Shown here piece by piece: positions 1 through 64,000 of a stretch of DNA of 64,000 bases. This DNA is from Spartobacteria bacterium (GTDB lineage Bacteria > Verrucomicrobiota > Verrucomicrobiia > Chthoniobacterales > UBA10450). Location: contig PNAA01000034.1 in assembly GCA_003169975.1 (NCBI GenBank), positions 1 to 64,000 of the forward strand, in the 5' to 3' direction. The notes below the pieces were generated by a model, which was not told the DNA's origin, searched no databases, and was given only the letters and a program-made list of their open reading frames with translations. The first letter of the stretch is position 1. Every line of letters begins with the position of its first letter. The translations under genes were made by a program, and so were the position numbers.

Positions 1-152
1 TTACGCAGCCGTGCGATCCACTTCTCGACCGCGTGCAGGTCGTTGCTGATCGCGCCCCCCTCACGCACTTCGCCCCGCCGCCCAGCCTCGGCCACCGCCG
101 TGGCGATACAGTCTTTGTGGACATCGAGTCCAAGATAGAGTTCTTTTTTCAT
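1..152 (-). CDS. IS110-family transposase, N-terminal part (runs off left edge)
   Basis: The reverse strand from the ATG at 152 reads about 50 residues beginning MKKELYLGLDVHKDCIATAV. The GLDVHK box is the first strand of the RuvC-like DEDD catalytic domain of IS110-family transposases, and its Asp is the first catalytic acid. The rest of the protein, including the C-terminal Tnp_20-type domain with its active serine, lies outside the window, so intactness and IS110 versus IS1111 subgroup cannot be judged. No obvious ribosome binding site precedes the start. The transposase would carry out circularisation and integration of its own element, guided by an element-encoded RNA in the IS110 members studied so far. 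Confidence 0.82.
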   Translation of the reverse strand, partial: MKKELYLGLDVHKDCIATAVAEAGRRGEVREGGAISNDLHAVEKWIARLR

Positions 153-343
153 TGGTGTGTTTGCTTGTTCTCTGTTGTTGTTAAACTGCAACCCCGAACG
201 CTTTCGGGGTTGGTGCGGCTCTGCTCCACCTCAAAAAGGCGAGTAGCCCGCGAAAATATGAACGGCAAACACACCCACCTTTTCAACCCTGTGTTCGCGC
301 CTTCACACCCCGCGCACAGCCATAAGGTCTAGGTGTTCTGCAC
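153..343 (-). other. 5' non-coding end of the IS110 element, possible bridge-RNA region
   Basis: This stretch lies upstream of the transposase start and has no convincing ORF. It holds a perfect 9-4-9 inverted repeat at 190-211 (arms AACCCCGAA and TTCGGGGTT). IS110-group elements carry a structured bridge (seek) RNA in the non-coding end upstream of the transposase, so this is the expected place for it. Assignment rests on position and one hairpin only. The outer boundary of the element is not identifiable because IS110 elements lack terminal inverted repeats. Confidence 0.35.
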
Positions 344-847
344 ATGCGCGCTGTTCTTGATGCCCTCCGCGAAATGAGCGCCTCCACTTACGCGGCGTGG
401 TGGGGAGCAATCGTGGCAACGATGGTTCTGGTATGGGACATCATCAAATGGCGCTCGCGCGGCCCACGCATCAAGGCCAATATCACCCAAGATCCTGACG
501 GTTATGGGGCCGAGTTTTTAGTGTTTGTCACCAACACAGGAGATTTGCCCGCTACTATCGAGTCGGTCAAGTTTCGCTGTCTGGTTCGGCGAGCCCTTGT
601 TCTCCGTCGCGACGTTGATCTCAATCATTCGTTCTCACTCAGCGGCAACAACGGTTTCCCGCCGCTACCGCTCCAGCCCGGTGAGCCATGGGAGGTGTCC
701 ATTAGTCCCTCGCGTAAACTTCCACAGTTTCCGTCCGGCCGCTTGATCCCGGTTGTGGAAGTCCTGGAGTCCCATCGTAAGGGGCCGCATCGATATTACC
801 CGAAGGCAGATCGGTTCAATGCATACGTGCGCTCTAAAAACACCTAA
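344..847 (+). CDS. Hypothetical membrane-anchored protein
   Basis: A 167-aa protein with one N-terminal membrane segment (about residues 15-34, WWGAIVATMVLVWDIIKW) followed by a basic stop-transfer run and a soluble part of about 130 residues, predicted mostly beta (VFVTNTGDLPATIESVKF, then LQPGEPWEVSISP). The fold suggests a small immunoglobulin-like or beta-sandwich domain on a membrane anchor; I do not recognise the family. A second possible start is Met11. It sits alone next to the IS110 element, so it may belong to an accessory segment. No function can be assigned. Confidence 0.6.
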   Translation: MRAVLDALREMSASTYAAWWGAIVATMVLVWDIIKWRSRGPRIKANITQDPDGYGAEFLVFVTNTGDLPATIESVKFRCLVRRALVLRRDVDLNHSFSLSGNNGFPPLPLQPGEPWEVSISPSRKLPQFPSGRLIPVVEVLESHRKGPHRYYPKADRFNAYVRSKNT

Positions 848-1289
848 CCCCTAGGAAGGGAGTCAAACGTGGTCGCGGGTTAGGTAGGATTTAGTTCATT
901 GGTTGAGTTGGGTTGAAGATTTGAACTGGGTCTTTGGATTCGCTTCCTCTTCTGGTGGCTCGTGGAGGTTTATTCCAACGGCTCTTACTCCTATCCGTGC
1001 GTCCCGCGGTGACGGGAGCAGCCATGTGATCAATGCGATCGGTGGAAGAGGAACGTGGAGGCGGCCCAATCTAGGCCAACGCTCCCGCATCATTGCGGAA
1101 CAGGTTAGACGCCGGGCGCGCCTCACGGTCCCAAAGTATTTGGTGAAGTTAGGCTAAATCTCTTTCCTGGTTTGGCTCCTTTCCTTCAAGACTGTTCCCC
1201 TCGAATTCATGGCCTTTTGCATTCTCTTTCAATGAGTCCGAGGACCTCGGGGGTGAGCTGGCCGGTGCGGATGCGCCAGAGATCGGACC
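848..1289. other. Non-coding stretch, nothing recognised
   Basis: Short open frames exist on both strands but none has a convincing composition, ribosome binding site or family signature. The sequence could be decayed DNA next to the IS element. Frames leading into the next ORF are interrupted by stops at 1233 and 1254. Confidence 0.4.
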
Positions 1290-1652
1290 GTGATCCGCAT
1301 GGCAATCGCCGGAAACCGCGATATTGCCGAGCTCATGACCGCTGGCCTGCACGGAGAGCGCGCCATGGATGCGGCCGATCAGCTGAGGCTGGAGCAGATG
1401 CTGGCGGAACACGCCTGGGCGGCTTTCCACATTTGGGACAGAACGCAACGCGGGATCTTTCCGAAGGGGACTTTCGAAGCGACGGGTGGGGCACTCCTGG
1501 GCGGCTTGCTCGGAACGGCGCGCGGCGGGACCTGGTGGCGCAGCGCCAAACATACGGGCTTCATTCCTGGGTTCGTCTCGGACGTCGACGCCGTGCTCGC
1601 CAGGAACAGTGCAGCGTCCGCCGTGGTGAACGAGGACACCCATGATTCGTAG
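1290..1652 (+). CDS. Hypothetical protein, possibly 5'-truncated
   Basis: A 120-aa frame opening with GTG. The middle part (GLHGERAMDAADQLRLEQML, then AFHIWDRTQRGI) resembles helical soluble domains of uncharacterised proteins that normally carry an N-terminal membrane segment. Upstream codons in the same frame are closed at 1254 and 1233, and no membrane segment is found there, so this may be the remaining C-terminal half of a decayed gene. No ribosome binding site is evident. The antisense frame of 201 aa over the same DNA is Arg/Pro-rich and taken as a shadow. Confidence 0.45.
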   Translation: MIRMAIAGNRDIAELMTAGLHGERAMDAADQLRLEQMLAEHAWAAFHIWDRTQRGIFPKGTFEATGGALLGGLLGTARGGTWWRSAKHTGFIPGFVSDVDAVLARNSAASAVVNEDTHDS

Positions 1653-1894
1653 GAACTGTCTTGCTGCATCGGGTTGGGGTACCGGACCCCCTGGAAGAAT
1701 TATTAAGGGAAGCCACGCAGTAAGCCTAGCCGGACATCTGAGGTAGTCCGTCAACGGCTCTTCGTCAGGTTAGGCGCGAGGGTGGTAGGCGGCTTGGTTG
1801 CGCCCGCGCTCGCCAGACCTCGTTTCGCCTGTCAGGGGGTCACGATCTCGGCGGTGCCGCTCACGAAGGGACGGCCGACGCCGCCCGCGATCAG

Positions 1895-1962
1895 CCGGGA
1901 TCGGTGATCCCGGTGGGGCGAGCGTCGCCATGGCGGCGTGCGACCGGGGTCGCCGACCCCGG
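1895..1962. repeat. Cluster of three short palindromes (REP-like)
   Basis: Three hairpins sit in the gene-free stretch 1653-2056: 1895-1913 (8-3-8, arms CCGGGATC/GATCCCGG), 1926-1935 (CGCCATGGCG) and 1944-1962 (9-1-9, arms CCGGGGTCG/CGACCCCGG). Regularly spaced GC-rich palindromes of this kind look like REP/BIME elements. The rest of 1653-2056 shows no gene. Confidence 0.5.
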
Positions 1963-2056
1963 CTACAGCGCGGGCTTGACGTCTATGGCGCAGTTTGGTT
2001 CGCTGGCCCCCGCAAGCTCACCCTTCGGGTCGGACATTATCTCGCACTACTGAATC

Positions 2057-2806
2057 ATGGCTACGCGCGATCTCTCGTTTCGGGCGACCAAGGCCTTCTG
2101 CGTCGGACAAGCCAAGTCGGGAACGGCTTCCCTTTGCGGCCTGCTGGCGAAGAATTACCGGGCCGCGCACGAACCCGAGCGAGCGCGACTCCTTGAGATG
2201 ATATTGAAGGAATCCCAAGGCGAGGTTGTCGGGACGAACTTCCGCGCCTACCTGCTGGAGCGCGATCGGCGACTTCACCTTGAGTATGACATCGCCTGGG
2301 CGAATCAATTTATCATCGGCTATTTGCTGGAGGCTTTCCCGGACGCACGCTTTGTCGTTCTCGTTCGAGATGCCAGGTCGTGGTTCCAAGCCATTGTCGG
2401 GCACCTGCTCAGCCGGAAAATTCCATCCGATGTTCGCGCATTCCTGGATTGGTGGTTCAAGCCCGCTCATTTCCCCCACACTCGTTACGACCGCGCGATG
2501 GAGGCGGAGGGACTCTATTCGGTGGCGGCCTTCTTGAACGCGTGGAATCAACATGTGAATTCGTGCACCCAAGTGATCCCGCCAGACAGGCGGCTTATTC
2601 TGAGAACCAATGAATTGAATCAGTCGCACCAACAGCTTGCTGACTTTCTGCAGATTCCGGTGGAACAACTCGATGCCTCGAATGGGCATTTGAATCGAGC
2701 CACGTGGTCAGGCGGGTTCGATTCCCTGGTGGAGCGAGGTTACCTCGATGAGATGGTCGCAGAGAGGTGCGGAGAGAATATGGCTCGGTATTTTTGCAAA
2801 TATTGA
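2057..2806 (+). CDS. Sulfotransferase family protein
   Basis: A 249-aa protein with the PAPS-binding signature of sulfotransferases. The 5'-phosphosulfate loop is at residues 14-26 (FCVGQAKSGTASL) and a 3'-phosphate-binding strand-helix follows (FVVLVRDARSWF, about residues 97-108). Members transfer sulfate from PAPS to a hydroxyl or amine of a glycan, lipid or small molecule. The acceptor cannot be read from sequence. The ATG has a weak upstream context. With the downstream GT25 gene it may belong to a surface-glycan modification patch. Confidence 0.75.
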   Translation: MATRDLSFRATKAFCVGQAKSGTASLCGLLAKNYRAAHEPERARLLEMILKESQGEVVGTNFRAYLLERDRRLHLEYDIAWANQFIIGYLLEAFPDARFVVLVRDARSWFQAIVGHLLSRKIPSDVRAFLDWWFKPAHFPHTRYDRAMEAEGLYSVAAFLNAWNQHVNSCTQVIPPDRRLILRTNELNQSHQQLADFLQIPVEQLDASNGHLNRATWSGGFDSLVERGYLDEMVAERCGENMARYFCKY

Positions 2807-3010
2807 AACCCGACTCGCACCTACCGCGCTCTTTGGTCATGATTTCAACGTCCCCTTGGGCATGGGCGCAGAGTTAGGCGTTGCCGTCGGGTTGTTCCAA
2901 ACGTCGGCTTCGTGGCTCGCGCGGCCGAGGCAGACGCCATTGATGACTGATTACCGAATCCGAGCCGCCAGGAATCGGGGCACAAAGGCCCCTCCCACAT
3001 TCGCGCCTTG

Positions 3011-3040
3011 CTGTCATTCTAAGGGCGGCGAAGAATCTCC
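3011..3040. repeat. Degenerate copy of the GTCATTCTGAGCG-type intergenic repeat
   Basis: The run GTCATTCTAAGGGCGGCGAA and its continuation match the outer arm of the repeats at 11707-11799 and 62001-62090 with a few changes. It lies in the 279-bp gap between the sulfotransferase and GT25 genes, which shows no gene of its own. Confidence 0.4.
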
Positions 3041-3085
3041 CGCTCGTCGCTGGATGAATTGAATCGTCTATAGTCAATTGGGAGC

Positions 3086-3850
3086 ATGCGGGCGTTTATC
3101 ATCAACCTGGATTCGGCGACAGACCGCTGGGCTTTCATCGAGGCCTCTTTCTCCGGGAGCCGGCTCGTGCTCTGCCGGGTGCCGGCGATCGATGCGAGCG
3201 CCCTTAAGCTACCCCACGCCCAATACTCGGAGAGACTCTATCGCTGGTGGCACGGCCGAACCCCCAATGTGCGTGAGCTGGCATGCTATCTGAGCCATCT
3301 TAAGGCGATGGAAGCGTTTCTCGCGACGGATGAGAAACACGCGCTGATCGGCGAGGACGATGTCGTGCTCCGCCCCGATTTCGATGCCGTGCTCGAGGCG
3401 GCGATGCGCTATGCGCACTCCTGGAACATCCTGCGGGTTACGGGACTAAGCCGCGGCCATCCTGCGAGGTTGGTCCGTCTCTTGGGCGATTACTCACTTT
3501 GCGTGAGCCTTGGTCGGTTGAAAGGCGCGGGAGCGTATGTCATCGACCGGATCGCGGCCACGGCCTTTCTCGCCCGGCTGTTGCCGATGCGGCTGCCGTA
3601 CGACCACGCGTTCGATCGAGAGTGGGTCATGGGGCTGCGTGCCGCCTACATTACTCCTTTCCCGGCTTCCCAGAGTGAGACTGAGTTTCTTTCCTCGGTC
3701 CAGCCCGGGATCTACCCCAGGCATTCCTGGGCGCGTCGCGTTCTCACCACGTATCCCTATCAAGCCGGCAACGAGATAATGCGTTGGTTCTTTCGAAGTG
3801 CGGCCTATCTGCGCTTCAACCTACGAGGTTTTTCCCGAGGAAATAGTTGA
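3086..3850 (+). CDS. Glycosyltransferase family 25 protein
   Basis: A 254-aa protein with GT25 landmarks: an N-terminal FIINLDSATDRW strand, the conserved ELACYLSHLKAMEAF segment, and a metal-binding acidic motif in ALIGEDDVVL (about residues 91-100). GT25 enzymes transfer galactose or related sugars from UDP-sugars in lipopolysaccharide or lipo-oligosaccharide assembly, usually at the cytoplasmic membrane face. No signal peptide is seen. Acceptor and linkage are unknown. Its only glycan-related neighbour is the sulfotransferase upstream. Confidence 0.8.
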   Translation: MRAFIINLDSATDRWAFIEASFSGSRLVLCRVPAIDASALKLPHAQYSERLYRWWHGRTPNVRELACYLSHLKAMEAFLATDEKHALIGEDDVVLRPDFDAVLEAAMRYAHSWNILRVTGLSRGHPARLVRLLGDYSLCVSLGRLKGAGAYVIDRIAATAFLARLLPMRLPYDHAFDREWVMGLRAAYITPFPASQSETEFLSSVQPGIYPRHSWARRVLTTYPYQAGNEIMRWFFRSAAYLRFNLRGFSRGNS

Positions 3851-3882
3851 TTACGCCGTAGAGTTACCCGCACGAGCGTATC

Positions 3883-5190
3883 TTACTGCTGGTTCGCGAT
3901 CCAGATATTGCCCGGCTTGGTAATGTTCCGGGCCTCTCCGAAGGCCGCGTGGGTTCGGCCAGTGAGATCGACGGCTAACTGAAAGTAATCCCCGTAGGGA
4001 AAAGCGAACCCATCCGGCGTGAGATAGTTGTAGCCCGGAACGTAGCCGGAAAGCCGGATGCTGGGAGCAAAGGTGTCACCTCCGTCGGCGCTCGTGCGAT
4101 AGAAAACATTCCACGGCCCGTTGCGCTGATCCATCCAGGCTATCCGGACGTCGCCCGGCGCGCCGCCGGTAATCAAAGTCGGGAAGCAGTGTTCGATCCC
4201 GGCGGGCGCATCGGAGATATCGCGCCGTGGGGAATAAGTAGCTCCGTGATCAGTGGAGCGCGCAAAGTAAACACGCTCCGAGGCGAAATCAGTCTGGTCC
4301 GGCGTCGAGTTCCAGAGCAGGTAAATGTGGTCATCGGAACCGATCTGGAGGGCCATCTGCGCGGCGAAGTATTGGTGGTCCTGGCACTTCGGGCAGGCCA
4401 TGGGCAGGCCGCTCACTCCAACGTCGGTATGACTCCAGGTCGCGCCGCCATCGGATGATTTCGTTACCCAGACTGGCGCTGTCGGCACCGGTTGGTTGAG
4501 GTAAACGCCGTTCCAGGCGAAGTAAATGTTACCCAGCGAATCGATGCCGCCACCGGCGGTGAGGAGTTGGTTAGGCATGCCCACCCGCTCGATGAGGTGG
4601 GTGGTCCAGTGCGCGCCGGCATCCTGCGAGATGGCCGCCCAGGTATTGACTTTGTAATCGGTGAAAGCGACCGCCATTGTTTTCCCGCGCGCGAGAAGCA
4701 CGAGTTTGTCGAGCGGCGGCGGCAGAGCCGTCACGCTTTTCGGCGTGGACCAGGTGGCGCCGAAATCCTTTGACGTGACCAGTTGAATGGTGGCTTGCGG
4801 GTAACCCTGGAGGAGGACGACGGAAACCGTGCGACCGTCCGGCCCGAAGGCGATCCAGGGATCGAACTGGCCCTGGCTCTTGGGCGGCGGAGCTGGCGCA
4901 ATCGGCACCGGCGCATTCCAAGTCTGTCCGCCATCGCTCGAGACCTGGACCATCATCCGGGTTTGGTAGAGTTGGCTGGTGGGATCGGCGTGAGCGTAGA
5001 CGGCATAGAGATGGCCCATCTGGTCCGTCGCGAGCGCCGGTTCCCAATCGTCGCCGGCCTGGAAGCCAATCCTGATCGGAGTGCCGAAGGAGGCCGCGCG
5101 CGGCGGCGTGCCGGCAATAACGGATCCGCCGCCTAAGAAGATCGCAGCGATGATTGCGAGCGAAAGAAAGCAACGTGACTTGTGTTTCAT
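3883..5190 (-). CDS. Secreted Asp-box (BNR) sialidase-like propeller protein
   Basis: About 435 aa from the ATG at 5190, giving a clean signal peptide (MKHKSRCFLSLAIIAAIFLG). A longer TTG start at 5208 would overlap the uvrB stop. At least five Asp-box motifs of the S-x-D-x-G-x-T-W type occur (SSDGGQTW, SKDFGATW, SQDAGAHW, SSDGGATW, STDHGATY), typical of a six-bladed sialidase-like propeller. The Arg triad and FRIP motif of true sialidases are not evident, so enzymatic activity is uncertain. It follows uvrB on the same strand but is probably unrelated to it in function. Confidence 0.75.
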   Translation of the reverse strand: MKHKSRCFLSLAIIAAIFLGGGSVIAGTPPRAASFGTPIRIGFQAGDDWEPALATDQMGHLYAVYAHADPTSQLYQTRMMVQVSSDGGQTWNAPVPIAPAPPPKSQGQFDPWIAFGPDGRTVSVVLLQGYPQATIQLVTSKDFGATWSTPKSVTALPPPLDKLVLLARGKTMAVAFTDYKVNTWAAISQDAGAHWTTHLIERVGMPNQLLTAGGGIDSLGNIYFAWNGVYLNQPVPTAPVWVTKSSDGGATWSHTDVGVSGLPMACPKCQDHQYFAAQMALQIGSDDHIYLLWNSTPDQTDFASERVYFARSTDHGATYSPRRDISDAPAGIEHCFPTLITGGAPGDVRIAWMDQRNGPWNVFYRTSADGGDTFAPSIRLSGYVPGYNYLTPDGFAFPYGDYFQLAVDLTGRTHAAFGEARNITKPGNIWIANQQ

Positions 5191-5204
5191 AGATTTGTGC
5201 AGAC

Positions 5205-7427
5205 TCAAACCCGCGAGCGCCGGCGGCCGGAGCCACGAGTGTATTTCACCGGCTTGCGTTTGGGTTCTATCTTCGTTAGGCCGGTGCCGCTTTTAACTTC
5301 CATGATCTGGTCGCGGAGCAAGGCGGCGCGCTCAAACTCCAGGTTGGCCGAGGCTTGTTGCATCTCCTCCTCCAATTCGCGGAGAAGCTCGGTGAGGTTA
5401 AAGTCGCCCCCGGCTTCCTGGATGACCGCCGCGGCGATTTCGCGTCCGCGCAGGATCGTGTGCAGGCTTTCCTGGACCGCGCGCCGCACGGTTTGCGGGG
5501 TGATGCCATGCTTTTCGTTATACTCCATTTGCTTCGCGCGGCGATAGTCGGAAATCGAGATCAGTGCTTGTATGCTCTGCGTTACCGTGTCGGCGAAAAG
5601 GACGACTTCGCCGTTGATGTGGCGCGCGGCCCGGCCGGCGGTCTGGATGAGCGAGGTCTGGCTGCGGAGGAAACCTTCCTTGTCGGCGTCGAGGATGCAG
5701 ACTAACGAGACTTCGGGCAGGTCGAGGCCTTCGCGGAGAAGATTGATCCCGACGAGGATATCGAACTCGGCCGCGCGCAACCCGCGCAGAATTTCCACCC
5801 GCTCGATGGTGTCGATGTCACTGTGCAGGTAACGCACTTTTAACCCAACATCGCGCAGATAATCGGAAAGGTCTTCGGCGGTCCGTTTGGTCAGAGTGGT
5901 GACGAGGACCCGCTCCTGGCGCTCCACCCTCTGGCGGCAGAGTTCGATCGTGTCGTCGATCTGGTTCTTTAATTCCTTGAGCGTGACCTTCGGGTCGAGC
6001 AGGCCGGTCGGGCGGATGATCTGCTCGACGACGAGCGGCGCGCCGGAGGTATGGACGTCGAATTCCTCCGGCGGCTGGTCGGTGCGGGAAATCGGAGGGA
6101 CGTGCTTCTGCACGTCCACGGACGAGTGGAAGCTCGTCCCTCCAGCAACCACAAAGGGCACCAGTTCCTCCTCGCCAATCCGGGCGCGCTTGTGCGGGAA
6201 GTAGCCGGTGTTGCCGACGATGCTGTTCTTGATCTCAAACTCGGCCGGAGTCGCGCTCACGTAGATGAGCTGGTTCGCGTTGCCCATGAACTCCGGGAAA
6301 TTGAGCGGCCGGTTGTCGAGCGCGCTCGGCAGGCGAAAGCCATATTCGACGAGCACGGTCTTGCGCGATTTGTCGCCTTCGTACATGCCGCCGATCTGCG
6401 GGATGGTGGCATGCGACTCATCGATCACGAGGAGGAAATCCTTCGGGAAAAAATCGAGGAGCGTGAACGGCTTCGACCCCGGCGGGCGTCCCGAGAGGTG
6501 CCGCGAATAATTCTCGATCCCGTTGCAGAAGCCCATCTCCTGCAACATCTCGAGATCGTATTCGGTGCGCATTTTCAGGCGTTGCGCCTCGAGCAATTTC
6601 CCAACCGACTCGAGCTGCACGATCCGTTGGTCGAGTTCGGTCCGGATCGAAGTGAGGGCGCGGTTCAACTTGTCGGCGGGGGTGACGAATTGTTTCGCCG
6701 GGAAAAAAGTCATCACGCCTAACGACTCCTGCGCGTGCCCGGTGAGCGGGTCGAAGCGCGTGATCGCGTCCACCTCGTCGCCGAAGAACTCCAGCCGCAC
6801 CGCTTCCTCGTCGGCGGTCGCGGGATAGACCTCGACCACGTCGCCGCGCACCCGGAATTTTCCCCGCGCAAAATTCACGTCGTTGCGCTCGTAAAGCATG
6901 TCGACGAGCCGGCCGAGGACGGCTTCGCGGGAGATCTGCTGCCCGCGTTTTACGGTCAGGAGCATGCGCAAATAGTCCTCCGGCGAAGTGACGCCGTAAA
7001 TGCAGGAGACGCTCGCGACCACGATCGTATCCCGGCGCGAAAGGAGCGCGCTCGTGGCCGAGAGCCGGAGACGCTCGATCTCTTCATTAATCGAGGAATC
7101 CTTTTCGATGTAAGTGTCGGAGCGCGGGATGTAGGCCTCGGGCTGGTAGTAATCGAAATAGCTGACGAAATACTCGACCGCGTTGCGCGGGAAGAACTGC
7201 TTAAACTCCGAGTAGAGCTGCGCGGCCAGCGTCTTGTTATGCGAAATGATGAGCGTCGGCCGGTCGAGCTCGCGGATGACATTCGCGATCGTGAACGTCT
7301 TGCCCGAGCCGGTGACGCCGAGGAGGGTCTGATGGCGATTTCCGGCTTCGACCGACTTGAGCAACTTCGCGATCGCCTGCCCCTGGTCGCCGCGCGGCCG
7401 GTAGCTGGATTCGAGCTCGTAGGACAT
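5205..7427 (-). CDS. uvrB: Excinuclease ABC subunit B
   Basis: About 740 aa from [15 protein letters not shown]. Its helicase motifs cover the whole UvrB fold: Walker A GVTGSGKT (residues 37-44), the damage-probing hairpin region [12 protein letters not shown], motif [10 protein letters not shown], motif [11 protein letters not shown] and a C-terminal UVR motif that pairs with UvrC ([20 protein letters not shown]). UvrB loads onto damaged DNA with UvrA and recruits UvrC for nucleotide excision repair. Between [12 protein letters not shown] and [17 protein letters not shown] there are about 60 residues not present in E. coli UvrB. Inside them a 50-bp palindromic element is inserted in frame (residues about 428-446). 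The frame is open throughout, so the protein is probably functional. Confidence 0.96.
6094..6143. repeat. 50-bp palindromic element inserted in frame within uvrB
   Basis: Two 25-bp arms form an imperfect dyad. The left arm starts GGAGGGACGTGCTTCTGCAC and the right arm, reverse-complemented, starts GGAGGGACGAGCTTCCACTC. Each arm is itself a small hairpin (ACGTGC...GCACGT and ACGAG...CTCGT). On the coding strand it adds [17 protein letters not shown] to UvrB without a stop or frameshift, in a region already longer than in E. coli UvrB. It looks like a mobile palindromic repeat of the kind known inside Rickettsia genes. Confidence 0.7.
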
Positions 7428-7524
7428 TCCACGCAATATGCGCCATGCCGGCAGGCGGCACAACGCGCCGCGGTGCGCGTCCTGCTCTCAAGATTGCGCC
7501 ATCTTCCTTGCACTGTCCGTTTCT

Positions 7525-9108
7525 ATGAAATCCAAGCTCTTTCTGAAAATCGCCGCGGGGCTCTTTGTCTTCGCTTCCGTCGCCCGGGGCGACACCTTTT
7601 TCGTGACCAACTTCGGCGTTAACTCGATCACCGAATACGACGCAAGCGGAGGCAACGGAACGCCTTTCACCAGTGCTTCCATCAACGGCCCCAACGGCGT
7701 CGTGCTCGACTCGGCCGGCAATCTCTACGTCTCGACCAACGGCAACACGATCGAGAAATTCGCGCCCGACGGCACGGACCTCGGCGTCTTCGCGAGCACC
7801 GGAATAAACAACGCGACGGGGCTGGCCTTCGATCGCAGCGGGAATCTTTACGCGGCCAACTTCGGCGGCAACACTGTCGAGCAATTTGCGCCCGACGGGA
7901 CCGACCTCGGCGTTTTTGCGGTCGTCATTCGCCCGACCGGTCTCGCCTTCGATGGCGCGGGCAACCTTTGCGTCGCGAACTTCGGGAACACGATCGCCCG
8001 CTTCTCGCCGAACGGGACGCCGCTCGCCAGTTTCACCAGCCTGACCCTGAACAATCCCGAGGGTCTCGCATTTGATTCGTTAGGCAATCTCTACGTCGCC
8101 AACAATGGCTCGGACTCGATCCAGTTTTTTTCCCCCGCCGGCGCCGACCTCGGCCCCTTCACTGCCAGCGGATTGAGCGGCCCAATCGGGCTGGCCTTCG
8201 ATACCGCCGGCAATCTCTACGTGGTCAACGGCCTTACCGCGACGATCGAGCAGGTCACTCCCGGCGGCACGGAGTCGCAATTCGCCACTACTGGTTTCAG
8301 TCCCGCCTTCATCGCCGTGCAAAAGACGCCGACCCTCATCAATATCTCGACTCGCCTGAACGTCCTGACCGGCGACAACATCCTCGATGGCGGCTTCATC
8401 GTCGTTGGGTCCGGTTCGAAAACAATCCTCATCCGCGGCCTCGGCCCGTCGCTGGCCGCCGCCGGCATCACCGGCGTGCTGGCCGACCCGATTATCGAAC
8501 TGCACAGCGGATCGACCAACGCGATCATCGCCGAGAACGACAACTGGAAAACTAATCAGCAGACGGCGATCCAGGCGACCGGTATCCCGCCGACGGATGA
8601 CGCCGAGTCCGCGCTCATCGCGACCCTCACAGCCGGCGCCTACACTGTGATCGAGCGCGGGAAGCTCGATGCGACCGGCGTGGGGTTGATCGAAGTTTAC
8701 GACCTCGGGGCCGGAGCCGGTCCGGAACTGGGGAACATCAGCACTCGCGGGTTTGTTAATACCGGCGAGAACGTGATGATCGCCGGCTTTATCGTCGCGA
8801 GCGGCAGCGGCGGGAGCGGCCAGGTTATCGTGCGCGCTCTCGGGCCATCGTTAGCCGGCTTCGGCGTCGCGAATCCGCTGGCCGACCCGACGCTCGAGCT
8901 GCACGACGTCAACGGCACGCTCATCGCCGCGAACGACAACTGGAAAACCGATCAAGAGTCGCTCATCGTCGGCACCGGCATTCCGCCGACGTTCGACGCC
9001 GAGGCCGCGATCGTTGCGACCCTCGCGCCCGGGGCCTATACCGCGATCGAAAGCGGCAAGGACAACACCACCGGAGTCGGTTTGGTCGAAGTCTATAACT
9101 TGCACTGA
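7525..9108 (+). CDS. Secreted NHL-repeat propeller protein with two C-terminal ISTR-type domains
   Basis: About 527 aa starting at the ATG at 7525 with a signal peptide (MKSKLFLKIAAGLFVFASVA). Residues about 25-265 are six or so NHL repeats (pattern GLAFDxxGNLYVAN), forming a beta-propeller. Two copies of a roughly 120-residue domain follow, from 8341 and 8734, each beginning NISTR, with GPSL, ADPxLELH, NDNWK and a closing TGVGLVEVYxL. The same domain ends the next protein. It is divergently placed from uvrB across 97 bp. Extracellular or outer-membrane location is likely; ligand unknown. Confidence 0.8.
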   Translation: MKSKLFLKIAAGLFVFASVARGDTFFVTNFGVNSITEYDASGGNGTPFTSASINGPNGVVLDSAGNLYVSTNGNTIEKFAPDGTDLGVFASTGINNATGLAFDRSGNLYAANFGGNTVEQFAPDGTDLGVFAVVIRPTGLAFDGAGNLCVANFGNTIARFSPNGTPLASFTSLTLNNPEGLAFDSLGNLYVANNGSDSIQFFSPAGADLGPFTASGLSGPIGLAFDTAGNLYVVNGLTATIEQVTPGGTESQFATTGFSPAFIAVQKTPTLINISTRLNVLTGDNILDGGFIVVGSGSKTILIRGLGPSLAAAGITGVLADPIIELHSGSTNAIIAENDNWKTNQQTAIQATGIPPTDDAESALIATLTAGAYTVIERGKLDATGVGLIEVYDLGAGAGPELGNISTRGFVNTGENVMIAGFIVASGSGGSGQVIVRALGPSLAGFGVANPLADPTLELHDVNGTLIAANDNWKTDQESLIVGTGIPPTFDAEAAIVATLAPGAYTAIESGKDNTTGVGLVEVYNLH

Positions 9109-9177
9109 GCCGCCCGGCCCGGAAGGTCGCCGGCCGGTCGCTTGTGTCGATCGCGCGGCGGCGTAAAATCTCGTAGA

Positions 9178-11694
9178 TTGAAAAAGAATTCCGGCGCTCT
9201 GCACGTCGCGCTCATCCTGGTGGCGGCAATGCTTTTTTGCCTGACGACATCCGCGGCGCCGGTGCCCGGTGTAACAATGAGCCCGCCGGATCGCAGCGGC
9301 TGGCCCGCCTCCCTGCAGAGCGTTCCGCTCGAGCATCTCTCCTCGGGTGCGCTCATGCTGCTCGACCGCGGCGGTGATCTCGTTAGGGCGCCAGCCTCCG
9401 GCCCGGTCCAAGCCCAGGCCGAAACGGCGGTGACCCTCGATCTGCGGGTCGGGCCCAATCTTCGCCTGGGCGACGACCCGGCACCGTTGCCGCCGACGAT
9501 GAGGGCCCAGGCCGAACCCCACATCGCGCGCTCGCAGGTGGACCCTGATTTTGTTGTCGCGGTTTTCCAGGAAGGCCGTTTCACGGATGGCGGCGCGGTC
9601 GATTGCGGTTACTCAGTCACGGTCGATGGCGGCCTCAGTTGGACGCGCGCGTTGATTCCCGGCCTAACGACCATCACCGGTGGCCCCTATTTCCGCGCGA
9701 CCGACCCGGTGGCGGGGATCGACCTGGGCGGCCGAATTTTCCTGAACACCGAGGGCGCGACCAACAGTGCCTTCACGAAGGGCATCGTTCTCGTCAGTCG
9801 CTCCCTCGATGGCGGGGCGACCTTTGCCGCGCCCTCGGTGGTTTTTTCACCGGCGATCAACAGCGACTTCCCCGACAAGCCGTGGATGGCGATCAATAAT
9901 TTCGCCGGCACCGCCGGCGTCGACCGGATTCTCGTCACCTGGACGGAATTTGGAACGACGGATGCCTCGCCAATCCTGCGCGCTTACAGCGACGACCATG
10001 GTGTGACGTGGAGCGCCTCCGCGCCGATCCACGCCACGACCACCAGCGCGCAAGGCTCGCAGCCGATTTTCCTGCGGGACGGGCGGGTGGCGATTATCTA
10101 TTGGAACTTCGCCGGGAGCGGTTTCAGCGGCGGCGACGCGGCGGCTACACCGGAGGAGATCGACATGGTTTTGTCGAACGACGGCGGCGTCACCTTCGGC
10201 GCGCCGACCCGCGTCACGACCGTGACCCGCTACGATCAGCCGAGCATTCGCAACGGCGTTTTCCTGCCTTCGGCCACAACCGACCGGACGACAGGCGCGC
10301 TTTACGTCGTCTACCAGGCGCTCGACCTTTCCGGCCAACCGCGCGTCCTGTTTACCAAATCGACCGATACCGGGGCGACGTGGTCGGCGCCGATCGCGGC
10401 CACCGATAATCCGAACACCGGCGTCTTCAATGCGGCGATTTCCGCCTCACCGGACGGACAAACCCTGACCGTTTCCTTCTACGATCAACGCGACAGCGGC
10501 GGCGTCACCACCCTTTGCAATCTTTATCTGGCCCAGTCGTTCGATGGCGGAGCGACCTGGCAACCGAACCTCCGCCTAACGAGTGTAACGACCGATGCCA
10601 GTCTCGCCCCGCTCACCTCGGAGGGTTACATGCTCGGTGATTATCTCGGGATCGCGGAATCGACCACCCCGGATGTGCCGGCGATCCCGGTCTGGGTCGA
10701 CACGCGTACTGGCAATCCCGACCCGTTTATTTCCCGCGTCGGCATTGCGCCGGATGTGGATTTTACCAGCTTCCAGGCGTCGCGCCTCTCCCTCGCGGAA
10801 ATCGATAACCCGCAGTTCGGCGGCCCGGCCGGCGACGCCGATGGCGACGGCGAGAACAACCTTTCCGAGTTTCTCTCGCAGACTGACCCTAACGACGCGG
10901 CGTCGGTCGTTCATCCCTCGCGGCAATTAAACATCTCGACCCGCGAGACCGTGGGCACGGGCGAAAACGTGCTCATTGGCGGCTTCATTGTCACCGGCCC
11001 GGCGCCGAAGCAGGTGATCCTGCGCGCGATCGGCCCCTCTCTCGCCGCCGACGGCCTGACCGGACTGTTGGCAGATCCGACCCTCGAAGTGCACGACGCC
11101 TCGGGCGCCCTTCTTTTTTCCAACGACGACTGGAAGAGCACGCAACAAGCGGCGATTGAGGCGACCGGCATTCCGCCCACCGACGACCGGGAATCGGCCA
11201 TCGTCGCGACGCTCGACCCGGGCACCTATACCGCGATTGTCCAGGGCAAGGGCAACGCCACCGGCACGGCCTTGGTCGAAGTCTACGATCTTGACCCGAC
11301 GCCGGTTACGCGGCTGAGCAACATCAGCACGCGCGGCGAGGTCGGGACCGGCACGAGCGTTTTGATCGGCGGCTTGATTGTTTCAGCCGAGGAAGCGGGG
11401 CAGGCGAACGTCGTCCTGCGCGCGCTCGGGCCCTCGTTAGGCACGCTGGGGGTGAGCGGCGCGTTGCAGGATCCGACGCTGGAATTGCACGATAGCAATG
11501 GCGCCCTCATCGCCTTCAACGACAACTGGCGCGATGCGCAGGAGGGGATCATCGCCTCCACCGGGCTCGCGCCGACCGATGATCGCGAGGCGGCCATTTT
11601 CGCGACCCTCCCCGCCGGAGCCTACACCGCCGTCGTGCAAGGCAAGGACGCGACGACCGGCGTCGGGCTGGTGGAGGCGTATAATATCCCGTAA
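9178..11694 (+). CDS. Secreted Asp-box propeller protein with dockerin-like linker and two ISTR-type domains
   Basis: No ATG precedes the signal peptide. The TTG at 9178 gives MKKNSGALHVALILVAAMLF and is preferred; an upstream TTG at 9142 is possible. The body has repeated Asp-box motifs (TVDGGLSWT, SLDGGATFA, SDDHGVTWS, STDTGATWS, SFDGGATWQ). An acidic DADGDGENNLSEFL stretch near 10837 resembles a calcium-binding thrombospondin-3/EF-type linker. Two NISTR domains start at about 10930 and 11320. At about 838 aa it is larger than a plain sialidase. It is in tandem with the NHL protein and shares its C-terminal domains, suggesting one export or anchoring route for both. Confidence 0.75.
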   Translation: MKKNSGALHVALILVAAMLFCLTTSAAPVPGVTMSPPDRSGWPASLQSVPLEHLSSGALMLLDRGGDLVRAPASGPVQAQAETAVTLDLRVGPNLRLGDDPAPLPPTMRAQAEPHIARSQVDPDFVVAVFQEGRFTDGGAVDCGYSVTVDGGLSWTRALIPGLTTITGGPYFRATDPVAGIDLGGRIFLNTEGATNSAFTKGIVLVSRSLDGGATFAAPSVVFSPAINSDFPDKPWMAINNFAGTAGVDRILVTWTEFGTTDASPILRAYSDDHGVTWSASAPIHATTTSAQGSQPIFLRDGRVAIIYWNFAGSGFSGGDAAATPEEIDMVLSNDGGVTFGAPTRVTTVTRYDQPSIRNGVFLPSATTDRTTGALYVVYQALDLSGQPRVLFTKSTDTGATWSAPIAATDNPNTGVFNAAISASPDGQTLTVSFYDQRDSGGVTTLCNLYLAQSFDGGATWQPNLRLTSVTTDASLAPLTSEGYMLGDYLGIAESTTPDVPAIPVWVDTRTGNPDPFISRVGIAPDVDFTSFQASRLSLAEIDNPQFGGPAGDADGDGENNLSEFLSQTDPNDAASVVHPSRQLNISTRETVGTGENVLIGGFIVTGPAPKQVILRAIGPSLAADGLTGLLADPTLEVHDASGALLFSNDDWKSTQQAAIEATGIPPTDDRESAIVATLDPGTYTAIVQGKGNATGTALVEVYDLDPTPVTRLSNISTRGEVGTGTSVLIGGLIVSAEEAGQANVVLRALGPSLGTLGVSGALQDPTLELHDSNGALIAFNDNWRDAQEGIIASTGLAPTDDREAAIFATLPAGAYTAVVQGKDATTGVGLVEAYNIP

Positions 11695-11706
11695 CAGGCG
11701 CGCTTC

Positions 11707-11799
11707 GTCATCCTGAGCGGAGCGCAGCGCAGTCGAAGGATCCCGTGGCGCCAGCTTTAAGCTAACGCGACGGGATCCCTCGACTTCGCTCGGGATGAC
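11707..11799. repeat. Intergenic inverted repeat, GTCATCCTGAGCG family
   Basis: The left arm begins GTCATCCTGAGCGGAGCGCA and the right arm, reverse-complemented, begins GTCATCCCGAGCGAAGTCGA. Both run into GGATCCCG towards the centre, giving a long hairpin of about 93 bp. Related copies are at 62001-62090 and 63222-63259. It lies in the 154-bp gap before the nucleotidyltransferase gene. Confidence 0.7.
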
Positions 11800-11848
11800 C
11801 GCATTATTCCGCAATGACTTTTCAACGATTTTCGTATTCGTTAGGCGC

Positions 11849-12790
11849 ATGATTGACCATGCCTTTGTCCTCGGCGCCGGCCTCGGCCTGCGGCTTCGCC
11901 CGCTGACCGAGGATCTGCCCAAACCGCTCGTCCCAATTTTTCAAAAGCCGCTCATCACTTTCGCGCTCGATCATCTCGCGGCCGCGGGCGTGAAGTCGTT
12001 CGTCGTTAATACGCATCATCTGCCCGACGCGTTTGAGGCCCTCTTCGCGGGTCGCCGCTATCGCGAATTCCCCGTCAGGCTGGTGCACGAGCCGGTGCTC
12101 CTCGAAACCGGCGGCGGAATGAAGAACGCGCAACCGTGGCTCGGGACGAAGCCGTTCATTGCCTACAGCGGCGACGTGCTGACCGACCTCGCGCTCGCGC
12201 CGCTGCTCGAGGAACACCTGCGCAACGGAAACGACGTCACCCTCGCGTTGCGCGAAACGGGCCTGGCCGCCAACGTCGCCTTCCGCGCGGGCCGCATTAT
12301 CGACATCGGCAATCGCTACGGACACGCCGGCAATTTCGATTACGCCAACGTTTCCGTCTGGAATCCGCAGATTTTCGAGCGCATTCCGTCAGGCAAAAAG
12401 GTCTCCTTCATTCCGATCCTGGCGGAATGGATCGGCGATGGCGGCAGGATCGGCGGCGTCGTTTTGAATGAAGGACGCTGGTATAACCTCGGCTCGCGGG
12501 CGGAATATCTCGCGGTCCATCGCATGATCGCCGAAGAAAAATGGCGGCCGGATTACGTGCAGCCGTCCGCCTGGCCTATCCGAGTCGCGCCTGACGCGAC
12601 CGTCGATCCCGCCGCGCAGGTGCGGGGTTATTCATCGGTCGGGGCCGGCTGCCACGTCGAGGCGGGTGCGATCGTCGACGATTCGATCCTTTGGCCCGGT
12701 GCACATATTGCTTCCCACGCTCGTCTCAAAGGCAGTATCGTCCGCACCCATCGCGCCGCCGATGGCGTGCTGACCGATGCGGTCATTTAG
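11849..12790 (+). CDS. murU: Sugar-1-phosphate nucleotidyltransferase (MurU-like)
   Basis: About 313 aa from the ATG at 11849, starting MIDHAFVLGAGLGLRLRPLT, the pyrophosphorylase signature GxGxRLRPLT. LPKPLVPI and ETGGGMKNA follow, then an Asp-containing AYSGDVL metal site. The C-terminus has left-handed helix hexapeptide-like residues (VDPAAQVRGYSSVGAGCHVE). MurU converts MurNAc-1-phosphate to UDP-MurNAc in a peptidoglycan recycling bypass. The next gene encodes an AmgK-like kinase, the partner enzyme in Pseudomonas, and this supports the assignment. A mannose-1-phosphate guanylyltransferase of another pathway cannot be excluded. Confidence 0.65.
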   Translation: MIDHAFVLGAGLGLRLRPLTEDLPKPLVPIFQKPLITFALDHLAAAGVKSFVVNTHHLPDAFEALFAGRRYREFPVRLVHEPVLLETGGGMKNAQPWLGTKPFIAYSGDVLTDLALAPLLEEHLRNGNDVTLALRETGLAANVAFRAGRIIDIGNRYGHAGNFDYANVSVWNPQIFERIPSGKKVSFIPILAEWIGDGGRIGGVVLNEGRWYNLGSRAEYLAVHRMIAEEKWRPDYVQPSAWPIRVAPDATVDPAAQVRGYSSVGAGCHVEAGAIVDDSILWPGAHIASHARLKGSIVRTHRAADGVLTDAVI

Positions 12791-12825
12791 ATTGGCCAGA
12801 GGAAGGAATGAATCAGGAAACCAGT

Positions 12826-12922
12826 TGTAGACGCTTCGCTCGGCGAGGCGCAGGTGTGCGCCATCGCTGCGGAAACGGCGGGCGGAATGTCCTCTCGCGC
12901 TTCGCACAGCGAAGCCTCTACA
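12826..12922. repeat. Intergenic inverted repeat, TGTAGACGCTTCGCT family, copy 1
   Basis: The left arm TGTAGACGCTTCGCTCGGCG pairs with a right arm that reads TGTAGAGGCTTCGCTGTGCG on the opposite strand. About 45 bp separate the arms. A second copy of the family is at 60120-60226. It fills most of the gap between the murU-like and amgK-like genes. Confidence 0.65.
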
Positions 12923-12935
12923 AGGCCTTCTTCCC

Positions 12936-13913
12936 ATGATCCTTTCCGAGACACTCCTGCGCCAGACCCGCCTCCGCTTCCCCAGCCTGGAAGAGGCGGA
13001 GGTGGAAATTTCGCCGATCGAGAAAGGCGGCTCCGACCGCAAGTTCTATCGCATCCAGTTTTCGCCCGCGCAGTCGATCATCCTCGTCAAGTACACCCAC
13101 GAGCACGCCGAGAACGAGCGCTACGTGGAGATCGCGGAGTTCCTCGCCGCCCACGGGGTGCGCACGCCGAGGATTTTCTTCCACGACCCGGCGGAAGGCC
13201 TTATCTGGATCGAGGATCTCGGCGAGCGCGACCTCTGGAGTTATCGTGACACCAGTTGGTCGGTGCGGCGCCCCCTTTACGAATCGGCGCTCGAGGAAGT
13301 CGCGAAGCTGCATCGGGTGTCCGCGGCCGACTCGGCGGAAATCCGGGCCGATCTCCCGGCGCAGTTCGACGCCACGCTTTATCTTTGGGAGCAACATTAT
13401 TTTTTCGAGCATTGTCTCGGCCACCATTTCGGCGTCGACGAAAAGAAACGACGAAAGCTGGCCGCTCGGCCCGCGCTGCAGGAAATCGCGGAACGGCTGG
13501 CAGGTTTCCCGCGCGTCCTGGTGCATCGTGATTTCCAATCGCAAAACATCATCCTGCGCAACGGCGAGGCGCACCTGATCGATTTCCAGGGGATGCGACC
13601 CGGGCTGGCGGAATACGATCTCGCGTCGCTCCTTTACGATCCTTATGTGCGGCTGACCGGCGCGGAGCAGGCGGCGTTGCTCGCCTTTTATCAAACAATC
13701 GCCGACGTGAACGAGACGGAGTTCGCGGAAAAGGTCCGGCTCTGCGCGATGCAACGCCTGATGCAGGCCCTCGGCGCCTACGGCTATCTCGGGCTGGTGA
13801 AAGGGAACAAGGCGTTCCTCGCCCACATCCCTGCGGCCCAGCATTCGTTAGGTGCCGTGCTGGCCAGAATCGACGGGCTTGCGCCGTTGCGCGAGTTACT
13901 CGCTGATCTTTAG
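12936..13913 (+). CDS. amgK: Aminoglycoside-phosphotransferase-fold sugar kinase (AmgK-like)
   Basis: A 325-aa protein of the APH kinase fold. An N-terminal lobe has SDRKFYRIQF and a VKYT Lys. The catalytic loop is HRDFQSQNIIL (about residues 197-207) and the metal-binding motif is IDFQGMRPG. AmgK phosphorylates MurNAc and GlcNAc at the anomeric position to feed MurU. Pairing with the preceding nucleotidyltransferase is the main argument for this role. Substrate preference cannot be read from sequence. The intervening repeat separates the two genes by 145 bp, so co-transcription is plausible but not certain. Confidence 0.7.
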   Translation: MILSETLLRQTRLRFPSLEEAEVEISPIEKGGSDRKFYRIQFSPAQSIILVKYTHEHAENERYVEIAEFLAAHGVRTPRIFFHDPAEGLIWIEDLGERDLWSYRDTSWSVRRPLYESALEEVAKLHRVSAADSAEIRADLPAQFDATLYLWEQHYFFEHCLGHHFGVDEKKRRKLAARPALQEIAERLAGFPRVLVHRDFQSQNIILRNGEAHLIDFQGMRPGLAEYDLASLLYDPYVRLTGAEQAALLAFYQTIADVNETEFAEKVRLCAMQRLMQALGAYGYLGLVKGNKAFLAHIPAAQHSLGAVLARIDGLAPLRELLADL

Positions 13914-13977
13914 GCTTGCCAGGGGCGGCGGGTTCTTGGTAAAAGAGAGCCGCGCCGATTGGCGACACCCCGAACCC

Positions 13978-15516
13978 ATGAAAAACCGCTCTCTCTCCCT
14001 GCCGGCTCTATTGCCGGCGGTCCTGCTCTTATTCCTGACAAACCAACCCGCCTATTGTGCCGACGGCACTTGGGTTGCCAATCCTGTCGATAACAATTGG
14101 AATAATCCGGCCAACTGGTCTTCGGGAACGGTGCCGAGCGTCTTCGATACGGCGACTTTTGCCACGTCGGCCCAGAAATCGGTGACGGTCACGGATTTTA
14201 GCGCGGTAGGCGCGATCTCGTTTAACCCTGGCGCGGACGCCTTCACGATTACGTATCAGTTGCCGGACTACTTCTCAATAGAAGGCATCGGCATCACGAA
14301 CTTATCCGCTGTGATCCAGAGCTTCATCCTCAAGGCACCGACGGTGGAAGATAACAATGCCGGCGTGGTAATCTTCTATTTCGGGGCGACGGCGGGCAGC
14401 CAGACGTCCTTTACCTGTGAGGCCAGCCCGAAAAACGACGGAGCGATCGCAGGGTTGGAATTCCAAGGTGGCACGGCGGGCGCAGCGACCATTCATGACC
14501 TCGGAGCTAACATCGCCGGAGGAGCCGGCGGACGGACGGATTTTTATTATGACGACGGGTCGGCGGAGAACAGCACCATCACCAACGATGGTGGCAGCGT
14601 AGTGGGCGCGGGCGGAGCTGGGACCGCCTTTCAACTTTCGCGACCAACCGGCGGCAACGCGACGTTGATTGCCAATGGCGGAACCAACGGCGGCGATGGT
14701 GGCTCCTTTGTCTTCGCTGATGGCTCGTTAGGCGGGACGGCTCGGCTGGAGGTATTCGGCAATGGATTCATGGACTTGAGCAGGCACATCGGCCCGAGCT
14801 TCACCATTGGGTCGATCGAAGGCGACGGCCCGATCTATCTCGGTAAGACTGCGTTTATGGTAGGCAGCAACGACCTGAGCACGACCTTTTCTGGTGTGCT
14901 TCATCCCGGCAGCCCGACTGGCGGAGGCGGCGCCGGCTCGTTAACAAAGATCGGCACTGGCACACTCACTCTGAGCGGCGCGAATCTTTATACAGCCGGC
15001 ACGACGGTTAGCGCGGGCACGCTGGTCGTGAGCAATACTACGGGCTCGGCAACCGGTACCGGCGCTGCACAAGTGAACGCGGGGACGCTCGGCGGAAGCG
15101 GAATCCTCTCCGGGGCGGTGACCGTGGGCACGGGCGGTGGCACCGGAGCATTCCTCGCTCCGGCTCACGGGACCCAAAAGCAAACGACGCTCACGATCCA
15201 AAGCAGTCTGACCTTGCAAGCGGATGCGACCTACACCTACACCTTTAAAGCCAAGGGCAGAAAGGCACGGACCGACAAGGTGGTGGCCAATGGGGTGACG
15301 ATTAACGGAGCGAACTTTGCCTTCCAAGGCACCGCGCAGGGCACATTGAAGCAAGGTCTCGTCTTGACCGCGATCAGTAACACCGCCGCGACGCCGATCA
15401 GCGGCACCTTCGCCAACCTGCCCGATGGCGCGACCCTGACCGTCAACGGAAACAACTTCCAAGCCAGCTACGAAGGCGGCGACGGCAACGATCTTACTCT
15501 AACCGTAGTGCCATAA
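13978..15516 (+). CDS. Secreted autotransporter-associated beta-strand (PATR) protein 1
   Basis: About 512 aa from the ATG at 13978, with a signal peptide (MKNRSLSLPALLPAVLLLFL, cleavage near YCA-DG). The body is Gly/Thr/Asn-rich beta-helix sequence. The PATR motif is near residues 320-345 (LTKIGTGTLTLSGANLYTAG, then VSAGTLVVSN). The final 130 residues, ending GGDGNDLTLTVVP, are nearly identical to those of the next gene. No autotransporter beta-barrel is present, as is usual for such proteins in Verrucomicrobiota. Function is unknown; a surface or secreted matrix role is a guess. Confidence 0.75.
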   Translation: MKNRSLSLPALLPAVLLLFLTNQPAYCADGTWVANPVDNNWNNPANWSSGTVPSVFDTATFATSAQKSVTVTDFSAVGAISFNPGADAFTITYQLPDYFSIEGIGITNLSAVIQSFILKAPTVEDNNAGVVIFYFGATAGSQTSFTCEASPKNDGAIAGLEFQGGTAGAATIHDLGANIAGGAGGRTDFYYDDGSAENSTITNDGGSVVGAGGAGTAFQLSRPTGGNATLIANGGTNGGDGGSFVFADGSLGGTARLEVFGNGFMDLSRHIGPSFTIGSIEGDGPIYLGKTAFMVGSNDLSTTFSGVLHPGSPTGGGGAGSLTKIGTGTLTLSGANLYTAGTTVSAGTLVVSNTTGSATGTGAAQVNAGTLGGSGILSGAVTVGTGGGTGAFLAPAHGTQKQTTLTIQSSLTLQADATYTYTFKAKGRKARTDKVVANGVTINGANFAFQGTAQGTLKQGLVLTAISNTAATPISGTFANLPDGATLTVNGNNFQASYEGGDGNDLTLTVVP

Positions 15517-15534
15517 CGGCAAATCGGGGAACCC

Positions 15535-17262
15535 ATGAAAACCCACCGCCTCATCCCGCCCGCCCTGCTGCTGCCGCTCCTGCCCGCCCTGCTCTTAATC
15601 CTCGCGCACCAGCCCGCCCACGCCGGCAGCGCGACCTGGAGCTTGGATCCGCTCACGGGCGACTGGAATACCGCTGCTAATTGGACTCCGAACACCGTAC
15701 CCAACGGGCCAGACGACGAGGCAACATTCACCGTTTCTCACACCACCGATGTATTCGTCTCTGCCCCGACGGAACTTGCTTCCTGGACGTTCAATTCAGA
15801 CGCAAGCCCGTATTTTACTACCGTGAATGGAACGATCCTTGTCACCCTTAGCGGTAGCGGGATTGCAAATAACTCGCAGGTTGAGCAAACCATCTTTGCC
15901 AAGGCGGACCCGAGCGGTGTTTCCGGCACGGTCTGGTTCACAGGCAGCGCAGCCGTTATCGGCCCGATCTCTTTTATCACCGAAGGAAGCTCGACCGCAA
16001 ACTTCGCCAATGGCGGTGTTATCTCTTTCGGTGATTCTTCCAGAGCATCGAATTGCAAATTCCTGAATCAGGGGGCTAAGTTGGATGGAGTCTTTGGTGG
16101 ACGGCTCGCTCTTTCTGGGACCGCGCAAATGATCGGCTGCGAGGTCACTAACGAACCTGGTACCGCCAGCACAGCGAACGGCGGGTTGACAACCTTCGAA
16201 GATACTTCGAGCACAGGTAATGCGGTTTTTACTTCTCAGGGAGCAAGTGTCAGTGCCGCGCTTGGCGGTACGACCCACTTAATGGGGTTAGCCACCGTCC
16301 TTGACGGTGCCGTGTTCATCTCGCAAGGAGCTACGGTTGCAGGCGGCGCCGGCGGTCTCACCATCTTTGACAACTTTACGAACGCGGGCAGCGCAACCTT
16401 AATCGCGACTGGCGGAGCGAACGGCGGTGAAGGGGGTCTGATTCGGTTTGTCGGCTTTCCCAAAAGCGTGGCCCCGCGTGTCGAAGTTTTCGGAAACGGT
16501 ACTCTGGATGTGAGCGACGTTCTTCCGCGGTCAGCTCCGACTATCATAGGATCGCTCGAGGGCGACGGCATCGTCGTGATCGGAACTAATTCCGGAACAG
16601 AGACGCTGTCCATAGGTAGCAACAACCTAAGCACAGCTTTCTCTGGAGTTATCGTGGAAGACCCATCTGTCCCCGGCACTGGTGCGATTGCAAAGGTCGG
16701 CCCCAGCACGCTGACACTGAGTGGAGCAAGTACATATGGCGCTGGCACGACAGTAAGGGGCGGCGCGTTGCTTGTAACGAACACGACCGGCTCCGCGACG
16801 GGCACTGGAACGGTGACCGTTAGATCTAGCACGCTCGGAGGCAGCGGCATTATTTCTGGTCCAGTGACCGTTGGGACAACAAGCGGTTCCGGAAGTTTCC
16901 TCGCGCCGGCTTTTGGGAGGAACGCACAAGTCACTTTAACTCTGGAAAACAGCCTCACCTTGCAAGATGACGCGGTCTACACGTACACTTTTAAGGCGAA
17001 CAAGAACAAAGCGCGCACCGACCTTGTCATTGCCAGTGGCGTGACGATCAACGGAGCGAGCTTTGCCTTCCAAGGGAGCGCGCAAGGCGCATTGAAGCAA
17101 GGCCTCGTCCTGACCGTGATCAGCAACACCGCCGCGACGCCGATCGCTGGCACCTTCAGCAATCTGCCCGACGGCGCGATCCTGACCGCCAATGGAAATA
17201 ACTTCCAAGCCAGCTACGAAGGCGGCGATGGGAATGATCTTACGCTAACGGTGGTGCCTTAA
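15535..17262 (+). CDS. Secreted autotransporter-associated beta-strand (PATR) protein 2
   Basis: 575 aa, starting 18 bp after the stop of PATR protein 1. The signal peptide (MKTHRLIPPALLLPLLPALL, ending AHA-GS) and the N-terminal motif DWNTAANW match the first copy. The PATR segment is IAKVGPSTLTLSGASTYGAG and the end GGDGNDLTLTVVP is identical. The central part is more diverged and longer by about 60 residues. The close C-terminal identity points to a fairly recent tandem duplication or gene conversion. A degraded signal-peptide remnant of a third copy follows. Confidence 0.75.
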   Translation: MKTHRLIPPALLLPLLPALLLILAHQPAHAGSATWSLDPLTGDWNTAANWTPNTVPNGPDDEATFTVSHTTDVFVSAPTELASWTFNSDASPYFTTVNGTILVTLSGSGIANNSQVEQTIFAKADPSGVSGTVWFTGSAAVIGPISFITEGSSTANFANGGVISFGDSSRASNCKFLNQGAKLDGVFGGRLALSGTAQMIGCEVTNEPGTASTANGGLTTFEDTSSTGNAVFTSQGASVSAALGGTTHLMGLATVLDGAVFISQGATVAGGAGGLTIFDNFTNAGSATLIATGGANGGEGGLIRFVGFPKSVAPRVEVFGNGTLDVSDVLPRSAPTIIGSLEGDGIVVIGTNSGTETLSIGSNNLSTAFSGVIVEDPSVPGTGAIAKVGPSTLTLSGASTYGAGTTVRGGALLVTNTTGSATGTGTVTVRSSTLGGSGIISGPVTVGTTSGSGSFLAPAFGRNAQVTLTLENSLTLQDDAVYTYTFKANKNKARTDLVIASGVTINGASFAFQGSAQGALKQGLVLTVISNTAATPIAGTFSNLPDGAILTANGNNFQASYEGGDGNDLTLTVVP

Positions 17263-17275
17263 ATTCAAACCCAAC

Positions 17276-17424
17276 GACAACCCACCGTCTCATCCTGCCC
17301 GCTATGCTCCTGCCGGCGCTGCTCTTTCTATCCACCTTAGGGACCGGATACGCCTGCCTCTACGGGTATTTGAGGAACTTATCCTTCGTTTGTTCTTCGG
17401 TCGCTTTAATCCATGAAAGATAAC
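17276..17424 (+). pseudogene. Remnant of a third PATR-protein 5' end
   Basis: Starting near 17276 the DNA reads THRLILPAMLLPALLFLSTL, closely matching the signal peptide of PATR protein 2 (THRLIPPALLLPLLPALLLI). The ATG-AAA pair is replaced by CAACCC. No beta-strand body follows; the frame ends at TAA 17422-17424. This is the abandoned start of a third tandem copy. Confidence 0.55.
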
Positions 17425-17700
17425 GGGGCATTCGTGGGCCGCGCCATGGAGATCGTCCAACTCCGACGCCTTTACGTGCAGCGAAAGCACGTGCTCATCG
17501 TCGGGCCGGCGGGCATTGGCAACACCGAGCTGTTGCGGCAGGTGAGTCAGACCTGTCTGATGCTTCGATGCGAGGAAACATCGAGCCTGCAGCGGATTTG
17601 CGCGAGGCAGCAAAGCCCAAGTCTCTTGTTGCACAAGAGTGGCTGAGATTGTCGCTTTTGTGTCCTACGAACGTGATTGACACCAGACTTTCTCGAGATA
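17413..17700 (+). pseudogene. Truncated P-loop ATPase fragment
   Basis: The frame from 17413 (77 aa) begins MKDNGAFVGRAMEIVQLRRL and contains VLIVGPAGIGNTELLRQVSQ, a Walker A in which the essential GKT Lys has become Asn. After about residue 55 the similarity seems to shift frame and no ATPase body follows before the Kelch gene at 17713. The original was probably an AAA/STAND-type ATP-binding protein whose start survives. The lost Lys and the truncation indicate a non-functional remnant. Confidence 0.5.
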
Positions 17701-17712
17701 TCGTGATCACTC

Positions 17713-18687
17713 ATGAAGTTGCGTCGATTTATGCTTTTTTTCGGGACCTGCTATCTCCTTCCCATGTTGTTGGCGGCCAGCGCCGCAGCCGCCGGGCCAT
17801 CGCTAAGTTGGACGCAGGTTTTTCCAGCCGCCTCTCCCACGGTGCGTTCTTATCTCGCCATGACCTACGACGACGCCAGCAAGAAGGTAATCGTCTTCGG
17901 TGGCTTCAATGGCACCGGATATCTGAACGATACCTGGACCTTTGACGGGACGACGTGGACGAAAGTGGACACCTCCGTCGCGCCGTCGGCGCGGACCAAT
18001 GCCCAGATGGCCTATGACCATCGCACCCGCAAGGTGGTTCTCTTCGGCGGCTATGATGGGAGAAATGACTTAGGTGACACCTGGCTTTGGGATGGCACGA
18101 CCTCAACCTGGGCGCAGGCCGAGCCCATTCATTCCCCCGAGGCCGTCACCGGGCCGATGGTCTTCACTGACCTCAATGGCCGCGTCGATGAGTTTGGCGG
18201 ATTCGCCGGTAATCTCTACGAGGGCGCAATGTGGCAATGGAGCGGCTCGGACTGGAGAGAATTGCATGCCGCCATGCTCCCGTACGCCCGGTCATCGTCA
18301 GCCGTAGGTGTGAACTATCAGACCAAGCAGATAGTCCTGTTCGGCGGTCTGGGTGATGTCAACCCAACCAACACCTGGACCTATAACGGCATGACGTGGA
18401 CGATGGAGTCTCCCGCCACTCAACCCCTCTTGGTTTATGCCAGCTCAGCTGTGTTTGATCCAAACCTGAACACCGTCATCCTCTTCGGTGGGGGCAGCGG
18501 CGGTATCGACCAGAACACAACCTGGTCGTGGACGGGATCGAACTGGGAGCAACTCTTCCCCGCGCAGTCACCAGGGCCGCGTGAAGGCGCCGGCATCGCC
18601 TATGATCCGGACCTCGGTCACACCATCATCTTCGGCGGACAAAACCGCGAAGTACCAATGGGCGACACTTGGGAGCTAGCGCCGTAA
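17713..18687 (+). CDS. Secreted Kelch-repeat protein
   Basis: 324 aa with a signal peptide (MKLRRFMLFFGTCYLLPMLL ... SAAAA). Five to six Kelch-type blades recur with the pattern VVLFGGxxG...NDTWTFDGTTW, for example VIVFGGFNG, VVLFGGYDG, IVLFGGLG, VILFGGGSG and TIIFGGQNR. A beta-propeller in the periplasm or outside the cell is expected. Binding partner unknown. It converges with arsS and is probably not part of that operon. Confidence 0.8.
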   Translation: MKLRRFMLFFGTCYLLPMLLAASAAAAGPSLSWTQVFPAASPTVRSYLAMTYDDASKKVIVFGGFNGTGYLNDTWTFDGTTWTKVDTSVAPSARTNAQMAYDHRTRKVVLFGGYDGRNDLGDTWLWDGTTSTWAQAEPIHSPEAVTGPMVFTDLNGRVDEFGGFAGNLYEGAMWQWSGSDWRELHAAMLPYARSSSAVGVNYQTKQIVLFGGLGDVNPTNTWTYNGMTWTMESPATQPLLVYASSAVFDPNLNTVILFGGGSGGIDQNTTWSWTGSNWEQLFPAQSPGPREGAGIAYDPDLGHTIIFGGQNREVPMGDTWELAP

Positions 18688-18738
18688 GGAGCGAGAAATT
18701 GCAGTGATCTTCGGGGCCACGCGCATCGGATCAGCCCC

Positions 18739-19713
18739 TTAGAGCAGAGCGCCGCCGCAGCTCGAGCCGGCGCCGGCGGTGCACCCGAAGCAGTGCTCGC
18801 CGGTCTGGATCTCGCGATGCTCGACGGCCGCGGGATCGATGTCCCAAAGATTGAGCGCACGATCTTCGTCGCGCCATTGCATCTTGAGCATCTGGTTGAA
18901 GTCGCAATCGAAGACTTCGCCGCGCCAGCTGACGTTGATCGTGTTGCGGCACATCAGGCCGTTTACCGTCGCCGGATTAAAGGCATCGTTGAGCAGGGCC
19001 ATGTAGTCGGCGAGTTGGCCGTTGTTTTTCAACCAGGAGGCGAAGCGCGCGATTGGCAGGTTCGTGATGGTGAAGAGCTGATTGAAAACGATCCCGAAAT
19101 GTTCTTGCAACTCGTGTTTGTATTCCGCTTCCAATTCCGCCTGCGGTCCCGGAAGGAAGGCGCCGTTTGGGTTGTAAACGAGATGCAGCGGGAGCGCCGG
19201 GTCAATTCCGTAGCCTAACGAATTCAAAAGCTGTAACCCCTTGATGCTGCCGTCGAAGACGCCTTCGCCGCGCTGCGCGTTGACGTTCTCCGGCGAATAG
19301 CAGGGCATCGAGGCGATGATCTCAATCCGGTGCTGCGCGAGGAATGGCGCGTAATCCTCAAACCCGGGCTCGAGCAGGATTGTCAGGTTGCAGCGATCGA
19401 TGATGTGCCGCGGCGGAGCGAGCGCCTTCAGGCGTTCGACGAGATACTTGAAATCGGGAATCATTTCCGGCGCGCCGCCGGTCAGGTCGACAGTCGGGAT
19501 GTCGGTCTTGGCGAGCCAATCGACCACTCGATCGATCGTTTCGCGGACCATGATTTCCTTGCGTTTCGGTCCGGCGTTCACGTGGCAGTGAATACAGGTG
19601 AGGTTGCAGAGCTTGCCGACGTTAATCTGCAGGATCTCCGTCCGGGTGTGACGCAGCGGGAGCGAGTGCTCGGCCAATTTGCGGGAAAAAATGTTGGTCC
19701 CGATTAAGTTCAT
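18739..19713 (-). CDS. arsS: Arsenosugar biosynthesis radical SAM protein ArsS
   Basis: 324 aa from MNLIGTNIFSRKLAEHSLPL at 19713. The radical SAM cluster motif is CNLTCIHC (CxxxCxxC), followed by DLTGGAPEM. The C-terminus carries extra cysteines for a second cluster (HCFGCTAGAGSSCGG). ArsS forms the 5'-deoxyadenosyl-arsenic bond after ArsM methylation, leading to arsenosugars. The start overlaps the stop of the phosphate transporter gene by ATGA, making it the last gene of the operon arsM-aquaporin-pit-arsS. A much longer frame upstream of the ATG is the antisense or overlap region and was not used. Confidence 0.88.
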   Translation of the reverse strand: MNLIGTNIFSRKLAEHSLPLRHTRTEILQINVGKLCNLTCIHCHVNAGPKRKEIMVRETIDRVVDWLAKTDIPTVDLTGGAPEMIPDFKYLVERLKALAPPRHIIDRCNLTILLEPGFEDYAPFLAQHRIEIIASMPCYSPENVNAQRGEGVFDGSIKGLQLLNSLGYGIDPALPLHLVYNPNGAFLPGPQAELEAEYKHELQEHFGIVFNQLFTITNLPIARFASWLKNNGQLADYMALLNDAFNPATVNGLMCRNTINVSWRGEVFDCDFNQMLKMQWRDEDRALNLWDIDPAAVEHREIQTGEHCFGCTAGAGSSCGGALL

Positions 19714-20831
19714 AGGTGACACAACAGGGCATAGGCACCCGCGCTGAGCAGGGCAGCGCACGGCAGAGTAACGACCCAGGAGAGCGCGATGTTGAACATT
19801 ACGCGCGGATGGGCCCGGCCGGTGGCAAGTCCGATCCCGAAGAGCGATCCGACCGAAACATGAGTCGTCGAGACCGGTAATCCGAAAAAACTGGCGGTGA
19901 TGACCAGAATCCCAGTGGCAAGATTTGCGGAAAATCCCTGGCCATGATTCAGCGCGGTGATTTTGTGGCTCATCGTTTCGGCGACTCGGCGCGATTGGAG
20001 CAGGCCACCGATTGCCATCGTCACCGCCACCGCGAAAAATCCCCAACGCATGTCGAGCGCCGGCCAGAGGATGAGTAGCGCGACGATCTTCGGAGTGTCA
20101 TTCAATCCGCGCGCGAAACTCACCACGCCGGCGCTGAGGAAATGCGCGCCGTCCATGATGCGCTGGGAGCCGATCCCGAGCATGGAACCGGCATAACGTT
20201 CCTCGCAGTTCTCCATTTCATCAACGGTCAGACTCATGGCGGGCAGCGCGGACTGCAGGGTGAGGATCGACGCTGGCTGCGGCTGCGCAACCACCCGCTC
20301 TTCGCAGCCCACACAGACGCACCACTCCTTCGTGATGCCGAGCGCGATCCGGGTGCTGCGCAGGATGATGTAAAGCAGACCGCCCAAAAGAATCGCCAGC
20401 ACCGGACTGAGGAGCAACGGAAGAACAAACCCTTGGCCGAGGGCCGAGAAATTCACCGCGCCGCCCACGGCTACGAGTCCGCTGCCGATAATCGCGCCCA
20501 TCAAACTGTGGGTCGTCGAAATGGGAAATCCCAGGCGCGTCGCCAGAATGACCGTAAGCGCCGCGCCAAGAGCAACCGCGAGGAGAAACGGCGCGGAACC
20601 GACGATCGCATCGGGGACGAGTCCTTTGTCGGAAAATTTTTTTAGCAGCGCCTGCGCGAGGAAAATAGCGGTGATCGATCCCGCGAAAGTGGTGAGCGTG
20701 GCCCAGGAGATGGCGGTTCGATAGCTCGCGGCTTTGCAGCCGAAGAGCGACGCCACGCCTTTGAAATTGTCGTTCGCGCCATTGGAGTAGGCGAGAAAGC
20801 AAGTCGCGAGGAAGAGAGCGAGGGCGATCAT
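19710..20831 (-). CDS. pit: Inorganic phosphate transporter, PiT family
   Basis: 373 aa, all membrane helices. The PiT signature appears twice: SNGANDNFKGVASLFG near the N-terminus with GFPISTTHSLMGAIIGS, and FARGLNDTPKIVALL with GLPVSTTHVSVGSLFG in the second half. PiT proteins move metal-phosphate with protons, and related proteins also carry arsenate. Overlaps by ATGA with genes on both sides show tight co-expression with arsenic genes. A role in replacing phosphate under arsenate stress, or in arsenate handling, is an inference from context. Confidence 0.88.
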   Translation of the reverse strand: MIALALFLATCFLAYSNGANDNFKGVASLFGCKAASYRTAISWATLTTFAGSITAIFLAQALLKKFSDKGLVPDAIVGSAPFLLAVALGAALTVILATRLGFPISTTHSLMGAIIGSGLVAVGGAVNFSALGQGFVLPLLLSPVLAILLGGLLYIILRSTRIALGITKEWCVCVGCEERVVAQPQPASILTLQSALPAMSLTVDEMENCEERYAGSMLGIGSQRIMDGAHFLSAGVVSFARGLNDTPKIVALLILWPALDMRWGFFAVAVTMAIGGLLQSRRVAETMSHKITALNHGQGFSANLATGILVITASFFGLPVSTTHVSVGSLFGIGLATGRAHPRVMFNIALSWVVTLPCAALLSAGAYALLCHL

Positions 20832-21706
20832 AAGCGGTAGGCGGCGCGGAAGAAAACGCGGTAGATGCCGCCGCCTAACAATCCTCCGACAATCGGTGCG
20901 ATGATGTAAACCGTCAGCCAGCCGGAGCCGTTGGCAGTGAAAGGGACACTCCGCCAGCCGGCCAGCGAGGAGAAAATGCGTGGCCCCAGATCGCGGGCCG
21001 GATTCAAACCAGCCATCGTTAGGGGACCGATCAGCGAAATGATCAGCGTGATCGTGAGGCCGATGGTCGCCGCGGTCAGGATTTGAGGACGGGAGGCGTT
21101 GCGTTCATCCGTCGAGCAGAAGATAACGAGCACAAGGATGGCGGTGCCGACCAGTTCAGCGCCAAAGGCGCGGCCGGGGGTCATCGTGGCCCGCGCTTCC
21201 TCGGTCAGCGCTTTTCCTCCGGGGTTGGGAAAATAGTCGCCGAAGACCATCGCGGTGGCTTCGCTGCCTTGCGCGCCGCGAATGATGCCGTGTTTTGCTT
21301 CATAGCCCGCGATCGCACCACCGAAGATGGAGTAAAGCAACGCCGCCGCAGCGAACGCGCCGATCATTTGCACCACGAGATAGGGAATTACCAGCCTAAC
21401 GGGAAAGCGCGACCAGGCCGCCGAGGCGATCGTGACCGCGGGATTCAAGTGCGCGCTGCTCAGCGAACCGGTCAAATAAATGGCGGTCGCAATGCCGATT
21501 CCCCACACGATCGCCACCTGAAAAACGCCCACTTGCGCGCCGGTCGCGACCGCGGCGCAGACGCTTCCACAACCGAAGAAGACGAGCAAGAACGTCCCGA
21601 AGAATTCACCGATCGCCCACTTCGGAACCGGCGTGTGCGCGACTTCGATTTCCGCGCTGACATGCGGCGGCGGCTCCGGGCGCGTTGCTCGGATGGTTTC
21701 GCTCAT
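20828..21706 (-). CDS. Aquaglyceroporin-type MIP channel (AqpS-like)
   Basis: 292 aa with six membrane helices and both pore NPA motifs, SAHLNPAVTIA in the first half and AGLNPARDLGPR in the second. The Asp after the second NPAR is typical of glycerol-type channels rather than water channels. An extended N-terminus of about 28 residues precedes the first helix. Aquaglyceroporins conduct uncharged As(OH)3, and AqpS replaces an arsenite pump in the Sinorhizobium meliloti ars operon. The position between arsM and pit supports an arsenite or methylarsenite channel. Confidence 0.85.
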   Translation of the reverse strand: MSETIRATRPEPPPHVSAEIEVAHTPVPKWAIGEFFGTFLLVFFGCGSVCAAVATGAQVGVFQVAIVWGIGIATAIYLTGSLSSAHLNPAVTIASAAWSRFPVRLVIPYLVVQMIGAFAAAALLYSIFGGAIAGYEAKHGIIRGAQGSEATAMVFGDYFPNPGGKALTEEARATMTPGRAFGAELVGTAILVLVIFCSTDERNASRPQILTAATIGLTITLIISLIGPLTMAGLNPARDLGPRIFSSLAGWRSVPFTANGSGWLTVYIIAPIVGGLLGGGIYRVFFRAAYRL

Positions 21707-21718
21707 AGCAACGCTCTC

Positions 21719-22873
21719 TTAGCAGCAGCTTCCGCCGTCGCAGCAGCTGCTCGCTTCCGTCGTGACCTTGTAGTCCTGCCCCTTGGTTTCCTTGGGGTGA
21801 CGCCGGGCGGTGTGCGAACAGTCGAACGGCTTCGCTTCGCCTAACGGAATGTCGGTCAGCGGCTCAACGAACTCGAAGAATTCGCGATACGGCGCCTTGC
21901 AATAGAGGTTGTAGGTCTTGTCACAAACTGCGTAGCGCACTGCGCGCTCCATCCGGTGATTGTCGTCGTCCAGCACTTCGCGGAACGGCCCGCGATAGAT
22001 CACGGCCTGGTTGCGCTCGAAACAAGGGCCTTGTTTGCCTTTAAAGGCCTCAATCGTGACGGAGCGAAATTCGATTCCCTCGACCGTCTGCCACGGCTGC
22101 TCGTCGCGTTTCAGAATCTGGATTCCATAAAAGCCGGCTTCGCTGAACGCCTGCAGGAAACCTTCCTCGGTCAACGCGCCCGAGATGCAGCCACTCCAGA
22201 GTTCCGGATCGTTCTGCAGATGTTCCGGGACCTCTTCGTCGGAAACGATGTCGGCGATGACGGCGCGGCCACCTTTTTTCAGGACGCGGAAAATTTCTTC
22301 AAACAACTGCTTTTTCGATTTCGGCTCGACGAGATTGAGCACGCAGTTGGAGACGACCACATCCACGGAGTCCGTCGCGACCAGCGGATGCTTGACCCGC
22401 AAATCCTGGGCGAGCTCGTCCGCGCGCAGAAAGGAAGCCGCGTCGGTGATCGGCCGCGCTTGCAATTCCGCATCGAGCTTCTCGAGATCGAGCGCCAGGT
22501 CCTGGATGCGGCCTTTGCGAAACTCGACGTTGCTGTAGCCGATCCGCTCAGCGACAATCGGCGCATTCGTGCGCGCGACGTTCAGCATCTCGTCCGTCAT
22601 GTCGATGCCGATCACCTTTCCGTTAGGCCCGACGACCTGTGCGGCGATGAAGCAGATCTTTCCGGTGCCGCTGCCGAGGTCGAGCACTGTCTCGTTTTCG
22701 CGCAGATATCTGCTTGGGTCTCCGCACCCGTAGTCGCGCTCGATCACCTCCTGCGGAATGACCTTGAGATATTCCTGGTTGTAATCGACCGGGCAACAAA
22801 GCTTCGCTTCGGCGGCCTTGGCCCCGGCGGCGTAGCGTTCCCTGACGGCAGTTTCGGCGTTGATCGTACTCAT
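21719..22873 (-). CDS. arsM: Arsenite S-adenosylmethionine methyltransferase ArsM
   Basis: 384 aa from [20 protein letters not shown]. The SAM-binding motif is [20 protein letters not shown]. Conserved ArsM cysteines appear in [16 protein letters not shown] and [11 protein letters not shown]-terminal extension ends in [10 protein letters not shown], a probable As(III)-binding tail. ArsM methylates arsenite stepwise to methylated arsenicals. It is the first gene of the operon and is divergent from the Cys-rich protein gene at 23001; the promoter should lie in 22874-23000. Longer in-frame starts upstream would run into that intergenic region and are not preferred. Confidence 0.93.
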
Positions 22874-23000
22874 GTTCGTGACGTGGCTTCGATTGGTTAT
22901 CGGTTGGAATTGATAGGAGGCGTGCCTCGCCCGCCTGATTCCATCGGTCCGCGAGAAAAACTCCTCCAGCGCATGTGCTACGCTCGGCATACGAGAAAGG

Positions 23001-23522
23001 ATGCCGCGCGGCAAGATTTTAAAGGGGCGGACGCCACGCGGCCGGCGGCGAGCGATTGACGCGGACGGCTTTTGGGGGCAGAAACAGAGCGTGTTGCGCG
23101 CGCGTCGAGCCCTGGCCTTTCGTTGGGTAACCGTGACGCTGGCCGCGGTCTCCTGGCTCGCGGTTTCAAATCACTGTGCCCTCGGCCTGGCGGCGATCGA
23201 GACGCATCAGGCAGAGGCCCTGGCCGCGCACGACTGCTGTGCCAGCGACGTCCCGGCCCAACCAAAACCGACCAGGGATTCGTCGACTCCATGTTGCAAA
23301 ACCCTGCAGGCGGTCTCAGCGAGCCCAGGCAAATCTTTCGACACCAACGTCACGACTATCGTTAGCGCGCCGCTTGATTTTATCACGGCCATCGTCGCGC
23401 GGCCGCGAGCGTCGAGGGTCGCACATCGCTTCCTCGATACCGGACCACCGGGCCGCCTAACGTTCGCTGAGTCAGTCTTGCAGCGGAGCATTCTCGCGCA
23501 TGCTCCGCCCTTCTTCAGCTAA
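23001..23522 (+). CDS. Small secreted Cys/His protein of the copper locus
   Basis: 173 aa with a basic N-terminus and one hydrophobic segment (RWVTVTLAAVSWLAVSNHCALG), then paired cysteines (AAHDCCASDVPAQ, STPCCKTLQAV). It resembles small periplasmic proteins that precede Cus/Czc efflux genes, and a second such protein lies at 47921 directly before cusC. Periplasmic metal binding is a reasonable inference. The true start could be internal, at a GTG near 23090. Function unproven. Confidence 0.55.
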   Translation: MPRGKILKGRTPRGRRRAIDADGFWGQKQSVLRARRALAFRWVTVTLAAVSWLAVSNHCALGLAAIETHQAEALAAHDCCASDVPAQPKPTRDSSTPCCKTLQAVSASPGKSFDTNVTTIVSAPLDFITAIVARPRASRVAHRFLDTGPPGRLTFAESVLQRSILAHAPPFFS

Positions 23523-23638
23523 CGACCTGGCTGGCTCGCCAGTCGCGAGCGGCTCTCACGGTCGATGCGTCGGGTGCACGATGGCAGGTGCCATCGGTCG
23601 GCACGCGCTTTTGCTCTCTGGTTCCAATCCCATTTCTT

Positions 23639-24027
23639 ATGCTGACAAATTTCAAATTTCGAAGAGCCTGCTCCGCAGGCGCAAGCATGACGGTCTCGTG
23701 GCTGAGCGGTTGCGCGGTTGACTTGCCATCTTCACCCGCGTCGAATCCCGCCGACGCCAATGCCCCGGCAGCGGTCACGACGCCCTTCCGTCCGACGTTG
23801 CTCGCGACTTCGCGCACATTTCTTTCCCTGGCGGCCGACGAGCGCGAGCGGGCTGCGCAGCAAATGGATCTGGGCAAGACGAAATCCTCCGCCGCGGAGC
23901 TGCTGCCGAAACTTATCTTACCTGCCCGATGCACCCCGAAATCAAGGAAGCGAGACCGGGCAACTGCCCGATTTGCGGGATGAAGCTAATCAAGAAATCA
24001 GCCGCCGCGAAAGGAGCGAAGCCATGA
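23639..24027 (+). pseudogene. Heavy-metal-binding-domain lipoprotein, frameshifted
   Basis: The first frame starts MLTNFKFRRACSAGASMTVS with a lipobox WLSGC and runs to about 23900. The rest of the protein is in another frame: ETYLTCPMHPEIKEARPGNC then PICGMKL, the HMBD metal-binding domain (TCPMHPEI...PICGMKL). It ends at TGA 24025-24027, overlapping the next start by ATGA. A one-base deletion between roughly 23870 and 23905 explains the break. It could be a pseudogene or an assembly error. The intact form would be a periplasmic copper-binding lipoprotein. Confidence 0.6.
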
Positions 24028-25400
24028 GGGCACGATTGATTCTGTCGACGGTTGCTTTGCTCGCGACCGGCTGCGCCACTCCGAAAGCATCGTTCGACCG
24101 CGTGCAATCGACCGTGGGAGAGCGGACGGGAAATCGCGTGAATTGGAATCGGGGCGGCCCGGAAGACGCGCAAATCGAGCAGGGCGTACAAACGCTATTG
24201 CGCGGTGAGCTGACCGCAGAACGCGCGGTGCAGGTCGCGTTCCTGAATAATCGCGAACTACAGGCGCGCTTCGAGGAAATCGGCATCGCGCAGGCCGACG
24301 TGATTCAAGCCGGGCTGATCAGTAATCCGAATTTCGCCGCCAGCTTCCGGTTTCCCAATCGGCCGCCCTCGGGAACAAACATCGAGTATTCCATCGCGCA
24401 GAATTTCATCGAACTGCTCATGCGGCCGCTCCGGCAACGCATTGCCCAAGCGCAATTGGCCCAGACCGAGATACACGTCGCCGATGAAGTGCTAAAGCTG
24501 GCGGCGGAAGTGAAAATCGCGTTTTACACCGCACAGGCGCGGCGGCAAATGCTCGATCGGTTGCGCGTGATCTCCGAGACAAACGAGACCGCCGCGGAAT
24601 TTACCAAGCGGCTCCATGACGCGGGCAACACCAGCGACTTGGAACTGGCCAATCAACAGGGAACTTATGAGCAGTCGCGCCTCGAAGGGGCGCAAACCGA
24701 ACTCCAACTTCGGCGGGATCGCGAGCGGCTCAATCGTCTGCTCGGGCTTTGGGGTTCCAACACCAACTGGACGATGGGCGATCATCTTCCGGAATTGCCG
24801 GCGCGTGAAGTGTCGCTGCAACATCTGGAAGCGCGCGCGATCGCACAAAGACTCGACCTGCAGGCCGCGCGCCTCCGCGTCGACCTCATCGGTCAATCGC
24901 TCGCCTTGCGCACGAAGACCCGCTATGTGCCCGCTGAGATAAAGATCGGAGTTGATACCGAACGCGAAGCGGATGGCCAACGCGTGACCGGACCAACTCT
25001 CGACCTGGAGCTGCCGATCTTTAACCAAGGCCAGGGCGAGATCGCGAAATTAGCCGCGCAATATCGTCAGGCGCAGCGCGAGCTGGAAGCGATGGCGGTC
25101 AACATCCGTTCCGAAGTGCGGGAAGCGCGTGACCAGCTGGTTGCGGGGCGCGATCTCACATCCTACATCGGGAAACGCCTCCTCCCGACCCAGCAAGAAG
25201 CGCTTCATCTCACGCTCCAGCAATACAACTTCATGCTCAAAGGCGCCTATGACTTGTTGCTCGCCAAGCAAAACGAAGTCGCCGCCGAACGCAGTTACAT
25301 CGAAGCCTGGCGCGATTATTGGATCGCGCGCGCTGAGTTGGAGCGCGCCGTGGGCGGCAATCTCATCGGCAAGACCTTTGTCGATCAAAGCAAACGCTAA
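24024..25400 (+). CDS. TolC-type outer membrane efflux lipoprotein (CusC-like)
   Basis: About 458 aa from the ATG at 24024, with a lipobox (LLATGCATPK). The protein is long and alpha-helical with two OEP halves. The first half has ERAVQVAFLNNRELQARFEE, and the second repeats the pattern around QRLDLQAARLRVD. This is the outer membrane channel class that pairs with RND pumps, but no RND gene adjoins it here; the multicopper oxidase gene follows after 9 bp. It may work with the oxidase in copper handling or with the CusBA pump encoded 25 kb away. Confidence 0.82.
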   Translation: MRARLILSTVALLATGCATPKASFDRVQSTVGERTGNRVNWNRGGPEDAQIEQGVQTLLRGELTAERAVQVAFLNNRELQARFEEIGIAQADVIQAGLISNPNFAASFRFPNRPPSGTNIEYSIAQNFIELLMRPLRQRIAQAQLAQTEIHVADEVLKLAAEVKIAFYTAQARRQMLDRLRVISETNETAAEFTKRLHDAGNTSDLELANQQGTYEQSRLEGAQTELQLRRDRERLNRLLGLWGSNTNWTMGDHLPELPAREVSLQHLEARAIAQRLDLQAARLRVDLIGQSLALRTKTRYVPAEIKIGVDTEREADGQRVTGPTLDLELPIFNQGQGEIAKLAAQYRQAQRELEAMAVNIRSEVREARDQLVAGRDLTSYIGKRLLPTQQEALHLTLQQYNFMLKGAYDLLLAKQNEVAAERSYIEAWRDYWIARAELERAVGGNLIGKTFVDQSKR

Positions 25401-25409
25401 CTACACACC

Positions 25410-26729
25410 ATGATTACACGACGAAAATTCTTCTCCGGCGCCGCCGCCTTGGTCGGTGCGTCCGCGCTCGCGCAACGCATCGCCGGCGGAACGCAGTTAC
25501 TCGCCGCGCAAACTCCGGGAACCCAGGCGCCCGGCAACAACGCAAACTACCGACCAGTCGTCACACCTAACGGATCCAGTCTTCCCTGGATCATGAAGGG
25601 CGGCGTCAAAGAATTTCACCTTATTGCTGAGCCAGTGAAACGCGAATTCGCGCCCGGCATGATGGTGAACTGCTGGGGTTACAATGGGCAGACCCCCGGC
25701 CCAACGATCGAAGCGGTGGAAGGCGACCGTATCCGCGTCCTGGTGACGAACAAGCTCCCGGAGCCCACAACGGTGCACTGGCACGGCTTCATTCTGCCTA
25801 ACGGCATGGACGGCGTCGGCGGCGTCACCCAGAAACACATTCCGCCGGGCGAGACTTATGCTTACGAATTTACCCTCCGGCAGCATGGCGCCCAGATGTA
25901 TCACCCGCATTCCGACGAGATGACGCAAATGGCCATGGGCATGGAGGGCTTCTTCATCATCCACCCCAAAGAAGGATATCCGCAGCCGGTCGATCGCCAT
26001 TTTCTTATTTTTTTGCAGGAATGGGCGATCGAGCCCGGCACTTTCACGCCCAATCCGAATGTCATGACTGACTTCAATATCTTCACTTTTAACAGCCGAG
26101 TCTGGCCGGGGACTAACCCGCTTGTGATCAGGCGGAACGAGCGTGTCCGCATCAGCTTCGCCAACCTCAGCATGGATAGTCACCCCATTCATTTCCACGG
26201 ACATCGTTGGTGGGTTGTGGAAACGGACGGAGGGCCAATTCCCAAGAGCGGCTGGTGGCCGGAAGCGACCGTAAATGTTCCGCCCGGCACAACTCGGACC
26301 GTCGAATTCGTCGCCGATAACCCGGGCGACTGGCCGCTGCATTGCCACAAGAATCATCACGCCATGAATGCGATGAGCCACAATATTCCCAACGTCATCG
26401 GCACCGACCAGAAGGGCGTGGCCCAGAAGATTGGCAAACTCGTTCCCGGCTACATGGCCATGGGTGAAACTGGCATGCACGACGTGACAGAGATGGAGGG
26501 GATGATGCCCAGACCAAGAAACACCCTTCCAATGATGACTGGTGCCGGCCAATTCGGACCGATCGAAATGGGCGGCATGTTCACGCTTCTGAAAGTGCGT
26601 GACGGGATCACTACCTATGACGATCCGGGCTGGTATCAGAACCCACCTGGCACGGTCGCGTCATCGGTTGCCGGCCCTGGATCATCTAACGAAAAGCTAA
26701 AGGAACCCGGGCACCACGATCACTCTTGA
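25410..26729 (+). CDS. Tat-exported multicopper oxidase
   Basis: 439 aa starting with a twin-arginine signal (MITRRKFFSGAAALVGASAL). All four copper-ligand boxes are present: HWHG, YHPHSDE, HPIHFHGH and LHCHKNHHAM. The last has the type-1 copper Cys-His pair, with Met-rich sequence around it (TQMAMGMEG, MAMGETGMHD). Such CopA/CueO-like periplasmic oxidases convert Cu(I) to Cu(II) in copper tolerance. The gene is directly downstream of the TolC-type gene. The second ligand box is HPH rather than the more usual HSH. Confidence 0.9.
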   Translation: MITRRKFFSGAAALVGASALAQRIAGGTQLLAAQTPGTQAPGNNANYRPVVTPNGSSLPWIMKGGVKEFHLIAEPVKREFAPGMMVNCWGYNGQTPGPTIEAVEGDRIRVLVTNKLPEPTTVHWHGFILPNGMDGVGGVTQKHIPPGETYAYEFTLRQHGAQMYHPHSDEMTQMAMGMEGFFIIHPKEGYPQPVDRHFLIFLQEWAIEPGTFTPNPNVMTDFNIFTFNSRVWPGTNPLVIRRNERVRISFANLSMDSHPIHFHGHRWWVVETDGGPIPKSGWWPEATVNVPPGTTRTVEFVADNPGDWPLHCHKNHHAMNAMSHNIPNVIGTDQKGVAQKIGKLVPGYMAMGETGMHDVTEMEGMMPRPRNTLPMMTGAGQFGPIEMGGMFTLLKVRDGITTYDDPGWYQNPPGTVASSVAGPGSSNEKLKEPGHHDHS

Positions 26730-26921
26730 AAAGTTGTTCTGGTGATTCGTTGGGCTCGGACGTTATCATTTCGGTCCGGTAGTGCACCTCTCAGGTTCCC
26801 GAGGATTTTGATTGGTGCTTGCTCGGCTGTCGGTTAAACCTCCATCGTTCAACAACTTCATCGAAGGGAACCTGGTGCGATTACTACTGCTAAACTGCTT
26901 GTTTCGCCGTCCTGCCAATGA

Positions 26922-27313
26922 ATGCGCTCCTCGCGCAAGCCGGTTACTACCAAACAAACGCCCGCGCCCCAGGCGGCCAGTCCGATCTTCCTGATCATTT
27001 CGCTGGCCATCGTTGTCCTGATGATCGCGGCGATGTGGAAAGTCTTCAGCAAAGCCGGGCAGCCGGGCTGGGCTTCTATCATCCCGATCTATAATCTTAC
27101 GTATAGTGCAAGTTCGCCGGCCGCCCCGGTTGGTGGTAGATCTTGATGCTGATCCCGTTAGTTAATCTCATCATCTTCATCATCGTCTGCATCGACATCG
27201 CCAAGAGTTTTGGCGAGGGTTTCGGTTTGGGACGGTTGTTTCTCGGATTCATCTTTTACCCGATCCTTGGTTTCGGCAGCGCTCAGTATCAAGGTCCCTC
27301 GGCGGGTGGCTGA
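26922..27313 (+). pseudogene. DUF5684-type small membrane protein, broken
   Basis: The first part reads ASPIFLIISLAIVVLMIAAM and WKVFSKAGQPGWASIIPIYN, then shifts frame near 27100. The remainder (ILMLIPLVNLIIFIIVCIDI, then AKSFGEGFGLG and FYPILGFGSAQYQGP) is in another frame and is preceded by two in-frame TAG codons where Trp or similar would be expected. One indel and at least one nonsense change make this a decayed gene rather than a simple sequencing slip. The family is a small integral membrane protein of unknown role. Confidence 0.6.
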
Positions 27314-27480
27314 TAGGCTGCGGCCTAAAGAGACGCCCCACAGCCAGGCGAATGCTTGGTTCCGGAGCCGGCGACCCGCTATTCGCTTCGGGGAATGCAT
27401 GTTTCCAGCGGCAATCAGGGAGTAGCTTGCCGGCAAGAGCCGCTTTCCCCTCACCGGAGAGGCCGAGTCTGGTGGAACCG

Positions 27481-27805
27481 ATGTTCGGCGCCTGGGTGGT
27501 GGACTATTTCCTCGCGCTCGGCCTCGGCATCGTCTTCCAATATTTCACGATCGCCCCGATGCGTGACTTATCGTTAGGCCAGGGACTCTTCGCGGCGGCG
27601 AAGGCGGATTCCTTTCCCTCATCGTCTGGCAGGTCGGGATGTACGGCTGGCTGGCGATCACGACCTTCCTCCTCTTTGGCCACGAGATCGAGAAAACCGA
27701 CACGGTTTTCTGTTCATGATGCAGATCGCGATGCTGGCCGGGTTCATGACCAGCTATCCGGTGAATTGGTGGTTGCTCCGCGCCGGGATCAAGGAAAAGA
27801 TGTAG
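27481..27805 (+). pseudogene. DUF4396-type membrane protein fragment, frameshifted
   Basis: Three frames must be joined. They are MFGAWVVDYFLALGLGIVFQ to about 27605, then LSLIVWQVGMYGWLAITTFL to about 27715, then FMMQIAMLAGFMTSYPVNWW to the TAG at 27803-27805. The pieces are in order and match the copper-associated DUF4396 membrane family, so at least two indels have occurred. It lies directly after the DUF5684 remnant and the multicopper oxidase. Confidence 0.6.
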
Positions 27806-27972
27806 CGTCTTCGTGCGCTTCATCTTCTGTGGATATCGCCGCACGGCTCGGCTCGGTCGATTGACGGCCTTGACGCGTAATCCTTTCGACGTAAATGCAA
27901 CACGACAAACTCTCCCTTCGCTCCATCACATACGATCCGGCGGCGGGCATTCAAAGTGCAGGTGCATGCGCG

Positions 27973-29274
27973 ATGAAAAATCTCTCCTCGCTTCTCCGCC
28001 GCCTTTTGCTGACGACTTTCCTCCTGCCGCTTTGCTTCCCAGGCTGCGCCTTACCCATCGCAGGAAAGCCGCCGGTCACGCGGGACCGCGCTTTTATTTC
28101 CTACACGCCAGTCGCGCGCGATTCCGGAAAGCTGCGTCTCGCGGTTAAGGATCTCATCGACATGAAAGGCCAGGTGACGACCGCGGGCTCGCAGTATCGG
28201 GCTGAGAACGTTCCGCCGGCGAAGCGCGATGCGGCCTGTCTGGCGCCTGCCCGGGAGCGCCAGGTCGCTTTCGTGGGCAAAACCAATCTCACGGAATTCG
28301 CCTTCGGGACCTCCGGGATAAACGAATACTACGGCACCCCGGTGAATCCGATCGATCGGCACCGCATCCCGGGAGGCTCATCGAGCGGATCGGCCGTCGC
28401 GGTGGCGAACGGCGAGGCGGATGTCGCTTTTGGCACCGACGCCGCCGGATCGGTTCGCGTGCCGGCAGCCTACTGCGGCATCCTGGGATTGAAAACGACT
28501 TTCGGCCTGATTCCGCTCACGGGGATCGTGCCGCTCTCGCCCAAACATCTCGACACCGTCGGACCGCTGGCCAGGGACATTCCCCGCCTCGTGCAGGGCA
28601 TGGATCTGCTGACTCCCGGATTTGCGGGTCGCTACCAGGCGGCGGTCGCGAAAAAGCCGTCGGCGAAGCAGATCCGGATTGGGCGCCTCTACGTGGACGG
28701 GACCGACCCGAAGATCGAACGCGCGATTGACGCCGCGCTCGCGGCGGCGGGATTTCAAGTCGTCTGGCTGAGCGATCGTTTTAAGAACGATTGGATCGAG
28801 GCGCAGGCCAACGGAAGCGCGATCGCTTTCGGCGACGGCTGGCTGAATGATCGACAATATCTCCTCAAGCCGGGAGTTTCCCTTGTCACCCAATCGATCA
28901 TTGGCACCGGTCAGGTCCAATACAACACCATCTACCCACGCGCGCTCAAGGAAATGGGCGCGTGGCGCAAGGCGCTCGACCGCACCTTCGACCGGGTCGA
29001 CTTCGTGGCGCTCCCCACGGTGAAGTTCGTGCCGGCTCGGATCCCATTCTTCGGGCGCTCGGCGGTCTTCGAAGGGCTGGTCCTGGCGCAGCAAAACACG
29101 GTCGCGGCGAATTACGGGGGCAACCCCGCCATCGCCATCCCAATCCCGCTCCAGCGCCATGGGTTTCCGGTCACCAGTTTGCAATTGATCGGTCCGAAAT
29201 TCAGCGAAGCGGGGCTGGTGAATGCCGCCCGGATTGTCACCGCCGCGAAACCCGCGCTGGCGGCGCGGCATTAA
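27973..29274 (+). CDS. Amidase signature family lipoprotein
   Basis: About 433 aa from MKNLSSLLRRLLLTTFLLPL with lipobox PGC (Cys25). The Ser-cisSer-Lys catalytic triad is visible: Lys59 in RLAVKDLIDMKG, Ser136 in GGSSSGS, and nucleophile Ser160 in FGTDAAGSVRVPA. Most family members read GTDTGGS at the last motif. The lipid anchor suggests a periplasmic or surface amide hydrolase. Substrate unknown. It is unrelated to the gatA gene at 60222 except by family. Confidence 0.82.
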   Translation: MKNLSSLLRRLLLTTFLLPLCFPGCALPIAGKPPVTRDRAFISYTPVARDSGKLRLAVKDLIDMKGQVTTAGSQYRAENVPPAKRDAACLAPARERQVAFVGKTNLTEFAFGTSGINEYYGTPVNPIDRHRIPGGSSSGSAVAVANGEADVAFGTDAAGSVRVPAAYCGILGLKTTFGLIPLTGIVPLSPKHLDTVGPLARDIPRLVQGMDLLTPGFAGRYQAAVAKKPSAKQIRIGRLYVDGTDPKIERAIDAALAAAGFQVVWLSDRFKNDWIEAQANGSAIAFGDGWLNDRQYLLKPGVSLVTQSIIGTGQVQYNTIYPRALKEMGAWRKALDRTFDRVDFVALPTVKFVPARIPFFGRSAVFEGLVLAQQNTVAANYGGNPAIAIPIPLQRHGFPVTSLQLIGPKFSEAGLVNAARIVTAAKPALAARH

Positions 29275-29357
29275 ACGGGGCGCTTCGCGGCCAAAATCGA
29301 TCCCGGCCGCGAATGGGGGGAGACGCGACGCGCGTGCCGGGTCCGTTATTTACACTT

Positions 29358-30134
29358 ATGAATCCGATCCGTTTCGTCCGCCTCTTCTCCCTGCTCTGGG
29401 TGACGCTTTGTCTTGCCGATGCCGCGACCGTCCGGGGAGACAGCGTGGACTCCCTGATCGCAAAGGGCGACCCGCTCGATCAACAGCTCCAAGCCGACGA
29501 AGCGCTCAAGTATTATCTGCCCGCGCTCGAGATGGAGCCGGACAACGTCGACCTGCTCGACCGGATCGCGCGGCAATACCGCCATTTGTTGAGCGACGCG
29601 CCCGACAAAAAAGAAAAGCTCCGGCTCGGGCACATCTCGCTCGAGTACGCTCAGAAAGCCGCCGCCCTCGCCCCGAATAACGCCGAGGCGCAGCTTTCGC
29701 CGGCGATCAGCTACGGGAAAATGCTCCCGTCTATGAGCATCGGAGAGCAGGTCGACGCTTCACCGCGGATCAAGGCGGCGTGCGACCGCGCCTTGGAGCT
29801 CGACCCGCGCAACGACAACGCGTGGCATATCCTCGGCCGCTGGAATCGCGTCCTCGCGGACGTCACCGGGGTAAAGCGCATGCTGGCCGGGTTGATCTAC
29901 GGCAAGCTGCCGGAGACGAGCAACGAAGAGGCGGAGAGGTGTCTCGAAAAAGCCATCGCGATCAACCCCCACCGGCTCATCCATTACATCGAGCTCGGCC
30001 ACATCTACATGCAGATGGGACGCAAGGACGAGGCGCGGGAGTATATCCAAAAAGGATTGTCGATGCCGGACAAGGAAAAGGACGATCCGGAGATGAAAGA
30101 GGTCGGCCGGCAGTTGTTGACGAAGTTAAGTTGA
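29358..30134 (+). CDS. Secreted TPR-repeat protein
   Basis: 258 aa with a signal peptide (MNPIRFVRLFSLLWVTLCLA). TPR-like helical pairs fill the rest: ADEALKYYLPALEMEPDNVD, LEYAQKAAALAPNNAEAQLS, CDRALELDPRNDNAWHILGR and CLEKAIAINPHRLIHYIELG. The arrangement resembles RMD1-type TPR proteins found in many Verrucomicrobiota and Bacteroidota. A scaffold role is likely. Its 3' end overlaps the convergent asnB by 9 bp. Confidence 0.78.
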   Translation: MNPIRFVRLFSLLWVTLCLADAATVRGDSVDSLIAKGDPLDQQLQADEALKYYLPALEMEPDNVDLLDRIARQYRHLLSDAPDKKEKLRLGHISLEYAQKAAALAPNNAEAQLSPAISYGKMLPSMSIGEQVDASPRIKAACDRALELDPRNDNAWHILGRWNRVLADVTGVKRMLAGLIYGKLPETSNEEAERCLEKAIAINPHRLIHYIELGHIYMQMGRKDEAREYIQKGLSMPDKEKDDPEMKEVGRQLLTKLS

Positions 30135-32108
30135 CGCGGCGTGGTTGTAGCCGGTCCATTCCGGCAGGTCCGCCAGGCCGCCGCCCATGAACTGATGGTG
30201 CCAGAGTTGAGTCGCGACGACCGCGGCCAATCCCATTTCAACCGAGAGTCGCGGCAACGAGCCGGCTCGCAGTTCGCGGAAACCCTTTCGCCAGTGCGCG
30301 ACTTCTTTCAGATCGAAATAACCGGTGCGCCGGAGTGAATCTGCGCTCAGGAGCTGGGCCACGAAGGGCGGCTCCGGTTCCATATGAAAACTATCGAGTG
30401 GCGCGCGGAAGATGACCTTGCCCCGGCGCGCGATCGGTTTTGGAATCCAGCGTTCGGCGAGCAGCCGCAACAGATATTTGTCGCGGAAACCGCGCAGTTT
30501 CCAGCGCGGATGGAGCTTCGCTGTGAAATCGAAAACCGCTTCATCCAGAAACGGATAACGCACTTCGACCGACGAATGCATCGCCACGCGGTCGCCCTTC
30601 GCTTGCAAAAGATGGCCGCCTAACAAGACCCGTGCCGCCATCCAAATCCCGCGATTGAGCGGCGCCCAGCGTTTCGCTCTTTCCAGCGGAAATCCCAGCT
30701 CGCCCCACGGATGGCTGTTGTTCATGACCTCGCGCATTTCCCCGGAGTAAAAACGCAGCTTCGAAATCGCGAGCAGGCCGTAGGAATCGATCCAGGCATT
30801 CGGTCCGCCGATCGATGACTCCACGCGCGCGCGCCATTCCGGCGGAAAGTGCGGCACTTTGTTCAGCCGCAAATAACCGCGCCGGCCCCAATCGCTCAGA
30901 TTCACTCCCGGCAGGATGTCGAGATAGTTCAACAGCTTGTGCGCTTTGTACCAGGGATAACCGACGAGCCATTCGTCGGCGCCTTCGCCGGTCAGCACCA
31001 CTTTTTGCCCATTGGCGTGGACGCGCTCGGCCAGCTTGAGTAGCGCGCCACAGGAAGTGTCGATCACCGGGGCCTCGGCCGCCTCGATCAACCTGGGATA
31101 ACTTTCCAGCGCCTCGCGATCACCGTATTCCTGCACGATCGGAAGCTTGGCCCCGATGTGCTGCGCCGAAAGGCTCGCGGCGCTCAGCTCGTCGAGCTTC
31201 GGTTCTTTCACCTGCACCGTGTAGGTGTTGATCGCCGGGCCTTTGAGGTTGCAGGCCAGGGCCAGGATCATGCTCGAATCGACTCCGCCGGAAAGATAAG
31301 AGCCGACTGGAACATCCGCGCGCAGCCGTTCCTCGACCGCTTGCATGAGCAGTCCTTCAAATTCATCCACCAGCGCGCCGGCATCGTCGCCCCACACCTC
31401 CTCGCCTTGCGCCGGGAAATCCATTTCCCAATAAGCGCGCTCCGCGATCTCCGCGGCCGCGCCCCGGGTCCCCGGCGTGATACGCAAACAATGCCCGGCC
31501 GGCAGGAGCTGCACGCCTTCAAAACAGGTCCGGGGTCCCGGCACCGCGGTGAAGGTAAAGACGTGATCGAGTCCTTGGCGATCCGGCCGCGGAGGCACCA
31601 TGCCCGACGCCAGCAGCCCTTTGATTTCCGACGCGAAAAGCAACCAATCGCCCTGCCGGCTCCAGTAAAGCGGCGCGATCCCAAAGCGGTCGCGACCGAG
31701 ATGAAGTTGTCGTTGTCGTTCGTCCCACAAGGCGAAGGCAAATTGTCCGCGCAACCGTTCCCACGTCTCTTCCCGTTGCTCTTCCCAGAGGTGCGGGATG
31801 ATCTCGGTATCGCAATGGGTGACAAAGCGATGGCCCTCGGCCGCAAGCTCTTCGCGCCGCTCGACGTAATCGAAAAGTTCGCCGTTGAAGACGACGAACA
31901 AGCTCCGGTCTTCGTTCGTCATCGGCTGTTGCCCGTCGGCCAGGCCGACGATGCTCAACCGTCGCGAAGCGAGTGAAATCCCCGGGCGCTCGAGAAAACC
32001 TTCCTCATCCGGACCGCGGTGGGTCAGCGCCCGGGACATGCGCTGCACCACTCCCGGAGGCGCGGGACGCTGCCCGGCGAGGTCCATGATTCCTGCAATT
32101 CCGCACAT
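30126..32108 (-). CDS. asnB: Asparagine synthetase, glutamine-hydrolysing
   Basis: 660 aa from MCGIAGIMDLAGQRPAPPGV. Cys2 is the amidotransferase nucleophile, exposed after Met removal, and RLSIVGLADGQQPM and FNGELFDY are glutaminase motifs. The synthetase half has the ATP pyrophosphatase loop SYLSGGVDSSMI and the GEGADE motif. The enzyme makes Asn from Asp, Gln and ATP. AsnB-like proteins in biosynthetic clusters can amidate other carboxylates. It is divergent from the PKS gene across 266 bp. A housekeeping role is equally possible. Confidence 0.85.
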   Translation of the reverse strand: MCGIAGIMDLAGQRPAPPGVVQRMSRALTHRGPDEEGFLERPGISLASRRLSIVGLADGQQPMTNEDRSLFVVFNGELFDYVERREELAAEGHRFVTHCDTEIIPHLWEEQREETWERLRGQFAFALWDERQRQLHLGRDRFGIAPLYWSRQGDWLLFASEIKGLLASGMVPPRPDRQGLDHVFTFTAVPGPRTCFEGVQLLPAGHCLRITPGTRGAAAEIAERAYWEMDFPAQGEEVWGDDAGALVDEFEGLLMQAVEERLRADVPVGSYLSGGVDSSMILALACNLKGPAINTYTVQVKEPKLDELSAASLSAQHIGAKLPIVQEYGDREALESYPRLIEAAEAPVIDTSCGALLKLAERVHANGQKVVLTGEGADEWLVGYPWYKAHKLLNYLDILPGVNLSDWGRRGYLRLNKVPHFPPEWRARVESSIGGPNAWIDSYGLLAISKLRFYSGEMREVMNNSHPWGELGFPLERAKRWAPLNRGIWMAARVLLGGHLLQAKGDRVAMHSSVEVRYPFLDEAVFDFTAKLHPRWKLRGFRDKYLLRLLAERWIPKPIARRGKVIFRAPLDSFHMEPEPPFVAQLLSADSLRRTGYFDLKEVAHWRKGFRELRAGSLPRLSVEMGLAAVVATQLWHHQFMGGGLADLPEWTGYNHAAST

Positions 32109-32374
32109 TAGCTTCTTAGCATCGCAGAGGTCCCTATCGAATAAAGCGTCAACCTTGGACCCGCCGCGGCGCGTCCGGTTTTCCCCGCGATTATCTCTAA
32201 AGCGTAATTCGCGGCCCAAATACGTGTGTCGGCGTGGCGGAAAACGAATTGATTTTAACATCAGTGAATGTCAGACCGTCCGTTGACGTCTCATTCCCTT
32301 TCCCTGATGGATAGACAGCTTGACATGCTCACAGGCAGCACTGATCAATCCGCCCTGCCGGGCAACTCACGAAC

Positions 32375-35300
32375 ATGCAAAAAGAACGTATTGCGATCAT
32401 AGGTGTCGGCTGCCGTTTTCCCGGCGGTGTCAACGCCACCGATGCGCTCTGGAAACTCCTCATCGAAGGCCGGGAAGGCGTCTGCGAAGTGCCGCCCGAT
32501 CGCTGGAACGTCGAGCGTTATTACGACGCCGAGCCGGGCGTGGCCGGCAAGTCGATCGTCCGCCGCGGTGGGTTCATCGATTCAATCGATCAATTCGATC
32601 CGCAATTTTTCGGTATCTCGCCGCGTGAAGCGCCGTATATCGATCCGCAACACCGACTTCTGCTCGAGACGGCGTGGGAAGCGATCGAGGACGCGGGCCT
32701 CGTGCTCGATTTCGAGCGCGGCACCGATCTCGGCGTTTTCGTCGGCATTTCGCATAACGATTATCAAGGAATCCAAAGCAACGCCTTCGATCACTTCGGC
32801 ATCAGCCCGCACACGCCGACCGGGAGCGCGCACAGCATCGCGGCCAATCGCATTTCATATTGCCTGAACCTGCGCGGACCGAGCGTGGCGATGGACACGG
32901 CCTGTTCCTCCGCGCTCACCGCGGTGCACATGGCGTGCGAGCACATCTGGACCGGCCGCGGCGATGCCGCTCTGGCCGGCGGCGTCACGGTCATGATCAC
33001 GCCCGGCGGGTTCATCGGATTTTCGCAAGCGGGCATGCTCTCGCCGGAAGGTCGTTGCGCCGCGTTCGACGCGACCGCGAGCGGCTTCGTCCGCGGCGAA
33101 GGCGCGGGCATGGTGCTGTTGAAACGGCTCTCCCAAGCGATCGCGGATGGCGACCCGATCCGCGGCGTCATTCTCGGGACATCAATCAATCAAGACGGGC
33201 ACACCAACGGCATCTCGCTCCCCAGCCCGGAAGCGCAGACGCGACTCGTTCGCGACGCGTGCGCCGATGCGGGCGTCGCGCCGGAGGAGATCGGTTTTGT
33301 CGAAGCGCACGGCACCGGCACGGCGGTCGGCGATCCGATCGAAGCGCACGCGCTGGCCGACGCGCTGTGCGTCAACCGCTCCGAGCCGCTCGCGATCGGC
33401 TCGATCAAAACCAATCTCGGCCATCTCGAGACGGCCGCCGGCATCGCGGGACTTCTTAAAGCGATGCTGGTCCTGCAACACGGCCAGATCCCGCCCAGTC
33501 TCCATTTTAAAACCCCGAGCCCACACATCGATTTCGTGAAGCTCAAGCTGCGCGTGCCGACCGAGCTCGAGTCTTTCCCCGGCGGGAACGGCGAGCGCCT
33601 GGCGGGCGTCAATTCCTTCGGCTTCGGCGGCGCCAACGCGCACGTCATCATGGCCGAGCCGCCGACGCATCAGCCGATAAAATCCTCCGAGTTTCACGCC
33701 GCCCGGCCCTGGCCGCTGATGCTTTCCGCCCGCTCGGAAAAAGCGCTCCAGGCTTCCGCGGCCAATTTGAGCACCTGGGTGAAAGAGCACGCCGATTCCA
33801 ACGGCAGCTCGCCCGTTCTGCCGGATCTCACCTACACGTTAGGCGTGAGGCGCAATCATCATCCGCATCGGCTCACCCTCACCGCCGGGAATTGGGCCGA
33901 GCTGACCGAAGAACTCGACGCCTTCGCCAACGGCGAACCAGGCCCGAAGATCCGATCAACTTTCACCGCCCGGCGCGAAGCAGCGCCGCAGATCGGGTTC
34001 ATCATGAGCGGCCAGGGTCCGCAATGGTGGGGGATGGGGTGCGAATTGATGAAGCACGAGCCGGTCTTCCGCGAAGCGATGGAACGTTGCGACGCCGCTC
34101 TGCGTCCCTGGGCCAGCTTCTCCCTTCTCGAAGAACTCGGCCGCAGCGAAGAAACCTCCCGCATCTCGCGGACGGAGATCGGGCAGCCGGCCATTTTTGC
34201 CATGCAGGTGGCGCTCGCCGCGCTCTGGAAATCCTGGAGCGTGGAGCCGTCCGCTGTCGTCGGCCACAGCGTGGGCGAGATCGCCGCGGCTTGCGTCGCC
34301 GGCATCTTTTCCGTTGAAGACGCGGCCCGCGTGATCGCGCTGCGAGCGCGTTTGATGGAGGAATGTGGACGCGGCGAAGGCACAATGCTCGCGGTCGGAT
34401 TGCCGGAAGAAGAAGCCCTCGCGCTCATCGCGCGGCACGATCGCACGGTCACGATTTCCGCTTATAACGGCCCGCGTTCGATCACGCTTTCCGGTCCGCG
34501 CCTTTCGCTCGAGGCGATGGCCGCCGAGCTCGAGGCGCAGGGCGCGTTCGCGCGACTCGTTAGGGTGGATCATCCTTTTCATCATCCGCTCATGCGACCG
34601 GCGGCAGAAGCTCTGGAAAACGCGCTCGCCGATTTGAAACCGCAGCCGGGCACCGTTCCGTTTTTCAGCACCGTGACGGGCGAACGGCAGACCGGTGAAT
34701 CCTGCGACGCCGCTTATTGGGGAAGCGGCATTCGCGAGCCGGTCCGTTTCACTTCGGCGGTGAACGCGCTGGCGGATTTCGGAGTCGACGTCTGGCTCGA
34801 GCTCAGCGCGCATCCCGCGCTCGCGCATGCCGCCCAGGAATCCCTGAGCGCGCGTGGAACCAAGGCGCCCATCGTTTCCTCGGCTCGCCGCGAACGCGAA
34901 TTCGAATCCATCCTCGAGGCCGCGCTCGATCTGCATCGCGCCGGAGTGCCGCTCGATTTTTCCGCGATGACGCCTTCCCGGAATTTGCTTTCCCTGCCCG
35001 CCTACGCCTGGGAAAAAAACCGCTGGTGGAACGAGTCGAGCGACGCCCGCGAAGGCCGGCTCGCGCCCGGCGGACGCGGCCTGCTTGATGTGCGCCTGCC
35101 GCGCGCGACGCCCACCTGGATCGCGCGGCTCGACTCCCGCCACATGGCTTTCCTGAAGGATCACAAGGTGGAAAACCACGTCATCTTCCCGGCCGCTGCG
35201 TTCGTCGAGATGGCGCTCGAAGCCGGCGTGCAGTTGTTCGAGGGCCGGCCGTTTGCGGTCGAGGATTTCGAGATCCGCAAGCCCCTCATCCTGCCCGATC

Positions 35301-38300
35301 CGCCCTCCGGCGTGCAGCTCGAGATCGCCTACTCGCCTAACGAGCGGACCTTCACCATCCAGAGCCGGTTCGACCAAAGCGTCTCCTGGTCGCTCCACGT
35401 CGTCGGCTCGCTCCGGAGCGAACGCACCGAATCCACTTTTGCCGCGACCAAATGGGAGGCCAATCCCGGCACGCAAGCAGTCGAGGTCGAAGGTTTTTAT
35501 CGCCACATGAGCGATCTCGGTTTGCGCTACGGCGAAGAATTTCAACCGATCCGCGAACTCGCCGCCGGCGCCGGACATTCCGCGGGCCGCGTCAGTTTGT
35601 CGGAAACGATCGCCCCGCGGGCCAAAGAATTCGCCTTGCACCCGGTGCTCTTCGACGGCGCGCTCCAGGTCTTCTCGGCCGGCGCGGCGACGGTCGAAGG
35701 TCGCCAGGCGCGGATGAAACTGCCGGTGCGTTTTGGCCGGATTCTTTTCCTCAGTTCGCCCGGCGCGATCACCCGCGTGAGCGCGAAGGTGCAGGAGTTC
35801 GCCGATGATTTTATCGAGGGCGACATCGCGCTCTACGACGAAGCCGGGAAACCATGTGTGCTGGTCGATGGCTTCCGCGCGATCAGCCTCGCCGGCGCGG
35901 GCCGCGCCACCGCGCCCGGCGGTACTCGCGACGTTACCTACCATGTCTCTTGGGAGCGCGCGCCTAACGATTCGGCGAAACCTTTGCTCCCGCCTCTCCC
36001 GCTCGGCCAGCTCCGGGCCGCCGCGCAGGATGCACTCGACCGGGTCATCGCCACGCGCGGTAGTTCCGAGTTGGAAGGCGCGCTCGCCGCGGCCGACGAT
36101 CTCGCTGCCGCTCAACTGGCGCGCGGCCTGCGCGAGATGGGCGTCATGCCCAAGACCACTTTCGATGCCGACACGTTGCGCGTGGCGACGCCGATGCATC
36201 CCGCTTTCGAACGGCTGACCGCCGGTCTCGTTAGGCACGGATTGCTCCGTAAAACCAAATCCGGCTGGCAGCCGACCGCTCGCTTTACCAAGGCGGCTGA
36301 TGCTGCCGGGAAGACTCTGCGCAATTACATCCAGTCTCATCCCGGGCATCTCCCCGAAGCGCTCCTTTGCGACGGCAACTGCGCGGAGCTGGGCGCAATT
36401 TTGCGGGGCGAGAAGGACGCGGTCCAGGTTCTGTTCGCGGGCATCGGCGCGGAGTTGCTCGATCACTTTTACGGCGACGGTCTCTTCACGAGTCACTGGC
36501 TCGCCGCCATCGCGGCCGCGGTCAGCAGCGCGGCGCGCGCCCTCCCGGAAGGGCGCGGTCTGCGCATTCTCGAGGTTGGCGCGGGCACCGGCGGTCTCGC
36601 TTCGCAAATCCTGCCGCTGCTCGAGCGCGGCCTGCATTCCTATATTTTCAGCGATGTCTCGGCGGCCTTTTTCTCCGGCGCGGGACAGAAACTGGCGGCT
36701 TTTCCCGAGGTCGAGTTCAAGATTTTCGATCTCGACAAAACGGGCACGGAACAGGAACTCGAAGCGGGCTCGTTCGATTTCATTATCGGCACGAACGTGA
36801 TCCACGCGGTCCGCGACGTGCGCGCCGCTTTGAGCAACTTGCATGGCCTGCTCGCGCCCGGCGGCAGCCTGGTTTTCATGGACACGGCGACGCCGCAGCT
36901 CTGGATCGAAACCGTTTTCGGCCTAACGAGCGGCTGGTGGCGTTTCACCGATCGCGAACTGCGCCCCGAGCAGCCGTTGCTCGAGCGGGCGCAATGGGAA
37001 ACCGTGCTCCGCGATTCCGGGTTCAGTGAGACCACTTCACTGCCCGGCCTGATCGGCCCGACCGGTGGCGAAGGCCAAATCGGTTTGCTGGCGCGGAAAG
37101 CCAGCGCTGAAACTTCGACCGCGGGCGAGCCGGAAGCCGGGACGCTGGAGGAAAAATCATGGCTCGTTTTTGCCGACGCCTCCGGGCTCAGTGACACGGT
37201 CGTTAGGCGATTGTGCGCGGCGGGCGCGCGCTGCCGCGTCGCGCGCGTGGGAGACGACTACGAGTTCGACGGAACCGACGCTTTCACCCTGCGCCCGGGC
37301 ACATTCGAAGACTGGCAAAAGCTCGTCGCAGAATGCGCGGAAACCTTGCCGGAGCGGATCGGTTATTTTTGGAATCTCGACGAAAAAATTGGCGAATCCC
37401 AAAGCCTCGATGCGCTCCTCCACTTCACGAACGCGCTCGAAGCGGTTCGGCCCGGGGCCAAGCTGCGCCTCGACCTCGTGACGCGCAACGCCCAGGCCGC
37501 CGGGAGCGAATTACGCCCGACCGCCGTCGCGCAGGCGCCGGCCATCGGCTTGATGCGCGTCATTCTGAACGAACACTCCAATCTCGCCTGGCGCTCGATC
37601 GATCTTTCCGCGGAGACTTCAGCTGCCGATGCGGAGTCGCTTTGGACAGAGTTGCAAAGCAAGGCCGGCGAACGCGAGATCGCTCTGCGCGGCGAAGCGC
37701 GTTATGTCCGCCGCCTCGACCGCGGCCGGCCGGCGCGCGAGCAATGGCTCGATCCGGATTTGCCGTTGCGCCTCGAATCCCGCGAACGCGGCCACCTCGA
37801 TACGCTACGCTTCGCGCCGTTCGATCTGCCGGCGTGCGAGCCGGGGCAGGTCTTGATCGAAGTGAAAGCGGCCGGAATGAATTTTCGCGACGTGCTCAAG
37901 GCGCTAGCGCTTTATCCCGGAGATGCGCCGGACGCGCGCATCTTTGGCGACGAAGTTGGCGGCATCGTTAGGGCAGTAGGCGCGGATGTGACCCATTTTG
38001 CGCCGGGTGATCGCGTTTTTGGTTTGGCGGTTTTCGGAATTGCCACCCACACGATCGCGCGCGCCGGCGATGTGCAGCGCATTCCGGGTGATCTCACTTT
38101 CGAAGAGGCGGCCACTCTTCCCGTCGTCTTCATGACCTCGTGGCACGCCTTGCATAACGTCGCGCGCATCCGTGCGGGCGAGCGGATCCTCGTCCACGCC
38201 GGCGCCGGGGGCGTCGGGATGGCGGCGATCCAGATCGCGTTGCATCTCGGCGCGGAAGTAATCGCGACCGCGGGCAGCCCGAGCAAACGCGCGCTCCTCA

Positions 38301-40018
38301 AAACGCTCGGCGTGCAACATGTGCTCGATTCGCGACGGGGCGATTTCGCCGAGGCCGTCCTCGAGCTGACCGGGCGCAAAGGCGTCGACGTGGTCCTGAA
38401 CGCGCTCGCCGGCGAGGCCATCCCGATGGGACTTTCCTGTCTCGCGGAGTTCGGCCGGTTTATCGAGATCGGCAAACGCGACATTTACCAGAACACGCGC
38501 ATCCCGCTCCGGCCGCTCCGGAACAACGCTTCCTTCCACGTCGTGGCGATGGACGCGGTGTTTCACGGCGACGAAGAGCTGACCCGCAAGATGCTCGCAG
38601 AAATTTGTAAGCTGGTCGATAAAGCTGCGCTTCGGCCGCTGCCGTATCGCGCATTCCCCGCCGGCCGGATCGATTCCGCGTTTCGCCTCATGGCCGGTGG
38701 CAAACACATCGGCAAAGTGGTCGTGGCTTTCCCGACGCCGTTCGTCCCGCGACGCGGTGAACTGCCCGCGCCCGGGTTCGAGGTGAAACCGGATGCGAGT
38801 TACCTGATCACCGGCGCGTTTGGCGGCTACGGCAAGGTGCTGGCGCGGTGGCTGGTGGACTGCGGGGCGCGGCATCTCGTCCTAACGAGTCGGAGCGGCG
38901 CGGCCAATCCGGAGGCGGCCAAATTTGTTGAGGAACTAGAGGATCGCGGCGTGGAAGTGCGCGTCGTGCCGGCGGACGTCGGTTTGCCTAACGACGTGCA
39001 AAATCTTTTCGCGGAGATCGAAGCGAGCGGCCATCCGCTGCGCGGCGTTTTCCATCTCGCGATGGTGATCGACGACGCGCCGCTCGCGGCGCTCACGCCT
39101 GAGCGGATGCGCGCGGTCTTTACGCCAAAGGCGCACGGCGCCTGGCTGCTGCACGCAGCGACCCGCGCAATGAAGCTCGACGCATTCGTGATGTTCTCTT
39201 CCGTCTCGAGCATTTTCGGCAATCCGGCGCAGGGAAATTACAGCGCGGCCAACGCCTTCCTCGATTCACTGGCGCATCATCGCCAGGCGCTCGGTTTGCC
39301 GGCGCTGACCGTGAACTGGGGCGTGCTCGGCGGCGAAGGTTACGTGGCGCGGAACGAACGCGTCGCGGAATTTCTCGCGCGCCAGGGAACGATGGGCATC
39401 ACGCCGGGCGAAGCGATGTCGCTGCTCGAGTCTTTCCTCGTTGCGGGCAACGCCCAGGCGATTGCGATCCGCGTCGATTGGGGCAAGTGGCGCCAATTCT
39501 TTCGAGGCATGCAAGAGAACCCGCTCCTCGAGCGGATCTTTGCCGCGATCGAGAACGAGGAAGCGACCGGCGCGACGAGCGATTGGCGCAGTCGGATCGA
39601 AGCGGCGACCCCGGCCGAAAAACAGGCGGTAATTTCACAGGCGGTGCGCGAAGCGGTCGGCTCGGTGCTGCGGGTGAAGCCCGACAGCTTGCGTGATGAT
39701 CAGCCGCTGACGGATCTCGGATTGGATTCTTTGATGGGCGTCGAAATCGAAACCTCGCTCGAAGCGGCGGTCGGGATCGCCCTGCCGCCGACGAGCCTGA
39801 TGCGGGCGCGAACGATCGGCCAGATCGCGACGCTGATCGCCGGACATCTCGGTGGCGCGACCGCCGCCGCGGAGCCTGCGCCCACGCCAGCAGCGGCGCC
39901 GGCGGAAGCGGCCAGTGCCGTCGATCTCGACGCGATTTCCGATGAAGAGATCGAACGCCTGCTCGGCGACGGAAGCGCCGCCGAAGAGACCGAGGCGACT
40001 GAAGGCGCAACGCGTTGA
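32375..40018 (+). CDS. Highly reducing type I polyketide synthase
   Basis: 2547 aa with one full domain set. KS is at 4-430 (DTACSSA with Cys177, His312, His350). AT is at about 545-840 (GHSVGE Ser632; HPFH 733-736, the malonyl-type signature). DH is at about 905-1170 (His930, Asp1094; the motif Gly is Asn934). A C-methyltransferase is at about 1340-1590 (LEVGAGTGG) and a structural psi-KR at about 1595-1790. ER is at about 1800-2110 (HAGAGGVGM near 1941). KR is at about 2130-2330 (GAFGGYG, Ser2276, Tyr2289; IDD suggests B-type). ACP is at 2415-2490 (LGLDSL, Ser2452). An Ala/Pro-rich acidic tail ends in SDEEIERLL, docking-like. Domain order matches iterative reducing PKSs, so a methyl-branched, reduced acyl chain is expected. 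Confidence 0.93.
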   Translation: MQKERIAIIGVGCRFPGGVNATDALWKLLIEGREGVCEVPPDRWNVERYYDAEPGVAGKSIVRRGGFIDSIDQFDPQFFGISPREAPYIDPQHRLLLETAWEAIEDAGLVLDFERGTDLGVFVGISHNDYQGIQSNAFDHFGISPHTPTGSAHSIAANRISYCLNLRGPSVAMDTACSSALTAVHMACEHIWTGRGDAALAGGVTVMITPGGFIGFSQAGMLSPEGRCAAFDATASGFVRGEGAGMVLLKRLSQAIADGDPIRGVILGTSINQDGHTNGISLPSPEAQTRLVRDACADAGVAPEEIGFVEAHGTGTAVGDPIEAHALADALCVNRSEPLAIGSIKTNLGHLETAAGIAGLLKAMLVLQHGQIPPSLHFKTPSPHIDFVKLKLRVPTELESFPGGNGERLAGVNSFGFGGANAHVIMAEPPTHQPIKSSEFHAARPWPLMLSARSEKALQASAANLSTWVKEHADSNGSSPVLPDLTYTLGVRRNHHPHRLTLTAGNWAELTEELDAFANGEPGPKIRSTFTARREAAPQIGFIMSGQGPQWWGMGCELMKHEPVFREAMERCDAALRPWASFSLLEELGRSEETSRISRTEIGQPAIFAMQVALAALWKSWSVEPSAVVGHSVGEIAAACVAGIFSVEDAARVIALRARLMEECGRGEGTMLAVGLPEEEALALIARHDRTVTISAYNGPRSITLSGPRLSLEAMAAELEAQGAFARLVRVDHPFHHPLMRPAAEALENALADLKPQPGTVPFFSTVTGERQTGESCDAAYWGSGIREPVRFTSAVNALADFGVDVWLELSAHPALAHAAQESLSARGTKAPIVSSARREREFESILEAALDLHRAGVPLDFSAMTPSRNLLSLPAYAWEKNRWWNESSDAREGRLAPGGRGLLDVRLPRATPTWIARLDSRHMAFLKDHKVENHVIFPAAAFVEMALEAGVQLFEGRPFAVEDFEIRKPLILPDPPSGVQLEIAYSPNERTFTIQSRFDQSVSWSLHVVGSLRSERTESTFAATKWEANPGTQAVEVEGFYRHMSDLGLRYGEEFQPIRELAAGAGHSAGRVSLSETIAPRAKEFALHPVLFDGALQVFSAGAATVEGRQARMKLPVRFGRILFLSSPGAITRVSAKVQEFADDFIEGDIALYDEAGKPCVLVDGFRAISLAGAGRATAPGGTRDVTYHVSWERAPNDSAKPLLPPLPLGQLRAAAQDALDRVIATRGSSELEGALAAADDLAAAQLARGLREMGVMPKTTFDADTLRVATPMHPAFERLTAGLVRHGLLRKTKSGWQPTARFTKAADAAGKTLRNYIQSHPGHLPEALLCDGNCAELGAILRGEKDAVQVLFAGIGAELLDHFYGDGLFTSHWLAAIAAAVSSAARALPEGRGLRILEVGAGTGGLASQILPLLERGLHSYIFSDVSAAFFSGAGQKLAAFPEVEFKIFDLDKTGTEQELEAGSFDFIIGTNVIHAVRDVRAALSNLHGLLAPGGSLVFMDTATPQLWIETVFGLTSGWWRFTDRELRPEQPLLERAQWETVLRDSGFSETTSLPGLIGPTGGEGQIGLLARKASAETSTAGEPEAGTLEEKSWLVFADASGLSDTVVRRLCAAGARCRVARVGDDYEFDGTDAFTLRPGTFEDWQKLVAECAETLPERIGYFWNLDEKIGESQSLDALLHFTNALEAVRPGAKLRLDLVTRNAQAAGSELRPTAVAQAPAIGLMRVILNEHSNLAWRSIDLSAETSAADAESLWTELQSKAGEREIALRGEARYVRRLDRGRPAREQWLDPDLPLRLESRERGHLDTLRFAPFDLPACEPGQVLIEVKAAGMNFRDVLKALALYPGDAPDARIFGDEVGGIVRAVGADVTHFAPGDRVFGLAVFGIATHTIARAGDVQRIPGDLTFEEAATLPVVFMTSWHALHNVARIRAGERILVHAGAGGVGMAAIQIALHLGAEVIATAGSPSKRALLKTLGVQHVLDSRRGDFAEAVLELTGRKGVDVVLNALAGEAIPMGLSCLAEFGRFIEIGKRDIYQNTRIPLRPLRNNASFHVVAMDAVFHGDEELTRKMLAEICKLVDKAALRPLPYRAFPAGRIDSAFRLMAGGKHIGKVVVAFPTPFVPRRGELPAPGFEVKPDASYLITGAFGGYGKVLARWLVDCGARHLVLTSRSGAANPEAAKFVEELEDRGVEVRVVPADVGLPNDVQNLFAEIEASGHPLRGVFHLAMVIDDAPLAALTPERMRAVFTPKAHGAWLLHAATRAMKLDAFVMFSSVSSIFGNPAQGNYSAANAFLDSLAHHRQALGLPALTVNWGVLGGEGYVARNERVAEFLARQGTMGITPGEAMSLLESFLVAGNAQAIAIRVDWGKWRQFFRGMQENPLLERIFAAIENEEATGATSDWRSRIEAATPAEKQAVISQAVREAVGSVLRVKPDSLRDDQPLTDLGLDSLMGVEIETSLEAAVGIALPPTSLMRARTIGQIATLIAGHLGGATAAAEPAPTPAAAPAEAASAVDLDAISDEEIERLLGDGSAAEETEATEGATR

Positions 40019-41379
40019 GCGCGCCGGTCCGCGAAATCGCGATGCCAGTCGACCGACGCGCCCGGCTCAAACAATGGCTCGAGAGCGGCGAAGCCCAGCT
40101 CCAGCCGCTGACTTTTCCGCAGCGCGAGCTTTGGGAAACCTCGCCGGTGCCGGTGGAGGACGCGGCCAATCATATCTGCTGCCTGATCGAAGTGCGCGGT
40201 CTGCTCACGGAACGCGATTGCCGGGCGGCGATCCAGCGGGTGGTCGATCGCCAGGAAGTTTTGCGGCTTTCTTTTCTTCCCGGCAAAGAGCGCCCGCTGC
40301 AGATGATTCGCAAACAAGGGGAGGCGAGTTGTGTTTTTCGCGAGGTGGCGCCGGGCGCGGGCGGCCCGGAAGCGATCGAGGAAATGGCGGCGGAAATTTT
40401 CCGCAAACCGTTCGATTTGGTGCAGGGGCCGCTCTACCGAGTGGTCGATCTGCGGCGCGCGCCTAACGACCACGTGCTCGTCTTCGCGGTCCATCACACC
40501 ATCGCCGACGGCTGGAGCCTGGGCGTTTTCGTGCAGGAACTTTTCGCCGCTTACATCTACGGCATGATGGGCTCGGGCGAGGCTTTGCCGCCGATGCCGC
40601 TCCCTTACACGGCGTGGGGCGCGGCGGAGCGCGCGTTCTGGCAGCCGGCAGTGTTGGCGGAGCGGATCGGTTTTTGGAAAACGAGGCTGGCTGGTTCGCA
40701 GCCGATCTGGAACGCGCCGATCACGCGTGGTGCCCCCAAGCGCTGGGTCTCGCAAATCCCCGCGGCCGTGGCGAACGAGACGCAGGAAATGGCCCGGCGC
40801 AGCGGCATCACTCTTTTCAGCGCGTGGCTCGGGGCGTTCCGGATCGCGTTCGCGGAATGGAACGGGCACGACGATCTCGTGGTTGGTACGCCGGTGGCGA
40901 ATCGCATCCGGCAAGGCGCGCGCGAAACGATGGGATATTTCTCTAATATCGTGCCGTTGCGCGACCGGGTCGATCGGACGCAGACCGTGGCCGATCATTT
41001 GCGCGCGGGTCACCAGGTGACGATGGATTCGTTTGCCAATGCCATGCCTTTCGCTGAGCTCGCACCCGCGCTCGGGGAACGCCCGGCGGCGGGACATAAT
41101 CCGCTTTTCGACGTGCGCTTTGCCTTGCAGAACCATCCCATCCCGGACGTCTCGCTCCCCAATCTCTCGGCCCGGCTGAGCATGCGCTCGACCGGCACCG
41201 CGCGCTTCCAGCTCGCCTGCGAAATTACCGAGGACCGCGAGGGACCGGAGGTCGCATGGCTTTTCCGGAAGAATTTATTTTCCCAAGGTGACATCGAAAA
41301 GCTCGATGGCATATTTCAACGCGTCCTGGCGGGCGTCTGCCAGGGGCCGGAACGTCGTATTTCCGAACTCCTGAACTGA
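40015..41379 (+). CDS. Stand-alone NRPS-type condensation domain protein
   Basis: About 454 aa from a TTG overlapping the PKS stop (TTGA); an ATG at 40042 is the alternative start. The active-site motif HHxxxDG reads HHTIADG (His160-His161). Other C-domain landmarks are QRELWETSP near the start and DDLVVGTPVANR with GYFSNIVPLR in the second half. No adenylation or carrier domain is attached. Stand-alone C domains move an acyl chain from a carrier protein to an amine or alcohol. Coupling to the PKS suggests it releases the polyketide chain by forming an amide or ester. Confidence 0.85.
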   Translation: MSAPVREIAMPVDRRARLKQWLESGEAQLQPLTFPQRELWETSPVPVEDAANHICCLIEVRGLLTERDCRAAIQRVVDRQEVLRLSFLPGKERPLQMIRKQGEASCVFREVAPGAGGPEAIEEMAAEIFRKPFDLVQGPLYRVVDLRRAPNDHVLVFAVHHTIADGWSLGVFVQELFAAYIYGMMGSGEALPPMPLPYTAWGAAERAFWQPAVLAERIGFWKTRLAGSQPIWNAPITRGAPKRWVSQIPAAVANETQEMARRSGITLFSAWLGAFRIAFAEWNGHDDLVVGTPVANRIRQGARETMGYFSNIVPLRDRVDRTQTVADHLRAGHQVTMDSFANAMPFAELAPALGERPAAGHNPLFDVRFALQNHPIPDVSLPNLSARLSMRSTGTARFQLACEITEDREGPEVAWLFRKNLFSQGDIEKLDGIFQRVLAGVCQGPERRISELLN

Positions 41380-41382
41380 TCC

Positions 41383-42372
41383 ATGAACGCCGACATTGCC
41401 GAAAACTTCAGCGAACTGCATGAACCTCATTGGGTCGTGCGAGGCGCGTTTCAGATGCTCGTTTTCGCGTTGGTTGCCACAGAAGCGCTTCTCGCGTTCA
41501 CGGTGCATCGCGGATGGATTTGGGTGGCGGTGCTACTCGTGCTCGTCGCCAGTCATCTCATGCACGGCACCCTCATCGGGCTGCATGAGGCGGCCCACGG
41601 ATTGTTGAGAAAGAATCGCCGCTTCAATGAATTCGACGGGATCGTGATCGGCACGCTCAGCCTGATGAGCTTCAGCCTCTATCGCGTCATCCACCAGACG
41701 CATCACGCGTATCTCGCTTCGGAACGTGACTACGAATTTTGGCCGCTTTCCCAGCCGAGCACGGCGCGGTGGAAACGATGTCTGGCCGCATTTGCCGAAT
41801 TGAATCTCGGTTTGTTTTACGGCCCGTTCCTTTTTCTGCGCGCTTTCTTTGGCCCGGCTTCGCCCGTCCGCAGCAAACGCATGCGCCGGCGCGTCTGGGC
41901 GGAATTGGTCTTGCTCGTCGCGGCCTGGGCGCTGGTGATCGCGGCGGTCGCGTTTTTCGGTTTGTGGAAATATTTCCTCTGGATGTATCTCGGGCCGGCG
42001 GTCCTCGCGGCCAATCTCCAAAGCTGGCGCAAGTACATCGAGCACGTCGGGATGACGGGCAACACGGTCAACGGCTCGACTCGAAGCATTGTCGCGAATA
42101 CTTGGGTAGGAAAGCTCGTTTCCTTCACCCTGCTGCACGAGCCCTTTCACGGCGTGCATCATCAGAAAGCTGGTCTCCCGCATGCCGAGCTGCCTTTGCA
42201 CGCGGACAAATTGCAGCCGAAAAATCCTGGCGAACTCCCACCATTTCCCAGCTATCGTTACGCTTTTATTGACCTGATACAGAAGTTGTCGGATCCGCGC
42301 GTGGGACCGCAATGGCAGACGGTCGAGGCGATGGGCTGGCAGCGCGATTCCCTGAGGGACGTCGCTGCTTAG
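41383..42372 (+). CDS. Fatty acid desaturase family protein
   Basis: 329 aa, starting 3 bp after the condensation gene. Membrane-bound di-iron His boxes are present in order: HEAAH (68-72), HQTHH (104-108) and HGVHH (256-260). Four membrane segments lie between them. Such enzymes insert double bonds in, or hydroxylate, acyl chains. Its place in the PKS operon suggests it acts on the polyketide or a related lipid chain. Confidence 0.85.
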   Translation: MNADIAENFSELHEPHWVVRGAFQMLVFALVATEALLAFTVHRGWIWVAVLLVLVASHLMHGTLIGLHEAAHGLLRKNRRFNEFDGIVIGTLSLMSFSLYRVIHQTHHAYLASERDYEFWPLSQPSTARWKRCLAAFAELNLGLFYGPFLFLRAFFGPASPVRSKRMRRRVWAELVLLVAAWALVIAAVAFFGLWKYFLWMYLGPAVLAANLQSWRKYIEHVGMTGNTVNGSTRSIVANTWVGKLVSFTLLHEPFHGVHHQKAGLPHAELPLHADKLQPKNPGELPPFPSYRYAFIDLIQKLSDPRVGPQWQTVEAMGWQRDSLRDVAA

Positions 42373-42500
42373 AAATCGCGGGGTGGTCGGAGCGCGGAGA
42401 AAGCTGCGCGCAGAGGGCCACGTTCGCCTCTGGGCACGAATCCTCAAAGACTCCGCTCGCTCGCGCGCCCAGTTTCTTGGTCCGGCCTTATAGTAAAACG

Positions 42501-43209
42501 GTGACTTCGACATCTGTCAGCGCTCCGCCTCTGCTCGAGGCGAAAGGTCTCACCCGGGAATTCGACGACGGCCAGGTCCAAGCCCTGCGCGGCGTCGATT
42601 TTTCCATTCACGACGGCGAGTTCATCGCGATCACGGGCCCGAGCGAGTGCGGAAAATCGACGCTGCTCCAGTTGCTCGGCTCGCTCGATCGGCCCACTTC
42701 CGGCACGCTCCTCTATCGCGGTCAATCACTCCCCGATCATCCCAACCCCGCCGCCTACCGCGCCTGCGAGATCGGCTTCATCTTCCAGGCCTTTCATCTT
42801 TTGCCGACCTTCACCGCGTCCGAGAACGTGCAGGTCCCGATGTTCGAAACCGATCGCTCGCTCGCGGAACGACGCGAATCGCGCGCGCGAACTGCTCAAG
42901 CTCGTCGGCCTCGAGCATCGGCTCGATCATTTCCCTTCCAAGCTCTCCGGCGGCGAACGCCAGCGGGTCGCGATCGCGCGCAGCCTGGCCAACGGTCCGT
43001 CGCTCCTCCTCGCTGACGAACCGACCGGCAACCTCGACAGCAAGAACGCGCACGTCGTCCTCCATCTTATCGTTAGGCTGCAACAGGAACAGGGTCGCGC
43101 CATTGTCATGGTGACGCATGATCCATCCATCGCCGAGCGGGCCCGTCGCACGCTGCACATGATGGATGGCCGGATCGTTTCAGATAAGAATCGCGCCACC
43201 ACCACATGA
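42501..43209 (+). pseudogene. LolD/MacB-type ABC transporter ATPase, frameshifted
   Basis: From GTG 42501 the protein reads LLEAKGLTREFDDGQVQALR with Walker A ITGPSECGKST and the Q-loop FIFQAFHLLP. At a (CG)5 tract, 42880-42889, the frame is lost. The rest continues in another frame with the signature LSGGERQRVAIARSL, Walker B LLLADEPTGNLD and MVTHD, and stops at TGA 43207-43209 overlapping the next ATG. One more CG unit would restore a 236-aa ATPase. All motifs are intact, so the break is recent, reversible or an assembly error. Confidence 0.8.
42880..42889. repeat. (CG)5 dinucleotide tract at the ABC ATPase frameshift
   Basis: The ten bases CGCGCGCGCG sit exactly where the ATPase leaves frame. 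A sixth CG unit would read RESRAREL and rejoin the downstream frame. This is the geometry of slipped-strand phase variation, and also of a simple homopolymer-type sequencing error. Confidence 0.6.
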
Positions 43210-44323
43210 CTTTTTTCACCGTCGTCATCCGCGGTCTCCTCCGCCGGCCCGTCCGCACCTGCCTGAAGCTGGCCGGAATTTCCATCGGCATCGCCGCCGT
43301 CGTGGCGCTGGTCGGAATGTCGCGCGGATTCGAGAAGGGCTGGCAGGTCGGGTTGAAAGCGCGCGGCACCGATCTCGTCATCAGCAGCCGCAGCGGCTCG
43401 CTCACGCCGAAACCGTTCGACGTCTCCGTGCGCGATCAGATCGCGAAGATACCGGGCATCGCCGCGACCTGTAATCTCCTCGTGGAAGTGACCAGCGTGG
43501 AAGACTCCGACCTGATGATTTTGTCGGCCCGCGAATGGGGCGGATTTTCGTGGAGCAATCTCAAGCTGTTGTCCGGCAGGATGCCGCGGGATGGCGAAGA
43601 ACAGGCCGCCGTTTTGGGTGTGACCGCGGCTGAAATTCTCAAGAAAAAAATCGGCGACCCGATCCAGATCGAAACGAGCGAACTCAAAGTGGTCGGGATC
43701 GTGAAGGGCGGCGCGCTGGTCGAAGATGGGTCCGTTATCATGTCGCTCTCGCTCCAGCAAAAAATCCTCGCCTCGCCCAGCCAGATCAACGCGATCGAGT
43801 CCGCGTCACACCCGGGACTAACGAGCAACAGATGAAGGCGCTCATCGAGCAGATCCAACAACGCGTTCCGCAGGTCCGGGCCGTGACCGTGGCGGATCAC
43901 TTGAGTAACAGCGAAGGGTTTCGCATGGTCCGCGCGATGAGCTGGGGCACGTCGCTCCTCGCCGTGCTCGTCGGCGTGCTCGGGGTCATGAACACGATGC
44001 TCATGACCATCTTCGAGCGAACCCATGAAATTTGCGTGCTCCTTGCGGTCGGTTGGACGCGCGGACGCATTATCCGAATGGTGCTTTACGAGTCCGCTCT
44101 GCTCGGCTTTTTCGGCGGGGTCATCGGCGTGACCCTGGGCGCGGTCGGAGTGCGGCTGCTCGGCGAAACTCCTGCGCTGCGCGGATTGTTGCAGCCGGAT
44201 CTTGGGCTGCCGCTCCTCGGACTTTCTGTGCTCATCGCGGTTGCGGTCGGCGTCCTGAGCGGACTTTATCCGGCCTGGCGCAGTTCGCGGTTGGCGCCCA
44301 GCCAGGCGTTGCAAGCGGGCTAA
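43206..44323 (+). pseudogene. FtsX/MacB-type ABC permease, split by a frameshift
   Basis: The first frame (43206-43835, 209 aa) begins MTFFTVVIRGLLRRPVRTCL with one membrane helix and a periplasmic MacB_PCD domain, and ends with TSNR. The second (43832-44323, 163 aa) begins MKALIEQIQQRVPQVRAVTV and has the three C-terminal FtsX helices (VLVGVLGVMNTMLM, then FERTHEICVLLAVG). Joining them needs one inserted base near 43798, giving INAIEVRVTPGTNEQQMKAL. The start overlaps the ATPase stop by ATGA. Such permeases pair with LolD-like ATPases to extract lipids or lipoproteins from the inner membrane. Confidence 0.78.
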
Positions 44324-44340
44324 CGAATCAATTTTACCTT

Positions 44341-45129
44341 ATGAAACAATTACTTCTCTTCGCCGCGGCGTTCACCGTTGCGGGATTGTCGGTCGTCTCT
44401 CTCCACGCCGCGGAACCCGCCGCACCACCCGCCACGTCGGCGAACGAACTGGCTGCCCGAATGGACATCGCCGGCCAGGGAAGCGCCTCGATCCGTACCC
44501 AGCTCGAAGTGCGAAACAAGGACGGCGGCAAACGCGTCCTGCAACTCCAGATCAAGCAGCGTCGCACGAAAACGGCGACCGATCTCGTCTACCTCGTCCT
44601 CTGGCCTAACGACCAAAAAGGCAAAGCCGTCATTCTGCATCAGGAAACCGGGAGCGCGCCGAGCGGCTCGATCATTGAGCCGCCCAGTACGGTCCGCGCC
44701 ATCAAAGCCTCGCAGATGAGCGAGGGTTTGTTCGACAGCGACCTCGCTTATCAGGACGCGGTGGAGAATTTCTTCGCCTGGAAAAAGCAGGCTCTCGTCG
44801 GCTCCGAAGTGATCAATCGCGTGAACTGCCAGATTCTGGAATCGAAACCTGACTCCGCCACCGATTCCATCTACGGCAAAGTGCGCAGTTGGATCGATCC
44901 CGCCCGCAGTGTTCCGTTGCGGATCGAAAAATACTCCGCCTCCGGCGAACCGGTGCGACGCATCGATACCGACAAAGTCGCGCGCGACGAAAAACACAAC
45001 CCGATTCCCGCGCGGCTCGTCGTGCACGGCCCGCGCAAGAGCACGGTGACGGAATTGAACGGCGCTCGCATCGACCAGGACGTAAAATTGACCGACGCCG
45101 ATTTCACCCCGGCGAACGTTTTGCACTAA
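44341..45129 (+). CDS. LolA-like outer membrane lipoprotein-sorting protein
   Basis: 262 aa with a signal peptide (MKQLLLFAAAFTVAGLSVVS, cleavage near LHA-AE). The rest matches the LolA-like family of long beta proteins that carry lipids or lipoproteins across the periplasm (TQLEVRNKDGGKRVLQLQIK, SWIDPARSVPLRIEKYSASG). It follows the ABC ATPase and permease, which gives an ATPase-permease-carrier export set next to the PKS operon. Exporting the PKS lipid product is an inference; a general lipoprotein role is possible. Confidence 0.75.
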   Translation: MKQLLLFAAAFTVAGLSVVSLHAAEPAAPPATSANELAARMDIAGQGSASIRTQLEVRNKDGGKRVLQLQIKQRRTKTATDLVYLVLWPNDQKGKAVILHQETGSAPSGSIIEPPSTVRAIKASQMSEGLFDSDLAYQDAVENFFAWKKQALVGSEVINRVNCQILESKPDSATDSIYGKVRSWIDPARSVPLRIEKYSASGEPVRRIDTDKVARDEKHNPIPARLVVHGPRKSTVTELNGARIDQDVKLTDADFTPANVLH

Positions 45130-45150
45130 CCGGCCCCGCGCGGACCGGGG

Positions 45151-45183
45151 TTGACTTTATACCCCATGGGGGTATATTCTCCT
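45151..45183 (+). promoter_or_regulatory. CsoR-type operator inside a sigma-70-like promoter
   Basis: The -35 TTGACT (45151-45156) and -10 TATATT (45173-45178) are 16 bp apart. Between and over them lies a perfect 8-3-8 palindrome TATACCCC-ATG-GGGGTATA (45158-45176), the G-tract operator type bound by apo-CsoR. Transcription should start at about 45184-45186, on or next to the GTG of csoR, so the message may be leaderless. Confidence 0.8.
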
Positions 45184-45474
45184 GTGGAAAAAACCAGCGC
45201 GGTCAAACTCAAATCCCGCGTCCGGCGCATTGCCGGGCAGATCGCCGGAATCCAGCGGATGATCGATGACGACCGCTATTGCGTGGATGTTTTGAACCAG
45301 ATCTCCGCGGTGCGCTCCGCCCTCGATGCGCTCGGGATCGAGCTCCTCACGCATCATCTCGAGTCTTGCGTGATCGGCCACGGCAGCGGCAGCGAGCACG
45401 CCAAGGCGAAACCGATGAAGCCCGCCGAGTTGCTGGCCGAATTGCAAACTGCCCTGGGAAGGTTCCTGCGATGA
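45184..45474 (+). CDS. csoR: Copper-sensing repressor CsoR
   Basis: 96 aa from the GTG at 45184. An upstream start would place the operator inside the gene. The Cu(I) ligands have the exact CsoR spacing, Cys33-x24-His58-x3-Cys62 ([17 protein letters not shown]). The helical DUF156 fold starts at [20 protein letters not shown]. Without copper it should bind the palindrome at 45158-45176 and repress its own operon; copper releases it. It overlaps the copA start by ATGA. Confidence 0.92.
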
Positions 45475-47924
45475 GCGCCACAACCAGCAATGTCCGCGAC
45501 CCGATCTGCGGGATGGAAGTCGATCCGAAGACCGCCGCCGCCGTGGTCGAGCGGGAGGGAGAAAAATTCTATTTTTGTTCGACCCATTGCCGCGCTGCGT
45601 TCGTCAACGAGGACAAAACCGAAATCGCCCCGCATGACTGCGGCAACGGCGGCGAGCATTCGCCTAACGAAACCGCGAAAGCAGAGCGCGCGCGGCAGCC
45701 GGCGAAAAAATATTTCTGCCCGATGTGCGAGGGCGTTGAAAGCGACGCGCCGGGCGATTGCCCGAAGTGCGGGATGAGCCTGGAGCGGAATGCGGCCTTT
45801 CGCGAAGCGGCGAAGACGATTTACACCTGCCCGATGCATCCCCAGATCGAGCAGAATCATCCGGGGGACTGCCCGATCTGCGGGATGGCGCTGGAGCCGA
45901 AGAACGTCGGCGGCGGCGGCGACGAAGAGAACACGGAACTGCGCGACATGACCCGGCGCTTGTGGATCGGCGCCGCGTTAAGTCTCCCGGTGTTTCTCCT
46001 CGCGATGGGGCACCTCGTGCCGTCCGCACCGGAGTGGGTGCAGGGCAACCTTTCGCGCTGGACCCAGTTTATCTTGAGCACACCGGTCGTGCTGTGGGCC
46101 GGCTGGCCATTCTTTAAGCGCGGCTGGCAATCGCTCCGCAATCGTTCGCTCAACATGTTTACGCTGATCGCGATCGGCGTCGGCGCGGCCTACTTCTTCA
46201 GCGCGGTGGTCATGCTTCTGCCGGGAATTTTCCCGCCCTCGTTCCAGACACACGGAAAGATCGGGGTTTATTTTGAGGCCGCGGCCATCATCACGGTCCT
46301 GGTCTTGTTAGGCCAGGTGCTGGAAGGTCGCGCCCGGAGCCGAACGGGCAGCGCGATTCGCGCCTTACTCGATCTCGCGCCGAACACCGCACGCCTCGTG
46401 CGCGACGGCGAAGAACGCGACGTCCCGCTCGAAGAAATCCAGAAGGGCTATCATCTCCGTGTCCGGCCGGGCGAGAAAGTTCCAGTCGACGGCCGGGTGA
46501 TCGAGGGCAAGACGAGCATCGACGAATCGATGATCACGGGCGAGCCGGTGCCGGTCACGAAATCGACCGATGACCGCGTCACCGGCGGCACCGTAAACCA
46601 AACCGGCAGCATCCTGATCGAGGCCGAGCGCGTCGGGAGCGATACCGTGCTCGCGCAAATCGTCGAGATGGTCGCGCAGGCGCAACGCAGTCGCGCGCCG
46701 ATCCAGGGTCTGGCGGATAAAGTCGCCGGGTGGTTTGTGCCTGCGGTGATTGCGATTGCGATCATCACTTTTTTTATCTGGTGGTTTATCGGACCCGAGC
46801 CGCGCTTTGCCCACGCGATCGTGAACGCGGTGGCGGTCCTGATCATTGCCTGCCCGTGCGCGCTCGGTCTCGCTACGCCAATGTCGGTCATGGTCGGAGT
46901 CGGCCGCGGCGCGCAAGCCGGTGTCCTGATCAAGAAAGCGGAGGCGATCGAGTTGATGGAAAAAGTGCGGACGCTGGTCGTGGACAAGACCGGGACGCTG
47001 ACCGAAGGCCGACCGCGCCTAACGACAGTCTTTTCTGCGGACTCGATTTCGGACGAGAAGCTTCTGATGGCGGCCGCGTCCGTGGAACAGAACAGCGAAC
47101 ATCCCCTCGCGGCGGCCATCGTCGCCGGCGCCAAAGAACGCGGCGTGCGGCCGGCGGCGGTGACCAATTTCGAATCGACCACCGGTGGCGGCGTCGCCGG
47201 TCAAGTAGACGGGCATCGCGTGCTGGTGGGCAAGCCTGACTTTCTTCGCGCGCAAGGCATCACCGATCTCGCAAAGCTGGAAGCGAAAGCCGCCGAGTTA
47301 CAGCGGGAAGGTCAAACCGTGGTCTTCATCGCGATCGATGATCATGCGGCGGGCGTCGTGGCCGTGGCCGATCCGATCAAGGAATCAACGCCCGCCGCCA
47401 TTGAGCATCTACACCAGCTCGGCATCAAAATCATCATGCTCACCGGCGACAACGAGCAGACAGCGCGCGCTGTCGGCGGGAAACTCGGGATTGATGAAAT
47501 CGAAGCGGGAGTCGAGCCGCGAGACAAGGGCAAGCGCGTGCGCCAGTTACGCGAAAAGAATCAGGTTGTTGCCATGGCCGGCGATGGCATCAACGACGCG
47601 CCCGCCCTCGCCGCGGCCGACGTCGGAATTGCGATGGGGACCGGCACGGATGTCGCGATGGAGAGCGCCGGGATCACGCTGCTGCAGGGCGATCTGCGCG
47701 GAATCGAAAAAGCCATTCGGCTGAGCCGCGCGATGATGCGCAACATCCGGCAAAACCTATTCTTCGCCTTCATCTACAACGCGCTCGGCATCCCGATCGC
47801 CGCCGGCGTTCTCTATCCATTTTTCGGCTGGTTGCTCAGCCCGATGATCGCCGGCGCGGCGATGAGTTTCAGCTCGGTCTCGGTCATCACCAACGCGCTC
47901 CGTTTGCGGGCGGCAAAGTTATGA
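45471..47924 (+). CDS. copA: Copper-exporting P1B-type ATPase
   Basis: 817 aa from [20 protein letters not shown]. The N-terminus has a YHS domain (DPICGM ... [12 protein letters not shown]) and two HMBD metal modules ([11 protein letters not shown]...CPKCGM and [11 protein letters not shown]...CPICGM), instead of the usual CxxC HMA domain. The core has the membrane CPC motif (Cys461, Cys463), phosphorylated Asp505 in DKTGTLTEG, the SEHPLAAAI motif and [10 protein letters not shown]. The last helices carry YNALGIPIA and [16 protein letters not shown]. It pumps Cu(I) from cytosol to periplasm and is the main target of CsoR here. Confidence 0.95.
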
Positions 47925-48328
47925 TCGACGCGCGACGCGGACTGCTTCCTCGACTCGGGCAGGTTTCATGCTACAGATTTAGCATGCTTGGCAAGCTCGC
48001 CCTCGTGTGCTCGATCAGCGCAGCGCTTCTTCAGGCGCCGATCGCCGCTCCCACCGCGCGATGCTGCTCGCATCCAGATTCGCACCAGGCTTCTTTCTCC
48101 GACGGTTGCTGCGCGGCGATGGCTTGCTGTGTTATTTCGGACGGCACCGCGGAGAAACCGATCACGCCGGCACCGGCCGCGAACGAGTTATCGGCCTTTC
48201 CTACTCCAGTTTGTCTCGTTAGTCTGATTGATTTTCCCACGAGCCCGCACGCGGCTCGTTTCGCAAAAGCGCCGCTAGTGGCTCACTCGCCGCCGTCTCG
48301 CGCGCTTCTCTGTACCTATCTCATCTGA
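47921..48328 (+). CDS. Small secreted Cys-rich protein of the cus operon
   Basis: 135 aa from an ATG overlapping the copA stop (ATGA). An internal ATG at 47984 gives a tidier signal peptide ([19 protein letters not shown]) and may be the true start. The mature part has CC pairs and His ([29 protein letters not shown]). It resembles the protein at 23001 in size, layout and position before a TolC-type gene. Periplasmic copper binding or delivery to CusCBA is inferred; the family is not one I can name. Confidence 0.6.
47967..47986. other. 20-bp palindrome at the internal start of the Cys-rich gene
   Basis: CATGCTA-CAGATT-TAGCATG is a perfect 7-6-7 inverted repeat whose right end contains the internal ATG at 47984. 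It could be an operator or an RNA hairpin masking that start. Confidence 0.3.
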
Positions 48329-48399
48329 TCCTCGGACGCTGACGTCGGAGGTGTGCCACGCCATGGCATGCCTGGTCGTTCAACCGTTCGCTTGGATCA

Positions 48400-49713
48400 A
48401 TGAAAAAAAACTATCTCTTACTCTTTAGCTCAACTTTAGTTCTCACCCTTCGCGCTGCGCTCGCCGGGAACGACGATCTCGCAGTGCGGCAGGGACACCT
48501 TTCGCTGCGTGAGGTGATCAACGTGGTCGCCGAACGCAACCCTTCCGTCAAAGCCGCGGAAGCCAGATGGCAGGCGATGAAGGCGCGCGTGCCGCAAGCC
48601 GCCGCCTGGGAAGACTTGCGGCTCAGTGGCGAGTCGGTGGCCGCCCGTTTCGTCAATATTTCGCCTAACGGGTTTACCGATCAAACCGTGGCGATCGAGC
48701 AGGAATTGCCGGTCACCGGCAAAAACCGCAGTCGGGCGCGCGCCGCCACCGCCGACGCCGGGGAGGCGTTTGAAGACTTGCGCCGCGCTCAGCTCGACGT
48801 CATCGCGCGCGCGCGGGCCGCCTATTACCGGCTGGCCAATGAGGACGCGCAGTTGGAGGTGAACCGGCGCAATGCCGAGCTGCTCGGACAGTTCGCGGAT
48901 TTGAGCCAGGCCCGCTACGAAGTCGGGAACGCGCGGGAAGCCGACGTCCTGACCGCCAGGACCGACAGCGCCCGCCTGGACGAAATCCAAGCGGACATCC
49001 TGCGCCGCATTTCCGACGCCCAAACGGAGCTGAACGTGCTCATGAATCGCCCGGCGCAGGCGCCGCTCGGCGCCCCGGCGGCGCTCACTTTCGAGCCGGT
49101 CCCTCAATCGTTAGGCGTGCTCCAGCGGCTCGCCCTGGAAGCGCGCCCCGAGGTGCAGCGGGCGCGGAATCGGATCGAAGCCGAGAAAGCGCGGGTGGAG
49201 CTGGCGCGTCGGCAGCGGCTTCCCGACCCGGCCTTTAGCGTGAAAGCCGGGCGCTACAACGATACCGGACATGCCGTGAGCGAGGTGGACGCGGGCATTT
49301 CTCTCGGTCTGCCATCCCTGAACGCCCGCAAGTATTCGGCCGGAATCACTGAGGCGCAGAGAAATCTCGAGGCGGCGCAGCAGGAATTCGACGCGGCCCA
49401 GAATGAAGCGCTCGGCCTGGTGCGCGATCAGATCAAGAAAGTCGAGACCGCCGCGCATCATTACCAACTTTATCGCGACAAAATTCTGCCGCTCGCCGAC
49501 CAGACGCTGAAATCGCATCGCGCCGCCTACGAAACGAGCAGCAACAATTTTCTCGAGTTGATCTCCGCCGATCGCGTTTTGCAGGACGCGGAATCCACGG
49601 CCCTCAATCACCTGGCCGACTACCAGATCGGGCTGGCGGAACTCGACGCCATCGTGGGCCTCGGCGACGCGACGGCGCGGCAGAATTCCAGTGGAAAGGA
49701 ACATTCAGAATGA
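48400..49713 (+). CDS. cusC: CusC/CzcC-type outer membrane efflux protein
   Basis: 437 aa with a signal peptide (MKKNYLLLFSSTLVLTLRAA). Two TolC/OEP halves follow: GHLSLREVINVVAERNPSVK opens the first, and PQSLGVLQRLALEARPEVQR opens the second. Long coiled helices line a periplasmic tunnel. No lipobox Cys is seen, unlike E. coli CusC. The stop overlaps the cusB start by ATGA, so the three pump genes are translated together. It forms the outer membrane exit of the CusCBA pump. Confidence 0.88.
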   Translation: MKKNYLLLFSSTLVLTLRAALAGNDDLAVRQGHLSLREVINVVAERNPSVKAAEARWQAMKARVPQAAAWEDLRLSGESVAARFVNISPNGFTDQTVAIEQELPVTGKNRSRARAATADAGEAFEDLRRAQLDVIARARAAYYRLANEDAQLEVNRRNAELLGQFADLSQARYEVGNAREADVLTARTDSARLDEIQADILRRISDAQTELNVLMNRPAQAPLGAPAALTFEPVPQSLGVLQRLALEARPEVQRARNRIEAEKARVELARRQRLPDPAFSVKAGRYNDTGHAVSEVDAGISLGLPSLNARKYSAGITEAQRNLEAAQQEFDAAQNEALGLVRDQIKKVETAAHHYQLYRDKILPLADQTLKSHRAAYETSSNNFLELISADRVLQDAESTALNHLADYQIGLAELDAIVGLGDATARQNSSGKEHSE

Positions 49714-51047
49714 AGATTTATTTGCGCACATTTACACGTTGCTGGGCGATCGCCCTATTGCTCGTCGCGTTCGTGCCGGCCTGTTCAAAACACGACGGCA
49801 CCGAAGGCATGAAGAGCAAAATCGATTACTGGACGTGCACGATGCATCCATCGGTGCATGCGAACGACCCGGGCAAGTGTCCGATCTGCTCCATGACGCT
49901 GGTGCCAGTGAAAAAACGGGATGCTGGTCGCGGAGCGTCCCGCGAGACCAAGGAACAGGCGGCGAGCTCTCCTGCCGAAAAGAAAAGCGGCGGGATGGAG
50001 GGCATGCCGGGAATGTCCGGCGGGACCAGGGAGGTTGCCGGCGAAACACCGAGCGAGTTCCGCGTGCCGATGGAGCGCCAACAACAGATTGGCGTGACTT
50101 ACGCGAGGGTTGAAACCAAGCCGCTCCATCACACAATCCGCGCAGTCGGCAGAGTTGCGCCCGATACTCAGCGGCTCTGGCGCGTCGTCGCCCGCGCGGG
50201 TGGTTACGTGCAGGAACTCGGCGTCAGCGCGCCCGGTGATGTCGTCAAAAAAGGCCAGGTGTTGCTGACGCTCTACAGTCCGGAACTACTGACCACGCAG
50301 CGCGAGTTGATCGATTTGCTCCGGATGCGCGACGACTCTCCAAAAGGCGCGCACTCCGCCCACGCCGACGCGCAGAGTCTGATTGAATCGGCGGAACGCC
50401 GGTTGCGGCTCTGGAACATCACCGACGAACAAGTCGCCAAGATCGAGCAAACGCGCCACGCCGAAGAATCGCTTCCGATTCTCGCGAAGATGGATGGGAT
50501 CGTGCAAATGTTGCCGGTCACGCAAGGCATGACGATCGCGCCCGGGAATACACTCGTGGACGTGGCGGATCTCTCCGTCGTCTGGGTCTGGGGCGAATTT
50601 TACCAGGAGGAACTCCCGATGCTCCGCGTGGGCCAGGAAGTGACGGTGACCTCCGATTCGTATCCCGGAGAGAAGTTCAAAGGCCAGCTCTCGCTCGTCG
50701 ATCCGTTTATCAACGACGTGAAACGAACCGGCCGGGTGCGGCTCGATATCCAAAACCCGGAATTGAAATTGAAGCCCGACATGTACGTCGATGTGTCGCT
50801 CGAGATGGACATGGGCAAATCGCTCGTCGTCCCGGTGAGCGCGATCATGCCGACAGGCAAACGCAACATTGCTTTCGTCGACAAAGGCGAAGGGAAACTC
50901 GAACCGCGCTTTCTCGAGCTGGGCGGAAAATACGGCAACGTCTACGCGGTGAAGAGCGGCCTGAAAGAAGGCGAACGCGTGGTGGCGAGCGCTAATTTCC
51001 TGATCGACGCGGAATCGAAAATCCAAGGAGCGCTGAAGTCATGGTAA
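49710..51047 (+). CDS. cusB: CusB-type membrane fusion protein with N-terminal HMBD
   Basis: 445 aa, a lipoprotein by its VPAC lipobox. Residues about 38-68 are an HMBD metal site (YWTCTMHPSVHANDPGKC, then PICSMTL), followed by a Met-rich linker (GGMEGMPGMSGG). The HlyD core has barrel-sandwich (VVARAGGYVQELGVSAPGDV) and beta-barrel (VVWVWGEFYQEELPMLRVGQ) parts and an alpha-helical hairpin around residues 195-255. The fusion protein links CusA to CusC and passes on Cu(I). Its last 7 bases overlap cusA. Confidence 0.92.
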   Translation: MKIYLRTFTRCWAIALLLVAFVPACSKHDGTEGMKSKIDYWTCTMHPSVHANDPGKCPICSMTLVPVKKRDAGRGASRETKEQAASSPAEKKSGGMEGMPGMSGGTREVAGETPSEFRVPMERQQQIGVTYARVETKPLHHTIRAVGRVAPDTQRLWRVVARAGGYVQELGVSAPGDVVKKGQVLLTLYSPELLTTQRELIDLLRMRDDSPKGAHSAHADAQSLIESAERRLRLWNITDEQVAKIEQTRHAEESLPILAKMDGIVQMLPVTQGMTIAPGNTLVDVADLSVVWVWGEFYQEELPMLRVGQEVTVTSDSYPGEKFKGQLSLVDPFINDVKRTGRVRLDIQNPELKLKPDMYVDVSLEMDMGKSLVVPVSAIMPTGKRNIAFVDKGEGKLEPRFLELGGKYGNVYAVKSGLKEGERVVASANFLIDAESKIQGALKSW

Positions 51048-54000
51048 ACGGAAACGGCGACACCGAAGGACCGCGCAGCACGCCCTTCATCGAACGCGTC
51101 ATCGCGGCGAGTGCGCGCAACAAGTTGCTCGTCATCATCTTCGTCCTCTTCGGCATCGCGGCCGGCATTTGGGCCATCCAGCGAACGCCGCTCGATGCCA
51201 TCCCCGACCTGAGCGACGTGCAGGTGATTGTCTACACCGATTGGGAAGGGCGCTCACCCGACCTGATCGAAGACCAGATCACGTATCCGATTTCGACCAA
51301 GTTCATCGCCGCGCCGAAAGTGAAATTCGTTCGCGGCGAATCGATGTTCGGGAAGTCGTTCGTCTACGTCATTTTTCAGGACGGGACCGATATCTATTGG
51401 GCGCGCTCGCGCGTGATCGAGTACCTGAACTCGGTCCGCGGTTCGCTCCCGGAAGGAGTTAATCCGGTGATCGGCCCGGACGCGACTGGCGTCGGCTGGG
51501 TCTTCGAATACGCGCTCGTCGATGAAACCGGGAAGCACAATCTGGCCGAGCTGCGTTCCTTCCAGGATTGGAATCTTCGTTACGCCCTCGAGTCGGTGAA
51601 AGGCGTCGCCGAAGTCGCCTCCATCGGCGGCTTCGTAAAGCAATACCAGGTCGATCTCGATCCGAATAAATTGCTCGGTTACGGCATTCCGTTGTCGGAC
51701 GTAGTCGCGAAAATCAAGGAGAGCAACGCCGATGTCGGCGGCAAGACTTTCGAGGTCGCCACGACCGAGTATTACGTTCGCGGCCGCGGCTACATCAAGA
51801 GCGTCGAGGACATCGAAAACATCCCGCTCAAGGTGGATAACGGCACGCCGATCTACGTGAAAAATGTCGGCACGGTCCATCTCGGAGGCGACATCCGCCG
51901 CGGCGTCGCGGAGCTCGACGGGAAAGGGGAAACCGTCGGCGGCATTGTTGTCATGCGCTATCGCGAGAACGCGCTCAACGTCATCGACGGCATCAAGAAA
52001 AAGCTCGAGACAATCAAAAGTTCTCTCCCCCCGGGAGTGAAAGTCGTCCCAACCTACGATCGCAGCACGCTGATCAGGAATTCTATTTCGACGCTGCAAT
52101 GGAAGCTGATCGAGGAAAGCATCGTCGTCGCGCTGGTCTGCGTGATTTTCCTCTGGCACCTGCGCTCCGCTTTCGTCGCGATCATCACATTGCCGATCGC
52201 GATCGTTCTTTCCTTCCTCCCGATGTTAAAACTCGACCTAACGAGTAACATCATGTCGCTCGGCGGGATCGCGATCGCGATCGGCGCGATGGTCGATTCG
52301 GCCATCATCATGGTCGAGAACGCGCACAAGTTCCTCGAACGTTTCCGGGAGGAGCACGGTCGCGAGCCGAACGGTAGGGAACGCGTCGCCACGGTCGTCG
52401 CCGCGGCCAAAAGTGTCGGACGCCCGCTTTTTTTCTCGCTCCTCGTCATCACCGTCAGTTTCATTCCGGTCTTCTCGCTCGAAGCGCAGGAAGGCCGCCT
52501 CTTCAAGCCGCTCGCCTACACCAAGACATTCTCGATGTTCTTCGCCGCGCTTCTCAGCGTCACGCTGGTGCCGGTCTTGATGACCCTGTTCATTCGCGGA
52601 AAAATTCGGCCGGAAGCGAAGAATCCGATCAACTGCTTCTTGATTTGGGCTTACCAGCCGCTGGTCAATTTCGTCCTGCGCTATCGTTGGCCCACGCTCA
52701 TCGCGGCCGCGATCATTCTTGCGATCACGATCATTCCGTTCCGGAAGCTCGGCTCTGAATTCATGCCGCCTTTGAATGAGGGCACGATGCTTTACATGCC
52801 GACGGCCGTGCCCGGCATGTCGATCACCGAGGCGACCAAGATCCTGCAAATCCAGAATCGCATGCTGCTCAAAGTGCCCGAGGTGACCAGGGTGTTCGGC
52901 AAGGCCGGGCAAGCCGAAACCCCGACCGATCCCGCGCCGCTTTCGATGTTCGAAACCGTGCTGACCTTGAAACCGCCCGAGCAATGGCGACCCGGAATGA
53001 CCTTGGACAAGCTCACGGCCGAGATGAACGCCAACATCAAAACGCCCGGAATGGCCAACATCTTCTGGATGCCGATCCAGACGCGGACCGAAATGTTGAC
53101 GACTGGTTTCCGGAGCAAATTGGGCATCAAAATCTTCGGACCCGACCTGGGCCAGATCCAGGAGATCGGCCTGCAAATCGAGAAAGCGCTGAGCGATTTC
53201 CCCGACACGCGCAGCGTCTACGCGGAGCGGACGACCGGCGGCTATTTCCTCGACTTCAAGGTCCAGCGCGAGACGGCAGCGCGTTACGGACTAACGGTGG
53301 GCGCGGTCAACGACGTGATCGAAAGCGCCATTGGCGGCAAGACCATCAGCACCACGGTGGAAGGCCGTGAGCGTTATCCGATCAGCGTGCGCTACGCGCG
53401 TGATTTTCGCGATGATCTCGACGCCCTCAAGCGCGTCCTGGTCGCAACGCCCTCCGGCGCGCAGGTGCCGATCTCGATGCTGGCCGACATCAGCTACCAG
53501 ACCGGGCCGCCCTCCATCCGCGACGAAAACGGACAGCTGGTGGGATTTGTTTTTGTCGACATCACGACGAGCGACCTCGCCGGCTACGTCCGGCGGGCGT
53601 CCGAAAGGCTGAGCGAGACCGTGAAGTATCCGCCCGGTTACTACAGTGAGTGGGCGGGACAGTTTCAGTATCTGCAGGACGCGCTGAAGAAGCTCAAAGT
53701 CGTAATCCCATTCACGCTCCTGATCATCTTTGTCCTCATCTACATCAACACCAGGTCGGTCACGAAAACCTTCATCGTTTTGCTCGCGGTGCCGTTCTCG
53801 TTGGTCGGCGCGTTCTGGCTCATTTACTTGTTAGGCTACAACATGAGCGTTGCCGTCTGGGTCGGCATCATCGCGCTCGCCGGACTCGATGCCGAGACTG
53901 GAGTCGTGATGCTCTTGTATCTCGATCACGCCTGGGAGAAATTCCGCGCCGAAGGTCGGATGAACAATTTCAAGGACCTGCACGACGCCGTCATCGAAGG

Positions 54001-54268
54001 GGCGGTCCAGCGGATCCGGCCCAAGATCATGACCGTTTGCGCGATCCTTTTTGGCCTGCTGCCCATCATGTGGTCGCCGGTCACCGAAGCTGGCGCCGAT
54101 GTCATGAAAAGAATCGCGACGCCGATGATCGGCGGAATTGTGACCTCCGCCATCCTGGAACTCCTGATTTATCCGGTCATCTTCGTCCTGTGGAAGAAGC
54201 GGGGGTTGAAGAAGCAGGAGACTTCGTTCGTTCCGCTGAGTCTGATCACACCCGCGTTGTCACGGTGA
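51041..54268 (+). CDS. cusA: CusA-type heavy-metal RND efflux pump
   Basis: 1075 aa, the HME-RND class size. The protein starts with a membrane helix after STPFIERVIAASARNKLLVI; RTPLDAIPDLSDVQV and ESMFGKSFVYVIFQDGTDIY are HME-family hallmarks. Twelve membrane helices surround two periplasmic domains. Candidate Cu(I)-binding methionines lie in SMFETVLTL, PGMANIFWMPIQTRTEML and nearby. The proton relay region holds SIVVALVCVIFLWHLRSA and GIAIAIGAMVDSAIIMVENA. It exports Cu(I)/Ag(I) from the periplasm through CusC. It is the last gene of the csoR-copA-x-cusCBA run. Confidence 0.95.
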   Translation: MVNGNGDTEGPRSTPFIERVIAASARNKLLVIIFVLFGIAAGIWAIQRTPLDAIPDLSDVQVIVYTDWEGRSPDLIEDQITYPISTKFIAAPKVKFVRGESMFGKSFVYVIFQDGTDIYWARSRVIEYLNSVRGSLPEGVNPVIGPDATGVGWVFEYALVDETGKHNLAELRSFQDWNLRYALESVKGVAEVASIGGFVKQYQVDLDPNKLLGYGIPLSDVVAKIKESNADVGGKTFEVATTEYYVRGRGYIKSVEDIENIPLKVDNGTPIYVKNVGTVHLGGDIRRGVAELDGKGETVGGIVVMRYRENALNVIDGIKKKLETIKSSLPPGVKVVPTYDRSTLIRNSISTLQWKLIEESIVVALVCVIFLWHLRSAFVAIITLPIAIVLSFLPMLKLDLTSNIMSLGGIAIAIGAMVDSAIIMVENAHKFLERFREEHGREPNGRERVATVVAAAKSVGRPLFFSLLVITVSFIPVFSLEAQEGRLFKPLAYTKTFSMFFAALLSVTLVPVLMTLFIRGKIRPEAKNPINCFLIWAYQPLVNFVLRYRWPTLIAAAIILAITIIPFRKLGSEFMPPLNEGTMLYMPTAVPGMSITEATKILQIQNRMLLKVPEVTRVFGKAGQAETPTDPAPLSMFETVLTLKPPEQWRPGMTLDKLTAEMNANIKTPGMANIFWMPIQTRTEMLTTGFRSKLGIKIFGPDLGQIQEIGLQIEKALSDFPDTRSVYAERTTGGYFLDFKVQRETAARYGLTVGAVNDVIESAIGGKTISTTVEGRERYPISVRYARDFRDDLDALKRVLVATPSGAQVPISMLADISYQTGPPSIRDENGQLVGFVFVDITTSDLAGYVRRASERLSETVKYPPGYYSEWAGQFQYLQDALKKLKVVIPFTLLIIFVLIYINTRSVTKTFIVLLAVPFSLVGAFWLIYLLGYNMSVAVWVGIIALAGLDAETGVVMLLYLDHAWEKFRAEGRMNNFKDLHDAVIEGAVQRIRPKIMTVCAILFGLLPIMWSPVTEAGADVMKRIATPMIGGIVTSAILELLIYPVIFVLWKKRGLKKQETSFVPLSLITPALSR

Positions 54269-54324
54269 GGCATCAAAAAAACTGAACGCAAAATCGGGCC
54301 GCTCTACGAATATGGCTTCGGTCT

Positions 54325-54495
54325 ATGATTCCTGCGCGCATCACCCTTCTCATCGTCGGCAGCCTGTTCGCGGCGTTTTTCGCAAAGTCGGATCGGCCAA
54401 TCCGGCGCGCTTGGCGGAGTGACGCCCGGCGCGATTTTGTCGGCGGCGTAATCTTGACTATATTCCTGTTAAAGTATGTAGATTTAGCAACATGA
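54325..54495 (+). CDS. Possible small hydrophobic protein
   Basis: A 56-codon frame (MIPARITLLIVGSLFAAFFA, then a second hydrophobic segment GGVILTIFLLKYV) whose stop overlaps the next ATG as ATGA. The same DNA contains a promoter-like element for the arsenic operon, so the frame may be accidental. Confidence 0.25.
   Translation: MIPARITLLIVGSLFAAFFAKSDRPIRRAWRSDARRDFVGGVILTIFLLKYVDLAT
54454..54491 (+). promoter_or_regulatory. Putative promoter of the DUF6428-arsR-arsC-arsN operon
   Basis: TTGACT at 54454-54459 is followed by an AT-rich run with TATGTA (54475-54480) or TAGATT (54479-54484) as -10. Either places transcription start within a few bases of the ATG at 54492, giving a very short or absent leader, as at csoR. 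The AT-rich spacer is where an ArsR-type operator would be expected, but I see no clean dyad. Confidence 0.4.
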
Positions 54496-54944
54496 AACTA
54501 CGCGCACTCAAATCTCTCCGCCGCGCGCATCCCACTGCCCAGCCGCGCTTCACGCTGCCCAGCGGCGAGCAGATCCCGGCTCATTTCCACATCAGCGAGG
54601 TCGGGCACGTCACAAAAAAATTTGTCGATTGCGGTGGCAACTTCCGCCAGCGCGAGGCGTGTGTGCTGCAAACTTATGTCGCGCAGGATTTCGATCATCG
54701 GCTCAAGGCCGGGCGATTCGCCGACATTCTCGATCTTGGCGCTTCCATCCTGCCGGGCGATGATCTCGAGGTGGAAGTGGAATGGGATTGCTGCGTCGTC
54801 TCACAATATCCGATCGAGTCGGCCCAGGCCCGCGAGGACGCGCTCGAATTCCAGCTCACTGCCCGGCACACCGATTGTCTTGCCAGGGAAAAGTGCGGCT
54901 GCGAAGCGAAGGCCGCGGCCACGTCGGGAGCGTGTTGTCGTTAG
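54492..54944 (+). CDS. DUF6428 family protein of the ars operon
   Basis: 150 aa with the features of DUF6428 proteins found next to arsR: LPSGEQIPAHFHISEVGHVT, FVDCGGNFRQREACVLQTYV, DFDHRLKAGRFADIL, and a Cys-rich end (CLAREKCGCEAKAAATSGAC). The His and Cys residues suggest metal or metalloid binding. No signal peptide, so cytoplasmic. Its biochemical role is not established. It is the first gene of the operon, ten bases before arsR. Confidence 0.7.
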   Translation: MKLRALKSLRRAHPTAQPRFTLPSGEQIPAHFHISEVGHVTKKFVDCGGNFRQREACVLQTYVAQDFDHRLKAGRFADILDLGASILPGDDLEVEVEWDCCVVSQYPIESAQAREDALEFQLTARHTDCLAREKCGCEAKAAATSGACCR

Positions 54945-54954
54945 GCGCAAGGCG

Positions 54955-55332
54955 ATGGAGCTGGTCCAGATTTATCAATGCTTTTGCGACCCGACGCGCT
55001 TGCGCATTTTGCATCTCCTGACGCAGACCTCGCTCTGCGTTTGCCATTTCCAGGAGGTGCTCGACGAGCCGCAGGTGAAAATCTCGAAGCACCTTGCCTA
55101 CCTGCGCGCCCGCGACCTGGTGGAGACGAAACGGAGCGGCAACTGGATCATTTATTCGTTACCCTCGAGGCGTTCCGCTGAGTTGGAGTTAAACCTGCAA
55201 TGTCTGCAGGATTGCACGGTGACGGATCCGGTTTTCCGGAAAGACCAGCAGCGGTTGACCCGGCTGCAGGCGAAATGCTGCGAACCGGCTGGCGTTTTCG
55301 CGAAGGAAAGTAATCCTTTCAAAATCCAATGA
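54955..55332 (+). CDS. arsR: ArsR-family metalloregulator
   Basis: 125 aa winged-helix repressor. The N-terminal [20 protein letters not shown] is the typical ArsR start. [12 protein letters not shown] is the As(III)-binding ELCVCDL-type motif (Cys28, Cys30), and [20 protein letters not shown] is the recognition helix. Extra cysteines near the C-terminus ([15 protein letters not shown]) may add a ligand. It should repress the operon until arsenite binds. The stop overlaps the arsC start by ATGA. Confidence 0.9.
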
Positions 55333-55772
55333 AAAAACGCGTTCTCTTCATTTGCATTCACAACGCCGCGCGGAGCCAGATGGCTGAAGCGTGGTTGAAC
55401 GAAATCTGTGGCGATGAATTCGAAGCGCAGAGCGCCGGGCTCGAACCGGGAGTGCTGAACCCGCTCGTCGTCAAAGCGATGGCGGAATTGGGCCTCGACA
55501 TTTCGCAAAAAGGAACCCAGGCCGTCTTTGATGTCTGGAAGTCCGGCCAGTTGTTCGCCTACGTCATCACCGTCTGCGATGAGTCGAGCGCGGAGAAATG
55601 TCCGGTCTTTCCCGGGCCGGCGACCCGCCTGCACTGGGGCTTTCCTGATCCCTCCGCCTTGACTGGGACACCCGAGGAGAAGCTTGCCGCCGTTCGCGTC
55701 ATCCGGGACGAGATTCGCATAAAGATCGAGCGATGGTGCGAGGAAGTCTGCGCAACGGCGAATACCCGGTGA
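55329..55772 (+). CDS. arsC: Arsenate reductase, low-molecular-weight phosphatase type
   Basis: 147 aa. The P-loop is CIHNAARS (Cys9-x5-Arg15), and two more redox cysteines sit at 83 and 91 ([16 protein letters not shown]), matching the Cys10-Cys82-Cys89 relay of thioredoxin-coupled ArsC. It reduces arsenate to arsenite. No ArsB or Acr3 arsenite pump is present in the window, so the product would need the aquaglyceroporin, methylation by ArsM, or a pump elsewhere. Confidence 0.9.
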
Positions 55773-56299
55773 CAAAAACGCCGCAACCCCGCCTTGCGAC
55801 CGTCGCTGACGCGGAAGCGATCAACGAGATCTACAACCACTACGTCCGCACGTCAGCAGCGACCTTCCAGGTCGAAGACGAAACGACGGAAGAGCGGATT
55901 GAGGAGTTGCGCACCCGGCCAGGAAATCAGCCGATTATTGTCCTCGAAGCCGACGGCGAAATCGTCGGCTGGGGCGCGCTCTCGCCTTTCCGCTCGCGTT
56001 GCGCCTACCGCGACACAATCGAGCTTTCCGTCTACGTGCGGCACGATTGCCACCGGCGCGGCTCTGGCCGCGTCATCGTGCACGACTTGATCGCACGGGC
56101 GCGTTCGTTAGGCTACCACACCATCCTGGCCGCCTCGTGCGAGGAATCGGTCGCCAGCATTGCTCTCCTCCATTCCTTAGGCTTCCGCGAGACCGGGCGG
56201 CTGCGCGAAGTCGGCCACAAATTCGGACGGCGCTTCGATGTCATCTACTTGCAGTTGATGCTCTCAGCACCGCTCCAGGAACCCAAAAAAACACTTTAG
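55769..56299 (+). CDS. GNAT acetyltransferase of the phosphinothricin/ArsN1 type
   Basis: About 176 aa from a GTG overlapping the arsC stop (GTGA); an ATG at 55733 is less likely. The phosphinothricin-acetyltransferase pattern is clear: [20 protein letters not shown] near the N-terminus, [20 protein letters not shown] for acetyl-CoA binding, and [20 protein letters not shown]. In ars operons such enzymes (ArsN1) acetylate arsinothricin, an arsenic-containing glutamate mimic. The tight coupling to arsC supports that reading; methionine sulfoximine or phosphinothricin are alternative substrates. Confidence 0.8.
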
Positions 56300-56368
56300 G
56301 CTTCGCCCTCAAGCGCAGGAAGCGACGCCTCTGCGATGCTATTGTATGGGACGACGAACGGAGGACTT

Positions 56369-56893
56369 ATGATCAGCTTTGACGACACCGACTATGGCGA
56401 GACGGATATTTTGAAAGGGCTGCTGGCGGGAGTGGCCGGCGGTCTGCTCGCCTCCTTTCTGATGGAGCAATTCCAGGCGGCGTGGAGCGCGACGTCGCAG
56501 GCCATGCAATCGTCGCAAAGGCGGGGCGGCCGAAAACCGGATCCGGCTACGGTGAAAGCGGCCAACGTCATCTCGGAAAAAGTGACCGGCCACAAAGTGC
56601 CGAAGGATTACAAGTCGCTGGCGGGCGAAGCGGTGCACTACGGGATGGGAGCGACAACGGCGGCGGTTTACGGCGTGCTCGCGGAAGTCGCGCCGATCGT
56701 CACCGTCGGCGATGGCGCCGCCTTTGGCGCCGGCGTCTGGGCGCTCGCGGATGAACTCGCGGTCCCGGCCGCGGGGTTGTCGAGGCCGGCGCGGGAAATT
56801 CCCCTAACGACGCACCTCTACGCCCTCGCTTCGCATCTGGTCTACGGCTGGATCACCGAGACGGTCCGGCGAGCCGTGCGCCGTGCTCTCTAG
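56369..56893 (+). CDS. DUF1440 (YagU-like) inner membrane protein
   Basis: About 174 aa from an ATG preceded by GGAGGA. Membrane segments include ILKGLLAGVAGGLLASFLME, a GA-rich pair (YGMGATTAAVYGVLAEVAPI, then GDGAAFGAGVWALADELAVP) and a C-terminal HLYALASHLVYGWITETV. This layout fits the DUF1440 family, whose E. coli member YagU is linked to acid resistance. Role here unknown. Confidence 0.65.
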   Translation: MISFDDTDYGETDILKGLLAGVAGGLLASFLMEQFQAAWSATSQAMQSSQRRGGRKPDPATVKAANVISEKVTGHKVPKDYKSLAGEAVHYGMGATTAAVYGVLAEVAPIVTVGDGAAFGAGVWALADELAVPAAGLSRPAREIPLTTHLYALASHLVYGWITETVRRAVRRAL

Positions 56894-56918
56894 CGACGGC
56901 CGACGATCGAAAACGCCA

Positions 56919-58007
56919 TCAAGGCGCACCGACCACTTTGTAAACGTGGTACGGGGTGGAGCGCATATCCTTTCCGCCATTGAAGCGCGGCATGTTTTGG
57001 ATTTGCGAGGTGGTGACGTAGAGCGAGCCATCGGGCCCTAAGGCCAGGCTGTCGGGCCAGCTAAGGCGCCCGTCCGCGACCACCGGTTCAAGCTTCTTTT
57101 CCTTCGGGTCGAAGCTCATGACCGCACCATGTTCCACATCGGTGAGATAGAGCTTTCCGTTCGGCCCCATCAACATTCCATCCGGCACCGGCGTTTCGAT
57201 CACTCTCTCCACCTGGGCGCTCAATTCACTTTTCGTTAGGCTTGAATTCCGCAAATCGACCGTCTTAATCCGGTAAAGCGCGCGTCCGGTCAGGGCATGG
57301 TAATAGAGGAAACCGTTCCGCTGATCGAGCGCGATGCCGTCGGAATGGATCCGCGGTGGTTGCCCGTTCTCCGCCAGCAGCGCACGACCGGCCACTTGCA
57401 GTTTGAAATCCTTTTCCGCCTGGGTGGAGCGATCTTCCTGCAGAAGACGGCGCGCTTGGCCGCTGCCCAGATCCACCACCACGATCGCGCCCAGCCCGGA
57501 GTCGGTGATGAACGCCGTCTGCGTCTTGGGATCGACGCGAACGTCGTTCAGGTAACTGTTTTTCGGGGCCACGTCCTCGCCCAACAGGATGGTTTGCACG
57601 ACCTCGTTCTTGGCCAGATCGATTTTCACCAACTTGGGTCCGCCCTTGACGGTCTCCTTCATTTTCGGCGCGGCCGGATCGAGAATCCAAAGGCTATCGC
57701 TGTCGTCCACGTAGACACTTTGCACACAAACAAAGTGGTTGGCCGGTGCTCCCGTCTGGTTCCACTCTTCGCTCGGGAACGGCCGCGGCTTTCCGTCGAC
57801 CACTTCCGCGACCGAGATGGTGTGATCATCGGACCAATCGGGAAAATTGACGAAGATTCGCCCACTTTTCGAGACCGCCACGCCCGTCACCTGCTGATCC
57901 GGAAAACTGGCGACGAGTGCAAGGCTGGCAGTCGCGGCTGGCAACGGCACGGCTGTGAGCAGGAAAAGTAAAGCGAAGGTGCCGAAAGTTCGAAGTTTCA
58001 TCCTCAT
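56919..58007 (-). CDS. Secreted major-royal-jelly-protein/SMP-30-like propeller
   Basis: About 362 aa from the ATG at 58007, which follows an AGGGGAA ribosome site, with a signal peptide (MRMKLRTFGTFALLFLLTAV). Propeller motifs include VTGVAVSKSGRIFVNFPDWS, YLNDVRVDPKTQTAFITDSG, HSDGIALDQRNGFLYYHALT and PDGMLMGPNGKLYLTDVEHG, the pattern of bacterial MRJP-type proteins. A lactonase-like hydrolase or ligand binder is possible. No operon partner is evident. Confidence 0.75.
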   Translation of the reverse strand: MRMKLRTFGTFALLFLLTAVPLPAATASLALVASFPDQQVTGVAVSKSGRIFVNFPDWSDDHTISVAEVVDGKPRPFPSEEWNQTGAPANHFVCVQSVYVDDSDSLWILDPAAPKMKETVKGGPKLVKIDLAKNEVVQTILLGEDVAPKNSYLNDVRVDPKTQTAFITDSGLGAIVVVDLGSGQARRLLQEDRSTQAEKDFKLQVAGRALLAENGQPPRIHSDGIALDQRNGFLYYHALTGRALYRIKTVDLRNSSLTKSELSAQVERVIETPVPDGMLMGPNGKLYLTDVEHGAVMSFDPKEKKLEPVVADGRLSWPDSLALGPDGSLYVTTSQIQNMPRFNGGKDMRSTPYHVYKVVGAP

Positions 58008-58032
58008 AGAATCGTTCCCCTGACTCGTTAGG

Positions 58033-58683
58033 CTAGGCTTCCCGCTCCGCGGCGCCAGCCAGCAAGGCGTGCACCTCTTCGTCGGTTGTCTGCCGGAAAT
58101 TATCGTAAAACTGGCCGATGCCAAAAAACGGTTCGGGTTGCCACCCGCAAACCACTTCGTCGGCTTCCGCCTGCATTTTCCGGCCGGTCGATTCCGCCGC
58201 GACCGGCACCGCGATAATCAGGCGCGCCGGTTTGCGTTCCCGCACCGCCCGGGCCGCGGCCCGCATCGTCGCACCGGTCGCGAGACCGTCATCCACCAGG
58301 AACACTGTTTTGCCCTCGAGGTCGGGAAAGGTCCGTGCGCCGCGGTAACGCTCCTCGCGCCGGAGAAGCTCTTCCTTCTCCCGCGCTGTCACCCAGTCGA
58401 TCGCTTCCTGCGCGCGGGGACCGAGCGCCGCAACCACCCCGGCGTTTAAGACCCGGATTCCCCCAGATGCGACCGCTCCCATCGCGAGCTCCTCCCGGCC
58501 GGGCACGCCCAGCTTACGCACCACGAAGACATCGAGCGGGGCCTGCAAGGCGCGCGCGATTTCGTATCCCACCGGCACCCCGCCGCGCGGCAGCGCGAGC
58601 ACGATCAGGTCGCGGCGGCCGCGAAAACGAACCAGCTCGCGCGCGAGAAATCGCCCGGCATCGCTGCGGTCGAGGAAGCGCAT
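58033..58683 (-). CDS. Phosphoribosyltransferase domain protein (COG1926 type)
   Basis: 216 aa type I PRT fold. The PRPP loop is VFLVDDGLATGATMRAAARA; an earlier LIVLALPRGGVPVGYEIARA forms the flexible and first strand part. KLGVPGREELAMGAVASGG is typical of the COG1926 group, which includes predicted phosphoribosyltransferases often near erythromycin-esterase or dienelactone-type proteins. Substrate base unknown. It is divergent from the MFS gene over an AT-rich 115-bp gap. Confidence 0.8.
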   Translation of the reverse strand: MRFLDRSDAGRFLARELVRFRGRRDLIVLALPRGGVPVGYEIARALQAPLDVFVVRKLGVPGREELAMGAVASGGIRVLNAGVVAALGPRAQEAIDWVTAREKEELLRREERYRGARTFPDLEGKTVFLVDDGLATGATMRAAARAVRERKPARLIIAVPVAAESTGRKMQAEADEVVCGWQPEPFFGIGQFYDNFRQTTDEEVHALLAGAAEREA

Positions 58684-58798
58684 TGGTCAAAAAGTGAATC
58701 GTGAACCGCGAATCGACAAATTTAACAATTTAGCGATTTAACGCTGCCAACACTTGGATTCCCCGCAAATCCAGACGAGGAAATCCGCGCCACGCACT

Positions 58799-60106
58799 AT
58801 GAAAGGAACAGGAATCGAACGCACCGCCAACGTGCCGGAGGATCTCACCGGCCGCCCGCGGCGCGTCGTGACCGGCGCGGTCTCGTGGCGCCGGACTTTC
58901 TCCGCCTTTCAATATCGCAACTACCGGCTCTACTTTTGGGGCCAGCTCGTCTCTCTCATCGGCACCTGGATGACGAACACCGCGCAAGGCTGGCTCGTTT
59001 ACCAGCTGACCGGTTCCAAGGCATTGTTAGGCGTGGTCGCCGCCGCCGGCACAGCGCCGATGCTTTTCTTCGCCACCTGGGGCGGCTGGGCGGCCGATCG
59101 TTTCCCGAAACGCTCCGTCCTCATCTGGACGCAAAGCGCCATGATGATTCTGGCTTTTGTCTTTGCGGGGCTGGTCGGGTCGGGGCTCATCCGGCCGTGG
59201 GAAATCATCGTGCTCGGCCTTTGTGGCGGAGTGGTGATGGCCTTCGACATGCCGGCGCGGCAATCGTTCGTCGTCGAGATCGCGAGCCGCGAAGACTTGA
59301 TGAACGCGATCTCGCTCAACAGCGCGATGTTCAACGGCGCGCGCATCATCGGTCCCGCGATCGCCGGTTTCCTGATGGCGAAAGTGGGCATCGCGCTCTG
59401 CTTCTTTATCGATGGCGTCAGTTTTCTCGCCGTCCTTGCCGGGTTGCTCATGATGCGCTTGCCAGCGCACCGACCGCACGCCGCGGCGGGCGGCGCGCTC
59501 GCCCAATCCCTCGAGGGCTTTCGCTACGTCTGGCATCACATCCGGGTCCGCACCATTTTCATTCTCTTCGCGATCGTCGGAATTTTTGGCTGGTCCTACT
59601 CCGTTCTCATGCCGGCCTTCGCGCGCGATGTGTTGCATCTCGGCGAGCAAGGCTACGGCTTTTTGTTAGGCGCGAGCGGCGTGGGCGCGCTCCTCGGCGC
59701 CTTTACGACCGCGACTTTCGGGGCCGGAGTCTCGCCGCGCAAACTGGCCTTTGGCGGGGTTTGGCTTTTCTCGGCGATGCTTTTGATTTTTTCGTTCAAT
59801 CGCAATTTGATCATCGCGATGCTCTGTCTTGCCGGTTCCGGGTTCGGCATGATGCTTTTCTTCTCCACCTCCAACACCACCGTGCAGACCATTGTGCCGG
59901 ACGAAATGCGGGGCCGTGTAATGGGCATCTGGGCGCTGATTTTCGGTGGGATGATTCCCTTTGGCAGCCTCGAAGCCGGGGCGCTCGCGCACTACCTCGG
60001 AACCTCCGCCACCCTTGGAATCGGCGCCTGCATCTGCGCCCTCGCCGCCATGGTGACGCTGATGATTGTCCGCCGGCGGGACGCGCAGCTGGCCGCCGCG
60101 GCCTAA
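58799..60106 (+). CDS. MFS exporter (EntS/MFS_3-type)
   Basis: About 435 aa from the ATG at 58799. Twelve membrane helices are expected; YRNYRLYFWGQLVSLIGTWM is the MFS_3 opening and WGGWAADRFPKRSVLIWTQS is motif A. DMPARQSFVVEIASREDLMN and GPAIAGFLMAKVGIA are also characteristic. Relatives export siderophores or drugs. Its stop codon is part of a GCCTAACGAG word, and the next repeat begins 13 bp later. Confidence 0.85.
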   Translation: MKGTGIERTANVPEDLTGRPRRVVTGAVSWRRTFSAFQYRNYRLYFWGQLVSLIGTWMTNTAQGWLVYQLTGSKALLGVVAAAGTAPMLFFATWGGWAADRFPKRSVLIWTQSAMMILAFVFAGLVGSGLIRPWEIIVLGLCGGVVMAFDMPARQSFVVEIASREDLMNAISLNSAMFNGARIIGPAIAGFLMAKVGIALCFFIDGVSFLAVLAGLLMMRLPAHRPHAAAGGALAQSLEGFRYVWHHIRVRTIFILFAIVGIFGWSYSVLMPAFARDVLHLGEQGYGFLLGASGVGALLGAFTTATFGAGVSPRKLAFGGVWLFSAMLLIFSFNRNLIIAMLCLAGSGFGMMLFFSTSNTTVQTIVPDEMRGRVMGIWALIFGGMIPFGSLEAGALAHYLGTSATLGIGACICALAAMVTLMIVRRRDAQLAAAA

Positions 60107-60119
60107 CGAGATCTCGCGA

Positions 60120-60226
60120 TGTAGACGCTTCCCTCTGGGAAGCGCGGGAGTTGCATCCATTACAGATCGAGCGGCCCTCGTGGCGGCGACGCCAACGCCC
60201 GCGTTTCGCAGAGCGAAGCGTCTACA
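60120..60226. repeat. Intergenic inverted repeat, TGTAGACGCTTCGCT family, copy 2
   Basis: The left arm TGTAGACGCTTCCCTCTGGG and the right arm, read on the other strand as TGTAGACGCTTCGCTCTGCG, match over 26 of 29 bases. The element fills the gap between the convergent MFS and gatA genes, and the gatA stop codon TAG (60222-60224) lies inside its right arm. A strong hairpin here could end transcription from both sides. Confidence 0.7.
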
Positions 60227-61679
60227 ACGGCCGCCGGCGGTGCCAGTCGGTGCTTTGCTCGAAAGCGTGCGCGAGCTGGAAAACGCGCGTCTCATCGAGC
60301 GCCCGGCCCATGATTTGCAACCCGATCGGCAGCGGATTTTCCGTCTCTTCCCGGGCGAAGCCGCAGGGAATACTGATGCCACAAATCCCCGCCAGGTTGG
60401 CCGCGTTGGTGAAAATGTCGGCGAGATACATGCGCAACGGGTCGGCGGAGCGTTCGCCGAGCAGGAACGCCGGCTCCGGTGTGGTCGGCGAAATGATGGC
60501 GTCCACCTTTTCGAAAGCCCGCGCGAAATCCTGCCGGATGAGCGTCCGCACCTTTTGCGCCCGCAGATAATAGGCGTCGTAGTACCCGGAGCTGAGCACA
60601 TAGGTTCCGAGAATGATCCGGCGTTTGACCTCGGCGCCGAAACCTTCCGCGCGGGTGCGGCCGTAATGATCGGACAAGTCGAGCGGATTCTCCGCGCGAT
60701 AGCCGTAACGCACGCCGTCGAAGCGCGCCAGATTGGCCGACGCCTCGGCCGTCGCGATGATGTAATAGGTATCGATCGCGTAGTCGGTATGGGGCAGTGA
60801 AATATCGACCAGCTCCGCGCCTAACGAGCTGAAATGCGCCAGCGCAGTATCGATCGCGGCTCTCACCTCCGGGTCGATACCGGCGATCAGGTATTCCTTC
60901 GGCAATCCCAACCGGACACCGCGCAGATTGCTTTCCAGCGCGGCGCTGTAAGCGGGCACCGGCGCGTCGAGCGAGGTGGAGTCGTTCGGGTCGACCCCCG
61001 CCATCACTTCGAGGAGGAGCGCGGCATCGCGCACCGTTCTCGCGAGGGGACCGATCTGGTCGAGCGAAGAAGCAAACGCCACCAGGCCATGGCGCGACAC
61101 GCGGCCATAGGTCGGCTTCATCCCGACCACGCCGCACAGCGCCGCCGGCTGCCGAATCGATCCGCCGGTGTCCGAGCCTAACGACGCAATCGCTTCCCCT
61201 GCCGCGACGGCCGCGGCGGAACCGCCGCTCGACCCGCCCGGAATGCGCGCCCGGTCCCACGGATTGCGCGTCGGCTTCACGCTCGAGTTCTCGGTCGAAG
61301 ATCCCATCGCGAATTCGTCCATGTTCGTTTTGCCGAACGGGATCGCGCCGGCTGCCTTCAGCCGGGCAATCGCCGTCGCGTCGAACATTCCGCGGTAACC
61401 GCGCAGAATTTTCGAAGCGCAGGTGCAGGGCTGTCGCTCGACGCTGATCGCATCCTTGACCGCAATCGGGATTCCGCCCAGCGGCAGGCTCACATCGGCC
61501 GCATCGGCCGCGGCGAGCGCGGCATCGAGATCGCGCGAAAGGTAGGCGTCGATCTGGGGATCGAGCGTCTCGATCCGCTCGTGCAAAGCCTCGAGCACTT
61601 CGCGCGGCGAAACCTCGCGCCCGCGCAGAAGTTTTTGCAATTCAGAGATCGTTAGGCCGGGCAGATCGCTCTTCGTCAT
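60222..61679 (-). CDS. gatA: Glutamyl-tRNA(Gln) amidotransferase subunit A
   Basis: 485 aa with the amidase triad Lys75 (PIAVKDAIS), cis-Ser150 (PGGSSGGSAAAV) and Ser174 (SDTGGSIRQPAA). GatA releases ammonia from glutamine for GatB to amidate Glu-tRNA(Gln) or Asp-tRNA(Asn). Its start overlaps gatC by ATGA, giving the usual gatC-gatA order; gatB is not in the window. The last residues and stop are supplied by the right arm of the inverted repeat at 60120-60226. Confidence 0.95.
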   Translation of the reverse strand: MTKSDLPGLTISELQKLLRGREVSPREVLEALHERIETLDPQIDAYLSRDLDAALAAADAADVSLPLGGIPIAVKDAISVERQPCTCASKILRGYRGMFDATAIARLKAAGAIPFGKTNMDEFAMGSSTENSSVKPTRNPWDRARIPGGSSGGSAAAVAAGEAIASLGSDTGGSIRQPAALCGVVGMKPTYGRVSRHGLVAFASSLDQIGPLARTVRDAALLLEVMAGVDPNDSTSLDAPVPAYSAALESNLRGVRLGLPKEYLIAGIDPEVRAAIDTALAHFSSLGAELVDISLPHTDYAIDTYYIIATAEASANLARFDGVRYGYRAENPLDLSDHYGRTRAEGFGAEVKRRIILGTYVLSSGYYDAYYLRAQKVRTLIRQDFARAFEKVDAIISPTTPEPAFLLGERSADPLRMYLADIFTNAANLAGICGISIPCGFAREETENPLPIGLQIMGRALDETRVFQLAHAFEQSTDWHRRRPL

Positions 61680-61966
61680 TCGACCACCCTGGTGACGATG
61701 AACAAACCATTCGCCGCCCGGGGCGCGTGACGCAGCGCTTCCTCCTGGGTCAGGCCAGGGCGCGGCTCATCCTCGCGCAGGACGTCGAAGACCGGAAAGG
61801 CATGCGCCGCCGGTTCGACGCCTTCCACGTTCACCTCACGCAGTTTCGCCGCGTGCTCGAGCACCTGCCCGAGCTGCGTCTGGAAAAGCGCGGTTTCCTC
61901 CGCCGTCAGGTCGAGACGCGCGAGCTGCGCGACGTAGGCGACATCGAGATCAGAAGGTTCGGGCAT
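61676..61966 (-). CDS. gatC: Glutamyl-tRNA(Gln) amidotransferase subunit C
   Basis: About 96 aa from MPEPSDLDVAYVAQLARLDL, the standard GatC opening. In-frame starts at 61999 and 62005 would add up to 13 residues. The C-terminal belt region is LREDEPRPGLTQEEALRHAP, which wraps between GatA and GatB. ATGA overlap with gatA. The repeat at 62001-62090 abuts the longest start. Confidence 0.92.
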   Translation of the reverse strand: MPEPSDLDVAYVAQLARLDLTAEETALFQTQLGQVLEHAAKLREVNVEGVEPAAHAFPVFDVLREDEPRPGLTQEEALRHAPRAANGLFIVTRVVE

Positions 61967-62000
61967 GTGCTTGCGAAGGTAATCGCTCGTCGCCGCCATT

Positions 62001-62090
62001 GTCATGTTGAGCGGAGCGAAACACCTCTGACTATTTCCGCCTCTCCGCGCGCCCGGAATATCAGTGATCCTTCGCTTCGCTCAGGATGAC
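62001..62090. repeat. Intergenic inverted repeat, GTCATCCTGAGCG family
   Basis: The left end reads GTCATGTTGAGCGGAGCGAA and the right end, on the opposite strand, GTCATCCTGAGCGAAGCGAA. About 90 bp, placed between gatC and the upstream tail-anchored protein gene. The outer ends match the copy at 11707-11799. Confidence 0.65.
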
Positions 62091-62097
62091 AACTTAA

Positions 62098-62463
62098 TCA
62101 GAAATGCAGATGGGTCGTGATCCAGATGATGGCGAGGGCGAGCGCGATGACGAGCACGATGAAGAGCAGGCGGCCTTCGCTCCGCTGCTTGCGGAGGGAG
62201 CGCGGGCGGCGGTTTTCCGCGGCGTATTCGCCGTAGCGTTTATCCTGCAGCGCGATCGAGACATCGAGGCGATTGCGCCCTTCGCTCGCGCGCTCCAGCA
62301 GGTCTTCGCGCTCCCGCCGAGTCTTTTCCTCCGCGACGCGGGGCGCCTCCTCGATCATGCGCTGGAGGTCTTCCATCTGCTTGCGCAAATCGCTTTCCAA
62401 CTGCGCAAGCTCCTGCTGCTTCAGGTTGAGCGGCGTGTCGGATTGAGCGCGTCGTCGTGCCAT
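62098..62463 (-). CDS. Tail-anchored coiled-coil protein (short)
   Basis: 121 aa. Residues about 14-75 form a charged coiled coil (KQQELAQLESDLRKQMEDLQ), followed by a basic stretch (ENRRPRSLRKQRSEGR) and one C-terminal membrane helix (LLFIVLVIALALAIIWITTH). The N-terminus faces the cytosol. I do not recognise a family. It lies 6 bp downstream of a longer protein of the same design, so the two are likely co-expressed and may interact. Confidence 0.65.
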   Translation of the reverse strand: MARRRAQSDTPLNLKQQELAQLESDLRKQMEDLQRMIEEAPRVAEEKTRREREDLLERASEGRNRLDVSIALQDKRYGEYAAENRRPRSLRKQRSEGRLLFIVLVIALALAIIWITTHLHF

Positions 62464-62469
62464 GCGCGC

Positions 62470-63099
62470 CTAACGACTTGCGCCGTTCATGTAGAGAAAA
62501 ATGAGCAGGGCGATCACTCCGCAGATGATCAACGGCAAGCTCAGGGCAAAGCCGATCTGGAGCCACTGCGCGAAGGAATGGGTCGGCCCGCCGCTGGTCT
62601 CGAAGCCACTACTGGTCTCAGGCAACGGCACGGACTCATGCTCGTCGGCCGTCGCCTGGAGCCGACTGCGCTGCTGGCTGTATTCCGTCCGGGCGTCGTC
62701 CACCGTGCTCAGCGCGCGACTTAATTCCTTGCTCAGGTCGGCCGGGTTCCAGGTCCGCGGATCAATCGCCTCGAGCAGCTCGAGGTGTTGCCCAAAACTC
62801 TCCCGCGTCGCGCGAAGCTGCTCCATTTTTTTCTGTGCGTCGTAGGCTTCGCGCTCAAGCACGACCAGAGAGCGCGTCAGCTTGTCGGTCATCTCGGCCC
62901 GACCGTGCTCGAGCTCTTCCTGGCGTCGGCTCAGCTCCTCGAGTTCGCGCTTTTGTTTTTCGATCTGTTCCTGTTGGCGCTTCAGCTGGAGCAATTGCTC
63001 CTGCGCTTTCTGCACCTGGGAGTCGAGGTGCTCGGTGCCAAGACTGTCGTCTTCGTTGAGTTCCAGCATTTGTTCGATGGGACGGATGCGTTCGGCCAT
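62470..63099 (-). CDS. Tail-anchored coiled-coil protein (long)
   Basis: 209 aa. A long Gln/Glu-rich coiled coil spans about residues 25-105 (KAQEQLLQLKRQQEQIEKQK, EELSRRQEELEHGRAEMTDK). A second helical stretch runs to about 155, and a C-terminal membrane helix ends the chain (LSLPLIICGVIALLIFLYMN). No catalytic motif is seen. With the next gene it forms a two-gene unit upstream of gatCA. Function unknown. Confidence 0.65.
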   Translation of the reverse strand: MAERIRPIEQMLELNEDDSLGTEHLDSQVQKAQEQLLQLKRQQEQIEKQKRELEELSRRQEELEHGRAEMTDKLTRSLVVLEREAYDAQKKMEQLRATRESFGQHLELLEAIDPRTWNPADLSKELSRALSTVDDARTEYSQQRSRLQATADEHESVPLPETSSGFETSGGPTHSFAQWLQIGFALSLPLIICGVIALLIFLYMNGASR

Positions 63100-63221
63100 G
63101 GCGTTTTAGTGCGCCGGGCGACTGACGTTGTCCGGTCGCGCGAACGCTACGGCGGCATATTAATTGGCCGCGCTGGGATTGCCAGAATTTTCACCGCGCG
63201 AACTGCGAAATATCAAAGCTG

Positions 63222-63259
63222 CGTCCTCCCGAGCGGAGCGCAGCGCAGTCGGGAGATGA
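63222..63259. repeat. Half-copy of the GAGCGGAGCGCAGCGCAGTC repeat
   Basis: The central run GAGCGGAGCGCAGCGCAGTC is identical to that in the left arm of 11707-11799 and is flanked by CTCCC/GGGAG arms forming a local hairpin. It sits just past the rlmI stop and could act as its terminator. Confidence 0.55.
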
Positions 63260-63260
63260 C

Positions 63261-64000
63261 CTAACGACCGGGCATCATCTCGAGCAGCATCCCGCGAAAA
63301 TATTCCGTCTCCGGCAGCGTCGGGAGGACGGGATGATCGAGCGCCTGTTCGTAACGCCGCAGCCGCCGCGCGGACCGGCGCGCATCGACCAGCGCGTCGG
63401 CGATCATCCCCTCGAACACTTCCGCGCCGACGTGATGCGAGCAGGAAAAAGTCGCCACCATTCCGTGAGGCGAAAGCAATTTGAAGGCGCGGACGTGCAG
63501 CTCCTTGTAGCCGCGCAAGGCGTCGTCCAGGCCACCCTTGCTCTTCGTAAACGAGGGCGGGTCGAGAATGACGAGATCGAATTTTTCTTCCGCCTTTTCG
63601 GCGCCGCGGAGGAATTGGAAAACATCCTGCTCGACCCAGCGCACCGCCAACTGATTGCGGGCCGCGTTGTGGGCGGCCGCGCGCAGGCTCTCAGCACCCG
63701 CTTCCACGCCGACGACTTCGCTTGCCCCGGCGCGGGCGCAGGCGAGCGCGAATCCACCCTGGCTGGTGAAACAATCGAGCACGCGCCGCCCTTGGGCGTG
63801 CTGCGCGACGAGCGCGTAGTTCGGCAGTTGGTCGAGATAAAAACCGGTTTTCTGCGCATGGAGCAGGTCGACCTGCAGTTTCAGGCCGGCGACTTCGATC
63901 TCGACTTCGTTAGGCGCTTCGCCCCGCAGCATCCCGCTGCGCAACTCCATCCCTTCCGCGCGGCGCACCGGCGCATCGTTGCGCTCGATGATTTGTAGGG
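63261..64000 (-). CDS. rlmI: 23S rRNA (cytosine-5)-methyltransferase RlmI-like, partial
   Basis: The visible C-terminal part of about 246 residues starts in frame at the window edge (LQIIERNDAPVRRAEGMELR), so the gene continues to the right. The class I methyltransferase core has VLDCFTSQGGFALACARAGA (SAM site) and DLVILDPPSFTKSKG with the DPPSF catalytic motif; HMVATFSC-like FSCSHHV carries the conserved Cys. RlmI methylates C1962 of 23S rRNA. The upstream PUA domain is outside the window. The TAG stop lies within a CGTTAGG word. Confidence 0.88.
   Translation of the reverse strand, partial: LQIIERNDAPVRRAEGMELRSGMLRGEAPNEVEIEVAGLKLQVDLLHAQKTGFYLDQLPNYALVAQHAQGRRVLDCFTSQGGFALACARAGASEVVGVEAGAESLRAAAHNAARNQLAVRWVEQDVFQFLRGAEKAEEKFDLVILDPPSFTKSKGGLDDALRGYKELHVRAFKLLSPHGMVATFSCSHHVGAEVFEGMIADALVDARRSARRLRRYEQALDHPVLPTLPETEYFRGMLLEMMPGR

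Follow-up and report, generated by a model that had tools for sequence, protein, structure and literature searches.

The window, a 64,000-nucleotide contig stretch from a Spartobacteria bacterium, encodes two secreted propeller proteins that end in the same unit, two tandem domains of ~250 aa predicted to be jelly rolls, which recurs as the last part of a wide range of proteins. This double domain has the look of a tag that addresses or anchors proteins to the cell surface, and we consider it somewhat probable that it serves as a sorting or anchoring module at the C-terminus. The four copies in the window begin where the earlier note had placed them (8341, 8734, 10930, and 11320) and share 51% to 61% pairwise identity, with the profile match to the second copy stopping 1 residue short of the stop codon in both proteins. 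The carriers are, as claimed, 2 secreted propeller proteins, one NHL and one BNR, and a crude rule finds a signal-peptide-like N-terminus in each. The proposed size of about 120 residues holds for a single copy, the recurring unit being the pair of ~250 residues.

Table. Features of the two module-bearing proteins, in window coordinates.
Feature	Position	Strand	Basis
Protein 1: NHL beta-propeller with C-terminal double domain	7525..9108	+	Frame; Pfam NHL, E 4.9e-15
Protein 1, likely start (ATG); longest frame from 7438	7525	+	Inferred from the onset of the signal peptide
Protein 1, probable Sec signal peptide (MKSKLFLKIAAGLFVFASVARG...)	7525..7593	+	Crude hydrophobicity rule; limits inferred
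Protein 1, module copy 1 (N-type)	8341..8733	+	Sequence and profile matches; AF2 model residues 1-131
Protein 1, module copy 2 (C-type), reaching the last codon	8734..9105	+	Sequence and profile matches; AF2 model residues 132-255
Protein 2: BNR (sialidase-like) beta-propeller with C-terminal double domain	9142..11694	+	Frame; Pfam BNR_2, E 7.5e-10, and BNR, E 2.7e-8
Protein 2, probable Sec signal peptide	9142..9258	+	Crude rule; limits inferred
Protein 2, module copy 1 (N-type)	10930..11319	+	Sequence and profile matches; alignment
Protein 2, module copy 2 (C-type), reaching the last codon	11320..11691	+	Sequence and profile matches; alignment

The window's own genome holds 91 matches to copy 1 of protein 1 at E ≤ 0.001 (tblastn), including the other 3 window copies at 4.0e-43, 1.2e-38, and 1.4e-32, so that the similarity within the family lies far beyond chance. 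Further modules were collected from contig relatives (79 loci, from the best 80 of at least 543 matches) and from other genomes, including 40 distant loci chosen by hand from the matches of a 387-genome survey of the phylum; one gene occurred in 2 sets (L068 and L172 are identical). Among 168 distinct closed frames with 2 full copies, frames cut at the 3′ end being left out, 160 continue for no more than 12 residues beyond the second copy: 32/35 in the own genome, 96/98 in the contig relatives, and 32/35 in 21 other genomes (32/35, 99/101, and 35/38 before 6 near-duplicates were dropped). The tail measures at most 3 aa in 30 of the 35 own-genome modules. None of the 3 sources yielded a frame with 3 module matches. 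The alignment, from which 3′-cut frames, partial copies, tails of more than 10 aa, and frames more than 90% identical to an earlier one were excluded, ends with the final strand in the majority of rows, and its near-invariant residues extend to position 252 of 255, which suggests that the end of the module is used. Internal modules do occur: 115 and 659 residues follow the module in 2 relatives, 51 to 105 residues follow it in 3 frames from other genomes, and 4 further frames run on for at least 227 residues.

The proteins that carry the module appear to be exported and are diverse at their front ends. Signal-peptide-like N-termini were found in 32/35 and 77/81 proteins of 2 carrier sets, against 45/118 and 79/188 other long frames, by a crude test whose control frames include non-genes. 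Together with the 91 own-genome matches, these counts bear out the suggestion that many exported proteins use the module. Among the Pfam matches listed for 35 carriers (25 of 58 families), the front ends include He_PIG Ig domains (6), SGL (4), NHL, Kelch, alpha/beta hydrolase, and matrixin domains (3 each), and S9 and S15 peptidases (2 each).

The predicted structure that the earlier note had called for proved to be a confident one: the AF2 model of the double domain has a pLDDT of 94.4 and a pTM of 0.87 and resembles the jelly-roll fold of solved PPC and collagen-binding domains. Foldseek ranks the tandem collagen-binding pair of ColG first (5iku; E 6.0e-9), but with a TM of only 0.30 and an rmsd of 16.9; a single PPC domain (5sv5) follows at rank 26, behind other beta-sandwich proteins, with E 2.9e-3, probability 1.00, a TM by target of 0.64, and an rmsd of 3.8. 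In VIA-align, the best Z was 7.6 and 5sv5 reached 6.3 (rmsd 2.4, 92 aligned), values within the range of common arrangements. At the sequence level, the module appears to lack a match to the PPC family PF04151 at the curated cut-off: neither window protein has a PF04151 row in the Pfam search, isolated modules match in 6 of 35 cases at E up to 1 (best 7.5e-5), and the single own-genome match at E 0.001 (C23:154766-154948) is not a module copy. A comparison of the module with PPC by hhalign, with L186 and L201 left out of the PPC set here and in the tail count below, places the core motif in register over 55 columns with E values of 5.6e-4 and 2.9e-4, although at probabilities of only 30% and 40%; 4 reversed controls all remained below 1%. 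A sequence search of the PDB gave one match, at E 2, which we take as chance. The module resembles PPC domains in its predicted fold, perhaps in its core motif, and in its occurrence on exported proteins. It differs in its fixed pairing at the very end of the protein: of 24 ordinary PPC matches from the phylum (in 18 frames), none ends within 12 residues of the frame end.

The domain had been presented as undescribed, a label that goes too far because the fold is PPC/collagen-binding-like and because the NCBIfam model NF038127 (“DVUA0089 family,” FDP_fam) passes its curated cut-off on isolated modules. All 10 modules tested (8 from the own genome and 2 from f10) scored above the 29-bit threshold (31.0 to 56.5 bits), 31/35 modules match at E up to 1, and the model passes at several own-genome places in a six-frame search. 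It is nevertheless not coextensive with the module: its best stretch spans part of one copy, it is not listed for either window protein at full length (E up to 1), and it matches 43 of the 387 genomes, compared to 22 for the module, some of the matched genomes having no module found. Judged by titles and abstract openings, the open-access literature yielded no paper describing the module. From its model, the module looks like one built from a fold known from secreted enzymes.

This fold also suits a tandem matrix- or substrate-binding domain, in which 2 PPC-like jelly rolls would hold a secreted protein on an extracellular protein or polysaccharide without dedicated sorting machinery. We regard this explanation as possible, if rather doubtful. 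The ColG pair and the PPC domain in the Foldseek list are consistent with it, as are protein binding by both PPC domains of protease E495 (PMC3327674), collagen binding by a PPC-bearing C-terminal segment (PMC6168687), and the listing of DVUA0089, after which the NCBIfam family is named, among the targets of a regulator that controls exopolysaccharide and biofilm synthesis (PMC4641369). The internal placements of the module also fit binding. Binding domains tend to differ in where and how often they occur, whereas the module is nearly fixed in both respects, and its all-or-many spread within one family (see below) is less expected of them. A C-terminal propeptide or a folding or stability domain removed after secretion, as in some PPC-bearing proteases, appears improbable. 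Protease E495 has stable forms with zero or one PPC domain and a possible intermediate with 2 (PMC3327674). Proteases are few among the listed carrier families, propellers and Ig proteins would require no such propeptide, and the conservation up to position 252 speaks for an end that is in use.

Within the pair, the first and second copies form largely separate groups. In a tree of 214 of the 356 copies, with the relatives represented by 30 sampled proteins, one branch (support 0.938) separates the 2 positions for 125 of the 142 copies that come from the own genome, the sampled relatives, and the same order, and sorts 161 of the 214 copies over all sets; the nearest neighbor holds the same position for 184/214. 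The pair therefore looks old and inherited as one unit. The split is weak in the set labeled f10, which includes one f20 protein (44/72 copies), and mean identities set the positions apart only slightly (0.54 within a protein, 0.518 N-N, 0.564 C-C, and 0.518 N-C between proteins).

The distribution of the module is narrower than the earlier note had supposed: its “this phylum” is too wide, because matches came from only 22 of the 387 genomes sampled, one of them weak. Within the window's family, the module was found in 44 of 83 genomes and not found in 39; the 44 comprise 39 genomes with at least 6 modules and 5 with one to three. Of the 79 relative loci, a single one points outside the phylum: its title names Pyrinomonadaceae, and its contig, of 3,350 bases, is possibly a binning error. 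Plasmids gave no module match. PEP-CTERM proteins show a similar all-or-many spread, with several per genome if any, and their partner was sought by phylogenetic profiling (PMC1569441). The presence/absence pattern in the window's family is of the kind usable to seek partner machinery in the same way.

The PEP-CTERM/exosortase system is also similar in that a common C-terminal region is found on many different signal-peptide proteins of the same genome (PMC1569441). The module differs in being a folded 250-aa pair, and the PEP-CTERM combination of motif, hydrophobic helix, and basic tail was not encountered in the own genome. The exceptions are L160 and L161, from 2 genomes of another genus, where a linker leads from the module into a hydrophobic stretch and then a basic tail. 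Because this ending resembles a different C-terminal signal, the module is not the final signal in those genomes. In the suggested check for co-occurrence with a sorting system, exosortase is present in 20/22 module-bearing genomes but was not detected in the other 2 (G310 and G351, 97% and 96% complete, where incompleteness could explain it). Conversely, the module was not seen in 272 of the 292 genomes with exosortase. Given the short tails in the own genome and the 2 module-bearing genomes without detected exosortase, this enzyme is an unlikely partner.

The T9SS C-terminal domain likewise folds as a beta-sandwich and sits at the very end of various exported proteins, a likeness from which the module departs in being double and longer. 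That the module is a T9SS-type signal in bacteria where T9SS went unrecognised is very improbable, and we keep it at low weight. Contact with TIGR04183 is limited to 2/35 modules at E up to 1 and is far from significant (best E 0.011). SprA_N was detected in none of the 387 genomes, which is not proof of absence since the same search was positive in 0/14 control genomes. With type II secretion in view, a GspD-type secretin (TIGR02517) was searched for in 21 of the 22 module-bearing genomes and gave matches with E ≤ 6.1e-81 in all 21, none over the cut-off; secretin and SctC matches to the window proteins or modules were partial, below the cut-off where given, and taken as chance. Clustering of 947 neighboring frames of at least 120 aa that survived an overlap filter, a subset of all genes, brought up general families and no dedicated partner adjoining the module genes. 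The recurrent groups, named by reading their sequences, are Ser/Thr kinase-like (10 loci), sensor-kinase-like (10), ABC-transporter-like (9), PATR-type (7), DUF1800-like (6), DUF1501-like (6), and sigma-factor-like (5).

The somewhat greater probability that we give to a sorting or anchoring module draws on the extreme C-terminal site, the fixed 2 copies, the separate N and C groups, the probable signal peptides, the varied front ends, the all-or-many spread, and the confident model; against it stand the lack of a partner gene, the internal modules, the 2 genomes in which another signal-like tail follows, the substrate-binding fold, the slight difference in mean identities between the positions and their weak split in f10, and the crude signal-peptide test. 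Of the sorting, anchoring, or adhesion role proposed in the earlier note, the paired C-terminal anatomy on many exported proteins is borne out, and the partner machinery was not found. In such a pathway, carriers would exit the cytoplasm via the N-terminal Sec-type signal peptide, in line with the crude test, and the last ~250 residues would fold into 2 PPC-like jelly rolls, as predicted with high confidence. An outer-membrane exporter, or a surface or matrix receptor, might then recognise the pair as a whole and serve dozens of carriers in one genome, and the cargo would stay at the cell surface or within the extracellular matrix. More tentatively, the module may mark the substrates of an outer-membrane export or surface-anchoring system that has so far gone unrecognised. 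Such a system would occur in the window's family, probably Chthoniobacterales, and in some other Verrucomicrobiota, would serve between a handful and more than 30 proteins per genome, and would be wholly present or absent between related genera. For bacteria with a little-explored surface biology, the module would offer a single recognisable label, akin to an address, shared by dozens of secreted propellers, Ig proteins, and hydrolases.

The four domain copies that the earlier note had placed at the C-termini of two neighboring propeller proteins were borne out, coordinates included (see table), and each pair forms a module of approximately 250 residues in which an N-type copy is followed by a C-type copy. 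In the genome assembly containing the window, copy 1 alone matched 91 places, and the 37 stretches fetched around the matched places contained 35 frames with two full copies, both window proteins among them, and a further 17 frames with partial copies or one copy only. Several of these 17 (in L024, L033, L039, L044, and L045, for instance) are module genes divided over adjoining, shifted reading frames, which we read as pseudogenes or broken genes, or as assembly errors.

Coordinates of module copies and other features of the window
Feature	Position	Strand	Remark
Module copies of NHL propeller protein	8341-8733, 8734-9105	+	Protein C-terminal end
Module copies of BNR propeller protein	10930-11319, 11320-11691	+	Protein C-terminal end
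BNR propeller without double domain	3883-5208	-	Adjoins the two module-bearing propellers
PATR proteins	13852-15516, 15535-17262	+	Adjoining each other
Asparagine synthase-like gene	30126-32261	-	
Polyketide synthase (2547 residues), condensation-domain protein, and fatty acid desaturase together	32375-42372	+	

The PATR proteins share a closely similar C-terminus of their own, unlike the module and ending FQASYEGGDGNDLTLTVVP; Pfam at E 1e-5 gives PATR only, with no autotransporter barrel in either protein. The polyketide synthase group and the asparagine synthase-like gene likely constitute a secondary-metabolite cluster.

Signal peptides, called by a crude rule, were found in 32/35 own-genome carriers of the module versus 45/118 other long frames, and in 77/81 carriers of relatives versus 79/188, some of the comparison frames not being genes. 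The front ends of the carriers are diverse: among the 35 own carriers, the 25 families listed out of 58 include Ig (He_PIG; 6), SGL (4), NHL, Kelch, alpha/beta hydrolase, and matrixin (3 each). Some carriers are akin, as illustrated by L009:2811-5819, which is 67% identical to the NHL propeller protein. A linker of the proline-threonine type lies within 45 residues N-terminal of the module in 7/35 and 13/96 cases.

Module matches were obtained in 22 of 387 genomes sampled across the phylum, representing five families, with one match being weak (G157; E 5.7e-5). In the family of the window, 44/83 genomes had a match (six or more in 39, one to three in 5) and the other 39 had none, where counts near 32 are to be read as at least that number. 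All 5 genomes of the own genus carry the module, compared to 0/6 and 0/4 in two other genera of the family (g201 and g208), single absences being unsafe because many family genomes are incomplete.

The second copy lies at most 3 residues from the frame end in 30/35 own-genome frames and at most 12 in 32/35, the remaining three extending 14, 16, and 35 residues past it. Among relatives in genome_contigs (79 loci, from the best 80 of 543 matches; 78 titled Verrucomicrobia, Verrucomicrobiota, Spartobacteria, or Chthoniobacterales and 1 Pyrinomonadaceae), 99/101 closed two-copy frames stop within 12 residues after the module, the exceptions having 115 and 659 residues C-terminal of it. In 40 loci that we chose from 21 other genomes, 35/38 closed two-copy frames stop within 3 residues, with exceptions at 51, 52, and 105; four further frames, open at the fetched edge, continue for at least 227 residues. 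Pooled and freed of six near-duplicates, 160/168 closed two-copy frames end within 12 residues past the module, and no frame with three copies was seen among those examined. By contrast, 0/24 matches to the PPC domain (PF04151, E 1e-6 or better; 18 frames) lay that close to the stop codon, the nearest being 94 residues away. The near-fixed place and number of copies favor recognition of the pair by a transport machine, whereas the internal placements favor recognition simply through a polymer that it would bind. In L160:651-6740 and L161:651-6740, from genomes with a single module match each in the phylum search (G169 and G181), the module gives way to a linker rich in Ser, Asn, and Gly; after the linker come a GGGGAPAPW-like motif, a hydrophobic segment, and a basic tail, an arrangement resembling a tripartite C-terminal sorting signal.

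The own genome encodes one exosortase, one PEP-CTERM match, and two secretins. Exosortase was matched in 292/387 phylum genomes and 20/22 module-bearing ones, with no match in module-bearing G310 and G351. GspD-like secretins were present in 21/21 searched module-bearing genomes, and their presence does not discriminate. The T9SS translocon protein SprA had no match in any searched genome, and control genomes gave none either. Clustering of the genes neighboring module genes yielded no candidate partner machinery. Among genes recurrent near module genes (L010, L076, L083, and others), named by sequence reading, 10 loci have Ser/Thr-kinase-like genes and 5 have sigma-factor-like genes; five loci (L123, L149, L152, L153, and L154) share a recurring gene pair whose products look like DUF1800 and DUF1501 proteins.

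A tree was built from 214 of 356 copies, and a single branch with support 0.938 sorted 161/214 of them by position; for copies belonging to the own genome, to the same order, or to 30 sampled relatives, the figure was 125/142, whereas the split was weak (44/72) in the more distant f10 set. The nearest neighbor shares position in 184/214 copies and is the partner copy in only 13. The two copies are different parts of one unit, with a separation that is real but modest, since mean identities differ little within versus between positions.

Pfam gave only subthreshold matches on the module part of both window proteins; across 35 modules, 6 had a weak PPC match, at best E 7.5e-5, and 24 matched a galactose-binding model weakly, the lowest E being 3.4e-5. 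NCBIfam NF038127 ("DVUA0089 family") passed its cut-off in 10/10 isolated modules tested and gave no row in the scan of full-length window proteins; DVUA0089 is among the listed targets of a Desulfovibrio regulator of exopolysaccharide and biofilm synthesis (PMC4641369). AlphaFold2, supplied with 98 aligned modules, modeled two mainly beta domains with identical element order (pLDDT 94.4, pTM 0.87). The top solved structure in Foldseek was 5iku, the tandem collagen-binding pair of ColG (E 6.0e-9), followed by several unrelated beta-sandwich proteins; because the whole pair superimposes on 5iku with TM 0.30 and rmsd 16.9, the modeled mutual domain placement is probably unlike that in ColG. Single PPC/subtilase jelly rolls ranked 26 (5sv5), 29 (9ues), and 43 (3afg), with probability 1.00 and rmsd 3.7-4.0. 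The best VIA-align Z was 7.6, for 3afg (98 residues aligned at rmsd 2.7), and LipL32 scored 7.4, values that do not stand out from common arrangements. Comparing profiles against 24 PPC sequences placed the core motif in register (E 5.6e-4 and 2.9e-4) at probabilities of only 30% and 40%, reversed controls remaining below 1%. Taken together, Foldseek, VIA-align, and profile comparison suggest that the module is a divergent PPC-like pair, and its fold favors polymer binding as the means of recognition.

Most carriers combine a putative N-terminal export signal and diverse cargo with a conserved double domain, confidently predicted as jelly rolls, at the very end. Whether by a transport machine or through a polymer, the pair is probably recognized as one unit outside the cytoplasm, and this recognition would set the destination of the protein, either on the cell surface or within the matrix.
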